NCBI RefSeq assembly: GCF_900184685.1
Contig: NZ_FXXL01000005.1
Location: forward strand, 62,001-126,000
Length of the DNA: 64,000 bases
Direction of reading: 5' to 3'
From: Butyricimonas sp. Marseille-P3923
GTDB taxonomy: Bacteria > Bacteroidota > Bacteroidia > Bacteroidales > Marinifilaceae
Shown piece by piece: positions 1 to 64,000 of this stretch. The position numbers were made by a program, and so were the translations under genes. The notes under the pieces were generated by a model. That model ran no database searches. It was given only the letters and a program-made list of their open reading frames with translations, and had not been told where the DNA came from. The number at the start of each line of letters is the position of its first letter. Position 1 is the stretch's first letter.

Positions 1-615
1 GAACAGGCTCTTTTCGTGGGCGACGTGCTTGCCACCGGATTTTGGGCTACACGCATTTCGGAAATCACGGAAGACGATACCGTACTTGTCATTGGAGCCG
101 GACCCACCGGAATATGTACCCTGCTTTGCGTGATGCAGAAGAAGCCAAAAAGAATTATTGTTTGCGAAAAGTCCCCGGAAAGGATTCAATTTATCCGGGA
201 ACACTATCCCGATGTACTGGCGACCGAACCGGAAAGATGCAAAGAATTCGTGCTTCAGCACAGTGACCACGGAGGGGCTGACGTGGTGTTGGAAGTAGCC
301 GGAAGCGATGACACCTTCCGTATGGCATGGGAATGCGCCCGCCCCAACGCCATCGTAACCGTGGTTGCTCTTTACGACAAACCGCAACTTCTGCCTTTAC
401 CCGATATGTACGGTAAAAACCTTACTTTCAAGACCGGGGGCGTGGATGGTTGCGATTGCGCCGAGATTCTTCACTTGATAGAAGAAGGCAAGATTGATAC
501 CACCCCACTCGTCACACATCGGTTCCCCTTAAACAAAATAGAAGAAGCATATCGTGTTTTCGAGAATAAACTGGATGGTGTGATAAAAGTAGCGATAACA
601 GGGAAAGAATGCTGA
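1..615 (+). CDS. Zinc-type (medium-chain) alcohol dehydrogenase, C-terminal part
   Basis: The frame is open from the first base, so the gene starts before the window. The visible 204 residues are the nucleotide-binding half of a medium-chain dehydrogenase: a Rossmann glycine motif GAGPTG early in the fragment, an acidic residue after the second strand (VCEKS), then GGADVVLEVAG, which is typical of this family. The N-terminal GroES-like domain with the catalytic zinc ligands is not visible, so substrate cannot be read; sorbitol, threonine and other alcohol dehydrogenases share this half. An inverted repeat follows the stop codon. Family assignment is firm, substrate unknown. Confidence 0.85.
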   Translation, partial: EQALFVGDVLATGFWATRISEITEDDTVLVIGAGPTGICTLLCVMQKKPKRIIVCEKSPERIQFIREHYPDVLATEPERCKEFVLQHSDHGGADVVLEVAGSDDTFRMAWECARPNAIVTVVALYDKPQLLPLPDMYGKNLTFKTGGVDGCDCAEILHLIEEGKIDTTPLVTHRFPLNKIEEAYRVFENKLDGVIKVAITGKEC

Positions 616-618
616 AAT

Positions 619-648
619 TAAAAAGAGGATAGATTTTCACCTATCCTC
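619..648 (-). terminator. Rho-independent terminator (minus strand), possibly two-way
   Basis: GAGGATAG (625-632) and CTATCCTC (641-648) form a perfect 8-bp stem with an 8-base loop. On the minus strand the stem is followed by a T run, so it fits termination of minus transcripts coming from the AbiH-like gene. The same stem lies 10 bases after the dehydrogenase stop and may also end that transcript. Confidence 0.6.
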
Positions 649-842
649 ATAACCATTCACAAGCAGTTTTCGAATGCCTGACGCACCTACCAACAACTCT
701 GGTTTTCACAAAGAAGTCCCACGAAAGTAGAACTTCAAATACGCCTATACAGTAGAATCTCATCCAAAAGATGCAATTAACAAGTCACGTACCACCCAAC
801 CGAGTTGGGGTTCATAGGATACGCGAATAGGCGCAAGACCAG

Positions 843-1994
843 TTAACGTTTTAAAACCGACATACTGAACAACTGGTCATTTTCCGCTTCGGGTATTTTC
901 AGTTGTCGGCAAAATCTTTTAATTCTACATTTATCTGCATCAGTATGATAACTAAATTTCCATTTCAAATCTTCCGGAGCAACCACATGGTCAAGAATAG
1001 CCCTAAAATAAGGTAAATCCACGTCGCCCAGAGAATGTCCAAGTACCGTTATCTCCTGCAATTCCCGCAATGACTTGAAAAATTCCAGATTCCGGTCTAT
1101 AATCTCTCCGCATCGTTTCACGTTTTCTTTATAATAATCCTCCAAACGCTCTTCAATCAAATCCGCGGCATAATACCTGACAGGCAACCGCCATCGACCT
1201 TTTGCTTCATCTTCCGCAAAGAATGCCAAATACACCAACTTATCATTGGCGAAATACCTCCCGTTTTTCCCTTTCAAATTAGGACGGTACCTTCTTTTGT
1301 TTCTATTTTTATGAATCCACTCGTCAAAAGCCGCCTCAGCATTCTCCGCACGATGTCCCAGCACTAACTTACCAAACTTTTGTCTTCGCTCTCCATGTAT
1401 ATACACAATTTGCTCCCGAGGAATACCATATTCAGTTTCAAGAAAAAGTGTATAATTGAAGTTCAAAAAAGCCGCATTTCCATCAAGTTGTAGCATTTTC
1501 TTCCTAAACCCTTTCTCGTAATGCACGGTATTAATCCAGCGATGGAAATGATACTGCATCTCGACAGAACACTCCTTTACAATATCGCTTACCCACCCTA
1601 TTAGTGCATCGAAATTCGCGTAAAAGCCACCTTCTTCCTCGTCCAACTCAGATAAATCCTCATCCACGAAGTCAAATACCCGTTCCCGATTCAACTCGCC
1701 GAGGTATCTCTCGAAATCATTCCACAAACATTTACAAGCCCACGTATTCCTCGGCGCGGGCAAAGCACGCCCGTATTGCAGGCAAAGCAAGTAGTCTTTT
1801 ATCGACTTAAAATTATTCATCATCGACCTTGGTCCGAAAAAGAGTTCAAACATCTTTAGCGCAAAGTCATCATGCCTGATTAAATACCCCCTGAAATCCC
1901 AATAAGTAGATTTCGCCCCGTGGTATCGATCAAATCCATTTCCTATCACGTAAAGATGTCTGACAGGTTCTCCGTTAATCAAGTTCTCAAGCAT
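843..1994 (-). CDS. AbiH-like abortive infection protein
   Basis: A 383-residue protein with the two signatures of the AbiH family: GNGFDRYHG at residues 18-26 near the N terminus, and GHSLGDVDLPYF from residue 319 in the C-terminal part. No signal peptide or membrane segment is seen, so it should be cytoplasmic. AbiH proteins were first described as lactococcal phage abortive-infection factors; their molecular activity is not established. The gene stands alone, divergent from the LuxR gene, as is common for single-gene defence systems. A TAnnTTTG promoter element ends only five bases before the start codon, which suggests a leaderless or nearly leaderless message. Confidence 0.8.
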   Translation of the reverse strand: MLENLINGEPVRHLYVIGNGFDRYHGAKSTYWDFRGYLIRHDDFALKMFELFFGPRSMMNNFKSIKDYLLCLQYGRALPAPRNTWACKCLWNDFERYLGELNRERVFDFVDEDLSELDEEEGGFYANFDALIGWVSDIVKECSVEMQYHFHRWINTVHYEKGFRKKMLQLDGNAAFLNFNYTLFLETEYGIPREQIVYIHGERRQKFGKLVLGHRAENAEAAFDEWIHKNRNKRRYRPNLKGKNGRYFANDKLVYLAFFAEDEAKGRWRLPVRYYAADLIEERLEDYYKENVKRCGEIIDRNLEFFKSLRELQEITVLGHSLGDVDLPYFRAILDHVVAPEDLKWKFSYHTDADKCRIKRFCRQLKIPEAENDQLFSMSVLKR

Positions 1995-1999
1995 AAAGA

Positions 2000-2007
2000 C
2001 AAATATA
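2000..2007 (-). promoter_or_regulatory. Bacteroidetes -7 promoter element for the AbiH-like gene
   Basis: TATATTTG on the minus strand matches TAnnTTTG. It lies five bases upstream of the ATG at 1994, so the predicted transcription start falls at or next to the start codon. Confidence 0.5.
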
Positions 2008-2184
2008 TTAAAACAAATTCAACTATTATAATGTTATCTTATAAAGTATTCGTTTTAGCAGATTCTTGTTCCTATTTTCTCTATACAGCATATAATTCAA
2101 AGATTTTTACGTAAATTTGTCTGTCATTCAATCATAACACAAAACTGTTCTATAAAACATGACTTCTGAAACAAACCGTATAGA

Positions 2185-2221
2185 TTACCCCGCAAGTTAC
2201 CCGCAAGTTACCCCGCAAGTC
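2185..2221. repeat. Short tandem repeat, 11-12 bp unit, three copies
   Basis: Three near-identical units of the form TTACCC(C)GCAAG lie head to tail between the divergent AbiH-like and LuxR genes. The 241 bases between 2115 and 2355 otherwise show no gene. Confidence 0.7.
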
Positions 2222-2355
2222 AAGGAACTTATTAAAATATTGGATGGGAAATGACAATCCCCAACAAACCCAACAGTAAGTCACAAAAATACCGTTTAAC
2301 GCCAGTAGGCAAGCTATTAAAAGAATTGTAATATAAATCATTAAACAAAGTCATC

Positions 2356-3123
2356 ATGAAACCAACCAACATCACCCGGGAAGAAATGTGGGCAAGGCAA
2401 TGCCTTGCGGCAGAGGATATTGATTATGCCGTGTGGGAGCGGGATAAGGCGATGTTGCACCAAATGGAGAGAATCAGCCGAAGTTGTTCGTTTGTGGTGG
2501 ATGTCTATAAAGGCAAATATGTATACGCTTCCTCGAATTTTGCGGATTTATTAGGGTATGATAGTCGTAAAATCTGTACACTGGAAAGGCAGGGAGATTA
2601 CTTGGAATCCCGGTTCCACCCGGATGATTTCCCTCAATTGGAAAAATTACAAATAAAACTAAGCCGGTTTATTTATAGCTTACCTCCCGAACAGCGGAAT
2701 GACTATTGCAATATTTACAGTTTCCGGGTACGCAATGCCAAAGGACAATATACACGGGTAATCAGCAGACAACAGGTACTGGAACGTGAACGCACGGGAA
2801 AAGCGTGGTTGATCGTGGGGAATATGGATATCGCCCCCAACCAGAAAAAGCACGAACAAGTGGACTGCACGGTGCTCAATCTTAAAAACGGGGAGATATT
2901 TTCTCCGACTCTATTATCCCTGCCGCGAATTGACTTGACCGAGCGGGAAATAGAAATATTACACTTGATACAGAGAGGATTTCTGAGCAAGGAGATCGCT
3001 TACCAACTCGGCATCAGCATCCACACGGTGAATATTCACCGCCAGAATCTGCTTCGCAAACTAGGCGTGCAAAATTCTATCGAGGCTATCAATAAAGGAT
3101 TGGATTTAGGGCTTTTAAAATAA
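2356..3123 (+). CDS. LuxR-family transcription regulator with PAS-like sensor domain
   Basis: A 255-residue cytoplasmic protein. Residues about 40-150 resemble a PAS fold (VYASSNFADLLGY, then a PAC-like region with FRVRNAKGQ). The C-terminal 65 residues are a LuxR-type helix-turn-helix: LTEREIEILHLI, then SKEIAYQLGIS and HTVNIHRQNLLRKLGV. It probably binds DNA in response to a ligand or redox signal sensed by the PAS domain. There is no receiver domain and no histidine kinase nearby. The target is unknown; the downstream helicase gene has its own promoter element. Confidence 0.85.
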   Translation: MKPTNITREEMWARQCLAAEDIDYAVWERDKAMLHQMERISRSCSFVVDVYKGKYVYASSNFADLLGYDSRKICTLERQGDYLESRFHPDDFPQLEKLQIKLSRFIYSLPPEQRNDYCNIYSFRVRNAKGQYTRVISRQQVLERERTGKAWLIVGNMDIAPNQKKHEQVDCTVLNLKNGEIFSPTLLSLPRIDLTEREIEILHLIQRGFLSKEIAYQLGISIHTVNIHRQNLLRKLGVQNSIEAINKGLDLGLLK

Positions 3124-3175
3124 TTGCTATAAAAGATAGCTATAAATAACTATTTACCGCCTCATCCTGTTGAAT

Positions 3176-3183
3176 TAACTTTG
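3176..3183 (+). promoter_or_regulatory. Bacteroidetes -7 promoter element for the HelD-like gene
   Basis: TAACTTTG matches TAnnTTTG. Transcription would start near 3188, which leaves only about seven bases before the GTG at 3195 but a normal leader before the ATG at 3225. Confidence 0.55.
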
Positions 3184-3224
3184 TACCTCTTTTCGTGCAT
3201 TTTTATATAACTAAGGAGAGGTAT

Positions 3225-5324
3225 ATGGTTTTCAACAAAACAGAAGAACAGGAAAAAGAGTATTTACGCCAGCTCATCGGTATCATCAACGATATGATAA
3301 ACAACACGGACAAGTCGGTAAAGGAACACGTGGACACGTTGCAGGAGTACAAGGATTACATCTGGTCGAATAAAGACATCGATCCTCACGAGATACGTTC
3401 CATGCGGGAGAGTATTCTGCGGCATTTCGCGTCGGGTGAAAGCGTGATTGACAAGCGTCGGCGGCTAGGGAAAATTCTGGAAATTCCCTATTTCGGGCGG
3501 ATAGATTTCAAAGAGAAAAAAGAGGGAAGCGAAACCATGCCCCTCTACATCGGGATACACACGTTCTATGATCCCAATCAAAAAATGAACTTGATTTATG
3601 ACTGGCGGGCGCCCGTTTCGAGTATGTTTTACGATCACGAATTGGGGGAAGCGGCTTATTCTTCCCCGACGGGAGAGGTTAGCGGGGAGATTTCGCTCAA
3701 ACGGCAATACCGCATCCGGAACGGGAAGATGGAGTACATGCTCGAAAGTTCCCTGACCGTCCATGATGATATACTGCAAAAGGAGTTGAGCGCCAATGCC
3801 GACGACAAAATGAAAAACATCGTTACCACGATTCAGCGGGAACAGAACCGGATTATCCGGAACGAGGAAGCCCCGGTACTTATCATACAGGGGGTTGCGG
3901 GGTCGGGAAAAACGTCTATCGCGCTACATCGCATCGCCTACCTGCTCTACGCCCAGAAAGGGGATATCTCTTCCAAGGACATATTGATCATTTCGCCCAA
4001 CAAGGTCTTTGCCGACTACATCTCCAACGTGCTTCCGGAACTCGGCGAAGAAACCGTACCCGAAACCAGCATGGAGCAAATTCTGTCGGGGATTCTCGAC
4101 AATAAATACAAATACCGGAACTTCTTCGAGCAGGTGACGGAATTGCTCGACAAACCCGCTCCGGACTTTATCGAGCGGATACGGTACAAGGCTTCTTTCG
4201 AGTTTATCTCGCGACTGGATAAGTTCATCCTGCACGTGGAGAATACCTATTTCAAAGCGACAGACGTGCAACTCACCCGACTCGTCACGATTCCGGCTGA
4301 ATTTATAGAGGAGCAGTTCCGCCGCTTCAACCGGTACCCCATGCGCCAACGGTTCGAAACGATGACGGATTATATTCTGGACATGATGAAAGTCAAATAC
4401 GGTTTCACGGTAACCGCGGCGGAGAGGAACCTGCTGAAGAAGGAAATACAAAAGATGTTCACCGGGAATAACGACCTTCAAGTGTACAAGGATTTCTTCG
4501 AGTGGAGCGGGCAACCCGATATGTTCAAGACACGGAAAAATCACACGCTGGAATACGCCGATTTGGCACCCTTGGCATACCTGCATATGGCACTGGACGG
4601 GAATACCGTCCGACACCGGGTGAAGCATCTCCTGATCGACGAGATGCAGGATTATTCACCCGTGCAGTACAAAGTACTCCAAAAACTATATCCCTGCCGG
4701 AAAACCGTTCTCGGCGATGCCTGCCAATCGGTAAACCCTTACGGTTCGTCCACAGCCGACATCATCCGGAAAGCGTTCGTCACGGGAGAAGTAATGAAAT
4801 TATGCAAAAGTTACCGTTCGACTTTCGAGATTACCGATTTCGCTCAAAAGATTCTGACAAACGAGGAACTGGAACCCGTGATACGACATGGCGAACACCC
4901 CGCAATCCTCCGTTTCAAGAACATGGAAGAAGAAATATCCGGTATCGCGAACATCCTGTCAACCTTCAAGACCTCGAACCACAAATCACTGGGAATCATC
5001 TGCAAGACCGAGGCACAAGCCATGGAAATGACGGAAAAACTTAAAGCGTACACCTCCAATATCTATTTCCTCTCCAACCGGAGTTCCGCTTTTGCGAAAG
5101 GCATTATCGTCACGTCAGCCCACATGGCAAAGGGGCTGGAATTTGACGAAGTCATCGTTCCGCGGGTAGACGATAAAAACTACTCCACCCCCATCGACAA
5201 GAGCATGCTTTACGTCGCCGTGACACGGGCGATGCACAAATTAACTCTCACATATCACGGGAAGCCGAGCGGGTTTATTCCTCCCTCCACCCCTTGCACA
5301 CGTCAATCCAAGCCGTGTAATTAG
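3225..5324 (+). CDS. HelD-like UvrD/Rep-family helicase
   Basis: A 699-residue SF1 protein. An N-terminal coiled-coil-like arm (residues about 1-90) precedes the helicase core, as in HelD, the factor that recycles RNA polymerase in Firmicutes and Actinobacteria. Walker A GVAGSGKT is at residues 223-230; later come a Walker B-like LLIDEMQDYS, HMAKGLEFDEVIVP and YVAVTRAMHKL, the UvrD motifs II, V and VI. The ATG at 3225 is chosen over the GTG at 3195 because AAGGAG sits seven bases before it. The 3' end overlaps the convergent ybaK-like gene by 50 bp. Whether it acts on RNA polymerase or on DNA cannot be told from sequence. Confidence 0.8.
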   Translation: MVFNKTEEQEKEYLRQLIGIINDMINNTDKSVKEHVDTLQEYKDYIWSNKDIDPHEIRSMRESILRHFASGESVIDKRRRLGKILEIPYFGRIDFKEKKEGSETMPLYIGIHTFYDPNQKMNLIYDWRAPVSSMFYDHELGEAAYSSPTGEVSGEISLKRQYRIRNGKMEYMLESSLTVHDDILQKELSANADDKMKNIVTTIQREQNRIIRNEEAPVLIIQGVAGSGKTSIALHRIAYLLYAQKGDISSKDILIISPNKVFADYISNVLPELGEETVPETSMEQILSGILDNKYKYRNFFEQVTELLDKPAPDFIERIRYKASFEFISRLDKFILHVENTYFKATDVQLTRLVTIPAEFIEEQFRRFNRYPMRQRFETMTDYILDMMKVKYGFTVTAAERNLLKKEIQKMFTGNNDLQVYKDFFEWSGQPDMFKTRKNHTLEYADLAPLAYLHMALDGNTVRHRVKHLLIDEMQDYSPVQYKVLQKLYPCRKTVLGDACQSVNPYGSSTADIIRKAFVTGEVMKLCKSYRSTFEITDFAQKILTNEELEPVIRHGEHPAILRFKNMEEEISGIANILSTFKTSNHKSLGIICKTEAQAMEMTEKLKAYTSNIYFLSNRSSAFAKGIIVTSAHMAKGLEFDEVIVPRVDDKNYSTPIDKSMLYVAVTRAMHKLTLTYHGKPSGFIPPSTPCTRQSKPCN

Positions 5325-5751
5325 AGCAATCTTCCAACTCCTTGATTGACAATTCGACGGCACTGTTACTTGTTCCCGCCGCAGGATAGACTATGTCAAA
5401 ACGCTTGAGGGACACATCCAGATAAACTTTCGTTCCCGGGGGAATGGCAAACGGGCATACTCCACCGGGGGCGTGCCCGATATACTGTTCCACGGACTCT
5501 CCCGGTATCATCTTTGCCTTGTGATGAAAATTCTCCTTGTATTTTTTATTATCCACCTTGGCATCCCCGGCGGTGACGATTAAAATGGCTTCCTCCCCTG
5601 CCAGAAAAGACATGGTTTTAGCTATCCGTTCCGGCTCACACCCCACGGCGACAGCCGCTTCCTCGACGGTGGCACTCGATTGAGCCAATACCATTACCCG
5701 TTGTCCCAAACCGAGGGTATCGAAATATTGTTTTACTTTTTCTAGTGACAT
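5275..5751 (-). CDS. YbaK/EbsC-family aminoacyl-tRNA editing protein
   Basis: A 158-residue single-domain protein of the YbaK/ProX family, cytoplasmic deacylases that remove the wrong amino acid from tRNA (often Cys or Ala from tRNA-Pro). Family marks are the lysine region AKTMSFL, DAKVDNKKYK, the glycine loop GHAPGGVCPFAI and the late PAAGTSNSAVELS. Length is normal. It has a divergent promoter shared with the GNAT gene (-7 element at 5777-5784), and its 3' end overlaps the helicase gene on the other strand. Exact tRNA substrate is not readable. Confidence 0.88.
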   Translation of the reverse strand: MSLEKVKQYFDTLGLGQRVMVLAQSSATVEEAAVAVGCEPERIAKTMSFLAGEEAILIVTAGDAKVDNKKYKENFHHKAKMIPGESVEQYIGHAPGGVCPFAIPPGTKVYLDVSLKRFDIVYPAAGTSNSAVELSIKELEDCSNYTAWIDVCKGWREE

Positions 5752-5776
5752 AAGCGAACCTCTTTATTTTGCACGA

Positions 5777-5784
5777 CAAAGATA
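5777..5784 (-). promoter_or_regulatory. Bacteroidetes -7 promoter element for the ybaK-like gene
   Basis: Minus-strand TATCTTTG, 25 bases upstream of the ATG at 5751. Confidence 0.6.
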
Positions 5785-5804
5785 AAAAAGCCATTGCATT
5801 ATAG

Positions 5805-5812
5805 TATCTTTG
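5805..5812 (+). promoter_or_regulatory. Bacteroidetes -7 promoter element for the GNAT gene
   Basis: Plus-strand TATCTTTG, divergent from the ybaK-like promoter. It lies downstream of the earliest in-frame start (TTG at 5794), which rules that start out and favours the ATG at 5842. Confidence 0.6.
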
Positions 5813-5841
5813 CCGATAACAAAATCACGAAATACAAACTT

Positions 5842-6612
5842 ATGGAACCACGATTCATCACCCTAACCCAAGAGAACATTGCCCAAGAACACATCTGTTG
5901 CGCCTTTTCCGACAAGAAATGCAAGGACAGCTACGAGCTGAAAAAGGAATGGCTGAAGAGAGAATTTGACAACGGGTACGTGTTCCGCCGACTCGATGAA
6001 CGGGCGAAGGTTTTTATAGAATACTGTCCCGCGGAGAAAGCATGGCTCCCGGTAGATGCTCCCGGTTACCTGATGCTCAACTGCCTTTGGGTTGCCGGAC
6101 AATACAAGGGCAAAGGGTATGCCAAAGCGTTGCTGCAATCCGCCATTGACGACGCCACGGCACAAGGTAAAACGGGATTGGTGACCGTGGTCGGGACAAA
6201 GAAATTTCATTTCATGAGTGACGCGAAGTGGTTTTTACTACAAGGGTTCGAAACGGTCGAGAAAACCCCTTCGGGCTTCAGCCTTCTGGTGAAAAGATTG
6301 AAACCGGATGCGGCATTACCTAAATTCCACGCGAACGCAATCAGTGGCGAATGTCCGGATAAAGAGGGACTGGTAGCCTATTACTCGAACCGTTGCCCGT
6401 TCACGGAATACCATATCCGAGAGTCTTTAACAGCAACAGCCCAAAGTAGAAACATTCCGTTGAAAATAATCAAACTGGAAACCATGGAGCAAGCCCAAGC
6501 CGCCCCGACTCCTGCCACGATTTTCTGTTTATTCTACAATGGCAAATTCGTCACGACGGATATCAGTGCCTGTATAGATAGCAGGTTTGATAAATTATCA
6601 CTACATTTGTAA
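5842..6612 (+). CDS. GNAT-family N-acetyltransferase with YoaP-like C-terminal domain
   Basis: A 256-residue cytoplasmic protein. The N-terminal 150 residues are a GNAT fold with the acetyl-CoA loop QYKGKGYAKALL, followed by the typical strand GLVTVVG. The C-terminal 100 residues resemble the thioredoxin-like domain attached to YoaP-type acetyltransferases, including the C-P-F motif in NRCPFTEYHI. Start chosen by the promoter position at 5805-5812. The acceptor substrate is unknown. It stands alone; no operon partner is evident. Confidence 0.8.
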   Translation: MEPRFITLTQENIAQEHICCAFSDKKCKDSYELKKEWLKREFDNGYVFRRLDERAKVFIEYCPAEKAWLPVDAPGYLMLNCLWVAGQYKGKGYAKALLQSAIDDATAQGKTGLVTVVGTKKFHFMSDAKWFLLQGFETVEKTPSGFSLLVKRLKPDAALPKFHANAISGECPDKEGLVAYYSNRCPFTEYHIRESLTATAQSRNIPLKIIKLETMEQAQAAPTPATIFCLFYNGKFVTTDISACIDSRFDKLSLHL

Positions 6613-6784
6613 CGTGTAACATTGACAAAAGAATATTCATCCATTTATGAAACTCTGCATATAGCTACGCCCCGGGAATAGCACTTACCTAAAAAAAGCT
6701 ATTCAGCACAAACGAACCATACCGGTTCGGTAGAGAGTTTTATTTTCAATTATTTACGAATTTCGAAATAAGATTTCGAGTTTA

Positions 6785-6842
6785 TAAAACACCCGCAAGG
6801 TTCATTACTTTATGAACTTTACGAACCTTATAAACTTTTGAC
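6785..6842. repeat. 9-bp-unit structured repeat, copy R1 (right arm only)
   Basis: ACACCCGCAAGG is followed by 9-bp units of the type ACTTTATGA / ACCTTATAA. It matches the right end of copy R4 at 14,899-14,940. The rest of 6613-6872 shows no gene. Confidence 0.6.
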
Positions 6843-6872
6843 TCTACATATTTCGAACCATCGAATGAAGAG

Positions 6873-8168
6873 ATGAATTATACTTATAAACAAATCTGGC
6901 TCATCAACTACCCGGTGATGATGAGCATATTAATGGAGCAATTAATTAATATCACCGACGCCCTTTTCCTTGGGCACGTGGGAGAAGTCGAACTGGGTGC
7001 GTCCGCTTTGGCGTGCGTTTATTACATGGCGATCTATATTCTGGGTTTCGGGTTCAGCCTCGGGTTGCAAGTCATGATCGCACGCAAGAACGGGGAGCAG
7101 CAATATGAAAAGACGGGCAGGACATTCTTTCAAGGACTGTTTTTCCTCTGTGGATTGGCGGTGGCGTTAATCCTCGTTTCGTATTGGATAACCCCGCCCG
7201 TCATGCAATATTTTATCAGTTCACCCCAAATCTATCAAGCGGTCATAGATTACTTGAACTGGCGGTGCTTCGGGTTGCTTTTCTCCTTCCCGTTTTTGGC
7301 ATTCCGTTCTTTTTATGTCGGGATTACCAAGACCAAGGTATTGACACTGGTAGCGCTCACGGCTGTCATTATCAACATTCCATCCAATTACCTGTTTATC
7401 TTCGGGCTTGATTTAGGCATAGCGGGAGCGGCAATGGCATCCTCGTTCGCGGAAGCGGGTTCATTGCTTATCATTCTTATCTACACGCTACGCGTGACGG
7501 ATAAAGTGAAATACGGATTAAAAATGGTGTATGACGGCAAGCTATTAAAAGCGGTACTGCGATTGTCCGGATGGAGCATGATGCACTCGTTCGTCAGCAC
7601 AGCCCCGTGGTTCCTGTTCTTTATCGCCATCGAGAGATTGGGTGAAGTGCAACTGGCGGTATCCAATATCACCAGAAGTGTCTCGACGCTCTTTTTCGTG
7701 ATTGTCAACTCGTTCGGCGCCACGACGGCTTCGCTCGTGAGTAACTTGATCGGCGAAGGGAAAGGGAATCAACTTTTTCCGCTCTGCCGCAAGATACTGA
7801 AACTGGGGTACGCCATCGGGTTGCCCTTGATTGTACTTGCCCTGCTTTTCAGCCGGCAAATCATGGGATGCTACACCGACAACACGCGCTTGATTGAAAT
7901 CGCATCCACCCCGTTTATCGTCATGTTACTGAATTACCTGTTTGCCGTACCCGGGTTCGTCTACATCAGTGCCTTGACCGGCACGGGAGATACCCGGACT
8001 GCGTTCATCTTTCAAGTGACGACGATAATCGTTTACCTGATATACCTGTACGTGTTGAGCTATTGCTTCACGACACTGCTGGCGGTATACTTGACGGCTG
8101 AATACCTGTTTGTTGCCATGTTAGGAATACAATCCTACATCTACTTGAAAAGGAAACAAATATATTAA
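6873..8168 (+). CDS. MATE-family multidrug/toxin efflux transporter
   Basis: A 431-residue inner-membrane protein with about 12 hydrophobic segments arranged as two MatE repeats, and the family's usual features: an N-terminal PVMMSILMEQLINITDALFLGHVG, seen here in pieces as the MatE opening, and DLGIAGAAMAS in the first half. MATE carriers export cationic drugs or metabolites in exchange for Na+ or H+. Substrate is not readable. It stands alone, flanked by copies R1 and R2 of the 9-bp-unit repeat, and is convergent with the VOC gene. Confidence 0.87.
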   Translation: MNYTYKQIWLINYPVMMSILMEQLINITDALFLGHVGEVELGASALACVYYMAIYILGFGFSLGLQVMIARKNGEQQYEKTGRTFFQGLFFLCGLAVALILVSYWITPPVMQYFISSPQIYQAVIDYLNWRCFGLLFSFPFLAFRSFYVGITKTKVLTLVALTAVIINIPSNYLFIFGLDLGIAGAAMASSFAEAGSLLIILIYTLRVTDKVKYGLKMVYDGKLLKAVLRLSGWSMMHSFVSTAPWFLFFIAIERLGEVQLAVSNITRSVSTLFFVIVNSFGATTASLVSNLIGEGKGNQLFPLCRKILKLGYAIGLPLIVLALLFSRQIMGCYTDNTRLIEIASTPFIVMLLNYLFAVPGFVYISALTGTGDTRTAFIFQVTTIIVYLIYLYVLSYCFTTLLAVYLTAEYLFVAMLGIQSYIYLKRKQIY

Positions 8169-8171
8169 GTC

Positions 8172-8280
8172 AAAGGTTTATAAGGTTCATAAAGTTTATA
8201 AAGTTACGGGCGTCCTTCGGGCTGCTCGAGAGGGCAATTACTTTATAAACTTTATAAACCTTACAAACTTTATAAACTTA
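8172..8280. repeat. 9-bp-unit structured repeat, copy R2
   Basis: Left arm of (GGTTTATAA)-type units, core ACGGGCGTCCTTCGGGCTGC, and right arm of the reverse-complement units (ACTTTATAA). The arms can fold into a long hairpin between two convergent genes. The last three bases of the copy supply the stop codon of the VOC gene. Confidence 0.75.
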
Positions 8281-8643
8281 TTTCTCCTTGTACACCCCGA
8301 AGCGATTCCCCTCGCTATCCGTGCACACGGCGAAATATCCCCCGCATTCCGCCTCGATTCTGGTCTTCGGGATGACGACATCGCCGCCTTTTTTACGAAC
8401 CCTCCGGATGGCTTCCTCTATATTGTTGCAACGGAAGTGTACAAGCACTCCTCCCGCCGACGGTTTAAATTCGGGAGCCCAAGCGACGGCGCCGACAGTT
8501 TGTCCGTCCTCGATAAAGCACGCCATTTTCTCGTGTTCGCATTCAAAAACGGCGAGTTGCAGGTCAAGCACGGTTTCATAGAAATCAACAGCCCGTTTGA
8601 AATCGACAGCCGGAATCTCGAAAAATGCAATTAAGTTTTTCAT
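8278..8643 (-). CDS. VOC-superfamily (glyoxalase/bleomycin-resistance fold) protein
   Basis: A 121-residue cytoplasmic protein with the paired beta-alpha-beta-beta-beta modules of the VOC fold: AFFEIPAVDFKRAVDFYE at the start, a central GGVLVHFRCNNIEEAI and the final CTDSEGNRFGVYKEK. Typical metal positions (His/Glu) are only partly filled, so it may be a binding protein rather than a lyase. A -7 element is at 8690-8697. Function beyond the fold is unknown. Confidence 0.85.
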   Translation of the reverse strand: MKNLIAFFEIPAVDFKRAVDFYETVLDLQLAVFECEHEKMACFIEDGQTVGAVAWAPEFKPSAGGVLVHFRCNNIEEAIRRVRKKGGDVVIPKTRIEAECGGYFAVCTDSEGNRFGVYKEK

Positions 8644-8689
8644 CTTGTTCTTTTTTATTGGTTACTACTATGCCTCTATAAAGACAAGG

Positions 8690-8697
8690 CAAAAATA
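8690..8697 (-). promoter_or_regulatory. Bacteroidetes -7 promoter element for the VOC gene
   Basis: Minus-strand TATTTTTG, matching TAnnTTTG, 47 bases upstream of the start codon. Confidence 0.45.
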
Positions 8698-8737
8698 AGA
8701 ACACCGCCTCTCCCCGGATAGAAAAAAACGGACATCC

Positions 8738-9541
8738 TTATATATGGGAAAAATAATCGGAATAAGGTGCGCAAATAGTCAAATATTCCGCCGGGGTGTA
8801 CCCGGAAAAGAGTTTAAACTCTTTGATCATGTGGGACTGATCCGAAAAACCGCAAGCGTACGCGACTTGAGCGAAGGGGGTAGCCCCGTCCTGTTGTAAC
8901 ATAAACAAAGCCCGCTGCATCCGCACGATACGTATAAACTCCTTGGGTGTCGTACCCATGTAATCCATAAACACCCGACGGAATTGTTTATCTCCCAGAC
9001 AAGCGACATCCGCCAAGCGAGGGATATCGACACTCGGGCAAACATTTATCTCGTGCAAGGCGGCAACAACACGTTTCAAGTTATATTCCGGGAACGTATA
9101 CAGGCGGCGAATCAAAAACCGCTCGATCAACCGGATACACTCGTCCTGATCGGTCGTGTCCATTACTCGCGTTGTCAATAACTTGAAATCCTTATCCTCC
9201 ACGTCCTCCATTGCCACGCTCTGCCCGTGAAACAAGCGTACCGGGATATGAAGAAAGGCTTTGGCGGCATAAGGCTGGAACACAACCGTGAGCATCTCTA
9301 TCCGCCCCGTCGAGAGGACATCCGAGAAGCCGAACGTGTGACCGCAAATCATCGCGCGAGGTTGTAATTTTCCTTCTTTCAATAAAAACAGGGATTCTCC
9401 TTTATGAAACACCAATTGCACACAACCGACAGGCAACACCCGTTCGGAAACAGGCAGTACCGCGTCCTCTTCCAAAATCCAATAATGCCTCACGTATCGA
9501 GCCAACTCCGGGGCGGGCTTTATCATTCTGAATGACTGCAT
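8738..9541 (-). CDS. AraC-family transcription regulator
   Basis: About 267 residues: an N-terminal ligand-like domain opening with PAPELARYVRHYWILEE, then an AraC DNA-binding domain in the last 100 residues (ACLGDKQFRRVFMDYMGTTP and FAQVAYACGFSDQSHMIKEF, the two helix-turn-helices). The ATG at 9541 is chosen because the -7 element at 9572-9579 overlaps the longer reading frame's TTG start at 9574. Divergent neighbours do not reveal a target; the adjacent VOC gene, in the same direction, is a possible one. Confidence 0.87.
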   Translation of the reverse strand: MQSFRMIKPAPELARYVRHYWILEEDAVLPVSERVLPVGCVQLVFHKGESLFLLKEGKLQPRAMICGHTFGFSDVLSTGRIEMLTVVFQPYAAKAFLHIPVRLFHGQSVAMEDVEDKDFKLLTTRVMDTTDQDECIRLIERFLIRRLYTFPEYNLKRVVAALHEINVCPSVDIPRLADVACLGDKQFRRVFMDYMGTTPKEFIRIVRMQRALFMLQQDGATPFAQVAYACGFSDQSHMIKEFKLFSGYTPAEYLTICAPYSDYFSHI

Positions 9542-9571
9542 ACTACCGGTATATTCTTTTAAACAACATAA

Positions 9572-9579
9572 CAAAGATA
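9572..9579 (-). promoter_or_regulatory. Bacteroidetes -7 promoter element for the AraC gene
   Basis: Minus-strand TATCTTTG, about 30 bases before the ATG at 9541. Confidence 0.55.
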
Positions 9580-9619
9580 ATGTTTTACGCGTTTGCTATA
9601 TTGTAAAAAAGGGACATTT

Positions 9620-9931
9620 TCAGTCCCTTGATGTAATTTCTGTCAATAAAAGCGTTCGATCCGATTTCTCCTTCACGTTCACGATAATCTTGACTTGTTC
9701 AAAAAAACGCATAATCTTCTCGTCAATACCGGAAACGTAAATCATTTTAATTCCGCGGTCAACTAACCAAGAAACAAAATTATTAAAGTTACGGATCTTC
9801 ACCTCGCTGTTTTTGATAGAAACAACTTTATCTTCCTCCGTGGTAATAGTTGAAACTCTGATTTCCTTCCTGCGGGTATTCTCGTCAAGATGGCAAAGTT
9901 GATCGTTTTCAAAAAACAAAGCTGTCTTCAT
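9620..9931 (-). CDS. Small protein, possible NifX/NifB-C-like fold
   Basis: A 103-residue cytoplasmic protein that I do not firmly recognise. The C-terminal half (LVDRGIKMIYVSGIDEKIMRFF, seen across residues about 54-75) resembles the pattern of dinitrogenase iron-molybdenum cofactor biosynthesis (NifX-like) domains, but the usual N-terminal metal-site residues are absent and no nitrogenase genes are near. It is followed by no obvious partner; it sits upstream of and divergent from the phosphatase lipoprotein gene. Confidence 0.6.
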   Translation of the reverse strand: MKTALFFENDQLCHLDENTRRKEIRVSTITTEEDKVVSIKNSEVKIRNFNNFVSWLVDRGIKMIYVSGIDEKIMRFFEQVKIIVNVKEKSDRTLLLTEITSRD

Positions 9932-10020
9932 AACTTTATTTTTAAGGGGTTATACATAGGTTACTGACAAAAACCGCACCACGAAACCCGTGTTATGAAA
10001 ACATTAAGAATTTATTGTAA

Positions 10021-10160
10021 ACTTTTAAAGATACATGACAAGTCACGGGTATCCTTCGGATGTCGTTTATCGGCAGCCCAAGCTACCGTGAGCAAAGCGT
10101 CCCCGCAGGGGGCCATTGACCTTATAAACTTTATAGACCTTACAGACTTGACAGACTTAA
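10021..10160. repeat. 9-bp-unit structured repeat, copy R3
   Basis: A core with CCTTCGG, CGGCAGC, GCTACCGTGAG and CCCCGCAGGGG is followed by a right arm of 9-bp units (ACCTTATAA, ACTTTATAG, ACCTTACAG). The left arm is degenerate. It lies in the leader of the phosphatase gene and reads open in its frame, which makes a false N-terminal extension. Confidence 0.7.
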
Positions 10161-10210
10161 TTATTTTTCGCATATTTGTAAACACCAACACGATTAAAAT
10201 ACAGAACATT

Positions 10211-11260
10211 ATGAGATTAGCCATGATTATTATTACCACTACCATCGTATGCCATTCATGTAAAGACAAGACACCTGACAAAACGCTCGCGAACGGGTAT
10301 GCCACGCCTGATATGGCAGAGATTACTGCCAACAAAAACACGAAAGAAACGACAATCACCTTACAAGTCGATGGAGATTGGGCACTATTCGAGGCTTCTT
10401 CCATCGATGCGCTCGACACGCTACAAACCCCGATTGGCAATGGTAATTCCAGTAGTACAACAACCAACAGCATAACCATCCCCTCCCCGGAGAAAAAATA
10501 TTACCGGCTCGTCACCCCGCGAGAAACGTTCACCTTCTCCGAGAGGCAACTCCCTATGGCGGGCGGGTATAACTTTCGTGACTTGGGCGGATTCCCGACT
10601 CAAGACGGGCGGCACGTCAAATGGGGTAAACTGTTCCGTTCCGACGATTTGCACAAACTGACGGAAGCCGATTTACATTACCTGTCAAGCATTCCCGTCA
10701 CCTCCGTCGTGGACTTCAGGGGACCGAAGGAAATCGCCAATGCCCCGGACAAACTACCCGGCTCAACCCGCCATGCCTACAAGCTATCCATTGAACCCGG
10801 CAACGTGCTCACCCTCGTGAATTTCTCCGATCTCGGTCCCGAACAACTCGACAGCCTCATGACTCAAATATACGTGCATCTGGTCACCGAGGAACCATTT
10901 ATTGAACGGTACAGAACATTCTTCCAATTATTGCAAGACAGCACGCGAGTCCCCCTGCTCTTCCATTGTTCCGCCGGGAAAGACCGCACGGGTACGGCTG
11001 CCGCGCTCATCCTGTACGCCTTGGGGGTGGACGAGGCGATCATCATGGAAGATTATCTCGCCTCCAACCATTACCTCGGCGACAAATACGCCAAGGAACT
11101 GGAACAGAACCCCGGTCTTAAACCCGTGCTCACGGTGAAACGGGGATTCCTGCAAGCCGCGATCGACCGGATAAAACAAGATCACGGCAGCGTGGAGAAC
11201 TTCCTCGTGAAGGTATTACATGTAGACATCCCCAAATTCAAAGCACGCTACCTGTATTAA
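10211..11260 (+). CDS. Exported tyrosine/dual-specificity phosphatase-like lipoprotein
   Basis: A 349-residue protein. The ATG at 10211 gives a short hydrophobic leader ending in a lipobox-like CHSC, so it is probably a lipoprotein. The catalytic P-loop HCSAGKDRTG is at residues 252-261 (Cys253, Arg259), and YNFRDLGG plus LFRSDDLHKLT mark the PTP3/DSP-type family that includes MptpB. A beta-rich N-terminal segment (residues about 30-110) comes first. It would hydrolyse phosphoesters in the periplasm or at the surface. The in-frame upstream extension is repeat R3 and is rejected. A near-match -7 element (CATATTTG) precedes the start. The next gene also encodes a phosphohydrolase lipoprotein. 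Confidence 0.82.
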   Translation: MRLAMIIITTTIVCHSCKDKTPDKTLANGYATPDMAEITANKNTKETTITLQVDGDWALFEASSIDALDTLQTPIGNGNSSSTTTNSITIPSPEKKYYRLVTPRETFTFSERQLPMAGGYNFRDLGGFPTQDGRHVKWGKLFRSDDLHKLTEADLHYLSSIPVTSVVDFRGPKEIANAPDKLPGSTRHAYKLSIEPGNVLTLVNFSDLGPEQLDSLMTQIYVHLVTEEPFIERYRTFFQLLQDSTRVPLLFHCSAGKDRTGTAAALILYALGVDEAIIMEDYLASNHYLGDKYAKELEQNPGLKPVLTVKRGFLQAAIDRIKQDHGSVENFLVKVLHVDIPKFKARYLY

Positions 11261-11277
11261 TATACGCTGATTTTGAC

Positions 11278-11285
11278 TATATTTG
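11278..11285 (+). promoter_or_regulatory. Bacteroidetes -7 promoter element for the 5'-nucleotidase gene
   Basis: TATATTTG, 20 bases before the ATG at 11306, so the nucleotidase gene can be transcribed apart from the phosphatase gene. Confidence 0.6.
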
Positions 11286-11305
11286 CCGCCCGATAAAAAG
11301 ATACG

Positions 11306-12742
11306 ATGAAACACGAGCGAGCAAACAAACGGGTGAACTTCTATTCCGGTATTCGCTACCGGTACATACTCTTGTACATCCTTTTGCTGCTTGTCGGTTG
11401 CCGGACAAAAACGGCGGAAAAGGAAATCGTCATCATCTCCACCAACGACATTCACGGGCATATCGACCAATTCCCCAAGTTGGCGACATTCGTGGAACGC
11501 GTGAAAGCCGAACACCCGAACGTGATTCTCGTTGACGCGGGCGACCGTTTCACGGGCAATCCTTACGTGGACTACGCCGAGGAACGGGGCAAACCCATTA
11601 TCACGCTCATGAATGCGCTGGGATACTCGGTCGCCACGCTGGGAAATCACGAGTGCGACTACGGGCAGGAAACACTACGCCGAAGGATAAATGACGCCTC
11701 CTTCCCCATCATTTGCGCTAATATCAACTCCTCCCGTGCCGCGTTGGACACAATCGCACCCTATCATTCCATGACGGTCAACGGGCTTGAACTATGCTTC
11801 ATCGGGCTGACGCAAACCACGAACGGGCTTCCCGACGCCAATCCCGATCATTTCACCGGAATCACTTTCGACGACTACCGACAGACTGCTGCCCGGTACA
11901 AATACTTGAAACAAAACGGCGATGCCCTCATCGCCATCACCCACTTGGGGGTAGACGCCGATTCCGTGCTCGCGACGTCCATGCCCGAACTGGACGTCAT
12001 CATCGGCGGTCACACGCACACCTTGCTGGACACAGCCAAGTTCATAAACGACGTCATGATAGGACAGTCTGGAATCGCGCTGAAATATGCCGGAGTCACG
12101 ATACTGAAATTCTCCGGCAAGAAGCTAATTCACCGTTCATTCCGCTCCGTCAACATCGACACGATTACCCGTCCCGAGCCCCGAATCCTCGATCTGGTAA
12201 ACCAATTTTACGACAGACCGGAATTTAAAAAGATCATGGGGCATACATCCCGCCCGTTGTCCCAAGAGATGACAGGACACATCGTGACAACCGCCACGCG
12301 GGAAGCCACTCGCGGCGACTTCGCTTTCTACAATCTCGGGGGCATCCGCAAACCCCTTATCCCGCCGGGCGACATCACGCTGGAAACCTTACTCGAGATA
12401 GAACCTTTCGGCAACCATATCGTCATTCAGGAGATGACCGCCGAAGATATAAAACTCCTCCTGCTGAACCGCTTCAACGAACTTCGAAAATACCCGTTCA
12501 CGGACTTGCTCATGGCGGGAGGTACCTTTTCCATCACCCGCGACAGCACGGGCAAAGGCATCGACGTCCTCTTGAAAGACCATTCCGGCACCCCGCTCGC
12601 GAACGGAAAGCGTTACCGTGTCGCCTTGAATTATTACATCAACGCCGAGTACTCCTTCCCGGGCAAAGGCAAGGGGATACACTCGGGCATTTCCGTCATG
12701 GAAGCCCTACTCGCCTACCTCAAGAAACACCCTTCTCTATAA
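11306..12742 (+). CDS. 5'-nucleotidase / UshA-like metallophosphoesterase lipoprotein
   Basis: A 478-residue protein with a lipobox ending at Cys32. The calcineurin-like metal site is complete: NDIHGH at residues 47-52, a GDRFTGNP motif, GNHECD from residue 113 and GGHTHT from residue 234. The C-terminal half (from about 300) is the 5'-nucleotidase substrate domain. It should dephosphorylate nucleotides or related sugar esters outside the inner membrane, for nucleoside or phosphate scavenging. Many Bacteroidetes split this enzyme into two adjacent genes; here both halves are in one chain. It lies 45 bases after the phosphatase gene with its own promoter element. Confidence 0.88.
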   Translation: MKHERANKRVNFYSGIRYRYILLYILLLLVGCRTKTAEKEIVIISTNDIHGHIDQFPKLATFVERVKAEHPNVILVDAGDRFTGNPYVDYAEERGKPIITLMNALGYSVATLGNHECDYGQETLRRRINDASFPIICANINSSRAALDTIAPYHSMTVNGLELCFIGLTQTTNGLPDANPDHFTGITFDDYRQTAARYKYLKQNGDALIAITHLGVDADSVLATSMPELDVIIGGHTHTLLDTAKFINDVMIGQSGIALKYAGVTILKFSGKKLIHRSFRSVNIDTITRPEPRILDLVNQFYDRPEFKKIMGHTSRPLSQEMTGHIVTTATREATRGDFAFYNLGGIRKPLIPPGDITLETLLEIEPFGNHIVIQEMTAEDIKLLLLNRFNELRKYPFTDLLMAGGTFSITRDSTGKGIDVLLKDHSGTPLANGKRYRVALNYYINAEYSFPGKGKGIHSGISVMEALLAYLKKHPSL

Positions 12743-13106
12743 ACACCTCCCCGTTTCCCGGCGTAATACAACACTTATCCCCGCGTCGAGCTACCCGCAA
12801 GCCTCCCGCTACCCCCTGTACAAGGCAGGAATTACCCGAAATAGCCAAGATATCACGTGTGTTAAATTTACTTATTTACCACTAAAACGTGGGCGATGAG
12901 TGGGCTAACATCAGGCGAACATCGGGCGAAGCCTTTAGACAACCACCCAAAAGCTGCCCAACCCCCACCCATCGAGCCAGCTTATCCCTTGTCCCGGGGT
13001 TATAAATGTATAGCTATAACTTTTTTTTACCTCATCCCGCGCAAGTTTTTCCAACCGAGGTTGTCCAAACCCGTGACGAACAAGAGAAAAACTAACAGCA
13101 TAAACC
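12743..13106. other. Intergenic region with 11-bp repeats and a weak hairpin
   Basis: No gene is seen in these 364 bases. The region holds a degenerate CTACCCGCAAG-type unit at about 12,790, the 11-bp array at 12,885-12,928 and an AT-rich stem GTTATA/TATAAC (12,999-13,020) followed by eight T, which may be a weak plus-strand terminator. Confidence 0.5.
12885..12928. repeat. 11-bp tandem array, four units
   Basis: Units AAACGTGGGCG, ATGAGTGGGCT, AACATCAGGCG and AACATCGGGCG follow each other in exact 11-bp register; the last two differ by one base. Confidence 0.65.
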
Positions 13107-14795
13107 ATGAAAAGAACCCGTATTATTATTTTAGGGATTATATCCATCCTCCTTATTCCCTTTATATCCGGCGCACAGGATCAGTTCACCGACTTTCTGA
13201 GAACAGAACTCCGCGCCCAAATGGACGAACTGAAGAAACAAGAGTTCCCCCCGTATTACATGAACTACCGGGTAGTGGACGAGCAATTTGCCCGCGTGAT
13301 TACCTCCTTCGGGGTATTGACCGCGAAAGAGAGCAACCGGGAGCGTACGCTGGTGCCGCAAATCCGAATCGGGAATCCCGAATTTGATAATTTCAAGATC
13401 AAACAAATGGGTTCCCCCATCTCCCGTTTTCACGGACCGTCATACGCCGTACTCCCTATCGACGACACGAACGGGGACAACGCCACGCGGCAAGCCATCT
13501 GGAACGAGGTGAACAACCGTTACAAGTTTGCCATCGACGCCTACCAGACCGCGAGAGCCGAAACCACGATCAACGTGGCGGAAGAAGACAAGGCACCCTG
13601 TTTCTCGCAAGCACCCGCGGAAAAATACTACGAGGCACCGCTCCCCGCCAACCGGACAGCGGTAGACCTTGACGCATGGGAAAAACGACTGAAGGAAATC
13701 TCTGCCGTGTTCAAGAAACATCCCAAAATACTACGGGGAGATGCCTCTTTCCGCTACACGGTGAAACGTATCTACGTGCTAGACTCGGAAGGAACGGAAG
13801 TCGTGCAGAACCTCACTTACGCCCGCATCATGGTACAAGGTGCCGCGAAAGCGGACGACGGCATGGAATTACCGCTCGTGCTTTCCTATTTTGCCCATTC
13901 GCCGGAATCTCTTCCCTCGAACGAACAAATCATGAAAGACGCCAACCTCATGGCGGACAAGCTGATCGCCTTACGGGACGCGCCGATTGTCGACCCGTAC
14001 ACGGGTCCCGCCATCCTGTCGGGGAGTGCCAGCGGGGTATTCTTCCACGAGATATTCGGTCACCGCATCGAGGGGCAACGCATGAAAAGCGATAAAGACG
14101 CCCAGACATTCAAGAAAATGATCGGGGAATACGTGTTGCCCCCTCACCTCCAAGTGTTTTCCGACCCGACACTCAAGAACTACGCCGACCAAGACATGAA
14201 CGGCTACTACAAATATGACGACCAAGGCGTGAAAGCCGAGAGAGTGGATGTCGTGATCGACGGGAAACTAAACGATTTTCTGATGACAAGAACACCGCTC
14301 GACGCGCATCCCCGCAGCAACGGTCACGCCCGTGCCGACATCGGTTACGACCCCGTGTCCCGCCAGTCCAATCTCGTGGTGGAAAGTTCCGACCCGAAAA
14401 CGGAAGAGGAATTGCGCCAACTATTAATCGCCGAGATCAAAAAACAAGGGAAAGACCGGGGATACTTCTTCAAAAGCGTGACGGGCGGCTTCACCATGAC
14501 CAACCGTCGGGGAGCGAATGCCTTCAACGTAACGCCCCTCGAAGTGTACGAGGTGTATGCCGACGGTCGCCCCGACAAACTGGTGCGGGGAGTAGACCTC
14601 ATCGGGACACCCCTCTCCATGTTCTCGAACATCATATACGCCGGTAAAGCACCCGAAATATTTACCGGGACGTGTGGCGCAGAATCGGGCGGCATACCGG
14701 TAACCGCCACCTCCCCGACCATTCTCGTACAGAAAGTAGAAATGCAGCGCAAAGCGAAAGCCTCCGACCTGCCCCCTATTCTGGAAAAACCATGA
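13107..14795 (+). CDS. Exported TldD-like metallopeptidase
   Basis: A 562-residue protein with an N-terminal signal peptide (cleavage after FISGAQ), so unlike cytoplasmic TldD it is periplasmic. The TldD zinc motif HEIFGH is at residues 314-319 within GVFFHEIFGHRIEG, and the C-terminal half carries TldD features such as RTPLDAHPRSNGHAR and the glycine-rich FTGTCGAESGG. TldD/TldE (PmbA) pairs cut unfolded or modified peptides, for example microcin B17 precursor and CcdA. The following gene encodes a paralogue without the zinc motif, matching the active/inactive pairing. Copy R4 begins immediately after its stop codon. Confidence 0.85.
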   Translation: MKRTRIIILGIISILLIPFISGAQDQFTDFLRTELRAQMDELKKQEFPPYYMNYRVVDEQFARVITSFGVLTAKESNRERTLVPQIRIGNPEFDNFKIKQMGSPISRFHGPSYAVLPIDDTNGDNATRQAIWNEVNNRYKFAIDAYQTARAETTINVAEEDKAPCFSQAPAEKYYEAPLPANRTAVDLDAWEKRLKEISAVFKKHPKILRGDASFRYTVKRIYVLDSEGTEVVQNLTYARIMVQGAAKADDGMELPLVLSYFAHSPESLPSNEQIMKDANLMADKLIALRDAPIVDPYTGPAILSGSASGVFFHEIFGHRIEGQRMKSDKDAQTFKKMIGEYVLPPHLQVFSDPTLKNYADQDMNGYYKYDDQGVKAERVDVVIDGKLNDFLMTRTPLDAHPRSNGHARADIGYDPVSRQSNLVVESSDPKTEEELRQLLIAEIKKQGKDRGYFFKSVTGGFTMTNRRGANAFNVTPLEVYEVYADGRPDKLVRGVDLIGTPLSMFSNIIYAGKAPEIFTGTCGAESGGIPVTATSPTILVQKVEMQRKAKASDLPPILEKP

Positions 14796-14995
14796 AAGTC
14801 CATAAGGTCTATAAGGTCCGTAAAGTCCGTAAAGTCCATAACACTGGAGTCCTTCGGACTATATTTATCAGCAGCAACGCTGCCGTAGGAGAAGCACCCC
14901 GCAAGGGTCAATGACCTTATGAACCTTACAGACCTTATAGACTTTATAGACTTTATAAACCTTATAAACTTTATGAACTTTATGAACTTTAACCC
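14796..14995. repeat. 9-bp-unit structured repeat, copy R4 (most complete)
   Basis: Left arm of five 9-bp units (AAGTCCATA, AGGTCTATA, AGGTCCGTA and so on), a core with three mini-hairpins (AGTCC-TTC-GGACT, GCAGC-AAC-GCTGC, CCCCGCAAGGG), and a right arm of about ten reverse-complement units (ACCTTATGA, ACTTTATAG and so on). It fills the space between the two TldD/TldE-like genes. Confidence 0.8.
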
Positions 14996-15003
14996 TTGAT
15001 GTC

Positions 15004-16833
15004 ATGAAAAGATTTATCCTCTACATATTATTTCTCTTCCTCATCGGAAGCCTGTCACCCGTTTCCGCCCAGACGACCAAAGACGACGTTATCATCCAAG
15101 CCATGCAGGACGAATTGCAGCGCAACATGGAGCAATTGAGCCTGCCCAAGGTGCAGAAGCCGTTCTTTATCTCGTACGCCACGGGAGTATCCCGCAACTT
15201 CGAGATCTCGGCTACCTTAGGTGCGGTTACACGCTCGACGGAAAAACCGGAACACATGGTCGGCTCGGTCAAACTACTACTGGGCGATTACAGGGAAAAC
15301 AGTGACAGCCGCTACCTCGGCAGGCACACGAGGGTAATCCTGTCCATGGAACCGGATTACGACCTGCTTCGCCAAGATTACTGGCTCGCGACGGATAACG
15401 CCTACAAGAACGCCTCCCGCGAGTGGATCACGAAACGAAGTATGCAGAAAAGAAACGTCCAGTCCGGAGAAGAAACACAACTCCCCGATCTACAACAAAT
15501 ACAACCGCAAGAAAAAATCATCACCCCCCAAGTCCCGTTTGTATTCAACCGGGAGCAATGGGAAGAAAACCTTCGGGAATTATCGGCAATCTTTGCCGAC
15601 TACCCCGAATTGTACAATTCTTCCGTTCAACTGTCGGGCATGGACATGGAAGTCTACCTGACTACCTCCGAGGGAACGGTGGTAAAACAACCCGTGCGGG
15701 TGGTTACCCTTCGGGCAGAAGCCACAACCCGCACGGACGACGGGATGCAAATCAAGGACGCTTTCGGGATAACGGCACGCGTACCGAACGAATTGCCCGC
15801 GTTGGCGGAATTGAAAACCCGAATCGGGAATTTCGCCGAACAACTCGCGGCTCTGAAAAAGGCGGAAACTATCGACCCGTATTACTGCGGTCCCGTGTTA
15901 TTCGAAGGAAGTGCCGCCGCATCCATTTTGAGAGAGAATCTATTGAGTCAGGAAGGACTGTTCGCCTACCGGATGCCCCAAGATCCCAGAACAGCGTCCC
16001 AGAACAAGGTCAATTCCATAGCCCCCCGCATGGGACTAAAAATCATAGACAACCGCTTGACCGTTAAGAATTACAGCACATTGAGCAAATACAACAACAC
16101 CCCGTTACACGGAGCCTACGAGATAGATGCCGAAGGCGTGGTACCCCCTCAGGAAGTCACACTGGTTGAAAACGGGATACTGAAAAACCTGTTGAACGGC
16201 AGAGTTCCCACGCTCAACTGCGAGAACACTACCGGAAGTTCGCGTTACATCGCTTCCGACCGGGAAATCGCGTACAAAACGGCACCGGGAACCATACACG
16301 TGTCGGCAAAAAACGCCGTGAAACCGGAAACACTGAAAAAGAACCTGTTGAAAATAGCCAAGTCGGAAGGTCTGTCCCACGCTTACATCGTGCGGAAAAT
16401 AGCCGGAAACGCCACCCGCATCTACCGGGTGAATGTAAAAGACGGCAGCGAAACACTGGTACGCACGGGAGAAATCATGCCCATCACCTTGTCTCATTTA
16501 AGAAGATTAAACGCTATTTCCAACAAAGAAAATGTCAGCAACTATCTCTTGGACGGAGAAGTCATATCATCAATGATCTACCCGTCGGCACTGTTGCTGG
16601 AAGACATCGAAATCAAAAAAGCGGAAGTGAAGAAAGAAAGCGAGCCGGCACTCCGGTTCCCGTTGATATCGGGGCAAACGCGTGTAAACACTTTTTGCCC
16701 GGTTCATAAAGTTGAGCTTTCAGCTCCTAAAGTTTATAAAGTTCATAAAGTAACGGGCGTCCTCCGGACAAAGTTTACCGGCAGCTACGCTGTCGTAGAA
16801 AAAACGCCTCGCGGAGAGCCATCTACCTTATGA
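15004..16833 (+). CDS. Exported TldE/PmbA-like protein (no zinc motif), repeat-derived C terminus
   Basis: A 609-residue signal-peptide-bearing protein (cleavage after SPVSAQ), paralogous to the preceding TldD-like gene. At the position of HEIFGH it has RENLLSQ, so the HExxxH zinc site is missing, as in TldE/PmbA, the non-catalytic partner. The two products probably form a periplasmic TldD/TldE-type complex. The last roughly 45 residues, including KVYKVHKV, are encoded by repeat copy R5; the family-like sequence ends near residue 565, so the repeat seems to have replaced or extended the natural end. Substrate unknown. Confidence 0.8.
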   Translation: MKRFILYILFLFLIGSLSPVSAQTTKDDVIIQAMQDELQRNMEQLSLPKVQKPFFISYATGVSRNFEISATLGAVTRSTEKPEHMVGSVKLLLGDYRENSDSRYLGRHTRVILSMEPDYDLLRQDYWLATDNAYKNASREWITKRSMQKRNVQSGEETQLPDLQQIQPQEKIITPQVPFVFNREQWEENLRELSAIFADYPELYNSSVQLSGMDMEVYLTTSEGTVVKQPVRVVTLRAEATTRTDDGMQIKDAFGITARVPNELPALAELKTRIGNFAEQLAALKKAETIDPYYCGPVLFEGSAAASILRENLLSQEGLFAYRMPQDPRTASQNKVNSIAPRMGLKIIDNRLTVKNYSTLSKYNNTPLHGAYEIDAEGVVPPQEVTLVENGILKNLLNGRVPTLNCENTTGSSRYIASDREIAYKTAPGTIHVSAKNAVKPETLKKNLLKIAKSEGLSHAYIVRKIAGNATRIYRVNVKDGSETLVRTGEIMPITLSHLRRLNAISNKENVSNYLLDGEVISSMIYPSALLLEDIEIKKAEVKKESEPALRFPLISGQTRVNTFCPVHKVELSAPKVYKVHKVTGVLRTKFTGSYAVVEKTPRGEPSTL

Positions 16834-16867
16834 ACCTTATAAACTTTATGAACTTTACAAACCTTTA
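16700..16867. repeat. 9-bp-unit structured repeat, copy R5 (overlaps a coding 3' end)
   Basis: Left arm (GGTTCATAA, AGTTTATAA), a small inserted GAGCTTTCAGCTC hairpin, core ACGGGCGTCCTCCGGAC with CGGCAGCTACGCTG, and right arm units ACCTTATGA / ACTTTATGA. Its left arm and core are translated as the tail of the TldE-like protein. Confidence 0.75.
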
Positions 16868-16900
16868 ACTCACAGGATTATCCACTTCAAATAATTCAAC

Positions 16901-16908
16901 TAAATTTG
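16901..16908 (+). promoter_or_regulatory. Bacteroidetes -7 promoter element for the ECF sigma operon
   Basis: TAAATTTG, about 128 bases before the sigma factor start at 17036; the leader in between shows no ORF. Confidence 0.5.
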
Positions 16909-17035
16909 CACCATATGCATACACCAATACCCTAATACACAAAACGATACAACAGACAGCTAAAAAGCCGCAAAGACAAAAAATATCGCATCCGGCGATA
17001 TACCCGATTGACAGTTTTTGACCCAAAAGTTGTAC

Positions 17036-17593
17036 ATGTGTGAAAAATTGAGAATAAAAGCAATCCTTGAAGGAGATCAACGAGCCTTCAAGGAGCTGGT
17101 TGACGATTATAAAGTGATAATCGTCAACACCTGCTACGCTTTCGTTCACGACAAAGACGATGCCGAGGATCTGGCGCAGGAAGTATTTATCCAAGCCTAC
17201 GAATCCCTCGACAAATTCCGGGGAGAATGTAAACTCTCCACGTGGCTGTACCGCATTGCCGTGAATAAAGCGATCAATTACAAGAAATCCGTCCGGTACA
17301 GGATGAAAAGAATACGTCTTGAAGGGGACAACCCGATGTCCATTCCCTCGAAAGACGAATTGGCACAGGAAAAAATAGAAAAAGAAGAAATCATATCACA
17401 TCTCCACCAAGCGATCAACAACCTTCCCGAAAGGCAACGCACCGCTCTGGTTTTAAATAAATATGAAGAACGCCCGTACAAAGAGGTCGCCGAAATCATG
17501 GGTATTTCCCTCGCTTCCGTCGAATCCCTCCTGTTCAGGGCAAAAAGCTATTTGGAAAAATATTTCAGTAACTATAAAAACGATTTGACATGA
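17036..17593 (+). CDS. ECF RNA polymerase sigma factor
   Basis: A 185-residue sigma-70 family protein with region 2 (DDAEDLAQEVFIQAYESL, then CKLSTWLYRIAVNKAIN) and region 4 (NLPERQRTALVLNKYEE, then YKEVAEIMGISLASVESLL). The ATG at 17036 fits the family start (CEKLRIKAILEGDQ). It overlaps the next gene by ATGA, so the two are translationally coupled. The next two genes look like its membrane-bound sensor and anti-sigma partners, and the following TonB receptor operon is its likely target. Confidence 0.93.
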   Translation: MCEKLRIKAILEGDQRAFKELVDDYKVIIVNTCYAFVHDKDDAEDLAQEVFIQAYESLDKFRGECKLSTWLYRIAVNKAINYKKSVRYRMKRIRLEGDNPMSIPSKDELAQEKIEKEEIISHLHQAINNLPERQRTALVLNKYEERPYKEVAEIMGISLASVESLLFRAKSYLEKYFSNYKNDLT

Positions 17594-18180
17594 CAACGGG
17601 TAACAAGAACAAGCTATTTTACTGGTTCAACATCATCTTCCTCATGATAAACACCTCTCTTGTGGTCTTCTTGTGGTCGAACACGAGCCAAGAGCAACCG
17701 ACCGAGAACACGAGCCAAGAACTGAACATGGAGTTTTTAAGAGAGGAACTCGAACTGACCGACGAGCAATACAAGCAACTCATGGGAATGGATCGCCAAG
17801 TGCTCAAAAGACACGAAACCGTTCTGAAACTACTATGCCAGAACCGCTACCGTCTTCTGCACGAACTCGCGAAACCCGAGCCCTCCATGGAAGAACTGAA
17901 CAACACGGCGAGGTCTGTCGGTTTCCTGCACCGGGCATTGAAGAAGCAAACCATCTATCATTTGCTGAACGTGAAGAAGATATGCACCCCGGAGCAATCC
18001 AAGAAGCTGAATAAAATCTTTATCGACATTTTAGAGATTGACAAACACTGCCCGGAGTGTAAAACCAAATGCAGCAAAAGCGAGAAAAAAGAAAAATGCC
18101 GTCGTTGCACGGGAACTTATCCCTATGACAATCAAGCCGAAGACCGACTCCGACAGCAAGAAAAAGATTCTTTGCTATAA
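17590..18180 (+). CDS. CnrX/CpxP-like periplasmic metal-sensor protein
   Basis: A 196-residue protein with one N-terminal membrane anchor (residues about 10-29) and a helical periplasmic domain containing the LTDEQYKQL motif of the Spy/CpxP/CnrX fold. The C terminus has a cysteine cluster (CPECKTKCS, later CRRC), which suggests metal binding. Its start overlaps the sigma stop by ATGA. In CnrYXH-type systems the X protein senses metal in the periplasm and controls release of the sigma factor; the same role is inferred here. The metal is unknown. Confidence 0.75.
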   Translation: MTTGNKNKLFYWFNIIFLMINTSLVVFLWSNTSQEQPTENTSQELNMEFLREELELTDEQYKQLMGMDRQVLKRHETVLKLLCQNRYRLLHELAKPEPSMEELNNTARSVGFLHRALKKQTIYHLLNVKKICTPEQSKKLNKIFIDILEIDKHCPECKTKCSKSEKKEKCRRCTGTYPYDNQAEDRLRQQEKDSLL

Positions 18181-18251
18181 AAAAACGGACATCTAACGCA
18201 AGTTATCCCGTACCCCGTTGTCAAATACACAAATACCTAATCTGAAGCGTC

Positions 18252-18539
18252 ATGAAGTGGGAAAATATAATTCAAGAAGATAGAATCAAATCCGTGTCAC
18301 CCGATTTCACGGAACAAGTGATGAGCCGCCTTGCCGGGTTACGCAAGTACGAGTTCCGATTCAGAAAACGCTACCTCGGGATGAGCATAGCGGCAGGCAT
18401 CATTATGGGGATGATCATGCTCGGGCTGCAACACCACTTGGGGGAATCACGAGATCGTGACACGATGCTCAAAGAATGGATCGGTCAATACCATCTCGAC
18501 GACATGAACCTTGAAAAAATGGACATCAATCTGTTTTAA
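18252..18539 (+). CDS. Small single-pass membrane protein, possible anti-sigma factor
   Basis: A 95-residue protein: about 40 cytoplasmic residues including FTEQVMSRLAGL, one membrane segment (about 44-61, rich in Gly/Met/Ile), then a short acidic periplasmic tail. Size, topology and position after an ECF sigma and CnrX-like gene fit a CnrY-like anti-sigma factor, but sequence similarity is not evident to me. The tail lies in the same compartment as the CnrX-like domain. Confidence 0.65.
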   Translation: MKWENIIQEDRIKSVSPDFTEQVMSRLAGLRKYEFRFRKRYLGMSIAAGIIMGMIMLGLQHHLGESRDRDTMLKEWIGQYHLDDMNLEKMDINLF

Positions 18540-18580
18540 CGGAAACCTAATACCAACTTAACCTACAAATACAATTAACT

Positions 18581-21427
18581 ATGAGTCTTTATCGTTTCAT
18601 TTTTCTATGCTTGTGTATCTTCTTCACAAGCCAACTTCCTGTAACAGCGCAGGAAGCGGAAAAAAAGGTAATATTCGAGGGAACTATCCTCGATTCTAAA
18701 ACCGGAGAAACCCTTCCGGTCGTGGTTATCCATATCAAAGAACTGAACATGTGGACGACTTCAAACCTCGAAGGCGCCTTCAGTTTCAAGAATATCAAAC
18801 CGGGAACCTACACGGTTACCGCCTCGTGCCTCGGGTACAAGGATTACGAGATGAAAATGGTGCTCACGAAAAACGTGACCAATTACAAGCTCCGGCTGGA
18901 AGAAGTATCCCTCGCCATCTCGGAAGTGACGGTAACCGCCAAATCCGGCGGTAAACTGAACAGTTCCTACTCGATCAACAAAACGGCAATCGAGCACTTG
19001 CAAGCCACCAGTTTGACGGACATCATGCAATTGCTGCCGGGAGTATTGACCTTCAATCCCTCGCTGACAAAGATCAACCAGATCACCATCCGCGACTTGC
19101 CCCCTATCACCAACGGAACGGCTGTCCCGAACACGACCAACGCGCTGGGTACCGCCATTATCATCGACGGGGCGCAACTGACCAACGACGTCAACATGCA
19201 AACCCGCTCATCGGACAACAACGCGTTCTCCACGAGCAGCGAAGGGGGTATCGATACCCGCCAGATCCCGATCAACAATGTCGAATCGATAGAAGTCATC
19301 AGCGGTGTAGCCTCCGCCGAATACGGCGATTTGACTTCTGGAGCCGTTATCGTGAGGACGAAAGCGGGACGGGCACCCCTTGAAATCGGTTTCAAAACCG
19401 ACCCGAACATCAAGCAGGTGAGCGCCACGAAAGGATTCGCCCTCGGCGGCAACAAAGGATTTTTCAACGCTAACATGGACTATTCCTACTCCAACAAAGA
19501 CAACCGCTCCCCCGCCACCACGTTCAACCGGATCACGCTGGGATTAGGCTATTCCAACACGTTCAACAAAGAACGGACGCCCCTCAGCTTCAACGCCAAA
19601 TTCAACGGTCACATGACTCTCGACAAGCAAAAAGAAGATCCCGACATGAAACAGGAAAGACTGTACAAAGCGGAAGACAAACAAGCGAGCCTCAACCTGT
19701 ACGGGAACTGGATGTTGAACAAATCATGGATCACGAACTTGAAATACACGGTAGCCGGATCATACGGGAAACAATACAACTACGAGAAGAAATGGAATTC
19801 CGGAAGCATGCAACCCACGACATCCGCCACCGAATCGGGTCCCAACGTGGGGACATTCCTGCCTGCACAATACTTCAGCACCTTTTGGGTGGAAGGAAAA
19901 CCCTACACGGCACAGGCGAAATTGGTTGCCAACCTGTCCGGTAAATACGGTGCCGTCTACAACAGCGCCCTCGTCGGAGCCGAATGGAGAGTAAAGGGGA
20001 ACAACGGTGACGGCAAACAATACGGGCAATATCAACCCGCATCCGGACTGCGTCCCCGTTCATTTAAAGACATTCCCGCCATCCACGAGTATTCGTTCTT
20101 CGCGGAGAACAAGCTGACCATTCCCTTGAGCAAACAGCAATCTTTCGAACTCTCCACCGGAGTCCGCCTGTCGAACATCAGCGCGGACGCCGCAGATTAC
20201 GACGTGATGGTCGATCCCCGTTTCAACGGACGACTGGTACTCTACGACCAGAAATGGAAAAAGAGCGGTTTGCAGCACCTCAGCATCCGAGGCGGCTGGG
20301 GTATCCAACACAAGATGCCGACCATGTACTACCTCTACCCCGACCCGAGATACACCGACAGAATCGCGTTCCAATACATAAACGGCGACACGACACTGGC
20401 AGTGTATCACACGCAGGTCACCCCGACCGATAACCCCGATCTGAAAACCCCAATCAGCCGGAACACGGAATTTGGCGTGGATGTCAACCTTTTCGGCATC
20501 AGGGCAAGCATGGTATACTACCGCGAGAACTTGAAAGACGCTTTCAGCACCAGCAAACAAGTGATCCCGTTCCACTGGACACGCTTCAAGAATCTCGACA
20601 TCGTAACCAAACCGGAATACATCAACGGTGAAATCGTTTATGACGGCGGAAAAACCGTCGAATCCTATCAAGACTCTATATTCATTTCCTACGACAGTCC
20701 CAGCAACGGGAACCGCATCAAGAAATGGGGACTCGAGTACACGCTCGACTTCGGTATGATTCCCGCCATCCGCACCTCGCTGATTGCCAACGGAGCCTAC
20801 CGCTACGAAAAAAGAACAGACCAGAGTCCGCTGATGCGCGATAAATCCACCACCTACTACGACTACGCCGGAATCTATGCAGGCACAGACAACGGGGTGG
20901 ATAACGGAAGGATAGCACAACGCTTCAACACCAATTTACAGATTATCACGCATATTCCCAAGTTACGTTTCATCGTGAGCCTCACCATGCAATGCGTGTG
21001 GGTAGATAATAGTAAACGTACCTTCAGTTACAACGGGAAAAACATGATTTACATGAAAGACGAAGCCGGCAACATCGTCCCCGGTAACCCGAACAAGGAT
21101 TCGCAACATTACAAGTACATCAACCCGACCCATTACATGGATTTGGCGGGTTATATCCGTGAGTTCACGGACGAACACGCCAAGATGCCCGAATTTCAGA
21201 ACCTAATCCTCAGCTCCAAGCCGAAATACTTGTTGCAGGATAACTTAGACCCCTATTTCATGATGAATTTGCACTTGACGAAAGAAATCGGGAAACACAC
21301 CACGTTCTCGTTCTACGTGAACAACTTGACGAACTCATCCCCGAAACGTTATTACCGTTCCACGGGACAATACCAGAGAATGAACTCCGACATCAGCTTC
21401 GGCGCAGAACTCAAGTTAAAATTCTAA
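18581..21427 (+). CDS. TonB-dependent outer-membrane receptor
   Basis: A 948-residue receptor: signal peptide (residues 1-24), carboxypeptidase-regulatory-like domain (about 30-110, GTILDSKTGETLPVVVI), plug domain (about 130-240 with IEVISGVASAEYGDLTSGAV) and a beta-barrel to a terminal aromatic-rich strand ending in LKLKF. It lacks the SusC/RagA signature and has no SusD neighbour, so it is a classic TonB receptor, likely for a metal complex or small ligand. It follows the ECF/CnrX-like cluster and starts an operon with DUF4876, DUF6850 and 4Fe-4S genes with gaps of 12, 26 and 23 bases. Confidence 0.92.
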   Translation: MSLYRFIFLCLCIFFTSQLPVTAQEAEKKVIFEGTILDSKTGETLPVVVIHIKELNMWTTSNLEGAFSFKNIKPGTYTVTASCLGYKDYEMKMVLTKNVTNYKLRLEEVSLAISEVTVTAKSGGKLNSSYSINKTAIEHLQATSLTDIMQLLPGVLTFNPSLTKINQITIRDLPPITNGTAVPNTTNALGTAIIIDGAQLTNDVNMQTRSSDNNAFSTSSEGGIDTRQIPINNVESIEVISGVASAEYGDLTSGAVIVRTKAGRAPLEIGFKTDPNIKQVSATKGFALGGNKGFFNANMDYSYSNKDNRSPATTFNRITLGLGYSNTFNKERTPLSFNAKFNGHMTLDKQKEDPDMKQERLYKAEDKQASLNLYGNWMLNKSWITNLKYTVAGSYGKQYNYEKKWNSGSMQPTTSATESGPNVGTFLPAQYFSTFWVEGKPYTAQAKLVANLSGKYGAVYNSALVGAEWRVKGNNGDGKQYGQYQPASGLRPRSFKDIPAIHEYSFFAENKLTIPLSKQQSFELSTGVRLSNISADAADYDVMVDPRFNGRLVLYDQKWKKSGLQHLSIRGGWGIQHKMPTMYYLYPDPRYTDRIAFQYINGDTTLAVYHTQVTPTDNPDLKTPISRNTEFGVDVNLFGIRASMVYYRENLKDAFSTSKQVIPFHWTRFKNLDIVTKPEYINGEIVYDGGKTVESYQDSIFISYDSPSNGNRIKKWGLEYTLDFGMIPAIRTSLIANGAYRYEKRTDQSPLMRDKSTTYYDYAGIYAGTDNGVDNGRIAQRFNTNLQIITHIPKLRFIVSLTMQCVWVDNSKRTFSYNGKNMIYMKDEAGNIVPGNPNKDSQHYKYINPTHYMDLAGYIREFTDEHAKMPEFQNLILSSKPKYLLQDNLDPYFMMNLHLTKEIGKHTTFSFYVNNLTNSSPKRYYRSTGQYQRMNSDISFGAELKLKF

Positions 21428-21439
21428 ACTCCGAATACC

Positions 21440-22645
21440 ATGAAAAAATACATATACTCCCTTCTGGCACTATTCTTCATGACAGGCTGCCTTAAAGACG
21501 AAAAGATACACACGAGTCTACAACTTAGTCTGGACTTCCCGGAAGAATTTGCCGACATGGACAGGACTCCTATCGTGGTGACTTTACGAAACACGTCGAA
21601 CGGCGTGCAATACAAGAGCAATTGCGACGCGAACGGTATCGCCTCGTTTAGCGCAGAATACGGTTTCTACGAAGCGAGTTTCCAACACAAACACATTGAT
21701 AATGAAAGTGGAGTCATCCACATTTTCAACGGGCGTTTCGAGAATATCGTTCTTTCACAAGAAATGGAATCCAAAAACGCCACTCCTTACCCGATGGAGA
21801 TTATCGCGGCAACTTCTGCCCAATTGATTATCAAAGAATTTTATCACTACGGATGCATCGGCAACGACGGGAAGAATTACACGTATGACACGTACCTGTG
21901 CATCTACAACAATTCGAACCAAGTGGCTTACCTCGACAGCATCTGTATCGGAATGGTTACCCCGATGGTAAGCAACTCCCCGAGCAGATTCATGGTAAAC
22001 GGCAGCCTGCCCGATTTCTTACCATTGGACCAAATGGCTTGGCAATTCCCCGGAACCGGCAAGGATTATCCCCTGCAACCCGGCGAAGAATGTGTCGTCG
22101 CTTACTCGGCAATCAATCATAAAGCCCTTCATCCCAATTCCATCGACCTGTCGAAAGCAGACTACGCCTTCTGGACAGAAGAATTTGACATGAGTTCCAG
22201 CCAAGTACAAAAACCCGCCATCGGGGTAAAACACATGGAGTGCATTTGGAGAACAAAGAATACGACTAAAGCATTCCCGATCGCCAATACCGCCAAAGCC
22301 ATGATATTGTTCCGCATAGAAGGACAAAGTGCCGCGGCATACGTGGCAAATCCTGATAATATCACGAAAGCCCCGGATCAACCGACCGGATTGGACTATC
22401 TGAAAGTGCCGCAAGAATGGGTACTTGACGGCATCGAATGCGTTACCAGCGCGGAAAGAAACAACAAACGCATACCGACCAGCGTGGATGCCGGCTTCTT
22501 CTTTATCGACGGCGGGGCTGCCGGATGCGGATTGGCTGCCATCCGGAAAGTGGAAGAAATCGCGGACGGAAGAATAGTCTATCAAGACACCAATAATTCT
22601 TCCTTGGATTTGGAATCCGGAACACCGACATGGAAAAACAGATAA
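21440..22645 (+). CDS. DUF4876-type surface lipoprotein
   Basis: A 401-residue lipoprotein (lipobox FMTGC, Cys near residue 17). The centre carries the DUF4876 pattern: LIIKEFYHYGCIGNDGKNY followed by a tyrosine/asparagine-rich stretch on bonds such as LCIYNNSNQVAYLD. DUF4876 proteins occur next to TonB receptors in Bacteroidetes and may cap or assist the receptor. Start is 12 bases after the receptor stop. Biochemical role unknown. Confidence 0.75.
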   Translation: MKKYIYSLLALFFMTGCLKDEKIHTSLQLSLDFPEEFADMDRTPIVVTLRNTSNGVQYKSNCDANGIASFSAEYGFYEASFQHKHIDNESGVIHIFNGRFENIVLSQEMESKNATPYPMEIIAATSAQLIIKEFYHYGCIGNDGKNYTYDTYLCIYNNSNQVAYLDSICIGMVTPMVSNSPSRFMVNGSLPDFLPLDQMAWQFPGTGKDYPLQPGEECVVAYSAINHKALHPNSIDLSKADYAFWTEEFDMSSSQVQKPAIGVKHMECIWRTKNTTKAFPIANTAKAMILFRIEGQSAAAYVANPDNITKAPDQPTGLDYLKVPQEWVLDGIECVTSAERNNKRIPTSVDAGFFFIDGGAAGCGLAAIRKVEEIADGRIVYQDTNNSSLDLESGTPTWKNR

Positions 22646-22671
22646 GGTCATAACCCTAAAACGCAAGCATT

Positions 22672-24249
22672 ATGAAATTCAATAAAATATATACCTTAGG
22701 TTTAAGCCTTCTCTTAGGCAGCACACTATCGCTCTCTGCCCAGAAAGAGGATAAAAACATCTACAACATGGAGCGTTTGAAAGCTGACAATCCATGGATT
22801 AGTTCGTACAATGCCGCCGGATTGACATTCAACCGATTCTCAGACTTCTCGTTAGCCGAAATCGGTTTCCAATACGACAAAGGGGATTTCAGAAACGTGA
22901 TAGACCCGACGTCAGCCTTCGGCACGAAAATATTGGCAGAATCTTACCGGAAAATCGACAAAGTCTACTTTTACGGGAAATTCGCTTTCGATTATATTCA
23001 TCGGCAAAACAAATCGTGGTCGAGCGTACTCGATCCCTACGCTACCCCGTTCTTTCTTGCCGACTCCGTACCGGGACGCCAGACTCTCGAATCTTATATT
23101 CTGGACGCGGGAGTGGGAACCACGTTTGGCGAACATTGGGCTGTAGGCGGATACGTTCATTATCAAGTAGCTTCCAACTCCAAGAAAAAAGACGTGCGCA
23201 ACACCAACACGTACATGGAATTTGAAATCTATCCCGGTGTCATGTATAAATCGAAATATTTCAACTTGGGAGCCAACTTCCTCTACCAACGCTCGACAGA
23301 GAAAGTGACTAACAAACTTTTCGGGGAAGGAATCAATCACGAAGTATTCTACTTCGAAGGCATGTGGTTCTACACCTCTGTCACCACGACAAACAACTAC
23401 TCGGAAGACCGTAACTACACGACCAACATTTACGGGGGCGCAGCCCAAGTCGAACTGGCAACCGGGAAAGTGAGATTCTTGAACCAATTCACGGGGAAGA
23501 AAGCCGACCAAACCATCTGGATCAATCATGTACAGGGACAAAGAGGCGGACAAATGGAAAGAACCACTTACTCGTACAACGGACACCTCGATATTGACGG
23601 GGATAAATTCCATCACGTGATTAAAGGGGAAGCCCATTTCAACGAAACGCAAGGCTTTGAAAATATGCAGAAATCCGAAATCGTGGACGGGTACACCACT
23701 TGGACTCAATACGGGAAGAAAAATAAAAACACGCAAGACGCCACCACTTACGACGTGAGCTACACGCTCTACCGGGATCGGGCGATGCTCGATAACTCGT
23801 GGAACGCCAGCGTGGGAGTAAAAGGTTTTAGTGTGGAAAACACATACCGCCTTTACCCCGTGGAATATTCCCAGAAATGGGAAAACACGGAAGTGTACGC
23901 CGCCTTCAACAAGAACTTCCAATTCAAGAAAGGGATGTTCGACTGCGGTATCGGACTTGCCTACACGGCGGGCGACGGCACGATGCTGAAAGTAAAGAGC
24001 GTGTCGGACGAAATCACGGGAGAAGACCTTTACAAACAGCGCACCGACCTGCTGCAACGTGAATTTGATTACATCACGGCAGACAAATTCACGGGCCAAC
24101 TGAAAGCCCGCTATACCTACTTCCTGAACAAAGAAAAAGGCATGAACCTCTATGCGGACGCCCATGCCACGTGGAAGAGGGCTTTAAGCGGCAGTTTCAA
24201 AGACGACGACCGGACAGCGGTCAAAATAATGTTGGGATTTTCATTCTAA
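22672..24249 (+). CDS. DUF6850-type outer-membrane beta-barrel protein
   Basis: A 525-residue protein with a signal peptide (cleavage after LSLSAQ) and alternating strands throughout, ending in FSF, typical of an outer-membrane barrel. The opening NPWISSYNAAGLTF and the GGYVHYQVAS region match my memory of the DUF6850 family. It is the third structural gene of the receptor operon. A pore or assembly role with the DUF4876 lipoprotein is inferred only from co-location. Confidence 0.7.
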   Translation: MKFNKIYTLGLSLLLGSTLSLSAQKEDKNIYNMERLKADNPWISSYNAAGLTFNRFSDFSLAEIGFQYDKGDFRNVIDPTSAFGTKILAESYRKIDKVYFYGKFAFDYIHRQNKSWSSVLDPYATPFFLADSVPGRQTLESYILDAGVGTTFGEHWAVGGYVHYQVASNSKKKDVRNTNTYMEFEIYPGVMYKSKYFNLGANFLYQRSTEKVTNKLFGEGINHEVFYFEGMWFYTSVTTTNNYSEDRNYTTNIYGGAAQVELATGKVRFLNQFTGKKADQTIWINHVQGQRGGQMERTTYSYNGHLDIDGDKFHHVIKGEAHFNETQGFENMQKSEIVDGYTTWTQYGKKNKNTQDATTYDVSYTLYRDRAMLDNSWNASVGVKGFSVENTYRLYPVEYSQKWENTEVYAAFNKNFQFKKGMFDCGIGLAYTAGDGTMLKVKSVSDEITGEDLYKQRTDLLQREFDYITADKFTGQLKARYTYFLNKEKGMNLYADAHATWKRALSGSFKDDDRTAVKIMLGFSF

Positions 24250-24272
24250 TAATATAAAACTAAAGAAAAGTC

Positions 24273-26213
24273 ATGAGCAAAATTAAAAAGAATTTATGGA
24301 GGCATGTATTACAAATAGGTGTGATTGCCCTCATTGTCGGATTTATCGTGAAAGTATTTTTCGGGGGGAAGCCGGCGGATGTTGAAGCTTACTGCCCGCT
24401 AGGCGGACTGGAATCTCTCGCCACCTTCCTGAATTCAAGCACTCTCGCCTGTAGTATGTCTATCGTGCAAATCATGATAGGTATCGTATTGGCTGTCGGA
24501 GTCATTCTATTCAGCAAACTGTTTTGCGGGTACGTGTGTCCCCTCGGCACCATCACGGAATGGCTGGGTGTACTGCGCAAGAAAATGAAGATTAAATACG
24601 AGATACCCATGGGTTCGGTAGCGGATAAAGTACTGCGGGTATTCAAGTATATCATCCTCTTCTGGATATTCTACATGACTATCACCACAAGCGAACTCTT
24701 CTGCAAGAACTTCGACCCCTACTATGCCATGGCAACCGGATTCAGGGGAGAAATCACGGCTTGGATGACCGTTATCTCCATGCTCCTGCTCTTCCTCGGC
24801 AGCTTATTTATCAATATGTTCTGGTGTAAATATATTTGCCCGCTGGGAGCGTTGAGCAATATTTTCAAATTTACCCTCACCTTCGCCGTGTTGGTCGTAC
24901 TCTCCCTTATCGCCGGGGCTATCGGGTTATCCATGCCGTGGGTATGGTTGCTGGGAGTTGCCTGCGTGATATGCTACATCTACGAGATCGTGTACTACGA
25001 GAGCAAGGTATTCCCCTTGTTGCGCATCACGAAAGACGAAACGACGTGTACCAATTGCGGCGCTTGCAGCCGGAAATGCCCGCAACAAATTGACGTGAAG
25101 AACATGAAAGTGGTCAAACACGTGGATTGCACCCTGTGCGGGGAATGTATCGCTTCCTGCCCGGAGAAATCACTGAATATCAATCGCCGTTCCGGCTTGC
25201 GCTGGGTTCCGGCAATTCTGGTTGTCGTCTTGTTCTTCCTCGCCTTGTGGATGTCCCAACATTGGGAATTACCGACCATCGACGAGCGTTGGGGAGATGA
25301 AGCAAAAATCGAACGCCTCGAATCCTTCGAACGGGACGGAATGCGCACGGTGAAATGTTTCGGAAGTTCGAAAGCATTCGCGAACAAGATGCGCACCGTG
25401 CCGGGAGTTTACGGGGTAACCACATACGTGAACCGCTTCGCCGTCGTGATTCATTACGACCCGACCGAAACCACGAAAGAGAAAGTCGAGGAAAGCATGT
25501 TCACCCCGACAAAACGCAAACTGAACACGCCCCCGGCAAACGTGCAGCAATTGAAAGTTGTCACCATGGAAGTGGATAAACTTTTCGACCGGATGGATAT
25601 AACTTTCTTGGGCAACATCATCAAAGAAAAAGAAGGATTCTACGGTATCGTATCCGAATACGGCTGTCCGGTGAAAGTAATATTGTACATGGACGTGAAC
25701 AAACCCGTTGATAAAAAAGAACTGCAAGGAATCGTGGAAACCCGCAAATTCGAAATGCCGGTTCACGGGGGCGGGGTCAAAGAAATCACTTGTAACTACG
25801 AGTTGACTAGCGTATCCGATCAAGTAGACACGATAGGACGCCAAGAATTTTTGGATTACATGTTCCCAAAAACATCTTCCGCGTTCAAAGGCAACAAGGA
25901 TAAATATGACGCGAACGTCGCCACCGCCGTTTACGAAATGGACTACCCCGGCATCGACAAACCGTTGATTCAACGGCAACTTCCTTACTTGGGCAGCTTC
26001 CTTTCCAACAATCCCGGTATCCTTGCTTACGAAACAGCACTCCGCGGCGATATGTCCGTCATCCGGATTACCTACGTGAAAGATGTCCTTGACGACGAAA
26101 AGATATGGGAATATCTCCAATCTCCCCAATGGACAATTCACTTTAAAGACGGCACCGTGAAAGATATGGATCCTACCCTCAGTTTCAAACAACAGGGAAA
26201 GACCGTAGAATGA
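24273..26213 (+). CDS. NapH/NosR-like 4Fe-4S membrane protein with ferredoxin-fold tail
   Basis: A 646-residue inner-membrane protein with about six membrane segments. Two CxxxCP motifs, CGYVCPLG and CKYICPLG, are typical of NapH/NosR/CcoG proteins; a dicluster ferredoxin domain follows (CTNCGACSRKCPQ and CTLCGECIASCPE). After a further membrane segment comes a soluble part; GMRTVKCFGSSKAFANK through VVIHYDP looks like a heavy-metal-associated (HMA) fold without its CxxC. The protein probably moves electrons across or within the membrane, for example to reduce an imported metal. This is the last gene of the receptor operon. Confidence 0.82.
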   Translation: MSKIKKNLWRHVLQIGVIALIVGFIVKVFFGGKPADVEAYCPLGGLESLATFLNSSTLACSMSIVQIMIGIVLAVGVILFSKLFCGYVCPLGTITEWLGVLRKKMKIKYEIPMGSVADKVLRVFKYIILFWIFYMTITTSELFCKNFDPYYAMATGFRGEITAWMTVISMLLLFLGSLFINMFWCKYICPLGALSNIFKFTLTFAVLVVLSLIAGAIGLSMPWVWLLGVACVICYIYEIVYYESKVFPLLRITKDETTCTNCGACSRKCPQQIDVKNMKVVKHVDCTLCGECIASCPEKSLNINRRSGLRWVPAILVVVLFFLALWMSQHWELPTIDERWGDEAKIERLESFERDGMRTVKCFGSSKAFANKMRTVPGVYGVTTYVNRFAVVIHYDPTETTKEKVEESMFTPTKRKLNTPPANVQQLKVVTMEVDKLFDRMDITFLGNIIKEKEGFYGIVSEYGCPVKVILYMDVNKPVDKKELQGIVETRKFEMPVHGGGVKEITCNYELTSVSDQVDTIGRQEFLDYMFPKTSSAFKGNKDKYDANVATAVYEMDYPGIDKPLIQRQLPYLGSFLSNNPGILAYETALRGDMSVIRITYVKDVLDDEKIWEYLQSPQWTIHFKDGTVKDMDPTLSFKQQGKTVE

Positions 26214-26233
26214 TTCTGTGATTGTCGATTAAA

Positions 26234-26400
26234 TAGAGGTGTGTTTTGACACACCTCTAGTCCATAAAGTTTATAAAGTCCGTGATTAATAACGTGATGA
26301 TATCCAATATGTATTCATGGATTACTTGTACATTTGACCTTACGACCTTATGGACTTTCTGACTTTATGGACGAGAGGGCGTGTCAAAACACACCTCCTA
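26234..26400. repeat. MITE-like element with 20-bp terminal inverted repeats (R6)
   Basis: The left end begins TAGAGGTGTGTTTTGACAC and the right end, reverse-complemented, reads TAGGAGGTGTGTTTTGACAC. Each end also folds into its own hairpin (left stem TAGAGGTGTG/CACACCTCTA at 26,234-26,259, which may terminate the upstream operon). Inside are arms of 9-bp units like those of R1-R5 (TCCATAAAG; ACCTTATGG) around a different core. No coding sequence. Confidence 0.65.
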
Positions 26401-26433
26401 TTACATTTTTCTCAAACCATTAAAATTATCACC

Positions 26434-28605
26434 ATGTCACCAATACGTCAGATTAAAAGTCTGTTACTCGTCTTATGCCTTGCCTTCCCCACTCTTTCGT
26501 TCGCGGACGAGGGGATGTGGCTCGTGCAACTCATGGCACAGACCAACTACAAGGCAATGAAATCCCACGGGCTGAAACTGAAAGCCTCGCAGATATACAA
26601 CGAGGAACAACCCTCGATAAAAGACGCCATCGTCGCCATCGACTACGGCACCTGCACGGGAAGCATGATCTCCCGACAGGGACTGATGATTACCAATCAT
26701 CATTGCGCCTACAACGATATTCAAAAACTAAGTTCCCTCGAACACGATTACCTGCGGAACGGTTTTTGGGCAAAGAGCCAATCGGAAGAAATCCCCCTGC
26801 CCGGCAAAGTGGTTTTATTCCTCGACCGGGTGATTGACGTCACTGACGAGTACCGAGAAGAACTGAAAAAACACGCGCCGGAAAGAGAATACCCCATCTA
26901 TTCCATGCGAAAAGTAAACTTCATGCTTGAGAAACGTTATGCCAAAGAAGGCTACGAGGTATCCTGCAACGCAATCATGAAAGGCGATAAATATTACCTT
27001 TACTTCTACCGCATATTCAAAGATGTACGTCTGGTATTCGCTCCCCCCACGTGCTTCGGGGCTTTCGGGAAAGACACGGACAACTGGACATGGCCCCAGC
27101 ACAAGGGTGATTTCACCATGTACCGCGTGTACGGGGACAAAGACGGCAACCCGGCAGAGTACTCCCCGGCAAACACCCCCATCACCCCCCGTTATGTACT
27201 GCCCGTATCCATGAAAGGAGTGAAAGAAGGGGATTACGCCATGATCATGGGCTACCCGTACACCACCTCCCGCTACACGCCCTCGTGGGGAGTTAGCGAA
27301 AAAATCGGACGTTCCAATCCCGCCATGATTAAGGTAAGAACCAAAAAACTCGACATCCTTAACGAGGCGATGAACGCTGATCCTGAAGTCAATATCAAGT
27401 ACGCCTACAAAGCATTCTCCATCAGCAACCCGTGGAAATTCACCATCGGGGAAAGCGAATACGTGAAACGCTACCAAGTGGCAGCCTTGAAAGCAGAAGA
27501 GGAACAACGCCTTGACCGCTGGATTAAAGCCGCTCCCGACCGTCTGGCACGCTACGGCAACCTGCTGGAAGAACTGAAAAACACGTACGACATCACCGCC
27601 CCCTACATCTCGTCGGACGTCTACTACAAGGAAGCCATTGTCAACGGTGCCGACATCATGCGTCTTGCTATGCGGGTACGGGGGTTGGAGTCTTCCATGC
27701 TCCGGGAGAAGGTCACCACACTCGACCCGAAAAGCACACAATGCGAGGGTTTCCGGGATTATTGCGAGAAATACTTCAAAGACTACGACGAGGCGACGGA
27801 CAAAAAAGTATTCGCTGCCCTCTTCCCGCTCTACGTGAAGAACGTGAACCCGGAACATTTACCCGCGGAAGTCACGAACCTCGTGCAGGAGTACAACGGC
27901 GACTACACCCGGCTGACGGATTCACTTTACGCCCGCTCTTTCTTGGCAAACCAAGAGCGCCTGTACGCAGCATTGGAGAACTTCAATCTCGAACTGTTGG
28001 CAAACGATCCGGTGTACTCGCTCTCCCGAATCACGCGGGAAACGAATCAAAATCTACGGGACGGCATCCGGGACAACGAGAAAAAAAATGCTTACTTACG
28101 CACACTCTACACGAGAGCCCTGCTCGAAATGAACCGGGATAAAACTCTTCCCCCGGATGCCAACTCCACCATGCGCATCACGTACGGCAACATCGGCGGC
28201 TATTCGCCAAAAGACGGAGTCACCTATTCTTACCGTGCCTCTATCAACGGCTACAATGAAAAATACGTGAAAGACGATCCGGAATTTGACCTGACACCCG
28301 AAGTCTTGGCAGCCATCCGCACGGGAAATTGGGGACGTTACGCCGATAAAGACGGCAAACTATACACGAGTTTCGCCTGCAACTTGGACATCACGGGAGG
28401 CAACTCCGGCAGCCCCGTCCTGAACGCGAAAGGCGAAATCATCGGTCTTGCCTACGACGGCAATTGGGAATCCATGGCAGGCGACCTGTATTTTCATCCC
28501 GACTACAATAAAAGTATCTGCGTGGATATCCGCTTCGTTCTCTGGATTTTAGACAATTATGCCGGGGCAACAAATATACTGAAAGAAATTTCCATTGTTG
28601 AATAA
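26434..28605 (+). CDS. S46-family dipeptidyl-peptidase, DPP7-like
   Basis: A 723-residue exported serine peptidase. The ATG at 26434 gives a clean signal peptide ending TLSFA. The triad is visible: TNHHC (His89/His90), KGDF (Asp226) and GGNSGSPV (Ser658). At Ser+18 the residue is Gly (DGNWE), which in this family marks DPP7 (hydrophobic P1) rather than DPP11 (Arg, acidic P1). It releases dipeptides from imported oligopeptides in the periplasm, fitting an amino-acid-fermenting Bacteroidales. The longer reading frame starting at 26350 runs through element R6 and is rejected. Confidence 0.92.
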   Translation: MSPIRQIKSLLLVLCLAFPTLSFADEGMWLVQLMAQTNYKAMKSHGLKLKASQIYNEEQPSIKDAIVAIDYGTCTGSMISRQGLMITNHHCAYNDIQKLSSLEHDYLRNGFWAKSQSEEIPLPGKVVLFLDRVIDVTDEYREELKKHAPEREYPIYSMRKVNFMLEKRYAKEGYEVSCNAIMKGDKYYLYFYRIFKDVRLVFAPPTCFGAFGKDTDNWTWPQHKGDFTMYRVYGDKDGNPAEYSPANTPITPRYVLPVSMKGVKEGDYAMIMGYPYTTSRYTPSWGVSEKIGRSNPAMIKVRTKKLDILNEAMNADPEVNIKYAYKAFSISNPWKFTIGESEYVKRYQVAALKAEEEQRLDRWIKAAPDRLARYGNLLEELKNTYDITAPYISSDVYYKEAIVNGADIMRLAMRVRGLESSMLREKVTTLDPKSTQCEGFRDYCEKYFKDYDEATDKKVFAALFPLYVKNVNPEHLPAEVTNLVQEYNGDYTRLTDSLYARSFLANQERLYAALENFNLELLANDPVYSLSRITRETNQNLRDGIRDNEKKNAYLRTLYTRALLEMNRDKTLPPDANSTMRITYGNIGGYSPKDGVTYSYRASINGYNEKYVKDDPEFDLTPEVLAAIRTGNWGRYADKDGKLYTSFACNLDITGGNSGSPVLNAKGEIIGLAYDGNWESMAGDLYFHPDYNKSICVDIRFVLWILDNYAGATNILKEISIVE

Positions 28606-28616
28606 TAAAAAATTAC

Positions 28617-28624
28617 TATATTTG
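28617..28624 (+). promoter_or_regulatory. Bacteroidetes -7 promoter element of the small RNA candidate
   Basis: TATATTTG, with a TTG 16 bases upstream (28,598-28,600) at the -33 position. It starts 11 bases after the peptidase stop codon. Confidence 0.6.
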
Positions 28625-28628
28625 TATT

Positions 28629-28776
28629 TGTCAAGGAGTGAGTAATCTTGATACGAAAAGCACACTACGATTATTTAATGTTTTTAATCAATCGGTCACT
28701 GAAGCACGCACCAAAAAAAGTGATCTTAGTTTGATTCCTTGACATAGCGACCTCGCGACGAGGTCGCTTTCTTTTT
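28629..28776 (+). ncRNA. Candidate structured small RNA of about 140 nt
   Basis: No ORF. Predicted transcription starts at about 28,629, exactly where TGTCAAGG begins; CCTTGACA at 28,737-28,744 closes it as a long-range stem. Inside are a GATTA/TAATC hairpin and GTCACT/AGTGAT pairing. Directly after lies a strong terminator: GCGACCTCG (28,747-28,755), loop, CGAGGTCGC (28,759-28,767) and a T-rich tract to 28,776. I could not match it to 6S, SRP, tmRNA or RNase P RNA. It could also be a leader of nothing, since the next gene is convergent. Confidence 0.55.
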
Positions 28777-28800
28777 ACTAACAAAACAATATCAATCATC

Positions 28801-28834
28801 AAAAAAGGAGGTTATCCCGAAAGGGACAACCTCC
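28801..28834 (-). terminator. Rho-independent terminator of the minus-strand operon
   Basis: On the minus strand GGAGGTTGTCCC, loop TTTC and GGGATAACCTCC form a long stem followed by six T. It sits 31 bases after the zinc protease stop codon. Confidence 0.85.
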
Positions 28835-28864
28835 TCATCTTATAAAATAAGCATAAAATGCTAA

Positions 28865-31519
28865 TTACTTTTTCTTCATTTCTTCCAACACGGATATCAA
28901 ACCTTCATAATGCACTCTATCAGCACGGTTCGCTGATGCTAACTTACCCTTCAACAAAGTAACAACCCGTTTCAACATAGCTTGATTATACCCGAAACTA
29001 TTGTTAATAGCATCAATTTCCACCTCACCTTGGAAAGGCGAAGCTCCCTGTCCAAACTGCACGGGCAACCCTTCAGGTGCCAAAACGTTCATTCCGAATT
29101 CTTCCTCAATATTCTGGGAATGACTATGTAGCACCTCCATCAATCCTTTAGGACACAACTCGTAAGCCTCAATTTCTGCCAAAGATGGATTCAAACTTTG
29201 AATTCCTTTATTACTTAGGTACTTAGTAGAGATAGCAGCCATATTCTTGAAAATATTTTCTTGAATTATTCTATCTGCTGCAGTTAATTTTCTTCCCTGA
29301 ATCGTGGGAGCAAATACGCCGGCATACAAATCGTCGTAGAATTCACCAATTGTATAAGGATTTTTCTCTTTTGAAACATGAGAAGACAAAATTACATGTC
29401 CTCCTTTAGCAACGATAGCCTTACTAATTCCGGCAACAATCTTTGCAGACGGATATACAGCCAATCCCGTTTGATTGATTAATTCGGGAAGATTAATCCA
29501 GTCGCTATTTCTCAATTCTTTAATCACCCATGCCAACGCTTCCTTTTGTTTTGCATGCGGCACAGATACCACAGCCTCACCAGCCGTACCATCTTTCACT
29601 TGTGTCAAATGCACACCACCAACCTGATACAGCACATTCAACAAATAACGCGTATACTGCGACTGAATAGCTTTGTAAAGTTGCATTCTATGAGTGTAAT
29701 CCACATCATCTTCAATCCACTCGTTCAAATGGCTCAAGATATATTTCAAATTCTTGATCCCGTAGGTACTTGCTTTCAACGGATCATCACCCAAATCTTC
29801 TTCCAATGCACTCGGGTCGATACGAAACATCAATTGCTGACGACCGTAACGATAAAGAGGATCTCCAGCCTTCTCGTCAAGCCATTTTTGTGTAATCTCG
29901 GCTTCCTCCCACATATCCTTCGCTTCCGGAACAGGAGAATACAACCACTTAATCACGTAATAATCATACACACCAAGTTCGGGAGGTGTCAATTTCACTC
30001 CTTTATCTCCCGGTTGCGCTACATAATTGAAACGAGCGTAATCCATGATAGAAGAAGTTGTCCCGTATTTTTGAGTGAAAGAAGCGGAACGTAACGAATC
30101 CACCGGAATTGAAGCAGAAGCTGACATATTGTGCATCAACCCCAAAGTATGCCCGATCTCGTGAGAAATGACATAAACGATAGACTCATCAAGAACATCT
30201 TTCGGCATCTTAGAGGCACGAACGCGAGGATCAAGTTGTGCGGTTTGAACAAAACGCCAGTTATTAATCAACTCTACAATATTATTGTATACAATCACGG
30301 AAGCATTAATAATCTCTCCGGTTGTCGGGTCTACCCACGACGGTCCCATGGCATTTGCCACTGCATTCGGGCAATAACGGATACACGTGTATTTCAAGTT
30401 ATCCGGATCGAAATTAGGATCATCCTTCGGGAAATCTTTTGCAACCATCACGTTTTTGAAACCTATCTTCTCGAAAGCCTTATTCCAGATCAAAATTCCC
30501 TCTTTAATCGGACCTTTCCACTCGTCAGGAAAAACATCATCCACGTACCACACGATCGGCTTCACTGGTTCAACAAGCTCTCCGCGCTTCCAAGCCTCCA
30601 TATCTTTGGGTTCCAAACGCCAACGGTTCGACAAGATATAAGAATCAAATCCGTCTTTTTGTTGAGATATTTTCCGAATAGGCAACTGCATCCTATCACT
30701 TGCCGAATTCACCGTGAAAAAAACTCCGACACGGGAATCCTGAACACGAGGTCTCATTTTAGCCTCCGGCAACAAAAGGAAAGTAATCACCGAACGAGTT
30801 GACACCTGTCCAAAATCTATTTTGCCAAATAATGATACGATATAAGCCTCTACCGGCTGAGAAACTTCCACAGATGCATTATCTTCAAATGCTTTTATAC
30901 CTTCAAAAGAAAATTTACTTGAAACTGGAGATGAAGTTATCATTCCACCGCTAACTTTCGGGGCAAGTTCTTTATTCTCCTTTATAAAGGAAGTCACGTC
31001 AATTACCACGGCTGAACTATCCGCGTTATACGAATGAATCGAGAACGATTTTGCCGGTATATCGATATAATTCTTTTCCATGGCTTTCTTTATCCAAGGT
31101 TTATCTTCTCCCGCGGTAGCCGCCAAATTGGGTTTATTGAAAACAATTGCAGAATCTTTTTTAATCACGCGATAGAGCTTAGGATCATTGTATTTATACC
31201 CCACGTTAAGTAATGAAGGCTCCGAAGTGGCGGACACGGTTCCTCCCACTAATATTTCACGATTCACATATTTCAAAGGATACTCCAGATAAATCTTCTG
31301 TCCCACTTTGTGAATCGTCAAAAAATCACCTTTCGCGGTAACGATTCCCGGGCTTTTCATCAAAGTTTCGTATTTATTCTTCTTCTTGACAACAGGTAGT
31401 TTCACCTCCTCTGTTGCTTCTTTTTTCTTCTTTTTTTTGAACAACTCCCCTGCATAACTCTCTCCCGCGGAAGGAATAAGCAAGGACAGTAACATTGCTA
31501 ATACAAAACAATTTTTCAT
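28865..31519 (-). CDS. DUF5117/DUF5118-type zinc-dependent metalloprotease
   Basis: About 884 residues from the ATG at 31519, which gives a proper signal peptide (MKNCFVLAMLLSLLIPSAG). A lysine-rich patch follows, then beta-rich DUF5118/DUF5117 regions, and a metzincin-like zinc motif HEIGHTLGLMHN near residue 450, followed by DUF4953-type sequence. Secreted or periplasmic endopeptidase by inference. It is the last gene of the SusC/SusD operon, 67 bases after the preceding thioredoxin-like gene, and has a strong terminator behind it. Similar proteins accompany SusCD systems in gut Bacteroidales. Confidence 0.85.
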   Translation of the reverse strand: MKNCFVLAMLLSLLIPSAGESYAGELFKKKKKKEATEEVKLPVVKKKNKYETLMKSPGIVTAKGDFLTIHKVGQKIYLEYPLKYVNREILVGGTVSATSEPSLLNVGYKYNDPKLYRVIKKDSAIVFNKPNLAATAGEDKPWIKKAMEKNYIDIPAKSFSIHSYNADSSAVVIDVTSFIKENKELAPKVSGGMITSSPVSSKFSFEGIKAFEDNASVEVSQPVEAYIVSLFGKIDFGQVSTRSVITFLLLPEAKMRPRVQDSRVGVFFTVNSASDRMQLPIRKISQQKDGFDSYILSNRWRLEPKDMEAWKRGELVEPVKPIVWYVDDVFPDEWKGPIKEGILIWNKAFEKIGFKNVMVAKDFPKDDPNFDPDNLKYTCIRYCPNAVANAMGPSWVDPTTGEIINASVIVYNNIVELINNWRFVQTAQLDPRVRASKMPKDVLDESIVYVISHEIGHTLGLMHNMSASASIPVDSLRSASFTQKYGTTSSIMDYARFNYVAQPGDKGVKLTPPELGVYDYYVIKWLYSPVPEAKDMWEEAEITQKWLDEKAGDPLYRYGRQQLMFRIDPSALEEDLGDDPLKASTYGIKNLKYILSHLNEWIEDDVDYTHRMQLYKAIQSQYTRYLLNVLYQVGGVHLTQVKDGTAGEAVVSVPHAKQKEALAWVIKELRNSDWINLPELINQTGLAVYPSAKIVAGISKAIVAKGGHVILSSHVSKEKNPYTIGEFYDDLYAGVFAPTIQGRKLTAADRIIQENIFKNMAAISTKYLSNKGIQSLNPSLAEIEAYELCPKGLMEVLHSHSQNIEEEFGMNVLAPEGLPVQFGQGASPFQGEVEIDAINNSFGYNQAMLKRVVTLLKGKLASANRADRVHYEGLISVLEEMKKK

Positions 31520-31586
31520 TTTTAAAAATTTAAAATTAAACACTGTGATAACATAAAAAACAAACATTTATCATTAAAATAACATC

Positions 31587-32678
31587 CTATATTCCAACTC
31601 GTTTGTAGAACAAAAGACTTTTCACGAACACCCGTTTAAACAACGACTGATTAACGGGAGAAATAAACCACCCGGAGCGCAATACACCGTCTACTTCCAC
31701 GAAAATATAACGCGGAAGAGCCCCTATCACGTAATCTTTCATGAAAGCACTTTTAGTCTTGTCACAAAACAAGTTTATCATCCACCCCGTTGGTTTTTTC
31801 CCCGTCAATATTTTTCTCCATTTGTCCATATCTTCACTCGCACCCACGGCAATATTCACGAACACGATACCGCCCTCACCCCATTTTTCATTCACATTTT
31901 TTGCTTCAGCAAACGTATCCAACTCGTCAGCACCATTCACGCTATCCAACGCCCACACGCAAATAAACACACATTTTTCCTGAAAGTCCGTCAATCGAAA
32001 CGTATTTCCCTTGTCATCCGGCAACACGATTTCGGGCGCGATCGCGTTTTCCCGAACAGGAGTGTACATCTTCTCCAATTCATTCACCCGCTCTACAATC
32101 TCCCGATTTTTCATACAACACCTGAAAACTTCAAATACAGGCACCAGATCTTTGCTCATCCCATTCACTTGTAACTCCTTCTCCAACAATCCGAACGCGT
32201 AAATCTGACGCACTTTTTCACTCTTGATGCCATACAAGCACTCCTTCATACGCATATAACTTGTGCTCCCCTTATTCACCCGGAAATACCAATCCAACAC
32301 GTTTTTCAAATCCCCCGGTGACAACAATTCCAACTCGGGAACATCCGGATCAGTACTCAATTGACAGGGACGCAATTTTTGCAAATCTCCAGGTCGCCCA
32401 CCAATCGCCTCCCAATACCGAAAAATATTTTCCCGCTGATACGCGTGCCACAACAACGTGGCTCGCCCTCTCTCTTGGGTATCATCAATCCCACGCACAA
32501 GTTCGTTAGCCCGGGCATCCATCCCTTTCAATGCCCGCGTATAGCTGTCTATCGAAAGCGTCCCGTCCACATTCTCGTAAATCTTTTTTAATTCCGGGTA
32601 AGACGTTTGGGCATACAACTCCCCTTGTAGTAGCATAAAACACGCTACTATACTGCATACAACACTTCTCATACTCAT
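31587..32678 (-). CDS. Exported thioredoxin-fold protein without CxxC (module 2)
   Basis: A 363-residue protein with a signal peptide ending LYAQ, an alpha-helical N-terminal part, and a C-terminal TlpA-like fold (GNTFRLTDFQEKCVFICVWA; later GALPRYIFVEVDG). Where TlpA proteins have WCxPC, this one has ALDSVNGA, so it cannot catalyse disulfide exchange. The same architecture and length are found at 33800-34888. Its start overlaps the stop of the upstream TlpA gene. A scaffold, chaperone or substrate-binding role is inference. Confidence 0.75.
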   Translation of the reverse strand: MSMRSVVCSIVACFMLLQGELYAQTSYPELKKIYENVDGTLSIDSYTRALKGMDARANELVRGIDDTQERGRATLLWHAYQRENIFRYWEAIGGRPGDLQKLRPCQLSTDPDVPELELLSPGDLKNVLDWYFRVNKGSTSYMRMKECLYGIKSEKVRQIYAFGLLEKELQVNGMSKDLVPVFEVFRCCMKNREIVERVNELEKMYTPVRENAIAPEIVLPDDKGNTFRLTDFQEKCVFICVWALDSVNGADELDTFAEAKNVNEKWGEGGIVFVNIAVGASEDMDKWRKILTGKKPTGWMINLFCDKTKSAFMKDYVIGALPRYIFVEVDGVLRSGWFISPVNQSLFKRVFVKSLLFYKRVGI

Positions 32679-33787
32679 TATTTTAACATCTCCAACAATT
32701 TATTCCGCAAAACTTCTCGACGTAAAGATTTCCCCGCGACAGTTCCATCTTTATCGAGTACCACGATAAAAGGAATACTCCTAATATCCAATGCCTTACA
32801 TATTCCTCGTTCCAAATCAAACCCGTACCGGTTACGAACACTTAACCATTCCAACTTCTCTGCGGCATTGGCACGAGCCCAAGCCTTCGCCGAATTATCC
32901 AACGACACACTCACGAACTTCACGCCTTTCCCCTCCAATTCTTTATACAACGTCTTCAAATATTGAAGTTCCGCCCGACAGGGAGCGCACCAAGATGCCC
33001 AAAAATCAATCACGTACACGCTTCCGCCCCAATCCTTCAATGTCAACGAATCTCCTGCTATCGAACACACTTCTATTTCGGGAAATTTCTTCCCGTTAGC
33101 CATATTTTCCACCCGCTCCAATCTCCGTTTCAACGCCTTGCCTATCTCCAACCGCTTCACTCTCTCCGACAACAATTCATACATCTTTATACCCTTATCG
33201 TAATCGTTCTTCATCTCCATCAATGCAATATGGGCAGAAGCTATATTATCCGGATTCTCCTCTATAAAAATACAAGTTTCCTTAAACCTCAACTGTTGAA
33301 GTTCAGCTTCAGCTTCAAACGAAAATATATTTTCCATGCTAACATTCTTTTCCGACATCTCGCTTGCTTGCTTTTCCAACATCTCGCTTACTTGCTTTTT
33401 CTGCATCTCGCTTGCTTTTTTTTCCATCTCCATTTCATATTTCTTGAAACAGTCTTGGGCGGGCGAACCTTTCAAATTCTTCAAATGAGCTCCTTCAAGA
33501 AATTCTGCAACCAACTCTTGTCCATCCAATAGAACCGTCATCTTCTTATCATTCACCTGCAAAACATAACATCCCGGTTCCTCCAACTCCCCTTTCAAAA
33601 TGAACTCATAATTATCCAAATCCGCAGAAGCCAAAACACGTGAAACAGAATCATTCGCGCGAATAAACACCGTCCCATACTTCATGCCCGGTACACGCCC
33701 TTTCATCGTAAAACAATATCCCCCGGCTTCTGAGCATCCCCACGCGCAATACAACAGTATAGCTATTATCACTAATCTCATAATCAA
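32678..33787 (-). CDS. TlpA-family thioredoxin with DUF4369-like N terminus (module 2)
   Basis: A 369-residue lipoprotein (Cys near residue 18, YCAWGCSEAGG). The N-terminal part is a DUF4369-like beta domain (KYGTVFIRANDS); a C-terminal thioredoxin domain has FWASWCAPC (Cys267, Cys270) and the cis-proline SIPF. It would reduce or isomerise disulfides in the periplasm or at the outer membrane. Between the domains is a charged helical linker with three 8-residue repeats (SEM-x-xKQ-x type) encoded by a 24-bp tandem repeat. A second copy of the module lies upstream. Confidence 0.88.
   Translation of the reverse strand: MIMRLVIIAILLYCAWGCSEAGGYCFTMKGRVPGMKYGTVFIRANDSVSRVLASADLDNYEFILKGELEEPGCYVLQVNDKKMTVLLDGQELVAEFLEGAHLKNLKGSPAQDCFKKYEMEMEKKASEMQKKQVSEMLEKQASEMSEKNVSMENIFSFEAEAELQQLRFKETCIFIEENPDNIASAHIALMEMKNDYDKGIKMYELLSERVKRLEIGKALKRRLERVENMANGKKFPEIEVCSIAGDSLTLKDWGGSVYVIDFWASWCAPCRAELQYLKTLYKELEGKGVKFVSVSLDNSAKAWARANAAEKLEWLSVRNRYGFDLERGICKALDIRSIPFIVVLDKDGTVAGKSLRREVLRNKLLEMLK
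33356..33427. repeat. 24-bp in-frame tandem repeat, three units
   Basis: Three units beginning CATCTCGCTT encode the charged linker KASEMQKK / QVSEMLEK / QASEMSEK of the TlpA protein. Unit length is eight codons, so copy-number change would lengthen or shorten the linker without frameshift. Confidence 0.75.
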
Positions 33788-33799
33788 ACAATTTCTATT

Positions 33800-34888
33800 T
33801 TACTTCAACATATCAAGCAAATTCAGAGTTTTCTTATCTCCAAATTGATAAGAAAACTCGGGCATCCCCGGAGCTATATACCAGGCATTTCTCACAGAAC
33901 CATCCTTGTTGACAAACACGTAACGAGGCAACCGGGATATACAATAATCCCGCACGAAAGAACATCTTTCCACATCACAGAAAAGGAAGTCTACTTTACC
34001 CGCCTTTTCATCCACCTGTTTTCTCCACGCCTCCCGTGCATCCGCTTTCCCCAAACAAACACAGAGGTACACGAACCGATCGGTATTATTATATTCATCG
34101 GGTAAATCCATGAACCGACTTATTGCCTCGTTCTCATCCATTCCTACCGAAAAGACTCCTATAAACACATGTTTACCCTTGAAACCAGAGAGTTTCACGC
34201 TCTCCCCCTTTCGGTTTTCCAACACGAATTCAGGAGCGGCAGCCCCCGCTTGAAGCGGACGGTATTGCTCCACCAACGCTTCCACCTCTTTCACGGTTTC
34301 CGGAGTCTTGGAACACCAGCGCACATTCTCGCAAATCTCAGCCACTTTCTTCCCGAATCCCTCTTGTTCGAATGTTCTCCTCAAAAAGGGCAACACGTAA
34401 GCATTACGTATTTTCTCACTTTTCACGTTAAATAACACGTATGAACAACCACTCAAATTCATTCGAACCACATTATACACCTCCAAATAATCATCTATCA
34501 ACTCCACCAGCATCTCTTGCGGCAACAACTCCAAATCCGGACTATCCAAATCAAACCCCGGATACAAACGCTCTAGTACACCATGTACAACAGTTCGCTC
34601 CGCACTTCGTTTTCTCAAGAAATCACAAGCATACGCAAAAACCTCTTTTATCTCTCTAATCCGCATACCCCTAGTGTCATTTTTCGGAAGAGTATTCATT
34701 AATTTCTCTGTTTGAGCATGTGCGGCACTCAAAGCCTCCTCAAAACCGGCAATATCATTCGCATCAATCACCTGTTGATAATTCTTTGCCATTTCAGCAA
34801 ACCGTTCATCTTCTTGCGCAAAAAGTATGCATGGCATCAACCAACAAACAAACAATAATATACTACAAATAAAATATACTCTCATCAC
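33800..34888 (-). CDS. Exported thioredoxin-fold protein without CxxC (module 1)
   Basis: A 362-residue protein with a signal peptide ending ILFAQ, a helical N-terminal half and a C-terminal TlpA-like fold (GESVKLSGFKGKHVFIGVFS; later ISRLPRYVFVNKDG). The active-site cysteines are missing: the place of WCxPC reads SVGMDE. Length and layout match the protein at 31587-32678, so the two are paralogues. Gaps of 3 and 12 bases to its neighbours show it belongs to the operon. Confidence 0.75.
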   Translation of the reverse strand: MMRVYFICSILLFVCWLMPCILFAQEDERFAEMAKNYQQVIDANDIAGFEEALSAAHAQTEKLMNTLPKNDTRGMRIREIKEVFAYACDFLRKRSAERTVVHGVLERLYPGFDLDSPDLELLPQEMLVELIDDYLEVYNVVRMNLSGCSYVLFNVKSEKIRNAYVLPFLRRTFEQEGFGKKVAEICENVRWCSKTPETVKEVEALVEQYRPLQAGAAAPEFVLENRKGESVKLSGFKGKHVFIGVFSVGMDENEAISRFMDLPDEYNNTDRFVYLCVCLGKADAREAWRKQVDEKAGKVDFLFCDVERCSFVRDYCISRLPRYVFVNKDGSVRNAWYIAPGMPEFSYQFGDKKTLNLLDMLK

Positions 34889-34891
34889 GTA

Positions 34892-35980
34892 CTATTCTTG
34901 TAACAACTCCATGATTTTCTTTTTCAACTGCCAATTTCTCAAATTACGAGCAACGATACAACCATCTTTAATCAATAAAATATATGGTATACTATTAAAT
35001 TTAAACTGCTCTCGAACACCTTTTCCATTCTTAAAACCGTATATATTCCGCACGCTTTTCCAAGGAATCTGTTCCTCCACACACGCTTTCTTCCAAGCCT
35101 CGACCTTATCATCCATGGAAATACTAATCATATTTACCCCGAATTTATGCACTTCCGGATACATCTCTTTCAAATAAGCCATTTCTTCGCGACAAGGTGC
35201 ACACCAAGATGCCCAAAAATCAAGCACCCATATCCCCGGAAAACGTTCTATCACCTCTGTTTTTCCTTCTTCCGTTTCCACCTCGAGCGGGGAAACTTCA
35301 CGTCCCAAAGCTAAACCAGCAAATACCTGTGTTTCTGCATACAATCGTTTACCTAATGTCAACTGCTGCATTTCCGGCGAAAGCAACGCGTACATTTCCA
35401 TCCCTCGCTCGTAATCCCTATTCAGCATACCCAATGCCTGATATACCGAGAAAATACAATCAGGATACGCTTGTATAAAATCACGAACAACACCGTATTT
35501 TACTCTTTCCACCCCGAAATACTCGATTGTTTTTTCGTCCAAATTAACTTTATCTTCCGGATGTTTCCGCGCCTCCCTATACTCCCGTCCGATTCGTTCC
35601 TCTTCCGGCTTGTACTTCTCCTCCATCCATTTCTCGAGCAACAGATTCATCTCCCTTACCTTCCCCTCCGTCAAGTTTACCCTTTCATTAATAATATCAA
35701 TAGCAACCTTCGTCTTCCCCTCATCCAATAGCAAAGGATGTTCCCAGTGATTTATTTTCAATATATACTCTCCCGGTTCTGGCAAATTCCCTTTCAACGA
35801 GATTTTTCCATCATCTATCTCGGAAGAAAAAAGAACATTTCGGGCGGAATCGGCACTTACAAGAAGTGCCGTTCCGTATTTACATCCTTTAATCTCTGCC
35901 GTCAATTCCATCCGACAGGTACCCGGTGCAGCACATCCCGCCCAAAATAAAATCCCCAAAATCACTCCATATCTTATCAT
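34892..35980 (-). CDS. TlpA-family thioredoxin with DUF4369-like N terminus (module 1)
   Basis: A 362-residue lipoprotein (lipobox FWAGC). The start at 35980 overlaps the upstream stop by ATGA and gives a clean signal peptide; the longer frame to 36055 is not needed. The N-terminal part has the DUF4369-like pattern KYGTALLVSADS; the C-terminal thioredoxin domain has FWASWCAPC (Cys260, Cys263) and cis-proline SIPY. The last 104 residues align without gaps in length to the TlpA protein at 32678-33787, so it is a tandem duplicate. Confidence 0.88.
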   Translation of the reverse strand: MIRYGVILGILFWAGCAAPGTCRMELTAEIKGCKYGTALLVSADSARNVLFSSEIDDGKISLKGNLPEPGEYILKINHWEHPLLLDEGKTKVAIDIINERVNLTEGKVREMNLLLEKWMEEKYKPEEERIGREYREARKHPEDKVNLDEKTIEYFGVERVKYGVVRDFIQAYPDCIFSVYQALGMLNRDYERGMEMYALLSPEMQQLTLGKRLYAETQVFAGLALGREVSPLEVETEEGKTEVIERFPGIWVLDFWASWCAPCREEMAYLKEMYPEVHKFGVNMISISMDDKVEAWKKACVEEQIPWKSVRNIYGFKNGKGVREQFKFNSIPYILLIKDGCIVARNLRNWQLKKKIMELLQE

Positions 35981-36936
35981 AAATCCGACCGTTTCCCAAG
36001 TGTTTCCTGCAATTCCGATACAATCGATTTCATCAATTTGTATTTCTCGACACACAATTTAAACTCACCATTCTTCTCTTCAAACGCCGCATCATCTCCC
36101 AGCAACACTTCTTTCACGTAATCGGCAATATCCTGAATTACCGTAGGACAAGTATATTCTGTTAGTTTACCGGTCTTTTTATTTACTGTAAATTTCTTTC
36201 CTTTATCATACGACAAAAAACCGAATTTACGACAATCTTCATCCCAATCCGTATCTTTATTCGTTTCTTTCATGGACACTCCATACAACGGTTTATTCAT
36301 TACCTTATCTACTTTCCCCACGGAAAAAGAACAAAAAACTGTCAGATTATCAGACTCCATCCCATTCATGTAAGCCGCATACTCTTCCGCCAATACAGTT
36401 GCGCCCAAACTCTTTTTATCTATTTCTGTCTCCTTCTTCTCATACAAAGCAACACAAGTTGTTCTTCTTGCTTTAAATACATCTTTCAAATAAAGTGTAT
36501 TCTCATTAACATTACTTTTATTTATTAAAGAATCAACCAACAAGAAACTACAAGGAGAAGCTCCATTCAGCAATCCCGGTATCACTTCATCACGTAAAAA
36601 TTCCATCCCTTTCTTTATCTTATCCCGTTCTGTAAGTAACGGATACCTGTAATTATAATGAGAGTTTACATTATAATTAATCCCCAAAACCTCGTAACGA
36701 TACATCGGTTCTCCCAGTGAATTCACCCCGCGTTGAACTTTGGCAATTGTATCGTTATAAAAAATAGTAACACCCGTTTCCTTGTAAATCTCATAAGCCA
36801 AATGTCCTAATTCGTCATCCGAATCTTCCAAGACAAACCAATTCGTTTCTCCCGTGGGAGATAAATTTTCATCATCATCATTGCATGCCGCAAAGCACAA
36901 CGCAACACCTAATAACAAATAATTCAATATCTTCAT
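35977..36936 (-). CDS. SusD-associated lipoprotein of unknown function
   Basis: A 319-residue lipoprotein (LCFAAC, Cys18). I do not recognise the family with certainty. The early region YEIYKETGVTIFYND resembles the start of the putative zinc-binding metallopeptidase lipoproteins (Peptidase_Mx1) found after SusD, but no HExxH is present, so it would be inactive. It lies 15 bases after the SusD gene and overlaps the TlpA gene by four bases. A role in binding the substrate at the surface is inferred from its place. Confidence 0.75.
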   Translation of the reverse strand: MKILNYLLLGVALCFAACNDDDENLSPTGETNWFVLEDSDDELGHLAYEIYKETGVTIFYNDTIAKVQRGVNSLGEPMYRYEVLGINYNVNSHYNYRYPLLTERDKIKKGMEFLRDEVIPGLLNGASPCSFLLVDSLINKSNVNENTLYLKDVFKARRTTCVALYEKKETEIDKKSLGATVLAEEYAAYMNGMESDNLTVFCSFSVGKVDKVMNKPLYGVSMKETNKDTDWDEDCRKFGFLSYDKGKKFTVNKKTGKLTEYTCPTVIQDIADYVKEVLLGDDAAFEEKNGEFKLCVEKYKLMKSIVSELQETLGKRSDL

Positions 36937-36951
36937 AACCTAATATTAATT

Positions 36952-38544
36952 CTATTTTACCGCTTTTCTTTCTTCACGTTCTTCATTGAGTTCCAGTCGA
37001 CTATTCAAACGATGTTCTTCGGCCGGAATAGGAAACACCCAAGCCGGATCTTCTCCATAGGGAGCTAAAACATAAGTTTCATCAAGCCAACTATGAGTTA
37101 TTTCCTTCTTTTGCGGATACTTACTATTCACGGCATATCGACGTAAATCCAACCACCGGAATCCTTCAAAATTAAATTCCAACCTACGCTCCGCGCGAAT
37201 AGCCGTCATCAAATTCTCCCCATGCAGCACAACAGCTTCCGGTTCCGCTACTCGATACCGACGTAATTCTTGCCACAATTGATTAGCCTCATCCTCACGT
37301 CCCACGGCTGCCAACGCCTCCGCTTTATTCAGATAAGCTTCTGCCAAACGTAATGTAAAAACATCGGATATCCCACCATCATCCCATTTTTTTAACTTGG
37401 CTGGTAACAAATATGATATCATTACAGGAAACCACCCACTCCAAGAAACAACTTGTAACTTAGCCATCCCCACCATATAACGGAAATCATTACCCTGTGA
37501 CTGGTCCGGCACTAAACGATTGTCATTAAAAGCATCTACCAAATCATCAGAAACACCATAAAATGGACTAAACAGGTTATCCCCAGGCTCAGCATCCCAC
37601 ACGATTTCATCTCCTCTTATGGCACCTGAACCAAAAAAATACCGTAACCGATAACCTCCTTGAGAAAATATTACTTCCGGCGAATGACTCGTTATCAGAC
37701 TTTGTGAAGCACTCTCGATTAAAGTATAATCATCCAACCGATAAACATTATCTTGCAATAACGTATCACACTCGTTAATCACTCCCTCGTAATTCTCCAT
37801 GTGCAAATAAACTCGGCTTAAAAACAAGCGGGCAGCCTCCATTGACGCACGATAAACAGACTTTCTCCCGTATCCGGAAAGCCATTGAACGGCATCTTTC
37901 AAATCGGCAACAATCTGCTTGTACACCTCGGCCACGCTAGCCCTGGAAAATCCGCCCTCTTCCTCGTAATCCTCCACGTAGGGACTCAACTTTAAAGGCA
38001 CTCCCGGGTCTTTATCCGCTGTTTTCACGTCATAAGCCCTCGAATAGATATTGAGCAACCACCAGTAATACGTGGCACGCAAAAACATTGCCTCTCCTTT
38101 AATTCGATTATAATCAGGTTCATTCTTGAACTCTTCCGCCTCATACAGCATAATATTCAACGCGTTGATATGCCGATACAATTCACTCCACGCCAGATTA
38201 TCCGTGGAACCGCGGTTATCATCTGTTAAACCACCTCTCCAAGGATCTCTTTGCCAACCGTAAATTGCAGAACGTGACATATGATCACCTAGCCCCATTA
38301 GTCCCAATCCATCATATTGCAGATCATCATCCAAAAGATGCATCCAAGCAGGTACCGAACCATTCCAATTGCTGCACTCGTCAAAAGATGCTATCGCATA
38401 CCCTTCTCCAATCAACAACTGGTCCAAATCATTGATCGAATTCACATAAGTCAAATTTTGTGCATCCTCTTCCAGAAAGTCACTACAAGACCATCCGAAT
38501 ACCAGAAATACAATTAAATATAAAATCTTCTTCATAATCATCAA
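36952..38544 (-). CDS. SusD/RagB-family nutrient-binding lipoprotein
   Basis: A 530-residue lipoprotein (GWSC, Cys20) with SusD features: N-terminal SDFLEED, the TPR region RIKGEAMFLRATYYWWLLN, and C-terminal AIRAERRLEFNFEGFRWLDLRRY. SusD proteins form the lid of the SusC channel and capture glycans or peptides. Its stop-to-start contact with SusC (adjacent bases 38,544/38,545) shows tight coupling. RagB-type SusDs bind peptides; the many peptidases here favour a peptide ligand. Confidence 0.95.
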   Translation of the reverse strand: MMIMKKILYLIVFLVFGWSCSDFLEEDAQNLTYVNSINDLDQLLIGEGYAIASFDECSNWNGSVPAWMHLLDDDLQYDGLGLMGLGDHMSRSAIYGWQRDPWRGGLTDDNRGSTDNLAWSELYRHINALNIMLYEAEEFKNEPDYNRIKGEAMFLRATYYWWLLNIYSRAYDVKTADKDPGVPLKLSPYVEDYEEEGGFSRASVAEVYKQIVADLKDAVQWLSGYGRKSVYRASMEAARLFLSRVYLHMENYEGVINECDTLLQDNVYRLDDYTLIESASQSLITSHSPEVIFSQGGYRLRYFFGSGAIRGDEIVWDAEPGDNLFSPFYGVSDDLVDAFNDNRLVPDQSQGNDFRYMVGMAKLQVVSWSGWFPVMISYLLPAKLKKWDDGGISDVFTLRLAEAYLNKAEALAAVGREDEANQLWQELRRYRVAEPEAVVLHGENLMTAIRAERRLEFNFEGFRWLDLRRYAVNSKYPQKKEITHSWLDETYVLAPYGEDPAWVFPIPAEEHRLNSRLELNEEREERKAVK

Positions 38545-41500
38545 CTAAAATGAAACATTCAAATTAAACGAGAACGTCGGACGCAATGACATGTTCAACT
38601 GAGGAGCACTTCCCGACTGCGTGGCAGGATCCTGTCCTTTCAGCTTCTTGTCACAAATCATAAACAGATTCGTGCAAGCAAAACCGATATAAGCCGATTT
38701 CATAAAGAATTTCCGACAAAAACCATCCGTAAACTGGTAACGTAAAGAAAGCGATTGCATCTTCAAGAAATTTCCACTTGCAACCCGAATATTCGAATTG
38801 TCATACATTTGCCAGATATTATCGGCAAACTTGTAATCATTATTATTACACCAAGGATCGTATAGCGAACGATCAAACTGAATCCCTGATAATACCCCAG
38901 GAATATTCGTGTATCTCTCGTCACCGGGCTGACGCCAACGATCGGAAAACTCTTTGCGTACATTCTCGGTTGGAATTGGGGCTATCGACCTATTTATTTT
39001 ATTCATATTAGGATACATTTGCAAAAGGCGAACCTTTGATCCTAGACTATACGTCAAATTAAATGATAACGTGACCCCTTTGTAAGAAAAAGTATTACTG
39101 ATTCCACCTTGAATTGTCGGTACGCGAGTTCCTGAATGTTCCATCACTTCCATAAACACGTCCTCCCGTTCCATATCGCGATACTTTTCCCTCAAGTCCA
39201 CCGCGTTCTTTTTCGTTTCCTCGTTAATATCAAACAAGGGCAGACCATTAGCATCCACGTAGCAACCTTTTTCTGTTTCTCCATTCACCATCGAACCGGT
39301 ATTATAGAACATCGGTCGACCATCCCGTTCACTCAAACCGGCAAAACGATAAGAATAAAACGTATTCACCGGGCGCCCCACGACAAGCACGCTTCCATCC
39401 AAATATTTATCGTAAGTCGGTCTATTCTGTAAAGGATTGTCTTTCACTTTCTTTTTGTTAAGCAATTGATTCAACACCGAGCCGAGCTGAGGATCAATCG
39501 ACCAATGAAATCCCCGAACGTTTCCGGTTGAACGGAAATCAAGCGGCACAATTTTCAAGGAAATTTCCGTACCCTTGTTCTCCACGGTTCCCTTGTTCAT
39601 CGTGTATGACGACCGTCCGTTCACGGTTGAAATAGTCTTCGTCAAGAAGGCATCTCTGGTCTTTTTGTAGAAATAAGACACCGTACCGTTCAATTTCCTT
39701 TTAAAGAGCGAAAATGTCAATGACACGTTGGTCGAAGAAGTTTTTTCCCATTTCAAATCGGGATTCGGATAGGTCACAATTTTGGCATAAAGTTCACCCC
39801 CGGCATTGGTCGCCCCCTCTTTCGAAACGACCAGCCTTGAACTCTCAGAGGGTAACATATTCCCTTGATAACCATAAGAAGCCAAGAGAGAAAGTTCATT
39901 GATCCAATCCGCCCCTTCCAAAATATTTTCCTTAACATTCCATCGACCGGAGAACGACCAGATCGGGGCAAGCTTTTCGTTAGCCCTGCTACCGAATTGA
40001 TTGGATTGATCGAAACGAATATTGGCATTCAACACGTACCACATTTTATACGCATAAGACACGCTCCCGTACCCGGACAACAAATTCGATTTCGACGACC
40101 TGCGAGTGGAAGGATTATTATTCATCCATTTTACAAAATTGTCATATTCTTTTATATTATCAAGTTTAGCAACAATCCCCCCCCGATCACGCATATACCC
40201 TCTCTGGGTATGCTTGAATTGATCCGATTCTGACGAAGATACTTCAAAACCCGCCATAGCACTTAAATTGTGGCTCTCTTGAAAAGTTTGAGCGTAACTC
40301 AACTGCAAACGCAACATATAGTTATGTTTCTGATCGCTTTGTTTCTCTATTTCACCACCCATTGGGCAAAGATTACTCGCTCTATTATCCGTGGTAGTCC
40401 CTACTTCATGACGCAAATCCCCTATATAATAAGATTTTTCACCATACCAAGTTTCTTGATCGGAATTCGAAAAACCATAAGCCAGCGTTGCGCTTAAGTT
40501 CAAGGGATCAATAATCTGGTAACCCACTGTCGTGTTAAAATTGAACGAATATTGATTGATATCGTACGAGCTATTCTCCACCTCGTTCAAGATATTAAAA
40601 TAAGAACCGACATAGTCACCTTTTTTATAAAACCAATAAGAACCATCCGGGTTCGTGGCAGGTACTGCACGGCTAGTATGATAAGCATAATTCATCACGT
40701 TCACCTTTTGAGGCGTGTATTCCCTTTCCTGCGCATTAGCGTCCATGCCCGCCTGAACCGAGAATCGATTAAAATGAGCCGACATTCTCATGTTTGCCGT
40801 ATAGTTTTTATTCGCCTCCCGTTTCGTGGTCCCTTTGGCATCATTGTAACCGATAGAAGCATAATAGGTCACGTTTTCACCACCACCGGATACACCGATC
40901 GTGTGCTTGTGAGAGAAAGAATTCTGTCCCAATAAACCGAACCAATCCGTGTTCAATTGTTCCAAATAACCAATCTGTCGGTTCATTTCATTGAAATCAA
41001 TACGATTCTGGTAATAATCCCGCATAACACCTTCATAACCTACCCAACTATTAAAAGAAGGGAACTCCAACAAAGCCGCGTCCATCTCCCGGCTATAAGC
41101 GATTCGCTCCTTGGAATTCATCATATACACGTTACGGTCGCTATAATGCGGACGTCTTGTAAAAGTTCCCGACAAAGCATAAGATACCGACGGGGCACCT
41201 TTCCGACCTTTTTTCGTCGTGATCACAATAACTCCATTCGCGGCACGAGCCCCGTAAATAGCGGTAGCCGAAGCATCCTTCAACACGTCAATCTGTTCGA
41301 TACTCTCCGGGTCCAACCCTGAAATCGCGTTACCTAACAAGTTCACGAAGTCCAAATCGTTCAACTGTGCCGGGTCCACGTCCACCGGATCGGTTCGGAT
41401 TATACCGTCAACCACCCACAATGGTTCCTGGTTTCCCAACAGCGTGGAAGTTCCCCGGATTCTCAACCGCGGTGCGGCTCCCAACTGTCCGGAATTCTGC

Positions 41501-42285
41501 AGGAACATCATACCCGGCACGTGTCCTTCCAACATCATATCAATCGTGTTCAACCCGGGAACCCGAATATCATCTGCTTTAATCGAGGTAATAGCGCTCG
41601 TCAATCTACGCTTGTCTACCTGCTCGTACCCCGTGTTCACCACGACAACTTCATCCAATTGATTCGACGACTCTTTCATTACCACGTTAATCGTATCCTT
41701 CCCGGTGTACGCCACGGTCTGCGTTTCCATTCCCAAAAAAGAGAATATCACCTCGATAACATCCGCTTTCGGCACAGGCAGAGTATATCTTCCCTCCATG
41801 TCCGTTGCCGTTCCCCGGCTTGTTCCCTTCAACACTACCGTCACCCCGGGAAGCGGAGCTTTTTTCTCGTCCGTGACCTTTCCCCTGATGATGAGCATCT
41901 TCTTCTCGTCCTTGGGCTCCTCTTTTACCTTAATAACAACAATATTGTTGTCATAAGAATACATCAGACCGTAACGAGGCAACAGATCGCTCAGAAAAAC
42001 CAAAAACTCCTTATCCTTCACATCCAAATTCTTCACGACTTTCCCTTCCATTAAATTCAAGTCATAAAGAAAATCGCAAGCAACTTGTTTACTCACTTCT
42101 TGTAACACATCGTTCAAAGAGGCTTCTTCCACATGTAAAGAGACCTTTGCCTCCTGTGACAAGGTTGTTGCATGAACCGTCATACAAAAACCAAACATCA
42201 ATACACTCAATAATTTCATGTTAATTAACATCTTACGATACAAAATCAATCGCCTAAGATTGACACACATTCGATTTTTCTCCAT
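38545..42285 (-). CDS. SusC/RagA-family TonB-linked outer-membrane transporter with STN domain
   Basis: A 1246-residue SusC protein. Order: signal peptide after a charged N-terminal extension (usual in this class), STN domain (about 50-110), carboxypeptidase-like domain (about 128-215, GKVTDEKKAPLPGVTVVL), plug with DEVVVVNTGYEQ and LWVVDGI, then the barrel ending in NLNVSF. The STN domain marks a receptor that signals to a FecR anti-sigma protein, and FecR lies directly upstream. It imports the SusD-bound substrate using TonB energy. Confidence 0.95.
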   Translation of the reverse strand: MEKNRMCVNLRRLILYRKMLINMKLLSVLMFGFCMTVHATTLSQEAKVSLHVEEASLNDVLQEVSKQVACDFLYDLNLMEGKVVKNLDVKDKEFLVFLSDLLPRYGLMYSYDNNIVVIKVKEEPKDEKKMLIIRGKVTDEKKAPLPGVTVVLKGTSRGTATDMEGRYTLPVPKADVIEVIFSFLGMETQTVAYTGKDTINVVMKESSNQLDEVVVVNTGYEQVDKRRLTSAITSIKADDIRVPGLNTIDMMLEGHVPGMMFLQNSGQLGAAPRLRIRGTSTLLGNQEPLWVVDGIIRTDPVDVDPAQLNDLDFVNLLGNAISGLDPESIEQIDVLKDASATAIYGARAANGVIVITTKKGRKGAPSVSYALSGTFTRRPHYSDRNVYMMNSKERIAYSREMDAALLEFPSFNSWVGYEGVMRDYYQNRIDFNEMNRQIGYLEQLNTDWFGLLGQNSFSHKHTIGVSGGGENVTYYASIGYNDAKGTTKREANKNYTANMRMSAHFNRFSVQAGMDANAQEREYTPQKVNVMNYAYHTSRAVPATNPDGSYWFYKKGDYVGSYFNILNEVENSSYDINQYSFNFNTTVGYQIIDPLNLSATLAYGFSNSDQETWYGEKSYYIGDLRHEVGTTTDNRASNLCPMGGEIEKQSDQKHNYMLRLQLSYAQTFQESHNLSAMAGFEVSSSESDQFKHTQRGYMRDRGGIVAKLDNIKEYDNFVKWMNNNPSTRRSSKSNLLSGYGSVSYAYKMWYVLNANIRFDQSNQFGSRANEKLAPIWSFSGRWNVKENILEGADWINELSLLASYGYQGNMLPSESSRLVVSKEGATNAGGELYAKIVTYPNPDLKWEKTSSTNVSLTFSLFKRKLNGTVSYFYKKTRDAFLTKTISTVNGRSSYTMNKGTVENKGTEISLKIVPLDFRSTGNVRGFHWSIDPQLGSVLNQLLNKKKVKDNPLQNRPTYDKYLDGSVLVVGRPVNTFYSYRFAGLSERDGRPMFYNTGSMVNGETEKGCYVDANGLPLFDINEETKKNAVDLREKYRDMEREDVFMEVMEHSGTRVPTIQGGISNTFSYKGVTLSFNLTYSLGSKVRLLQMYPNMNKINRSIAPIPTENVRKEFSDRWRQPGDERYTNIPGVLSGIQFDRSLYDPWCNNNDYKFADNIWQMYDNSNIRVASGNFLKMQSLSLRYQFTDGFCRKFFMKSAYIGFACTNLFMICDKKLKGQDPATQSGSAPQLNMSLRPTFSFNLNVSF

Positions 42286-42354
42286 ATTTTTGCTTGTTAG
42301 TAAATAAAAATATACTTTTTGACCGTTCCAAAATCAAGAAAGTATATGGTTATC

Positions 42355-42381
42355 AGGTTGGAACCCTTATTTCCAACCTGT
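42355..42381 (-). promoter_or_regulatory. Stem-loop between fecR-like and susC-like genes
   Basis: CAGGTTGGAA and TTCCAACCTG form a 10-bp perfect stem that includes the last codons and stop of the FecR gene. On the minus strand it is not followed by T, so it may be an RNA processing or stability site that lets SusC be expressed more than FecR; on the plus strand a T-rich tract follows. Confidence 0.55.
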
Positions 42382-43524
42382 TTTTCTTTTTACCGTGATT
42401 ACTTTATCCTTTATTATAAATTCAACATTTCCGGTTTCTTCAAACTTATCCAATAAATAAAGAAAATCATCATACCGCTTCAATCGTCCCGAAAACTTAT
42501 TGTTCTTCAATGCTTCATCCAAATAAAACACCTCCAAACCATACCACTTCGCCAGCACGTCCATGATATTTTCCAAAACCTCCCCGTTAAAGCAATAGAA
42601 TCCATCTTTCCACGAGGTATAATACATCGTCGTCACACTCTTTTTCTCCGCATTCCCCGTCACCCTGCTAAACACCACCTGATGCCCCGCCTGCAACTCA
42701 AAACGTTGATCATGGTCACAATCCACTTGCAACCGTCCTTCTTCCAACGTAGCGATAATATCATCCTGCTCCGGGTAAGCCTTAATATTAAAAGAAGTCC
42801 CCAACACCGTCGCATCCATGTTCAACGCGTGCACGATAAACCGCTTTGCCGAATCTTTAGCCACCTCGAAATAACCTTCCCCCTTCAAATACACTTCCCG
42901 ATTTTCCCCAGAAAACACCTCCGGGAAACGAAATTCCGAATCCGCATTCAAATGAACCGTTGTCCCATCCGCCAAAAGCACCCGGTACTCCGCTCCCACG
43001 GGAACCGTGATCGTGTGATACGCCACCTCCTCATTCTTCTCCTTGACTCCATCATTCGTGTAGATCAACGTACTATTATCATTTTCTATACGCTTGAAAC
43101 TATCCTCCACGATCACCTCATTTATTCGGTCCGCACGCAACGGAAGAACCTTCCCGTTATCCAGCTTCAACGTCACCAAAGTACAATCATCGGCAAAGGT
43201 ATTCGCCCTCTCCTCCACCACGGGACTTTTAAACAAGAACATCAAACCGAGCAGGAGCAACGCCACGGCAGCCACAGCCCCGCCATACCACAAATTACGC
43301 CGCCGATTTCTCCTTCTCCACCTACGTCGGATAGCCTCCATTCCCGCCTCGGCATCCCGCTCCAACTCTTCCTGCAACGTTTTTCCCACCCGCATTCCGT
43401 CCAATACTTGAACAATCCTTGCACCATCCCCTTGCTGAAGCCACTTCTCAAGCTTCGCCGAATCACTCGCGGACAATTCCTCACCCCCGAAATAATCAAC
43501 CAATATATCTTCAATTTCTCTCAT
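42367..43524 (-). CDS. FecR-family anti-sigma / sigma regulator
   Basis: A 385-residue inner-membrane protein: cytoplasmic N terminus (about 1-77), one membrane segment (about 78-97), the FecR domain (VPVGAEYRVLLADGTTVHLN near residue 175, then FPEVFSGENREVYLKGEGYF), and a C-terminal DUF4974/STN-like part. It transmits the SusC STN signal to the ECF sigma factor. Here that sigma gene (46,634-47,203) is separated by an S8 protease and a Fic gene, unlike the usual adjacent order. Confidence 0.92.
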   Translation of the reverse strand: MREIEDILVDYFGGEELSASDSAKLEKWLQQGDGARIVQVLDGMRVGKTLQEELERDAEAGMEAIRRRWRRRNRRRNLWYGGAVAAVALLLLGLMFLFKSPVVEERANTFADDCTLVTLKLDNGKVLPLRADRINEVIVEDSFKRIENDNSTLIYTNDGVKEKNEEVAYHTITVPVGAEYRVLLADGTTVHLNADSEFRFPEVFSGENREVYLKGEGYFEVAKDSAKRFIVHALNMDATVLGTSFNIKAYPEQDDIIATLEEGRLQVDCDHDQRFELQAGHQVVFSRVTGNAEKKSVTTMYYTSWKDGFYCFNGEVLENIMDVLAKWYGLEVFYLDEALKNNKFSGRLKRYDDFLYLLDKFEETGNVEFIIKDKVITVKRKTGWK

Positions 43525-43632
43525 TCACGTTCGCTTTTTATATATAATCTACAAAAAAAGACAAAAGGGTGACAGCAGAGCAAATATTTTTTTATAAAAA
43601 AACAGGAATCAAGTTATATCATCGAAAAAATG

Positions 43633-43640
43633 TATCTTTG
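43633..43640 (+). promoter_or_regulatory. Orphan plus-strand -7 promoter element
   Basis: TATCTTTG pointing right, toward the 3' end of the minus-strand Fic gene. It could drive the short remnant at 43,680 or an antisense RNA. Confidence 0.35.
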
Positions 43641-43679
43641 CTGGAAGAATAACACTATTACTAACACAAGGGAATAGAA

Positions 43680-43715
43680 ATGGAACGAAAAATCATAGCC
43701 AAACTCAAAGCATGA
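43680..43715 (+). pseudogene. Possible gene-start remnant (11 codons)
   Basis: MERKIIAKLKA followed by a stop lies 39 bases after a good promoter element. The sequence looks like the first codons of the AAA-type ATP-binding proteins with DUF4143 common in Bacteroidales, whose body is missing. Short, so chance is possible. Confidence 0.25.
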
Positions 43716-43754
43716 AACTCAATCCAAAATCGTAAATCATAAATCTAAAATCTA

Positions 43755-44888
43755 TCAAGAATCACTTGGCAAAGAATTATAAACCGCCAATCCTTTTACC
43801 GTTAACAGATATCTTTGCCTTGGATGTTTAGGATTATTAGGGTAGAGCATCACAACAAAACCCTCTTTCATGGCAGGATTCAAATAATTTGCTATAAAGT
43901 TCTCCCGGTCTTTCAAATTCATGGCCGCAAGCATGTCTTTAATTGATAATTGCCGTTCTGCCAATACACGAATCAAAGTTTGTATTGCAACAGAACTTGT
44001 CGGGTACTTGTCGGGTACTTGTCGGGTGCTTGTCGGGTGTTGTTCCTCAATCCATTCTGATGGAGGATTCACAACCATATACCGATTCTTCAATTCATTA
44101 TGTTCGCCCATCATCAAATTCCTAAAGAACCGTGTTAAGAAACCCGTATCAGGCTCAATGCCTTTACGCACATTACGATAATTGGCACGAACCAGTGCAT
44201 TGCGGAAATACCAAGAGTGTTCAGCAAACAAATCATTATCCACATCAAAACCTATACTTCTCAGATACTTTATCGTGAATACAGCCGTTGTTCGGGTATT
44301 CCCTTCACCAAATGGATGTATCTGCCAAAGATTTGAAACAAATTTGGCTATATGTGCCACCACCTCATCCAAAGACAATCCTTTATAAGAAAAGTTCTTT
44401 TCCTGTTCCAAATCATACTCTATAGCTCTATGCAAATCTTCTGCATTAACGTACAGCACCGTATCGCCACGAAGCACCCATTCCTTCTTTGTAATATCAT
44501 AGTCACGAATTTTACCCGCAAATTTGAACACGCCTTCAAATAGTCGCCGATGAATAGAAGTAAAACCTGCTACAGAATAAGCAAATGACTTCTCATTCAA
44601 GATTCGGGCTATATTGGCTGAAACCTTGTCCGCTTCTTCTGTATCTTCATCATTCGGAGTACGAACAGTCTTAGATTGGTAATATCCATTGATAAGTGCT
44701 TTCACTTCATCAATGCTAATATCACCCTCAATATGTTTAACCGCTGTATCCTTCAAGTAGTCGGAGGTCTGTAAACCATCTACAGCCTGAAGCCCAATAG
44801 CGGTTTTCCAAGCTGAAGCCTTTTCTTTCTTGTCAGGCTCTCCATTGCGGATATATTCGTCAAAATTAATCATCATACACTTATTCAA
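43755..44888 (-). CDS. Fic-family protein with N-terminal antitoxin-like segment
   Basis: A 377-residue cytoplasmic protein. The Fic core motif HPFGEGNTRT is at residues 191-200, so AMP or NMP transfer to proteins is likely. The N-terminal 70 residues (GLQAVDGL at 32-39, EGDISIDEVKALINGYY near 54-70) resemble the VbhA-type inhibitory segment of Fic toxins, with Asp where the inhibitory Glu often lies. Residues 284-298 are encoded by a perfect-register 11-bp tandem array; the C-terminal 80 residues look like a winged helix. The gene has its own spacing and lies between the sigma and FecR genes. Confidence 0.85.
   Translation of the reverse strand: MNKCMMINFDEYIRNGEPDKKEKASAWKTAIGLQAVDGLQTSDYLKDTAVKHIEGDISIDEVKALINGYYQSKTVRTPNDEDTEEADKVSANIARILNEKSFAYSVAGFTSIHRRLFEGVFKFAGKIRDYDITKKEWVLRGDTVLYVNAEDLHRAIEYDLEQEKNFSYKGLSLDEVVAHIAKFVSNLWQIHPFGEGNTRTTAVFTIKYLRSIGFDVDNDLFAEHSWYFRNALVRANYRNVRKGIEPDTGFLTRFFRNLMMGEHNELKNRYMVVNPPSEWIEEQHPTSTRQVPDKYPTSSVAIQTLIRVLAERQLSIKDMLAAMNLKDRENFIANYLNPAMKEGFVVMLYPNNPKHPRQRYLLTVKGLAVYNSLPSDS
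43996..44039. repeat. 11-bp tandem array inside the Fic coding sequence, four units
   Basis: CTTGTCGGGTA, twice, then CTTGTCGGGTG, twice, in exact register. Eleven is not a multiple of three, so gain or loss of a unit shifts the Fic frame and removes the C-terminal domain. Confidence 0.85.
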
Positions 44889-45033
44889 ACCTTAGATTTA
44901 TTCCCCGATTTGTATGACAAATATAGTACTTTTGTTTTGTATAATCAAATAACTATCAGCAGTACGCCAAAGGTCTTCTAGCTGATATTCAACAAAGAAG
45001 TTTTATTATTTTGTATATAGACAAGAAAGAAAA

Positions 45034-45067
45034 AACGAGATCCATTTTATTGAATCTCGTTTTTGTA
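45034..45067 (-). terminator. Rho-independent terminator after the S8 peptidase gene
   Basis: AACGAGAT and ATCTCGTT arms with T runs on both strands. On the minus strand it ends the subtilase transcript 24 bases after its stop. Confidence 0.75.
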
Positions 45068-45090
45068 TTCAGAATTATTCCATGAAAAAA

Positions 45091-46527
45091 TTATTCCCCA
45101 GCCATACGTTCGGCAATCTTCACTGCCTGCAAAGCATTCAAAACACCTCCCGTAACACACAATTCTTCAAAATCTACCACCTTTGCCTCTTCCTTCTTTA
45201 CCCCAAAAGCACGAGGCGACTCAACACGACGCCCTTTCCACGACTCCACACCCTCCAAAATCGCCTGTTTAACTTGGTCAGCCGTCAATTCCGGAAAATA
45301 ATTCCATATCAAAGCCGCCACCCCGGTAACCACGGGAGCCGCCATACTGGTTCCGGACATTTTTTTATACCGATCATTCAATACCGTAGAATATATATGT
45401 TCACCGGGTGCGAAAAGATCGACACTGATTTTCCCGTAATTACTGAAACGGGAAGCCTCCCCGTATGGTCCTATCGAACCGACACAAATAAAATTCCGTA
45501 ACGTTTTCTTCCGGCTTAAAAATTTATTCGGGTATCCAGTATATTTATCTAGTAAAAAACCATCATTCCCGGCAGCTTTCACGATCAACACCCCTTTACT
45601 CTCGGCATAACGCATAGCTTTATACACCAACTTCTTATTCGGGGAAAAGAATTTATTAATACTCATATTAATCACCCGAGCTCCATTATCCACGGCATAA
45701 TAAATAGCCGATGCCACATCCTTGTCCTGCTCATCACCATTCCCGAGCATTCGCACGAACATCAGTTCTACATCCGCAATCCCGTTCGCACCTGACTCAC
45801 CGGTCGGTTTCGCTCCCACGATTCCACCTACATGCGTTCCATGTACCGCGTTTGCCCCAAGCAAATTATTATTCCCGTAGCAACGTATCTTCAAACTATT
45901 CAAATCATCACCCACGGATTCGCGCATTTTCTGCCTCTCGTGCATAACCTCAACCTTCTTTCGATAAATTTTCAACGAATCCGGCAACGAACGCAAAGTA
46001 GAAAAATGCCGAACCACATCGACAAAATAACGATACTCCGCCTTTTCCTTCCTCGAAAGCTTCATTGTATCAACATTCGCAAACTTATCGCATAAACGCA
46101 AAAATTCCCAATCCGCCGCCACGGTTCCGGGTATATCTCTTCCATCGGGTAAACCCAAAAAATTCCAACCATGAACGTCATCCGCAAACCCGTTATTATC
46201 ATCATCAATACCGTTCCCGGGTATTTCTTTCCGATTCACCCAAAGCCGATCTTTCAAATCCCGATGCGTCACATCTCCCCCGGCATCGATAATGGCCACA
46301 ACAGTTTTCGCCTTGGGTTCCCGTCCTTTCAGGTAATCGTAAGCCCTATATATATCCGCCCCGGAAACCGTATCGACCTCCATACATCCCCAATGCCAAT
46401 CGCGGGGCAACTCTTGAGGTTTTAATATCGCGACTTCGCTAGATTGCCCTTTCTTCATCTCCTCTTGGGCAATAAGCCCTAAAGGCAATAAAAATATCAA
46501 TAACTCCAAAAAAACTATTGCTTTCAT
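45091..46527 (-). CDS. Exported S8-family subtilisin-like serine peptidase
   Basis: About 478 residues from the ATG at 46527, which gives a signal peptide ending GLIAQ. The subtilisin triad is complete: Asp in VVAIIDAGGDV, His in NAVHGTHVGG, Ser in MSGTSMAAP. A helical insertion of about 100 residues lies between the Asp and His motifs, as in other Bacteroidetes S8 enzymes. No C-terminal sorting domain is seen. It has its own terminator and lies between the sigma factor and the SusCD block; degradation of proteins into importable peptides is inferred. Confidence 0.9.
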   Translation of the reverse strand: MKAIVFLELLIFLLPLGLIAQEEMKKGQSSEVAILKPQELPRDWHWGCMEVDTVSGADIYRAYDYLKGREPKAKTVVAIIDAGGDVTHRDLKDRLWVNRKEIPGNGIDDDNNGFADDVHGWNFLGLPDGRDIPGTVAADWEFLRLCDKFANVDTMKLSRKEKAEYRYFVDVVRHFSTLRSLPDSLKIYRKKVEVMHERQKMRESVGDDLNSLKIRCYGNNNLLGANAVHGTHVGGIVGAKPTGESGANGIADVELMFVRMLGNGDEQDKDVASAIYYAVDNGARVINMSINKFFSPNKKLVYKAMRYAESKGVLIVKAAGNDGFLLDKYTGYPNKFLSRKKTLRNFICVGSIGPYGEASRFSNYGKISVDLFAPGEHIYSTVLNDRYKKMSGTSMAAPVVTGVAALIWNYFPELTADQVKQAILEGVESWKGRRVESPRAFGVKKEEAKVVDFEELCVTGGVLNALQAVKIAERMAGE

Positions 46528-46633
46528 TTCTCTCATTTTACTATTATACACTTACATACGTGGAAATGCCATCACGCATCCCCTATCCATATTAAAATCT
46601 ATAAAAAGTACCTAAAGGGTGACAAGCAACAAA

Positions 46634-47203
46634 TTATTTTTTTACCAGAAAAATAAAAAGAAAAGATATATCATTATCTTTCATCTCCTTGCGAAGAAAT
46701 TTCAACGCCCTCGCCAACTGGGTTTTCACGGTATTCTTAGAGATATCCAACCGCTCCGCCACCTCTTGGTAAGACATACCATCAACAAAAACCATCATAA
46801 ACACTTGACGCCGCTCCGCGGGTAACAAATCAACCATTTGATAAACGACCTTGATAATATCTACCTGCTCCTCCAATTGTATCGTGTCTTCTTCAGACAT
46901 CACTTCCCGGGAAAAAGATTGGTAAGAATCCTCTTTTCGCCGCACTTCTTTCAAATAAGTTATAGCTGAAAATTTAACCGCTTGAAAAATATACTTATCC
47001 AAACCGGATTTCAATGTCTTGTAAGGCTTCGTGACCCAGAATTTAGCCAAATAATCCTGCACGATATCCTTCGCCACCTCCTTATCATTCACCACCTGAT
47101 TTGCGAAAAGCACCAACGTTTTATAATACGTATCGTATAGCAACCGAAAAGCTTTCTCTTCTGTTTCACCAAACATACGAAGTATTTTCTCTGCTATCAT
47201 CAT
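46634..47203 (-). CDS. ECF RNA polymerase sigma factor (SusCD-associated type)
   Basis: A 190-residue sigma-70 family protein. Region 2: AFRLLYDTYYKTLVLFANQ and KDIVQDYLAKFW; region 4: LLPAERRQVFMMVF and SYQEVAERLDISKNTVKTQL. The start at 47203 fits the family (MMIAEKILRMFGETEEKAF). This type normally works with a FecR protein and switches on a SusCD operon; FecR lies 3.1 kb downstream, after an S8 and a Fic gene. Confidence 0.92.
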   Translation of the reverse strand: MMIAEKILRMFGETEEKAFRLLYDTYYKTLVLFANQVVNDKEVAKDIVQDYLAKFWVTKPYKTLKSGLDKYIFQAVKFSAITYLKEVRRKEDSYQSFSREVMSEEDTIQLEEQVDIIKVVYQMVDLLPAERRQVFMMVFVDGMSYQEVAERLDISKNTVKTQLARALKFLRKEMKDNDISFLFIFLVKK

Positions 47204-47366
47204 TTTCGCATAACGTTTAAATACGCCAAAAAAGTTGCACAAACCAGCAACATTGACGGCTTCAAAAATATAAAAAATATACAAAATACCAAAATCAACG
47301 AATCATTCTAAAATAAAACCTCTCCCCACGCCCCTTGTACTCCCCTTACCCTACCCCTTCGCAACC

Positions 47367-47410
47367 TCATGAACGTATCATGAACGTACCATGAACGTAT
47401 CATAGACGTA
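47367..47410. repeat. 11-bp tandem array, four units
   Basis: TCATGAACGTA twice, CCATGAACGTA, then TCATAGACGTA in exact register, followed by the inverted TGCGTTCATGATA. Confidence 0.8.
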
Positions 47411-47554
47411 AATCTGCGTTCATGATAGGTTTATGCCTCGAAAGAGCAGCACTTGTAAGGTTGGGGAAGGGGATGTCAAAGAGGGGGATGACTCGGAACA
47501 ATGTTCCTCGAGAACGCGTTACGAACCCCGCCGTCCCTTCGTTCGAATCCCTCG

Positions 47555-47589
47555 AAAAAAAAGAGAGTCAGACACTTGTTCCAACTCTC
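47555..47589 (-). terminator. Rho-independent terminator after the tRNA-Ser-like gene
   Basis: On the minus strand GAGAGT and ACTCTC flank a 15-base loop and are followed by eight T, 18 bases beyond the tRNA 3' end. Confidence 0.75.
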
Positions 47590-47606
47590 ATTCATCTCAA
47601 TTTCAG

Positions 47607-47686
47607 CGGAAAGAGGGGGATTCGAACCCCCGAAACCCTTTAGAGGTTTACACGCTTTCCAGGCGTGCCAGTTCAGCCACTCCTGC
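47607..47686 (-). tRNA. tRNA-Ser (GGA anticodon), acceptor stem poorly paired
   Basis: Minus strand. The anticodon arm CACGC-CTGGAAA-GCGTG gives anticodon GGA; a long variable arm (AACC/GGTT) and a perfect T arm GGGGG-TTCGAAT-CCCCC fit serine. The D arm GCT...GGC is normal. But the 5' acceptor GCAGGAG pairs badly with the 3' side TCTTTCC (two mismatches and three wobbles); GGAAAGA would be expected. The 5' end faces element A, so the end may have been altered by integration. It could be a functional tRNA with errors in my folding, or a tRNA pseudogene. Confidence 0.6.
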
Positions 47687-48095
47687 ACCTTTATAACTAA
47701 TTGTACTTATGATGTTTACAATCAAATATTATAGTTTGCATTCTGTTTGGTTTAACTGGCGGTTTAACTCAAAGCTAAATCAAGAAGGATTAATACTATT
47801 AATGAACTCACTCTTATTTTATACTCAAATATAAGCAACATATAGCTTATATACAAGCAACTTACCACTAAATTATGGTGGTTGGAATATGATTTTTATA
47901 CGCATACTTTCTGTATTAATTGGTAATGCAATAGGAATCAAATTTTATTCATATATCTAATTGAAACACGTAAGTTGGTGTAAAATTATCAACAACCATA
48001 TACAATTCAATTTTTTCAAATTTTCCACCACGATATAAAAAGGGATGACAAACCGAAGTCTATCATCCCTTCACACCATACCTAGCACACGCTAA
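47687..48095. other. Intergenic region at the left end of element A
   Basis: No gene seen. It holds the first copy of the element A palindrome (47,975-48,030) and AT-rich sequence; an attachment site may lie here. Confidence 0.4.
47975..48030. repeat. Element A palindrome, copy a
   Basis: TTGGTGTAAAATTAT on the left, CATATAC in the middle, AAATTTTCCACCA on the right. Lies downstream of the DUF4595 gene. Confidence 0.6.
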
Positions 48096-48851
48096 CTATT
48101 CTTTGTATGTAACTGTTGTCGTAGATTCTAATTTCTTAACGCTTCTCTCGTCATATGTTTTGATTGTTGTAACATAACCGTTTTTGTCGAAAGTATATTC
48201 ATAAGTATATGTTTCATTCCCCTCTTTCATTGATGCAATTAAATTCTTTGATTTAACCCCAAAATAACTTGTTTCCATGAAATCATATTCCCATACTTGG
48301 ATTAACTGCCAATTAAAATCATAGTTTGATTTATTTTCGTAATCCGTATAAGTATAAGTTCTTGTGCCATAACATTCCAAAGATGTGATGTTCCCATTTA
48401 ACCATTTGCATGAAAACTTACTTCCTGTTGTACTAATAAGCTGGTTATTCTCGGTATAATCAATACTTTCGTATTCCTCTGCTCCGACGCCAATAGCTTT
48501 AGTTACCAATTCTTTATCATTCAGTTCACATTCAAAAACACGTGATTCATCCCAATCTTCATCATTTGTGTCCCATGTAGCAACAAGCTTATTACCTTCT
48601 TTCTTAAATCTCGTTGTTATCACACGCCCGTCATCCTCTCCACCTTTATAAGTTTCCACAACTTTAGTCATCTTTCCTTCTGAATCATATTCAAAAGTAG
48701 TTGTACAAGTTTCTCCGTCACCGTAATCATCGATGAGTTTACTAACTAGCTTCTGTTTTGTAGTTGATTTTTCATCGTCTTTTTCGTCATCATCTGAACA
48801 AGCTACAAATACCGTAGCAAGTAACATCATCAATAAATAAATCTTTTTCAT
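48096..48851 (-). CDS. DUF4595-like lipoprotein
   Basis: A 251-residue lipoprotein (FVACSDDD, Cys18) rich in short beta strands of the form TTFEYDSEGKMTKV and YEYTFDKNGYVTTI, typical of DUF4595, a family of Bacteroides surface lipoproteins with repeated beta hairpins. Function unknown. It sits inside the left part of element A but could be a chromosomal gene if the element boundary is further right. Confidence 0.78.
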   Translation of the reverse strand: MKKIYLLMMLLATVFVACSDDDEKDDEKSTTKQKLVSKLIDDYGDGETCTTTFEYDSEGKMTKVVETYKGGEDDGRVITTRFKKEGNKLVATWDTNDEDWDESRVFECELNDKELVTKAIGVGAEEYESIDYTENNQLISTTGSKFSCKWLNGNITSLECYGTRTYTYTDYENKSNYDFNWQLIQVWEYDFMETSYFGVKSKNLIASMKEGNETYTYEYTFDKNGYVTTIKTYDERSVKKLESTTTVTYKE

Positions 48852-48937
48852 TTTAATCGTAATTTATCTTTTACCCAAGATTCCCAGAATGGTAAGTTAT
48901 TATAAATAAAGAAGCATGGGAACTTACTAGATTATCT

Positions 48938-49078
48938 ATCAGGAGGTATCGCCAAACACCTACAGGAAAATAAACAGTCATCCCATGCTAAACCATGTAT
49001 ATAGAGTTATATATACGGCAAGCATAGCATTTGTATCCTGCTTATCCCTTCCTGTAAAAATTTGGCGATTTTCCTGAT
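48938..49078. repeat. Long inverted repeat, 30-bp arms
   Basis: ATCAGGAGGTATCGCCAAAC at 48,938 pairs with GTTTGGCGAT-type sequence ending at 49,078 (ATTTGGCGATTTTCCTGAT); arms continue through CTACAGGAA / TTCCTGTA. Just outside and inside, GCATGGGA (48,914-48,921) and TCCCATGC (48,981-48,988) are also complementary. The 399-base gap 48,852-49,250 contains no gene. Confidence 0.6.
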
Positions 49079-49250
49079 AAGGATAAAGCTAAATGCTTCT
49101 ATTTTACTAATATGTCTGTAACCCAGATGTTACTCTGGATAACAATACAAAGATAGATAAATATTAACATCCTACAAACGCTTTCAGGGATGACTGTAAT
49201 GCAAAATTAGACTAATAGCTAGAATAAAAAGAATATATTACTAACGGTTT

Positions 49251-50306
49251 TCACTCTATAAACCATTTATAGGTGTTATCACCGTGTAAAGCTCTATCTA
49301 TCCCTTCTGTTAATTGCGTGGCGTTTAATGACCTATCGAGGAAATTATCTATATAAGAAGATTTATTCGCACCCGTAAGCATATTATAGAATTTCCATAA
49401 ATTTATTTCATTCTCTCCATGCTCCCTCTTGAAATTGTCATCGTTGTAATACGCCTTCGCCACCATGTTAATCTGGCTATCCGTCAATTCCATGTATGGT
49501 AAATGTTTCTTCTCTCTGGCAGGTAAACATTGATACAGCCTACTTTTACCCAAGAATTGTGCGAATTGATGTTCAGTGAGGTAAGAACCTGTAAAGCTCT
49601 TCATCAATCGTAAATGCTTGTCCGCATCATACTGTTGGAATAACTTCATAACACCTCTAAATAAATCATGGTAACTCATCGCTCTTAAATCAGTCTGGAA
49701 ACCATCAGTAAAGGTACACAGGTTACAACATACCTTGTTCTTGAACCCAATAGCCACGCTAAACCTTTCTGATGTCTTCTTTGAATAGAGGTTCTCCCTG
49801 TTATACGCTCTCACTCCCGTGATACATAGATTAATCCTGTTACCGTTTATAGATTCATAAATAGTTGGAATCTCAAATGCAAACGCCATTCTTTCATAAT
49901 AGATGGTCTTGTCACTTTCCAGTAATTCTGCCACTGGTTTATGTATCGCCTCTGGAATCCTACCTTTTATAACGTGGCTAACCATTATATCAGGTTCATC
50001 TATACTTTCCCCTCTAAACAGTTCACTAGCCACCTTGTGCACCGTTTCAATAAATGCTGGATGGGATATTGTCATCTCGTTATCCTTGCTGAACACTGGC
50101 ACGATACAATCATTCTTTAAATGTAGCATATCTATGGGCGAAGTGTTAGCCTCTATAAAATGTTTCCTCCTTTTGTCTTTTTTAATTGGTTCATTTACCA
50201 CTTCACAAGGAGTGTAGGTAGGTTCTTCCTTTTTTGTATCATTACTGCCAAATAAAACTGGCAACAATCCTTCATTCTGACTTGGAATTAATATTGACGT
50301 GTTCAT
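49251..50306 (-). CDS. DUF3871-family protein of mobile elements
   Basis: A 351-residue cytoplasmic protein. Features matching DUF3871 are IEANTSPIDMLHLKNDCIVPVFSKDNE, seen here as the N-terminal signature, then HPAFIETV and LCITGVRAYNRENLYSKK. The family is found on Bacteroidetes plasmids and integrative elements; some resemble DUF932-type anti-restriction or replication proteins, but the role is unproven. Two copies of the element palindrome (b and c) lie upstream, so it may be co-regulated with the other element genes. Confidence 0.75.
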   Translation of the reverse strand: MNTSILIPSQNEGLLPVLFGSNDTKKEEPTYTPCEVVNEPIKKDKRRKHFIEANTSPIDMLHLKNDCIVPVFSKDNEMTISHPAFIETVHKVASELFRGESIDEPDIMVSHVIKGRIPEAIHKPVAELLESDKTIYYERMAFAFEIPTIYESINGNRINLCITGVRAYNRENLYSKKTSERFSVAIGFKNKVCCNLCTFTDGFQTDLRAMSYHDLFRGVMKLFQQYDADKHLRLMKSFTGSYLTEHQFAQFLGKSRLYQCLPAREKKHLPYMELTDSQINMVAKAYYNDDNFKREHGENEINLWKFYNMLTGANKSSYIDNFLDRSLNATQLTEGIDRALHGDNTYKWFIE

Positions 50307-50326
50307 AATCTAGTCTATTTAACGGT

Positions 50327-50380
50327 GGTGGAAATATTTAAATTTTCAGTTTATATATACAATTCATGAATTCTCCACCA
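50327..50380. repeat. Element A palindrome, copy b
   Basis: GGTGGAAATATTTAAATTTT, centre TATATATAC, right end TTCTCCACCA. Upstream of the DUF3871 gene. Confidence 0.65.
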
Positions 50381-50491
50381 ACCTTGATTTATAATGTTCA
50401 TTATCACTTTTACTTGTTTTATTTATTATTCATCTTTTAGCCAGTTAAAAAATTGAACTGGAAATGTGTTTAGAGTTTACTCTCTATCGGT

Positions 50492-50548
50492 GGTGAGAAT
50501 TATTGTCCTTACTAGTAATATATACCAATCCAGACAAAAATTCACCAA
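50492..50548. repeat. Element A palindrome, copy c
   Basis: GGTGAGAATTATT, centre AATATATACC, right end AAAAATTCACCAA. Between the DUF3871 and JAB genes. Confidence 0.6.
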
Positions 50549-50557
50549 CCTAAATTT

Positions 50558-51010
50558 TCATATCTTACCGTTAGCTGAATAACTGTAATACCCCTCTTCA
50601 TAGTAAAGAACGTAATCCAGTAACTCTACATCTATACATGAAAGTGCAATCTTTACCTGTTGTACCAGTTCATCATCCTGTTTAGTTGGTTCAATATCAC
50701 CAGAAGGTTGATTTATACAAACTATCACACTTTTACAATTAGAGAGTGCTGCCAGTTGCACTATAAACCTAATATCCGTGATGTTGTAAGATAACGCACC
50801 TTCACTCACGGTAGATATTCCCAACACTTGATTCCTACCATTTAACAGGATAACTCTAGTTGAGATATGGTGTTCGATGGTATCTTTAAATGGAGAAACC
50901 AGTAACTCGTGGACGTCTTTAGCGGTTATTATTTTATACCTTTTAGAAGGCTTGGTATTATTCCTGTACACCAGTTCCACTACTGGTACTTTCATTAATT
51001 CTTCATTCAT
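50558..51010 (-). CDS. RadC-like JAB-domain protein with degenerate metal site
   Basis: A 150-residue protein matching the JAB half of RadC/YeeS-type proteins common on mobile elements (VILLNGRNQVLGISTVSEG, then SVIVCINQPSGDIEPTKQDD). The normal H(S/N)HPSG...D metal site reads INQPSG at residues 99-104, so both histidines are lost; Asp112 remains. It is probably not an active metalloprotease. It lies between DUF3871 and an unknown gene on the same strand. Confidence 0.8.
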   Translation of the reverse strand: MNEELMKVPVVELVYRNNTKPSKRYKIITAKDVHELLVSPFKDTIEHHISTRVILLNGRNQVLGISTVSEGALSYNITDIRFIVQLAALSNCKSVIVCINQPSGDIEPTKQDDELVQQVKIALSCIDVELLDYVLYYEEGYYSYSANGKI

Positions 51011-51245
51011 GATATTGTTTTACTTGATTTTTAATTTGAATACGTTAATGGTAATGGAATTTAGGGAGTTGTAAGTTTATCAGGTTTGGCAATGGAGAGG
51101 AAAGATTCTTGTTTATACTGCCTGTTTAGAAAGGTGATACTTCCTTCACTCTGGTATAACAATATCTTTCCCCTTCCCACTGCTCTCTCTGTCCCTGTTC
51201 CTTCTCCACTAAAGGATTATTTTAGTAGAATAATGCTTTTACAAA

Positions 51246-51270
51246 AAAAAGAAGTAGAGATTACTCTCTA
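51246..51270 (-). terminator. Rho-independent terminator overlapping a stop codon
   Basis: On the minus strand GTAGAG-AGTAAT-CTCTAC is followed by TTCTTTTTTTT. The TAG stop of the upstream unknown gene lies in the stem. Confidence 0.75.
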
Positions 51271-51738
51271 CTCTTCATCAAACAGTATGGCGAATTTCCA
51301 TACAGTTAGCGTGTACTCGTTCCCGTTGTAACTGGCAGGCGTTTCCATGCTACCACAGCAAATAATAGTTTGCCCGTCTAGGATAGAAAACAAATCCTCG
51401 TAACTGGTATTTACTGCCAGAGGGTAAATGTATTGTAGCCTGTCTTTATACTGTTCCTCTATAACAGGGTCACACGGGACGTCATCGGGTGTTATCCCTG
51501 TTTGCTTGGAACCTTTCACCATGTTACGGATTCTAATATCTATCCTTTCATCCCCTTTCATGCAGGAGAGGGAAATACTTGTTGGATCTTCACCCTTGAA
51601 TCCAATAACTTTTAGAATATCACCCACTTTTGGAGGTGCTGGTAACGTGACCAGTTTGCCCGCCAGTTTGGATTTACTAATGTCTGAAAAACATTTGGGC
51701 ATGGTAACCTTGTTCACTTCAAAATCTTTCTTTAACAT
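51268..51738 (-). CDS. Unknown element A protein
   Basis: A 156-residue cytoplasmic protein that I do not recognise. It is beta-rich (KLVTLPAPPKVGDILKVIGF; ISLSCMKGDERIDIRIRNMV) with a late WKFAILF strand. No catalytic motif or membrane segment. Minus-strand, with a terminator at its stop codon. Possibly a replication or regulatory accessory of the element; this is only from location. Confidence 0.6.
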   Translation of the reverse strand: MLKKDFEVNKVTMPKCFSDISKSKLAGKLVTLPAPPKVGDILKVIGFKGEDPTSISLSCMKGDERIDIRIRNMVKGSKQTGITPDDVPCDPVIEEQYKDRLQYIYPLAVNTSYEDLFSILDGQTIICCGSMETPASYNGNEYTLTVWKFAILFDEE

Positions 51739-51921
51739 GATAGTTTGATTTTAATTAATTGATTTTTTTCCAGAGATGGGTGGGGGATGTAAATGGTACA
51801 CTACCCTAGCGTGGAACACACTTTATATATAATGCCAACCTGAAATTAGAGGGGAGGGGGTGTTTTATAAGGATTCTCTATTTTAACCACTCTAATTCTC
51901 CCTGTATTTAGAATATATTCT

Positions 51922-51929
51922 TAACTTTG
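51922..51929 (+). promoter_or_regulatory. Bacteroidetes -7 promoter element for the 58-residue gene
   Basis: TAACTTTG, 27 bases before the ATG at 51957. Confidence 0.55.
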
Positions 51930-51956
51930 TATGGTTATATCAATCAAAGGAGAAGC

Positions 51957-52133
51957 ATGGAGATACGTTTTGAAACTAAAGCGGAAAGTCAAGCCAGACG
52001 AGAGAGGGAGGCACTGGAAAGAACCCCCAACGAGAGATTTATATTCTTTTTGCGTCTGGTCGCCGAAATCGGCAAGTTTCAAACTTTGAAGGAGAGAACA
52101 AGTAACAACTTTATTCTTGAACGGAAAAAATAA
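51957..52133 (+). CDS. Small protein resembling AbiEii-partner proteins
   Basis: A 58-residue basic protein with strong translation signal AAAGGAG six bases before the ATG at 51957, plus a good promoter. The pattern ERTPNERFIFFLRLV and a C-terminal NFILERKK resembles small proteins encoded just upstream of AbiEii/nucleotidyltransferase toxins in Bacteroidetes, but no such toxin follows; the next gene is Fic. It may be an orphan antitoxin-like gene. Confidence 0.6.
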   Translation: MEIRFETKAESQARREREALERTPNERFIFFLRLVAEIGKFQTLKERTSNNFILERKK

Positions 52134-52200
52134 ACCTTAATTTCTTTTGACTGGGCAACTCTCTCCTTGTAGGCATTGGTCTTTATCAATGAAGTAAGGG

Positions 52201-52256
52201 TTGGTGGAAAATTTTTAAAATGTATATACCGACCAGAATTTTATATTTTCCCACCA
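52201..52256. repeat. Element A palindrome, copy d
   Basis: TTGGTGGAAAATTTTTAAAA, centre TGTATATACC, right end TATTTTCCCACCA. Directly upstream of the Fic promoter. Confidence 0.7.
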
Positions 52257-52278
52257 GATATAAACAATGATAATTTCT

Positions 52279-52286
52279 TACCTTTG
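52279..52286 (+). promoter_or_regulatory. Bacteroidetes -7 promoter element for the element A fic-like gene
   Basis: TACCTTTG, 23 bases before the ATG at 52310. Confidence 0.6.
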
Positions 52287-52309
52287 TAATCAACTAAAAA
52301 TATGGCAAC

Positions 52310-53071
52310 ATGAATAGTAAGTTGGTTGATTTATTAAGAGAGGTAGATTCATTGAAAGTGCGGTTATCTTCCTTACGTCCTTTACCTGTCGAGGCATTAA
52401 AGAAAATTCAGGATGCTTTAGATATCGAGTACACTTACGAGAGTAACCGTATAGAAGGGAACACGCTTACCCTGCAGGAAACGGCACTTGTTGTCAATGA
52501 AGGAATCACTATTTCTGGTAAATCCATGCGTGAACACTTGGAGGCAATCAACCATGCGGAAGCTATTGACTATATAAAGGAGGTTGCCAAACAGGATATT
52601 GAAATAAGTCAAAGAACTATCAAGGAGATTCATGCACTCGTGTTACATGGCATAGATAGGGAGAACGCTGGAAGTTACAGAACCGTACCCGTGATGATTT
52701 CGGGTAGCACTCATGTACCGCCTCAACCTTATTTGTTGGAGAAGCTAATGGAAGATTTCATGCTGACATTTCAACGCATGGAAAAAGAAAACGTTCATCC
52801 AGTTATTATTGCCGCTTACTTGCATGATGAACTGGTGAGGATACATCCGTTTATAGATGGCAACGGGCGTACTTCTCGACTTCTGATGAACCTCTACCTG
52901 TTGCAAAAAGGTTATACCATTGTTACCCTGAAAAGTGATAACGACATGAAGTTACGTTATTATAAAGCTTTGGAGTCTTCTCACACGGAACAACAACATG
53001 ATGATTTTTACTTGTTGGTTGCCGAAGCTGAAAAAGCATCTCTAGAGAGGTATATCTCTATTCTAGGATAA
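52310..53071 (+). CDS. Fic-family adenylyltransferase, self-inhibited (class II) type
   Basis: A 253-residue protein. The core motif HPFIDGNGRTSR is at residues 179-190, complete for AMP transfer. An N-terminal inhibitory helix motif SNRIEGN (45-51) matches class II Fic proteins, where the Glu blocks ATP gamma-phosphate until released. It lacks the C-terminal winged helix of larger Fic proteins. Single-gene unit with its own promoter and an element palindrome upstream. Target unknown; a second Fic gene outside the element (43,755-44,888) is a different class. Confidence 0.88.
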   Translation: MNSKLVDLLREVDSLKVRLSSLRPLPVEALKKIQDALDIEYTYESNRIEGNTLTLQETALVVNEGITISGKSMREHLEAINHAEAIDYIKEVAKQDIEISQRTIKEIHALVLHGIDRENAGSYRTVPVMISGSTHVPPQPYLLEKLMEDFMLTFQRMEKENVHPVIIAAYLHDELVRIHPFIDGNGRTSRLLMNLYLLQKGYTIVTLKSDNDMKLRYYKALESSHTEQQHDDFYLLVAEAEKASLERYISILG

Positions 53072-53326
53072 AAGTAATTTTATGAACCTATAAATGGTGA
53101 ATTGGAATAGAAAGTTTAGAGATATTCGTGAGTTCAATTTCCTTGTGTGGTAAAACTGGAAATAGAATGTCAAATCAATATGTTATCATAGATATAAATA
53201 TTTGATATTCTGATATATTTACTTTGTCGTACCCAATTCAATAAGTATTTTTGCATATGTAAATGATTGGTCTGATGTTCTTGTCTGAACTAGATACTCT
53301 TTTGTTTGTTAGAAAAATTTATTCCT

Positions 53327-53506
53327 ATGAAATTACGTAAAAAAGGAAAAAACTCCAATTCAGAATGGTTTGGTGTAGAACATTATCGAATTTTCCATGA
53401 AATGGATTTATTCAGGTATGTAAACATGGAGAGATTAAAAATGTTATATCCTGAAATTTTTGGAAGTTCCAAACCGAAGCTTCTCAAGAAAAGACAGCAC
53501 AACTAA
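53327..53506 (+). CDS. Small unknown protein
   Basis: A 59-residue protein from the ATG at 53327 (MKLRKKGKNSNSEWFG). Basic at both ends with an aromatic centre (VEHYRIFHEMDLFRYVN). I do not recognise it. A clear terminator follows 8 bases after its stop, which supports a real transcription unit. Confidence 0.5.
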   Translation: MKLRKKGKNSNSEWFGVEHYRIFHEMDLFRYVNMERLKMLYPEIFGSSKPKLLKKRQHN

Positions 53507-53514
53507 ATGATTGA

Positions 53515-53552
53515 AGCCAGTACCTCATATGTCCTTAGGGTGCTGGCTTTTT
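53515..53552 (+). terminator. Rho-independent terminator
   Basis: AGCCAGTACC (53,515-53,524) pairs with GGTGCTGGCT (53,539-53,548), followed by T-rich sequence. Confidence 0.8.
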
Positions 53553-53557
53553 ATTTG

Positions 53558-53613
53558 TTGGTGGAAAATTTATGGAATGTATATAGAGAATAAAATTTTG
53601 TATTTTTCCACCA
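53558..53613. repeat. Element A palindrome, copy e
   Basis: TTGGTGGAAAATTTATGGAA, centre TGTATATAG, right end TATTTTTCCACCA. Upstream of the DUF2971 pair. Confidence 0.7.
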
Positions 53614-53635
53614 TGTTTTATCGAAAATCTATTTG

Positions 53636-53643
53636 TAATTTTG
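53636..53643 (+). promoter_or_regulatory. Bacteroidetes -7 promoter element for the DUF2971 pair
   Basis: TAATTTTG, 33 bases before the ATG at 53677. Confidence 0.45.
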
Positions 53644-53676
53644 TATAGATAATAAAGTTTATAAAATCATAATTGT

Positions 53677-54417
53677 ATGTACCAAATTCATCCTTGTTTC
53701 GACACTCCTGCTGATAATACAATGATATGGAGATATATGAATTTTACTAAATTTGTTTCTTTGTTAGAAACTAAAAAATTATATCTTTCCCGTTCTGATA
53801 AATTTGAAGATCCATTTGAAGGTTCATGGCCTAAACTAAATGTGGAGCATCGATTGGATGGACTTCCTTTACCACAAGAACAAATAATGAAAATAAATAA
53901 ACTTTTGTCTAGTTCATCACAAAAGATGCTTGAACATATTTATATAAATTGTTGGCATATGAATACATGTGAATCTGATGCGATGTGGCGGATATATGTA
54001 CATGGTAATGAAGGTGTGGCAATCCAAACTACGATTAATCAATTAAAAGAAAGTATAACGGATAAAACAAATGTTTATATTGGAAGAGTAAAATATATAG
54101 ATTATAAACATGATTTTATACCTATATATAATCAATCAAATATATTTGATCCTTTTCTTTACAAAAGAAATAGTTTTTCTCATGAAAATGAAGTTCGTGT
54201 TGTAGCACTTGGAAATATTGAACGCTTGGCAAATGGTGAAGGTGAAGAATTACTGGGAGTTAATATAGATATTGAGCCTTCTGTTTTAATCCAGAATATT
54301 TATGTAGCACCATTTGCTGCCTCATGGTTCCATAATTTAGTACAATCAATTTTAGTAAAATATGGATATAATATAGGAGTAAATCAATCAGAAATCTTGG
54401 GAAAACCGATGTATTAA
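53677..54417 (+). CDS. DUF2971-family protein, first of a pair
   Basis: A 246-residue cytoplasmic protein with the DUF2971 pattern: WRYMNFTKFVSLLETKKLY, SRSDKFEDPFEGS and CWHMNTCESDAMWRIY, then a later EVRVVAL. DUF2971 proteins are widespread in defence islands and mobile elements; the activity is not established, though the conserved Arg/Asp/Trp positions suggest a nucleotide-related enzyme. Very AT-rich codons, unlike the chromosome. A second family member follows after 22 bases. Confidence 0.82.
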   Translation: MYQIHPCFDTPADNTMIWRYMNFTKFVSLLETKKLYLSRSDKFEDPFEGSWPKLNVEHRLDGLPLPQEQIMKINKLLSSSSQKMLEHIYINCWHMNTCESDAMWRIYVHGNEGVAIQTTINQLKESITDKTNVYIGRVKYIDYKHDFIPIYNQSNIFDPFLYKRNSFSHENEVRVVALGNIERLANGEGEELLGVNIDIEPSVLIQNIYVAPFAASWFHNLVQSILVKYGYNIGVNQSEILGKPMY

Positions 54418-54439
54418 TTTAAAGTTAGAAAGTTGTAAA

Positions 54440-55249
54440 ATGAAATTGTATCATTATACTTCAATCGAAAATTTGGCTCTTATTTTAAAAAATAAGACAA
54501 TACGTTTTAATCGACTTGATAGAGTTGATGATATAGAAGAATCTTCTATTTATGAAAAAACGGTTCCAATGGGTAAATACACGTTTGTATCATGTTGGAC
54601 GGATAATGAGGAGGAAAGTATTCCTTTATGGAAGATGTATACTCCACAGATGAAAGGGGTTAGAATTGCAATGGATTATGATATGTTCTTGATGAAGAAA
54701 ATTAATGAGGGCATTTATAAGACACCAATAGGACCCATTGAAATTAAAGGAGAGCTTGAAACATTATGCTCAATAGAGGAACAATTTAATGACAAATATG
54801 CTATTTTATTTAATGGGAAAAATGATCCTAATTTCTTTCGCAAAATAGAGTATGTTGATATGTGCGAAAAGGCAGGATTACAAGCAATACAGTTTAAATT
54901 GGTTGAAGGTAAGGTTAATCTGGATGTGGATACGTCTAAAGTTGGGAAATATAAAAATAAAAGATGGGCATTTCAAGAGGAAGTACGTTTTGCTTTGACG
55001 ATTGTCCCTATGGTAATCAATCCTATAACTCACAATTTTGAAATAATTCAAGCAATACAAAGTGGTTTAGAATTACCGATGATGTATTATGATTTGAATT
55101 TGTCTGAGAGAGCATTGGAATGTATGGAGATAACGGTAAGTCCTTGTTGTAATGAGGCGGATAGAATAATTATAGAATCTTTGGTTAGGGCAATGAATCC
55201 TACGGCAAAGATTCAATCAAGTGGATTATCGGGATATATACGTAAATAA
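54440..55249 (+). CDS. DUF2971-family protein, second of a pair
   Basis: A 269-residue protein of the same family: LYHYTSIENLALILKNKTI, FNRLDRVDDIEE and SCWTDNEEESIPLWKMY, with EEVRFAL late. It differs strongly from its neighbour, so the pair is not a recent duplicate and could form a two-part system. Shared operon with one promoter before the first gene and a terminator after the second. Confidence 0.82.
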   Translation: MKLYHYTSIENLALILKNKTIRFNRLDRVDDIEESSIYEKTVPMGKYTFVSCWTDNEEESIPLWKMYTPQMKGVRIAMDYDMFLMKKINEGIYKTPIGPIEIKGELETLCSIEEQFNDKYAILFNGKNDPNFFRKIEYVDMCEKAGLQAIQFKLVEGKVNLDVDTSKVGKYKNKRWAFQEEVRFALTIVPMVINPITHNFEIIQAIQSGLELPMMYYDLNLSERALECMEITVSPCCNEADRIIIESLVRAMNPTAKIQSSGLSGYIRK

Positions 55250-55280
55250 AAATAGAAAGACTGAAAATTTACTAGATTGA

Positions 55281-55320
55281 AAGCCAGTATTCCAAGAATA
55301 TATGAGATACTGGCTTTTAT
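55281..55320 (+). terminator. Rho-independent terminator after the DUF2971 pair
   Basis: AGCCAGTAT (55,282-55,290) and ATACTGGCT (55,307-55,315) followed by TTTTATTAT. The stem sequence is nearly the same as in the terminator at 53,515. Confidence 0.8.
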
Positions 55321-55332
55321 TATGTGCTATTA

Positions 55333-55836
55333 TTATTTCTTACTTTCAGCTTCCCAGATTATATTTAAAACCTGTTGAAAGTTGGCAAGTGGTATATGCT
55401 CTATTGATAAAGATTGTCCCGTACTAGTACCCTTTACATGATAGCAGGGGCTATTTTGCTGGTAAGGGTTAAACGTGTCACCACTGAAATTTATTTCCGT
55501 TAGCTCGTACTTGTCGAATCGTATCGAGTTCACGGGGTCGAGTTTATCGTTAAAGAATCCTAGTGTAACCGACCTAGTGTTCATGTAAGTAAAGTTTTGC
55601 CATTTATACATTCCAACTAGAATGAAGTAGGACACGTCTGTCATGTCCCACGTGGTAAGGTTTGATTTTACCACGCATTTTTTTAAGTCTTTACTGATAT
55701 AAATACAATAACATAGAGGGAGGAATGAATCACTGATTGTCATTCTTAACTCTCTAACGGTTTGGAAAAATTCAGCATACTTCATAATCATGTATTGTTT
55801 AAAATTTATACTTGGTGATAAATTTGAAAATTTCAT
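55333..55836 (-). CDS. Unknown element A protein, coupled to the SF2-like gene
   Basis: A 167-residue protein that I do not recognise. Start at 55836 overlaps the upstream stop by ATGA, which supports it, though an ATG 48 bases later is possible. Mixed alpha/beta with several aromatic strands (YFILVGMYKWQNFTY); no catalytic motif. Coupled translation with the SF2-like gene suggests a partner role. Confidence 0.6.
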   Translation of the reverse strand: MKFSNLSPSINFKQYMIMKYAEFFQTVRELRMTISDSFLPLCYCIYISKDLKKCVVKSNLTTWDMTDVSYFILVGMYKWQNFTYMNTRSVTLGFFNDKLDPVNSIRFDKYELTEINFSGDTFNPYQQNSPCYHVKGTSTGQSLSIEHIPLANFQQVLNIIWEAESKK

Positions 55837-55868
55837 TCTCTTGTACCTTTTGCAATTTTTTCCACCAA
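55812..55868. repeat. Element A palindrome, copy f
   Basis: TTGGTGATAAATTTGAAAAT, centre TTGTACC, right end AATTTTTTCCACCAA. It spans the end of the SF2-like gene and the start of the coupled gene, so it is partly coding. Confidence 0.6.
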
Positions 55869-57761
55869 CTCTGGTTTCATGGCGATAAGTTTATACGCCC
55901 CTCCATTGGCGTTGGAAATCTTGAACTCGGGGTAATAATCTTCTATCGTTTTATCGGTTAAAGTGAAATATACTTTCTCTAGTCCAGCCTTTACCCCGTA
56001 CTCTTTAAAAGGAATACCGTGAGCCATGAATATCACTCTTAGCCTCTCTCGAACGGTTTTACTCGGTATATAATCACCATTATTCATTTCTTGCTCGAAC
56101 GCCTTGAATACATCATGTACCACGTGGGGAGAGAAACGTTGCTCGTTAGCCATTTGTTCATGGAATGTTTTCATCATTTTATCTATTTCTCCTTTCTTGT
56201 AGTTGGCTTGTTCAATGGCTGCTTTGCCGATCGTGTTGTAGGCATCTATTATATATCCAGTATCGTTGAATTCTTTCAACATTTCAATGTCGGGAATGAT
56301 GTCGTGGTCGGGATTTTGTAATACCATTTGTCGTAACCTGTCGAGGTGACTGACAACTTTTTTCCAGAGTTGTTTCTTGTTAGCCTTTCTCATGGCTATT
56401 TTATCATCTTCTCCAATTCTCTTGGTGTCATCGATGAAATTAATATTGAAATGTCCCGAGCCCTCGTACGCCTCGTGCAAGCTTCGGGCGGAGGTGTAAT
56501 ATCCCTTCACTCTTTCCTCGTTGTAAAGGTTATCAACGGAGAAGTAGTTTATCTTTCCTTCCTCGTCCAGTAATTCTTTATACTTGATTTCTTCCAAGTC
56601 TTTCAAAATGGCTTTCTTTTCCACCTCTGTCGTGGCTTCTTCTAAACGTAGGATTAGATGCTGGTGGGTGATTTCAAATTGTCGTGTCATGGCGGTAACC
56701 TCTTCCTCTGTCATCACTTCCATTTCATCGTTAATGTTAGATATAACGGTTAGTGAGTTGTAAGTATTCCCGTCCTCATGCTTATTTCTAAACCTTCCCT
56801 GTGCTTGTATCACCTCTGTGTACGGGTCAACAATAGAGTGTGGGATACTACAATCTGACAATATTAAAATATCAGGCTTCTTGATGGTATAAATATCAAC
56901 GGCAGAAAAGAACCGACAAGTGAAGAAATTAATCTTGGCTAGCGGTAAATCCAGATTCTCGTGGCTGTTCTTGAAATTGCACTCTTTCAACTTCTTCACG
57001 CTCTCGTTAGAACAAAACACTTTATAATCTTCCTCTTTTATCAAGTTATTATTTAAAAGGTAGGTTATCACTTTATTTATTCCCGTTGTGGAATTGAAGA
57101 AGACGCATAGACATTGGCTGTTCTGGATTAACTCTCTTAACTGTCCCGTCATGGTGCGATTGAAACTTCTCGTTACTATTAATGTCATGTTCTTCCTGTA
57201 ATCGAAATTTGGAACCACTTTCCAAATCTTGAAATCCTGTCTTTCCAGTTCGGGGTGACGCATTTCTAGTGGAGTGGCAGATACCATCGCTTTCCTCTCG
57301 AACTTGAAGAAGTCATTTATCGGTTGTGATATTCTGGGACGGTAATCAACGTCTTGAGTTATCTTCTCGCACTCGTCAAACAGGCAGAAGAACTCTTTAT
57401 AGATGTCTATTCCCAGTTCCCGTGCCGCTAGCCTGATTTTCTCGAATCCCTCTGGTGTGGTTAATAGCTTTTTGTTGGTGATAGAGTTGTTATTCAAGAA
57501 CTTCTTTACCAGTGTTTTATTGCATAAAGCATACACCGCTAAAGAGTTGTCAACCTTTTCAGCTTTACCGATAATAACAGGCACGTTTGGCTCTATAATA
57601 ATAGAGGGACGTTTAGCCAGATGTAATTCCCAGTAGGTTGCCCCGATGCCTGTTATAGTTTTGTCAAGTATAACGTTGCTCCCTATCTCTTGAATACCTT
57701 TATTTTTGAACGCTTCTACTAGAGTTTCGTTACTTTCAATCGTGAAATACTCTGTTCTCAT
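55833..57761 (-). CDS. SF2-helicase-like protein with degenerate Walker A
   Basis: A 642-residue cytoplasmic protein. Motif order fits an SF2 helicase: TGIGAT at 37-42 in Walker A position (the Lys is Ala), DECE at 129-132 (motif II), SATP at 161-164 (motif III) and QAQGRFRN at 319-326 (motif VI). The 300 C-terminal residues are helical with no known domain. Long upstream region 57,762-58,276 holds a block of three inverted repeats, so it may be the element's replication or origin-binding protein. The loss of the P-loop Lys is notable, or the family uses another lysine. Confidence 0.65.
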   Translation of the reverse strand: MRTEYFTIESNETLVEAFKNKGIQEIGSNVILDKTITGIGATYWELHLAKRPSIIIEPNVPVIIGKAEKVDNSLAVYALCNKTLVKKFLNNNSITNKKLLTTPEGFEKIRLAARELGIDIYKEFFCLFDECEKITQDVDYRPRISQPINDFFKFERKAMVSATPLEMRHPELERQDFKIWKVVPNFDYRKNMTLIVTRSFNRTMTGQLRELIQNSQCLCVFFNSTTGINKVITYLLNNNLIKEEDYKVFCSNESVKKLKECNFKNSHENLDLPLAKINFFTCRFFSAVDIYTIKKPDILILSDCSIPHSIVDPYTEVIQAQGRFRNKHEDGNTYNSLTVISNINDEMEVMTEEEVTAMTRQFEITHQHLILRLEEATTEVEKKAILKDLEEIKYKELLDEEGKINYFSVDNLYNEERVKGYYTSARSLHEAYEGSGHFNINFIDDTKRIGEDDKIAMRKANKKQLWKKVVSHLDRLRQMVLQNPDHDIIPDIEMLKEFNDTGYIIDAYNTIGKAAIEQANYKKGEIDKMMKTFHEQMANEQRFSPHVVHDVFKAFEQEMNNGDYIPSKTVRERLRVIFMAHGIPFKEYGVKAGLEKVYFTLTDKTIEDYYPEFKISNANGGAYKLIAMKPELVEKIAKGTRE

Positions 57762-57796
57762 GATATTATCTGTTTACAAGTTACAGGAATCCCGTC

Positions 57797-57852
57797 TGGT
57801 GGTAATTTTGAAAATTTCATGTCGTGTATGGTTTTCAAAAATTTTCCACCAA
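57797..57852. repeat. Element A palindrome, copy g
   Basis: TGGTGGTAATTTTGAAAATT, centre GTGTATGG, right end AAATTTTCCACCA. Upstream of the SF2-like gene; its left half is close to copy f. Confidence 0.65.
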
Positions 57853-58003
57853 CCATGAAAAGGGGACTAGAGCGTTATCTCCAGTTACTTTCCAGATTCC
57901 AACCTTTGCCTTCAACACTGCTGAAGACTTGCAGACAATCTAATGAGGTGCGCACCGTAAAGATTGATTTGTCACAAAAGTAGAGTTCAGGGAGAAGGTG
58001 TGC

Positions 58004-58250
58004 CATAAAGAATAATAGCCATTTCGAACGCTATTCTTTAGACTTTCCATTTCCTTCAAGAACTCTATTTTCACGTGGCAAACTAACTTCAAATCGAGAG
58101 GTTAAACCATAAAGAATGGAGGTCATTTAGAGGTCTATTCTTTAGATGTTCTCTCTTTATCAATTCGTTCGCCAAAACAAAAATGCGGCAAAAAAGGGAG
58201 GTAGGTTATAAAGAAATGTAGCCAGTTCAAGGGGTATTCTTTAGCTGGCT
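58004..58250. repeat. Three spaced inverted repeats (possible origin or control region)
   Basis: Three units each have ATAAAGAAT on the left and TATTCTTTA about 27 bases later: 58,006/58,033, 58,109/58,135 and 58,208/58,235. Units are about 100 bases apart, and each follows a purine-rich GAGAGGT-like stretch. The region 57,762-58,276 (515 bases) has no gene. An iteron-type origin, operator set or transcript hairpins are the options. Confidence 0.7.
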
Positions 58251-58276
58251 ATGAATCAAGCATGTACGTGGTAATA

Positions 58277-59275
58277 CTACCAGAAATAAAGTTTGGAAGG
58301 ATTGTTAGGGGAGGTTCTATAATTACCTTGTGAGGCTGGTATCCATTCTGGTTTGTAACCATGCTTGTCCAGATAAGCTATTTTAGAGTTTATGTAGTTC
58401 TCGTCGATTTGTTTATCTTCATCCTTTACCAGTCCTATCAATTCCATGTAATCGAGGATAAATTTATATATATCACTTTTTCTCTCCATGCCAGAACGGT
58501 TTACCAGTAAACGGTATATCCCTACCATTACAAGATTCTGTGCTGGGTTATCTGCCTTACGCCCTTTCTTCGGTGAATAGACTTCTTTCAATTCTTCTTC
58601 CGCTTCTTCAATGGAATTTACTCCCAAGTATACATGAAGGTAAGAATCTAGGAGATTGGTAAACCAGCTCTCCATGGCGTTGTTAATGATAATCTTTTCT
58701 TGATTGTTACTTAAAGTGATTGATTTATCTCTCTTCCTTTTATCCCTTTCAAGGAACAGGTAGAGTTGTAACATTTCAGGTCTTACTTGCTGGAAATAGG
58801 TATCCATGTTATACGTTTCTTCCAGTAATTCAGGGTCGAGGATAGGTTTGAACGCTTCATGCTTCTTGTAGATAATGGCTAGCATCCAGAGAGTGTGAAA
58901 TATGGCATCCCTGTTTTTATCTGGTAATTTACTTGTCAACTCCTCTATTTTCTTTTTCAATCCATCATCTTCAAAAAGGATTCCTTTTATGTTGTCTGTC
59001 ATGTAAGCCAAGGTATCAACCACTTTTATCATCTTTTGCTCTCTGGGAGCGTAACGTTGCCAATCAAACGGGTTATCGCTTGTTGCCAGTTCATCTAGCG
59101 TGTTAGGAACTTCTATCATGTATTTATCCTCTACCTTCCCCATGAATCCCCACGTGGCTGGATACATTCTTTCTATTTCTGGATATAACATTGTCCTGTT
59201 ATAGGCGAAATACTCTACTAGAAATGGTTCTACTTGCAGTAAGGTTGCGACTGGATAGATAATATTGTTTGCCAT
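58277..59275 (-). CDS. Unknown element A protein
   Basis: A 332-residue helical cytoplasmic protein, unrecognised. It opens with YPVATLLQVEPFLVEYFAY, has a lysine-rich PKKGRKAD in the C-terminal third and many charged helices. Copy h of the palindrome is 61 bases upstream of its start; the triple inverted repeat block begins right after its stop. Between the SF2-like gene and the integrase, so replication, transfer or packaging are possible roles. Confidence 0.65.
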   Translation of the reverse strand: MANNIIYPVATLLQVEPFLVEYFAYNRTMLYPEIERMYPATWGFMGKVEDKYMIEVPNTLDELATSDNPFDWQRYAPREQKMIKVVDTLAYMTDNIKGILFEDDGLKKKIEELTSKLPDKNRDAIFHTLWMLAIIYKKHEAFKPILDPELLEETYNMDTYFQQVRPEMLQLYLFLERDKRKRDKSITLSNNQEKIIINNAMESWFTNLLDSYLHVYLGVNSIEEAEEELKEVYSPKKGRKADNPAQNLVMVGIYRLLVNRSGMERKSDIYKFILDYMELIGLVKDEDKQIDENYINSKIAYLDKHGYKPEWIPASQGNYRTSPNNPSKLYFW

Positions 59276-59305
59276 GGTATGTATACTTTAAACAGGGTTA
59301 AAGGT

Positions 59306-59345
59306 AAAAAAAATACCACCTCCCCAGAAAGAGGAAGTGGTATAA
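59306..59345 (-). terminator. Rho-independent terminator after the integrase fragment
   Basis: On the minus strand ACCACTTCCTC and GGGAGGTGGT form a stem followed by seven T. Confidence 0.7.
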
Positions 59346-59393
59346 AATTTCAAAGTTTTAATCTCTATATGGAAGTGAAAATATTTCCACCAA
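59336..59393. repeat. Element A palindrome, copy h
   Basis: AAGTGGTATAAAATTTCAAA, centre CTATATGG, right end AATATTTCCACCAA. It ends two bases before the integrase stop codon. Confidence 0.6.
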
Positions 59394-59394
59394 A

Positions 59395-59565
59395 TCAAAG
59401 TAAATTACTCATGGCTTCATCTATCTGCTCATTCTCGAAACTATCCAGATAAATTTGAGTTGTTTTCAAATCGGTATGTCCCAAGGATTCAGAGATTATT
59501 CCTACATTTACACCAGAGCGTCGTAATACCGTGGCAAATGAATGGCGGGCGACATAAGTAATATT
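59395..59565 (-). pseudogene. Tyrosine recombinase (integrase) of element A, C-terminal fragment
   Basis: Read on the minus strand, the last 55 codons encode a phage-type integrase end: VARHSFATVLRRSG with the box II Arg, SLGHTDLKTTQIYL with His and the nucleophile Tyr, and a terminal EQIDEAMSNLL. Similarity stops near 59,562-59,565 with stop codons beyond. The missing 300 or so N-terminal residues were removed by arrival of element B, so element A can no longer excise with its own enzyme unless the rest lies outside the window. Confidence 0.85.
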
Positions 59566-59843
59566 TAGAAATGCAATAAAAAACAGAATGACGATAATTA
59601 AACGTAAAACGTTTATAATTAAGCATTTTGCGAGAATTGCAGAACAGACAGACCTGCAAAAGAAAACAAAATATTGCGACGTTTCAGTTACCAGACTGTT
59701 AGCCGCCTGTTTCGGAAACGACGGCAGGTAACCGAATTTTTACCGATAAGAACAAAGCGGATTTGTATTCACTGTTTCTCAATGTTTTGCATGCCAAAGG
59801 ACGCTTTTCAAAGGAGTATTTTTACAACCTAAAAAAGAGCGTT

Positions 59844-61073
59844 ATGAAAGTGGAAAAATTCAAGGTGCTGCTCTACCTGAAAAAGAGCGAGCCGGACAAG
59901 ACCGGCAAAGCCCCGATCATGGGACGGATCACCCTCAACCGCACGATGGCGCAGTTCAGCTGCAAGCTCTCCTGCACCCCCGGGCTGTGGAACGCGCGTG
60001 AGAGCCGGCTGAACGGCAAGAGCCGGGAAGCGGTGGAGACCAATGAAAAAATAGAAAGACTGCTGCTTGCCGTACACTCGGCCTTCAATTCCCTCATGGA
60101 AAGAAAAAGGGATTTCGATGCCGCCGCGGTCAGGGACATGTTCCAGGGCAATGCGGGCATGCAGATGACCCTGCTCAAACTTCTCGACCGGCATAACGGG
60201 GAAATGAAGGCCCGTGTCGGTGTGGACCGTGCGCCCACCACACTCTCGACCTACCTCTTCACCTACCGCACGCTTTCCGAATTCATCAAGGCGAAATTCA
60301 AGGTTCCGGACCTTGTCTTCGGGCAGCTCAACGAGCAGTTCATCCGCGACTATCAGGATTTCATCCTTCTGGAAAAGGGATATGCCGTGGACACGCTTCG
60401 CGGCTACCTGGCCATCTTGAAAAAGATCTGCCGCATCGCCTACAAGGAGGGCCACTCGGAGAAATACCATTTCTGCCACTTCAAGCTGCCCAAGCAGAAG
60501 GAGACAACACCGAAAGCACTCAGCCGTGAGAATTTCGAGAAGCTGCGTGATCTGGAGATACCGGAAAAACGCAGGTCACATGTCATCACCCGGGACCTCT
60601 TCCTCTTCGCCTGTTACACCGGCACCGCCTATGCCGATGCGGTAAGCATCACCCGGAAGAACCTCTTCCGGGATGACGAGGGCAGCCTCTGGCTGAAATA
60701 CCAGCGAAAGAAAACCGACTACCTCGGACGTGTCAAGCTGCTTCCGGAAGCCGTCGCGTTGATTGAGAAATACCGGGACGATACCCGCGAGACTCTTTTC
60801 CCGCCGCAGGACTACCACACGCTCAGGGCCAATATGAAATCCCTGCGCCTGATGGCAGGGCTGAGCCAGGACCTTGTCTACCACATGGGACGGCATTCTT
60901 TCGCCTCGCTGGTCACGCTCGAGGAGGGAGTGCCGATAGAGACCATCTGCAAAATGCTGGGACACTCCAACATAAAGACCACCCAGATATACGCGCGCGT
61001 AACCCCGAAGAAGCTGTTCGAGGACATGGACAGGTTCGTCGAGGCAACCCGCGATTTGAAACTTATCCTTTAA
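59844..61073 (+). CDS. Tyrosine recombinase, first of a tandem pair
   Basis: A 409-residue integrase from the ATG at 59844 (MKVEKFKVLLYLKKSEPD). N-terminal arm-type and SAM-like core domains (about 1-200), then the catalytic domain: box I reads CYTGTAYADAV with no Arg at the usual place, as in IntDOT-type enzymes, and box II has H347-R350, H374 and nucleophile Y383. It lies 19 bases before the second recombinase. The two may act together in excision and integration of element B. Confidence 0.9.
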   Translation: MKVEKFKVLLYLKKSEPDKTGKAPIMGRITLNRTMAQFSCKLSCTPGLWNARESRLNGKSREAVETNEKIERLLLAVHSAFNSLMERKRDFDAAAVRDMFQGNAGMQMTLLKLLDRHNGEMKARVGVDRAPTTLSTYLFTYRTLSEFIKAKFKVPDLVFGQLNEQFIRDYQDFILLEKGYAVDTLRGYLAILKKICRIAYKEGHSEKYHFCHFKLPKQKETTPKALSRENFEKLRDLEIPEKRRSHVITRDLFLFACYTGTAYADAVSITRKNLFRDDEGSLWLKYQRKKTDYLGRVKLLPEAVALIEKYRDDTRETLFPPQDYHTLRANMKSLRLMAGLSQDLVYHMGRHSFASLVTLEEGVPIETICKMLGHSNIKTTQIYARVTPKKLFEDMDRFVEATRDLKLIL

Positions 61074-61092
61074 TCCCTAAACAATCATTATC

Positions 61093-62304
61093 ATGCGCAG
61101 TACATTCAAGCTCTTATTCTACATCAACCGTAACAAGGTGAAATCGGACGGCACGACCGCCGTCCTCTGCCGGATCAGCATCGACGGAAAGAAATCGGCA
61201 GTCACGACAGGCGTCTATTGCAAACCCGGGGACTGGGACAGCAAGAAGTGTGAAATCAAAACAGCCAGGGAGAACAACCGCCTTGCCGCCTTCCGCAGCC
61301 GGTTGGAAGAGGCGTACGGGAACCTGCTGAGGAACCAGGGAGTGGTCACGGCCGAACTGCTCAAGACCACCGTGTCAGGCGCCAATTCCGTACCGGAATA
61401 CCTCCTGCAGGCCGGAGAGGTGGAACGCGAACGGCTCAGGGTCCGCTCCAAGGAGATCAACTCCACTTCCACCTACCGCCAGTCGAAGACCACCCAGCTC
61501 AACCTCAGGCAGTTCATCGAATCCCGCGGGATGAAGGACATCGCCTTTTCGGACATCACCGAGGAGTTCGCCGAATCGTTCAAGGTCTTTCTCAAGAAGG
61601 AGCTGGGACACAGGAACGGACACGTGAACCACTGCCTGTGCTGGCTCAACCGGCTCATCTACATCGCCGTGGACCGGGAAATACTAAGAGCCAATCCGAT
61701 AGAGGACGTGGCATACGAGAGGAAAGAAACACCTAAACTAAGGCATATCAGCCGCAGTGAACTGAAGCGGATGATGGAAACCCCGCTGCCCGACCCGATG
61801 ATGGAGCTGGCACGCAGGACGTTCATCTTCTCCTCGCTGACCGGTCTGGCCTACGCGGATACGAGGGCTCTCCATCCCCGTCACATCGGAACGACTTCGG
61901 AAGGAAGAAGGTATATCCGCATCCGCCGCGCCAAAACGGACGTGGAGGCGTTCATCCCGCTGCATCCCATAGCCGGACAGATACTGGAGCTTTACAACAC
62001 CACGGATGACGACAGGCCGGTATTCCCGCTGCCGGTCCGCGACGTCCTCTGGTATGAGGTACATGGAATGGGCGTGGCATTAGGCATGAAAGAGAACCTG
62101 TCCTACCACATGGCCCGGCATTCGTTCGGGACCCTGACACTGACCGCAGGTATTCCGATAGAGAGCATCGCCAGGATGATGGGCCACACGAACATCGACA
62201 GCACGCAGGTCTACGCCCAGGTCACCGACCGGAAGATATCCTCGGACATGAACCGGCTGATGGAAAGAAGAAAGCCCGCGGCCGGCAAGGAAGCCGCAGG
62301 CTAA
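61093..62304 (+). CDS. Tyrosine recombinase, second of a tandem pair
   Basis: A 403-residue integrase (MRSTFKLLFYINRNKVKSDG, a common start in this class). Box I is SLTGLAYADTRAL, again without the usual Arg; box II has H339-R342, H365 and Y374. Sequence differs clearly from the first copy, so the pair is old. An inverted repeat follows its stop. Confidence 0.9.
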   Translation: MRSTFKLLFYINRNKVKSDGTTAVLCRISIDGKKSAVTTGVYCKPGDWDSKKCEIKTARENNRLAAFRSRLEEAYGNLLRNQGVVTAELLKTTVSGANSVPEYLLQAGEVERERLRVRSKEINSTSTYRQSKTTQLNLRQFIESRGMKDIAFSDITEEFAESFKVFLKKELGHRNGHVNHCLCWLNRLIYIAVDREILRANPIEDVAYERKETPKLRHISRSELKRMMETPLPDPMMELARRTFIFSSLTGLAYADTRALHPRHIGTTSEGRRYIRIRRAKTDVEAFIPLHPIAGQILELYNTTDDDRPVFPLPVRDVLWYEVHGMGVALGMKENLSYHMARHSFGTLTLTAGIPIESIARMMGHTNIDSTQVYAQVTDRKISSDMNRLMERRKPAAGKEAAG

Positions 62305-62315
62305 ATAAAAACTGC

Positions 62316-62343
62316 CGCCGGAATCGTAAATGCAATTCCGGCG
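62316..62343. terminator. Stem-loop between convergent integrase and HTH genes
   Basis: CGCCGGAAT (62,316-62,324) and ATTCCGGCG (62,335-62,343) form a 9-bp GC-rich stem. There is no T run, so it may be a two-way, possibly Rho-aided, terminator. Confidence 0.55.
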
Positions 62344-62368
62344 ACAATCCTTAAACTTAAATACGATA

Positions 62369-62662
62369 TTATACCAATGCAGGGTGATAGTTCTCCTCCA
62401 GCAGCCTCTCGATGTCCGACTGCCTGTACAGGATCTTCCCGCCAAGCTGGATATAGGGAATCCGTCCTTGGTCCCTGTAATCCTGCAGGCACCTGCGGCT
62501 GATCTTCAACATCCCGGAAAGCTCCCTGTCGGTCAGGAACCGTTCCCCGTTGAAGGGAGGACGGTTGTCACGAGCAAGACGTTCCACTTTTTTCTCCATG
62601 TCGTCCAGCAGGGCAAAGAACCTGCGGACACGTTCGTTCTCCTTGTCGATAATGCCTTCCAT
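62369..62662 (-). CDS. Excisionase-type helix-turn-helix protein
   Basis: A 97-residue protein. A helical N-terminal part (KENERVRRFFALLDDMEKKV) precedes an HTH_17/MerR-like DNA-binding domain: LTDRELSGMLKISRRCLQDY, then the wing IPYIQLGGKILYRQSDIERL. Such genes next to paired integrases act as recombination directionality factors or regulators in Bacteroides elements. Start is clear (ATG after an AGAGCGG stretch). Convergent with the integrases. Confidence 0.85.
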   Translation of the reverse strand: MEGIIDKENERVRRFFALLDDMEKKVERLARDNRPPFNGERFLTDRELSGMLKISRRCLQDYRDQGRIPYIQLGGKILYRQSDIERLLEENYHPALV

Positions 62663-62674
62663 CTCTTCCGCTCT

Positions 62675-62998
62675 TTAAAGGTTTCCGTTCTTCCTTCTTT
62701 CTCTCACCTCCTTCTCCTTGCGTCTGATGCCGACGTAGACCATCAACTTCTCCACATCCCCGGGCTTGTAATAGAACTTGCGCTGGAGGCGGGTGAACGC
62801 CAGCCGTCCGGTATCGCGGAGAGTCTGCAGGGTACGCGGCGAGATGTCAAGGCGCAGGCAGACATCCTGGCCGTCCAGTCACTCTCCGGGTTCCTTACAG
62901 CGGTTTCTCTCATACAATCTGTCCACACGTGCGGACAGGTTCTCGGCGCGCGCCAGCATCCTCTCAAGGACACCGGCCTCGATGTAGCATATTTCCAT
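62675..62998 (-). pseudogene. Second HTH (excisionase-type) gene broken by a stop codon
   Basis: The frame from the ATG at 62998 reads MEICYIEAGVLERMLARAE and reaches RCKEPGE, then TGA at 62,879-62,881. The same frame continues as LDGQDVCLRLDISPRTLQTL and FYYKPGDVEKLM to a TAA at 62,675. In related proteins Trp stands exactly where the TGA is, so TGG to TGA is a single-base change. Either the gene is inactive, or the stop is read through, or it is a sequencing error. Confidence 0.8.
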
Positions 62999-63539
62999 AT
63001 TTTCAACTCGTTTAAATATCAGTGCGAATATAAGGGAAGAAACCATGAGAGGCAAGCACGACCGGCACACTGGCAGGAATAGTCATGGATAGTCGGTTTT
63101 TGTCATATGGGAAGGAAAAAGAAAGCCGAAGCAGGTCTGGATCCACTACCCCCTTTGGGTATGTGAAAGGAACGTTGTGGTGAAAGAAAAAACTCCTTTT
63201 CACACATGGATGAGGCAATGCCGGAAGTCCGGCAATAAAAAATGTGGCTTCTCTATCCGGGTAAATGCCATGATTACAGACTTCTTCCTGTTCCTATACC
63301 ATCAGGTCGGTTACCTTCAGGTTAACAACTTATCCAACCTGTGATAGATCCGGATGTGAAAAGATTACTTTGGCTGGCTATTACAATATAATAAGTAGAA
63401 TCATGTCAAATCTACTGCTGCTATTGTTTGTTGATAATGGCTGGCAGTAGAACAAACTTTCGTTAAACCAATACGTTCATTCTTTATTATCAAGTTTTTA
63501 GACTACCTTTGTATTTTATTAACTCATTTACCAAACATT
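62999..63539. other. Intergenic region of element B
   Basis: No gene supported in 541 bases. It has a palindrome TGCCGGAAGTCCGGCA at 63,219-63,234, a GTGAAAGGA / TCCTTTTCAC inverted repeat at about 63,157-63,202, and an AT-rich promoter region before the restriction gene. Confidence 0.45.
63504..63511 (+). promoter_or_regulatory. Bacteroidetes -7 promoter element for the R-M gene
   Basis: TACCTTTG, 28 bases before the ATG at 63540. Confidence 0.6.
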
Positions 63540-64000
63540 ATGGGACTACTCAAACCGAATCAAGTTTTGAACAAAGCATATAGACAGGTTGCGATTGAAA
63601 CAACAGATTTTGACTTATTCAAAAATGCCCTTCGCACATTGAGAGACAATATTGTGGATGGGCAAAGAGAACACACGCAAAAAGAACATTTACGTAATTT
63701 TCTGAGTGAAACGTTCTACAAGCCATACTACATGGCTCCCGAAGAAGATATTGATTTGGCTATCCGATTGGATAAAACTATCAAGTCCAATATAGGGTTA
63801 TTGATTGAAGTAAAGAGTACCACCAACAAAGGTGAGATGATTTCTAATGACAATCTTAATCGTAAGGCTTTGCAGGAATTATTGCTATACTATCTTAAAG
63901 AACGTGTCAATAAGAAGAACAATGATATTAAATATCTCATCGCTACTAATATTCATGAATTCTTTATTTTTGATGCCCATGAGTTTGAACGCAAATTCTA
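63540..64000 (+). CDS. Type II (Eco57I/DUF7149-like) restriction-modification protein, N-terminal fragment
   Basis: The open frame runs off the window after 153 codons. The visible part, LKPNQVLNKAYRQ, EHTQKEHLRNFLSETFY and AIRLDKTIKSNIGLLIEVKS with the later ATNIHEFFIFDAHEFERKF, looks like the N-terminal nuclease-type domain of single-chain restriction-modification proteins in Bacteroides; LLIEVKS resembles a PD-(D/E)xK end (ExK). The methylase domain would be beyond the window. Not seen before the ATG at 63540. Confidence 0.6.
   Translation, partial: MGLLKPNQVLNKAYRQVAIETTDFDLFKNALRTLRDNIVDGQREHTQKEHLRNFLSETFYKPYYMAPEEDIDLAIRLDKTIKSNIGLLIEVKSTTNKGEMISNDNLNRKALQELLLYYLKERVNKKNNDIKYLIATNIHEFFIFDAHEFERKF

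Follow-up and report, generated by a model that had tools for sequence, protein, structure and literature searches.

Element A, an island within the window (the whole 64-kb stretch of DNA analysed), carries eight copies of a site with three conserved parts, TGGTG, TATATA and CACCA. The sites stand where modules meet as well as at the end of the island, their constraint is tripartite and, in the genomes searched, they are confined to one island family. The best-fitting explanation, to which we assign a probability of about 0.5, is that they are dispersed operators and roadblocks of a single repressor-like DNA-binding protein. The sequence-specific half-sites, the footprint-like constraint and the restriction to one family of islands all argue for the operator reading, which the earlier note had offered beside transcript hairpins.

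Architecture of the sites

All eight copies listed in the earlier note are present in element A where it had placed them. It described them as 56-bp palindromes with shared ends and a TATATA-like centre. The arms are indeed inverted, but the span from TGG to CCA is exactly 55 nt in seven copies (47976, 50326, 52202, 53559, 55813, 57797 and 59338) and 57 nt in the copy at 50491, and the sites are not plain palindromes. The ends TGGTG and CACCA are constant, although the full arm TGGTGGAAAATTT is exact in just four of the 16 arms. TATATA is also present, though the copies at 55813 and 57797 have a degenerate version of it, and its position left of the middle gives each site a direction. The consensus is TGGTG, 16–19 nt, TATATA, about 23 nt and CACCA, and islands of this kind contain up to eight such sites.

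The 13-mer TGGTGGAAAATTT, allowing at most two mismatches, occurs 17 times in the window compared with 4.8 expected, a count reached in none of 100 shuffles. A search for paired arms across the 64-kb window with a threshold on the summed score of at least 20 of 28, below which the 57-nt copy falls, returned seven places, every one in element A and with a score of at least 23; shuffled element A gave 0.2 per 13 kb (20 mononucleotide shuffles). The sites and their neighbours are as follows.

47976..48030, + strand: site 1, terminal site, inward-pointing, ~190 bp inside the left end of conserved island sequence; faces the tail of the convergent lipoprotein gene
50326..50380, − strand: site 2; DUF3871 gene 17 nt downstream
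50491..50547, − strand: site 3 (57 nt), the second of two tandem copies ahead of DUF3871, 182 nt away from that gene; 165 nt from site 2 and 6 nt past RadC
52202..52256, + strand: site 4; Fic gene start 51 nt downstream, TAnnTTTG box ~20 nt past the site
53559..53613, + strand: site 5, upstream of variable cargo (here two DUF2971 genes); homology to L009 and L127 stops at its right edge
55813..55867, − strand: site 6, overlapping p642 at the 3′ end of its coding sequence; TATATA degenerate; ~20 nt upstream of a probable alternative p167 start, the preferred one
57797..57851, − strand: site 7; p642 start 34 nt downstream; TATATA degenerate
59338..59392, − strand: site 8, between the island integrase remnant and p332; p332 start 60 nt downstream

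Genes of element A

The other features of element A are a block at the island end and the following genes.

47788..47970, no strand: conserved island end block outside the terminal site, common to L009, L119, L122, L123, L125, L128 and L130
48096..48851, − strand: putative lipoprotein, cargo; weak Pfam matches only
49251..50306, − strand: DUF3871 protein, 351 aa (E = 1.9e-145)
50558..51010, − strand: RadC-like JAB protein (E = 2e-22)
51268..51738, − strand: p156; predicted model with PrgE as the best PDB match (E = 0.059, weak)
52310..53071, + strand: Fic protein
53677..55249, + strand: two DUF2971 genes, exchangeable cargo; PADLOC PDC-S31, the second under the Pfam cut-off
55833..57761, − strand: p642, SF2-helicase-like by motifs read by eye
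58277..59275, − strand: p332, conserved island protein

The predicted model of p156 suggests an OB fold. A significant Pfam match was not found for p642, and a relative in a phage (24.5%) is annotated as a DEAD-like helicase. The predicted structure of p332 is a poor model (pLDDT 58) with no match at E = 0.001; iteron-like repeats lie downstream of its gene.

Distribution

A profile search of the 5.3 Mb genome gave 18 strong sites (E < 1e-6), every one in three related islands, and the next-best place, opposite-strand readings of strong sites aside, had an E value of 0.22. Copies at random genome positions, named in the earlier note as evidence against its proposal, were thus looked for and none was found. 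Its statement that the copies are restricted to element A is correct for the window, but the genome has sites in two further islands: one on contig C4 (L009), filled by the same sites in the same order, and one on contig C2 (L029) with two sites.

In the survey of the family, strong sites (E ≤ 1e-6) were found in 11 of 56 genomes, comprising all eight genomes with DUF3871 and three of the 48 without it. An exclusive link to DUF3871/SF2/DUF2971 gene sets is therefore too narrow, given these three strong-site genomes without a DUF3871 match; DUF2971 is, moreover, one among several exchangeable cargos, and three of 14 full-length DUF3871 genes in the family (G000:C2:903424, G044:C38 and G014:C52) have no listed site nearby on the contig. 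These three genes are counted against the operator reading. Across an order-wide sample of 393 genomes, a score better than E = 3.8e-4 was reached in just four, and each of these belongs to the same family. Among viral contigs, five loci have DUF3871 relatives, where the best score of the site model is E = 0.13; 14 contigs match a loose pattern, with a best model score of E = 0.057, and relatives of p332 or p642 were not found. Several islands of this kind adjoin tRNA or tmRNA genes.

Constraint and arm pairing

Divergence between orthologs was calculated for eight chosen ortholog groups (81 pairs, equal-span pairs alone). It amounts to 4.2% in TGGTG, 3.6% in TATATA and 2.4% in CACCA, compared with 12–19% between the conserved parts and 32–35% in the flanks. 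Terminal sites, which have no gene to start, are under similar constraint. The span among 78 distinct cores is 53 nt in 29, 55 nt in 27 and 56 nt in nine, and the distance from TATATA to CACC remains steady at about 23 nt despite this variation. The variable span is ill-suited to a rigid dimer and is counted against the operator reading.

Pairing between the arms is 0.587 overall and 0.587 for shuffled partners, with position 5 alone correlated (P = 0.005); each arm therefore matches the consensus independently. The two main size classes, 53 nt with 15 distinct sites (P = 0.79) and 55 nt with 17 (P = 0.88), pair no better than shuffled partners do. Conservation is sequence-specific and independent of arm pairing, with the exception of the 56-nt class (six distinct sites), in which pairing is above that of the shuffles (P = 0.005). 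Four of the eight window copies also fold well as RNA, with z scores of −2.4 to −5.3, all better than −2. These copies and the 56-nt class are counted against the operator reading and would be expected if the sites acted as transcript or single-strand hairpins. The lack of arm covariation in the two main size classes nevertheless leaves the transcript hairpins of the earlier note unsupported; an Rfam search up to E = 0.5 matched none of the sites, and sites are present where a transcript start is not expected, so that hairpins are barely credible as the explanation.

Frpo, a kind of single-strand leading-region promoter, was considered given the presence of RadC and the OB-fold-like p156, and was rejected: the −35-like box at the hairpin base and TATATA near the tip are in the wrong order for outward transcription.

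Placement relative to genes

The model gave 103 hits, of which 87 were kept. The 16 that were dropped were the weakest (E = 8.9e-5 or worse); 14 of them re-read another hit on the opposite strand, and the other two are weak places in their own right (L125 and L127). L038, which overlaps L123, was excluded from the analyses of placement and homology ends. Of 85 sites, 50 are directed towards a gene start, 33 towards the tail of a convergent gene and two towards no called gene; the 50 are not an enrichment by themselves, since the ORF calls are simple, some short ORFs are doubtful and many copies are orthologous. Orientation relative to transcription is mixed rather than predominantly one way. 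In element A, where most copies had been said to lie just upstream of genes, five of the eight are 17–61 nt before a start codon by simple ORF calls and the copy at 55813 is a likely sixth, whereas the tandem copy at 50491 is 182 nt from DUF3871 and the gene beyond the copy at 47976 is convergent, with its tail towards the site.

The gap between site and start codon is kept by gene: 16–17 nt for DUF3871, 15–16 or 32–34 nt for p642, 60 or 94–103 nt for p332, 67–74 nt for HigB and 51–52 nt for Fic (in L127, 9 nt to the chosen ORF start). Tandem sites at DUF3871, two or, in L118 and L120, three, are 165–168 nt apart. MITE-like insertions were rejected, as target duplication was not seen by eye and the gaps to genes are kept.

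Sigma70-type promoters have a spacer of 16–19 nt, the same as that between TGGTG and TATATA, and DUF3871 and p642 start 15–34 nt past the site without an intervening TAnnTTTG. The sites could thus be unusual promoters, with TGGTG as the −35 box and TATATA as the −10 box, served by a special sigma factor or activator. This would not account for the right arm, which is no less constrained, for the terminal sites or for the 33 tail-facing sites. Furthermore, a separate TAnnTTTG lies 20–43 nt past the site at the Fic gene, at the DUF2971 pair and at HigB, and TATATA is degenerate before p642 and p167. We regard promoters as a rather improbable explanation. The tail-facing sites, some of them at the island end, are not explained by a simple promoter-operator either and count against the operator reading in that form; the roadblock component was added to it for this reason. 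We infer that a protein binds the sites, acts as a repressor and blocks read-through.

Cargo exchange and homology breakpoints

The island cargo is exchangeable, toxin–antitoxin and defence-like. Modules between sites include MNT-HEPN, HigB-HigA, Fic, ADP-ribosylglycohydrolase, DUF2971 and OLD-like genes, and three different cargos begin at the same edge of orthologous site 5: two DUF2971 genes in element A, an OLD-like ATPase in L009 and HEPN/MNT in L127. Distinct homology ends fall in sites in 48 of 284 noncoding cases (16.9%), with sites making up 10.1% of noncoding bases. These observations would suit recombination sites of a cassette system, with modules swapped at their boundaries by a recombinase or by short homology. 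However, the sites exceed other noncoding DNA just 1.7-fold in such ends, which are not independent of one another; most breakpoints near sites are spread between −40 and +70 and do not converge on one crossover point; and core genes that are not cargo are also preceded by sites, in mixed orientations. Nor was a dedicated recombinase noticed. A cassette system is therefore unlikely. A dual role is decidedly doubtful: the sites might double as repressor operators and cargo-exchange joints, such that any toxin–antitoxin or defence module that has come to lie between two sites would be silenced and co-induced with the island, with half-sites re-specified in each lineage for its own cognate binder.

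Integron attC sites are imperfect inverted repeats at the boundaries of cassettes that often carry toxin–antitoxin genes, and the sites described here are of similar size, imperfectly inverted and also at module boundaries. In contrast to attC, it is their sequence rather than their pairing that is conserved, they have no fixed crossover point, their orientations are mixed and core genes have them too. Integron-like cassettes were rejected, since breakpoints are enriched yet not at one point.

Search for a putative binding protein

Of five island proteins, not one had a match in every one of the 11 strong-site genomes, and the failure to find a binder among them is counted against the operator reading. 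Matches were found in seven genomes for p332, eight for DUF3871, eight for p642 (distant in G010, G015 and G044), six for p156 and seven for the HTH protein; p332 and the HTH protein were each searched with one query sequence, which may miss distant relatives, and some genomes are fragmented. The integrase is unlikely to be the specific binder because the site sequence is unchanged beside integrases that are only 23–25% identical to that of L009. A scan of the L112 integrase matched Arm-DNA-bind_5, Phage_int_SAM_5 and Phage_integrase.

Sites are found at numerous boundaries, the island end among them, and p332 is conserved and followed by iteron-like repeats. This would be in keeping with an architectural role of the sites, or one in replication or segregation, exerted through binding of p332 or another island protein. 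Against this, p332 is matched in only seven of the 11 genomes, its relatives at four loci (L034–L037) have no model sites and the gaps to start codons are kept. The likelihood of such a role appears remote.

TATA-core palindromes of the same size with other arms precede p642 relatives at four of 19 loci compared with 0.29 expected, in a test devised after some had been seen; under the dual role, their arms would represent half-sites re-specified in related islands. Repeated copies are convincing in L033 alone (three strong) and less so in L132, L037 and L131. The L137 hit overlaps, but differs from, a GGGAGA palindrome there. A palindrome before p642 in L136, found by eye only, was rejected, as shuffles yield as many. 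An inverted 9-mer search of L034 and L037 found no repeat family resembling the sites.

Proposed mechanism and biological implications

In the operator reading, the candidate protein would recognise two inverted TGGTG half-sites, ~50 bp centre to centre, flanking the off-centre TATATA. Occupancy of the gene-block boundaries and of the inward-facing island end would keep the integrated island silent by two routes, with promoters covered and read-through blocked. Loss or inactivation of the repressor would release the whole island, and cargo modules that bring or reuse a site would place new toxin–antitoxin or defence genes under the same control.

The islands resemble P4-like satellites and other tRNA-integrated islands with defence cargo (PMC9122126) in being small elements with variable anti-phage or similar cargo, but no satellite hallmark was identified in them. 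A single integrase beside a tRNA gene, as in P4, is a further resemblance. A parallel in regulation is SPBRE of the Bacillus prophage SPβ, reported as a repeated element that was first recognised in silico, with binding by the master repressor MrpR, which keeps SPβ silent, demonstrated afterwards; its authors tie some targets to toxin–antitoxin activity (PMC10516654). Like SPBRE, the present sites recur in a range of intergenic regions within a single, presumably mobile element; unlike that 15-bp motif (PMC10516654), these candidate operators are 53–57 nt with three conserved parts. The stoperators of Cluster A mycobacteriophages are likewise described as many dispersed repressor sites, most of them outside promoters, with a consensus that varies among phages in step with the repressors (PMC6550527); here, a repressor and an elongation block are proposed. 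Stoperators are 13 bp and predominantly in one orientation relative to transcription (PMC6550527), whereas the sites here are inverted half-site pairs over 53–57 nt in mixed orientations.

With nothing but the sites, one can locate such islands, the borders of their cargo and the putative binder. If the operator reading is correct, they make it possible to recognise by sequence a family of Bacteroidales islands, as yet little described, with toxin–antitoxin and anti-phage-like cargo, in which one candidate protein is predicted to control all of the cargo. The dispersed-operator logic of SPβ and the mycobacteriophages would then extend to islands of gut Bacteroidota, and would suggest how exchanged defence cargo falls under control at once.

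Sites in element A and their distribution

The earlier note had described eight copies of a palindromic element in element A, the mobile island of the window, at 47,975, 50,327, 50,492, 52,201, 53,558, 55,812, 57,797 and 59,336, and all eight were confirmed by sequence. The sites follow the pattern TGGTG–TATATA–CACCA, with a TGG-to-CCA length of 55 nt in seven copies and 57 nt in the copy at 50491. The window contains 17 matches to the 13-nt arm with no more than two mismatches, where 4.8 are expected (0 of 100 shuffles reach 17), and a paired-arm search of the 64 kb, which has a background of 0.2 per 13 kb (20 mononucleotide shuffles) and misses the 57-nt copy, returned seven places, every one in element A. 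Window features referred to below are as follows.

53614–55713, cargo hotspot containing two DUF2971 genes (PADLOC PDC-S31)
55333–55836, p167, whose listed start falls within site 6 (read by eye); the gene more probably starts at the in-frame ATG at 55791
55813–55867, minus strand, site 6
59303–59340, minus strand, terminator-like hairpin with a T-run (by eye), downstream of the integrase remnant and overlapping the edge of site 8
59338–59392, minus strand, site 8
59565–62304, two tandem tyrosine integrases beyond the integrase remnant of element A

Profile R1, a sequence-only covariance model built from 21 sites including the eight window copies, was run across the genome and gave 18 strong sites (E < 1e-6). 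Contig C3 (the window) has eight of them, C4 another eight in a second island (L009), and C2 two in a third (L029). The next-best place, with opposite-strand readings of strong sites set aside, has an E value of 0.22. Of the 56 genomes of the bacterial family that were searched, 14 have matches with E ≤ 0.001, and 11 of these reach E ≤ 1e-6. Strong sites are present in all eight family genomes with DUF3871 (a 351-residue protein) and in three of the 48 without it, and three of 14 full-length DUF3871 genes, including C2:903424 of the genome that contains the window, have no listed site nearby. In an order-wide sample of 393 genomes, 40 pass E 0.01, with values better than 3.8e-4 in only four, all of the same family. 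A circular record from Bacteroides finegoldii (NZ_OY725960.1; locus L132, 15.5 kb) has a single clear site, scored at 29.8 bits (E 1.2e-8), and relatives of p332 (26%), a conserved element A protein, and of DUF3871 (55%).

Element A and L009 share four long matching pieces (∼8.5 kb in total, 89–94% identity). At a cargo hotspot flanked by ∼94% identical DNA, the two DUF2971 genes of element A correspond to an OLD-like ATPase in L009 (11648–13530), whose OLD TOPRIM match is slightly under the Pfam cut-off. A tRNA-Met gene adjoins L009 next to its integrase; across loci, the neighbours are tRNA-Met, -Lys, -Pro, -Cys or tmRNA genes beside the island integrases, and we estimate that L009 extends ∼13.5 kb from its tRNA gene to the far end, and loci L118/L119 ∼22.7 kb. 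The element A integrase is mostly lost, with L009 homology running to 59560, within the gene. The B. finegoldii locus also has a tandem integrase pair (4881–7341), and a stretch beside the pair, read by eye, is common to the window (∼59690) and L132 (7449).

Anatomy and constraint

The GG-to-CC length in 78 distinct cores is 53 (29 cores), 55 (27), 56 (9), 54 (6) or 52 nt (3), with four others. The TATATA–CACC spacing is nearly constant and the GGTG–TATATA spacing varies by ∼3 bases; because TATATA is off-centre, the site has a direction. Orthologous copies, compared as 81 pairs from eight ortholog groups of our choosing, diverge by 4.2% for TGGTG, 3.6% for TATATA and 2.4% for CACCA, compared with 12–19% for the parts in between and 32–35% for the 60-nt flanks, the last value being inflated by ungapped comparison and by flanks that in some cases come from different cargo.

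The dyad could be the stem of a hairpin or a pair of half-sites. RNA folding places four of the eight window copies below z −2, and arm pairing in the 56-nt class exceeds that of shuffles (P 0.005, six sites only). Arm complementarity against shuffled partners shows no excess in the 53-nt (P 0.79) and 55-nt (P 0.88) classes, and across all sites the arms correlate at a single position, the fifth (P 0.005). Given the lack of excess pairing in these two classes, the dyad looks, from sequence comparison, like two half-sites each fitting one consensus rather than a stem.

Palindromes with other arms also occur. Upstream of relatives of p642, an SF2-helicase-like element A protein, four of 19 other loci have a similar-sized TATA-core palindrome with different arms (0.29 expected from shuffles), a test that is not independent because it was set up after three examples had been seen. 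A second family, whose copies combine CCGCAT arms with a TATA-like core, has three strong members in locus L033 (2350–2413, 6916–6979 and 7050–7112), and one CCGCAT-arm copy overlaps a TGGTG-type site. Two or three copies of palindromes with other arms are present in each of L132, L037 and L131. These palindromes hint at, but do not prove, lineage-specific half-sites.

Placement and cargo modules

The downstream side of 85 sites, with neighbours taken from simple gene calls, faces a gene start in 50 cases, a convergent gene tail in 33 and no called gene in two. Site-to-start gaps are kept by gene: 16–17 nt for DUF3871, 15–16 or 32–34 nt for p642, 51–52 nt for Fic (9 nt to our start in L127), 67–74 nt for HigB and 210–224 nt for c4, an ORF of 60–70 residues. 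Upstream of DUF3871 the site occurs twice, and in L118 and L120 three times, at a spacing of 165–168 nt. A TAnnTTTG box, which we take to be the Bacteroidetes −7 box, lies 20–43 nt past the site for Fic, the DUF2971 pair and HigB; none was found between site and start codon for DUF3871 and p642. A terminal site, which in element A lies ∼190 bp inside the left end of the conserved island sequence and faces a lipoprotein gene tail, points inward, adjoins a ∼190-bp block common to eight loci and is constrained much like other sites (two groups compared).

Modules between sites comprise MNT-HEPN, HigB-HigA, Fic, ADP-ribosylglycohydrolase, DUF2971 and OLD-like genes. In a blastn comparison of 27 loci (398 matches, each ≥150 nt and ≥75%), 48 of 284 distinct noncoding homology ends (16.9%) fall inside sites; the sites themselves account for 10.1% of the noncoding sequence (binomial P 3e-4, qualified by ends that are not fully independent). 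With all DNA as the reference, the excess is about fourfold (51/397, 12.8%, versus 3.1%). Ends near sites are mostly spread from −40 to +70, and thus no single crossover point is seen in the sites; we read the pattern as modules that bring or reuse a site.

Candidate binders and proposed function

The candidate binders were matched in the 11 strong-site genomes as follows: p332 in seven, DUF3871 in eight, p642 in eight, p156 in six and an HTH protein in seven, counts limited by fragmented genomes, by sites that are possibly island remnants and by single-protein searches, which can miss distant relatives. An integrase is an unlikely binder, since identity to the L009 integrase drops to 23% while the site sequence is unchanged. 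Structure prediction for p332 yielded no usable model; the model of p156 weakly suggests an OB fold (best match PrgE, E 0.059). Three iteron-like imperfect palindromes (TATAAAGAAT...ATTCTTTAG), ∼100 nt apart, lie downstream of p332 (window 58000–58250), are kept in L028 (10784–11042) and L032 (9492–9723) and may be an origin or an array bound by p332. The p642 gene of L118 (5300–7142) is split, with two TGA codons within the match; other p642 copies of that genome are open.

In the literature covered, from which subscription journals were mostly absent, no description of these sites was found, and their absence from print is therefore not proven. The site family is real, tightly conserved and island-specific. 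The sites would be dispersed operators of one putative repressor, which, when bound, would cover promoters and stop read-through as a roadblock, the latter role being suggested by the terminal and tail-facing sites. SPBRE/MrpR (PMC10516654) and stoperators (PMC6550527) follow the same logic. Dispersed operators are the most likely reading, with a probability of about one half, and would apply a known logic in a form and a setting that are new.
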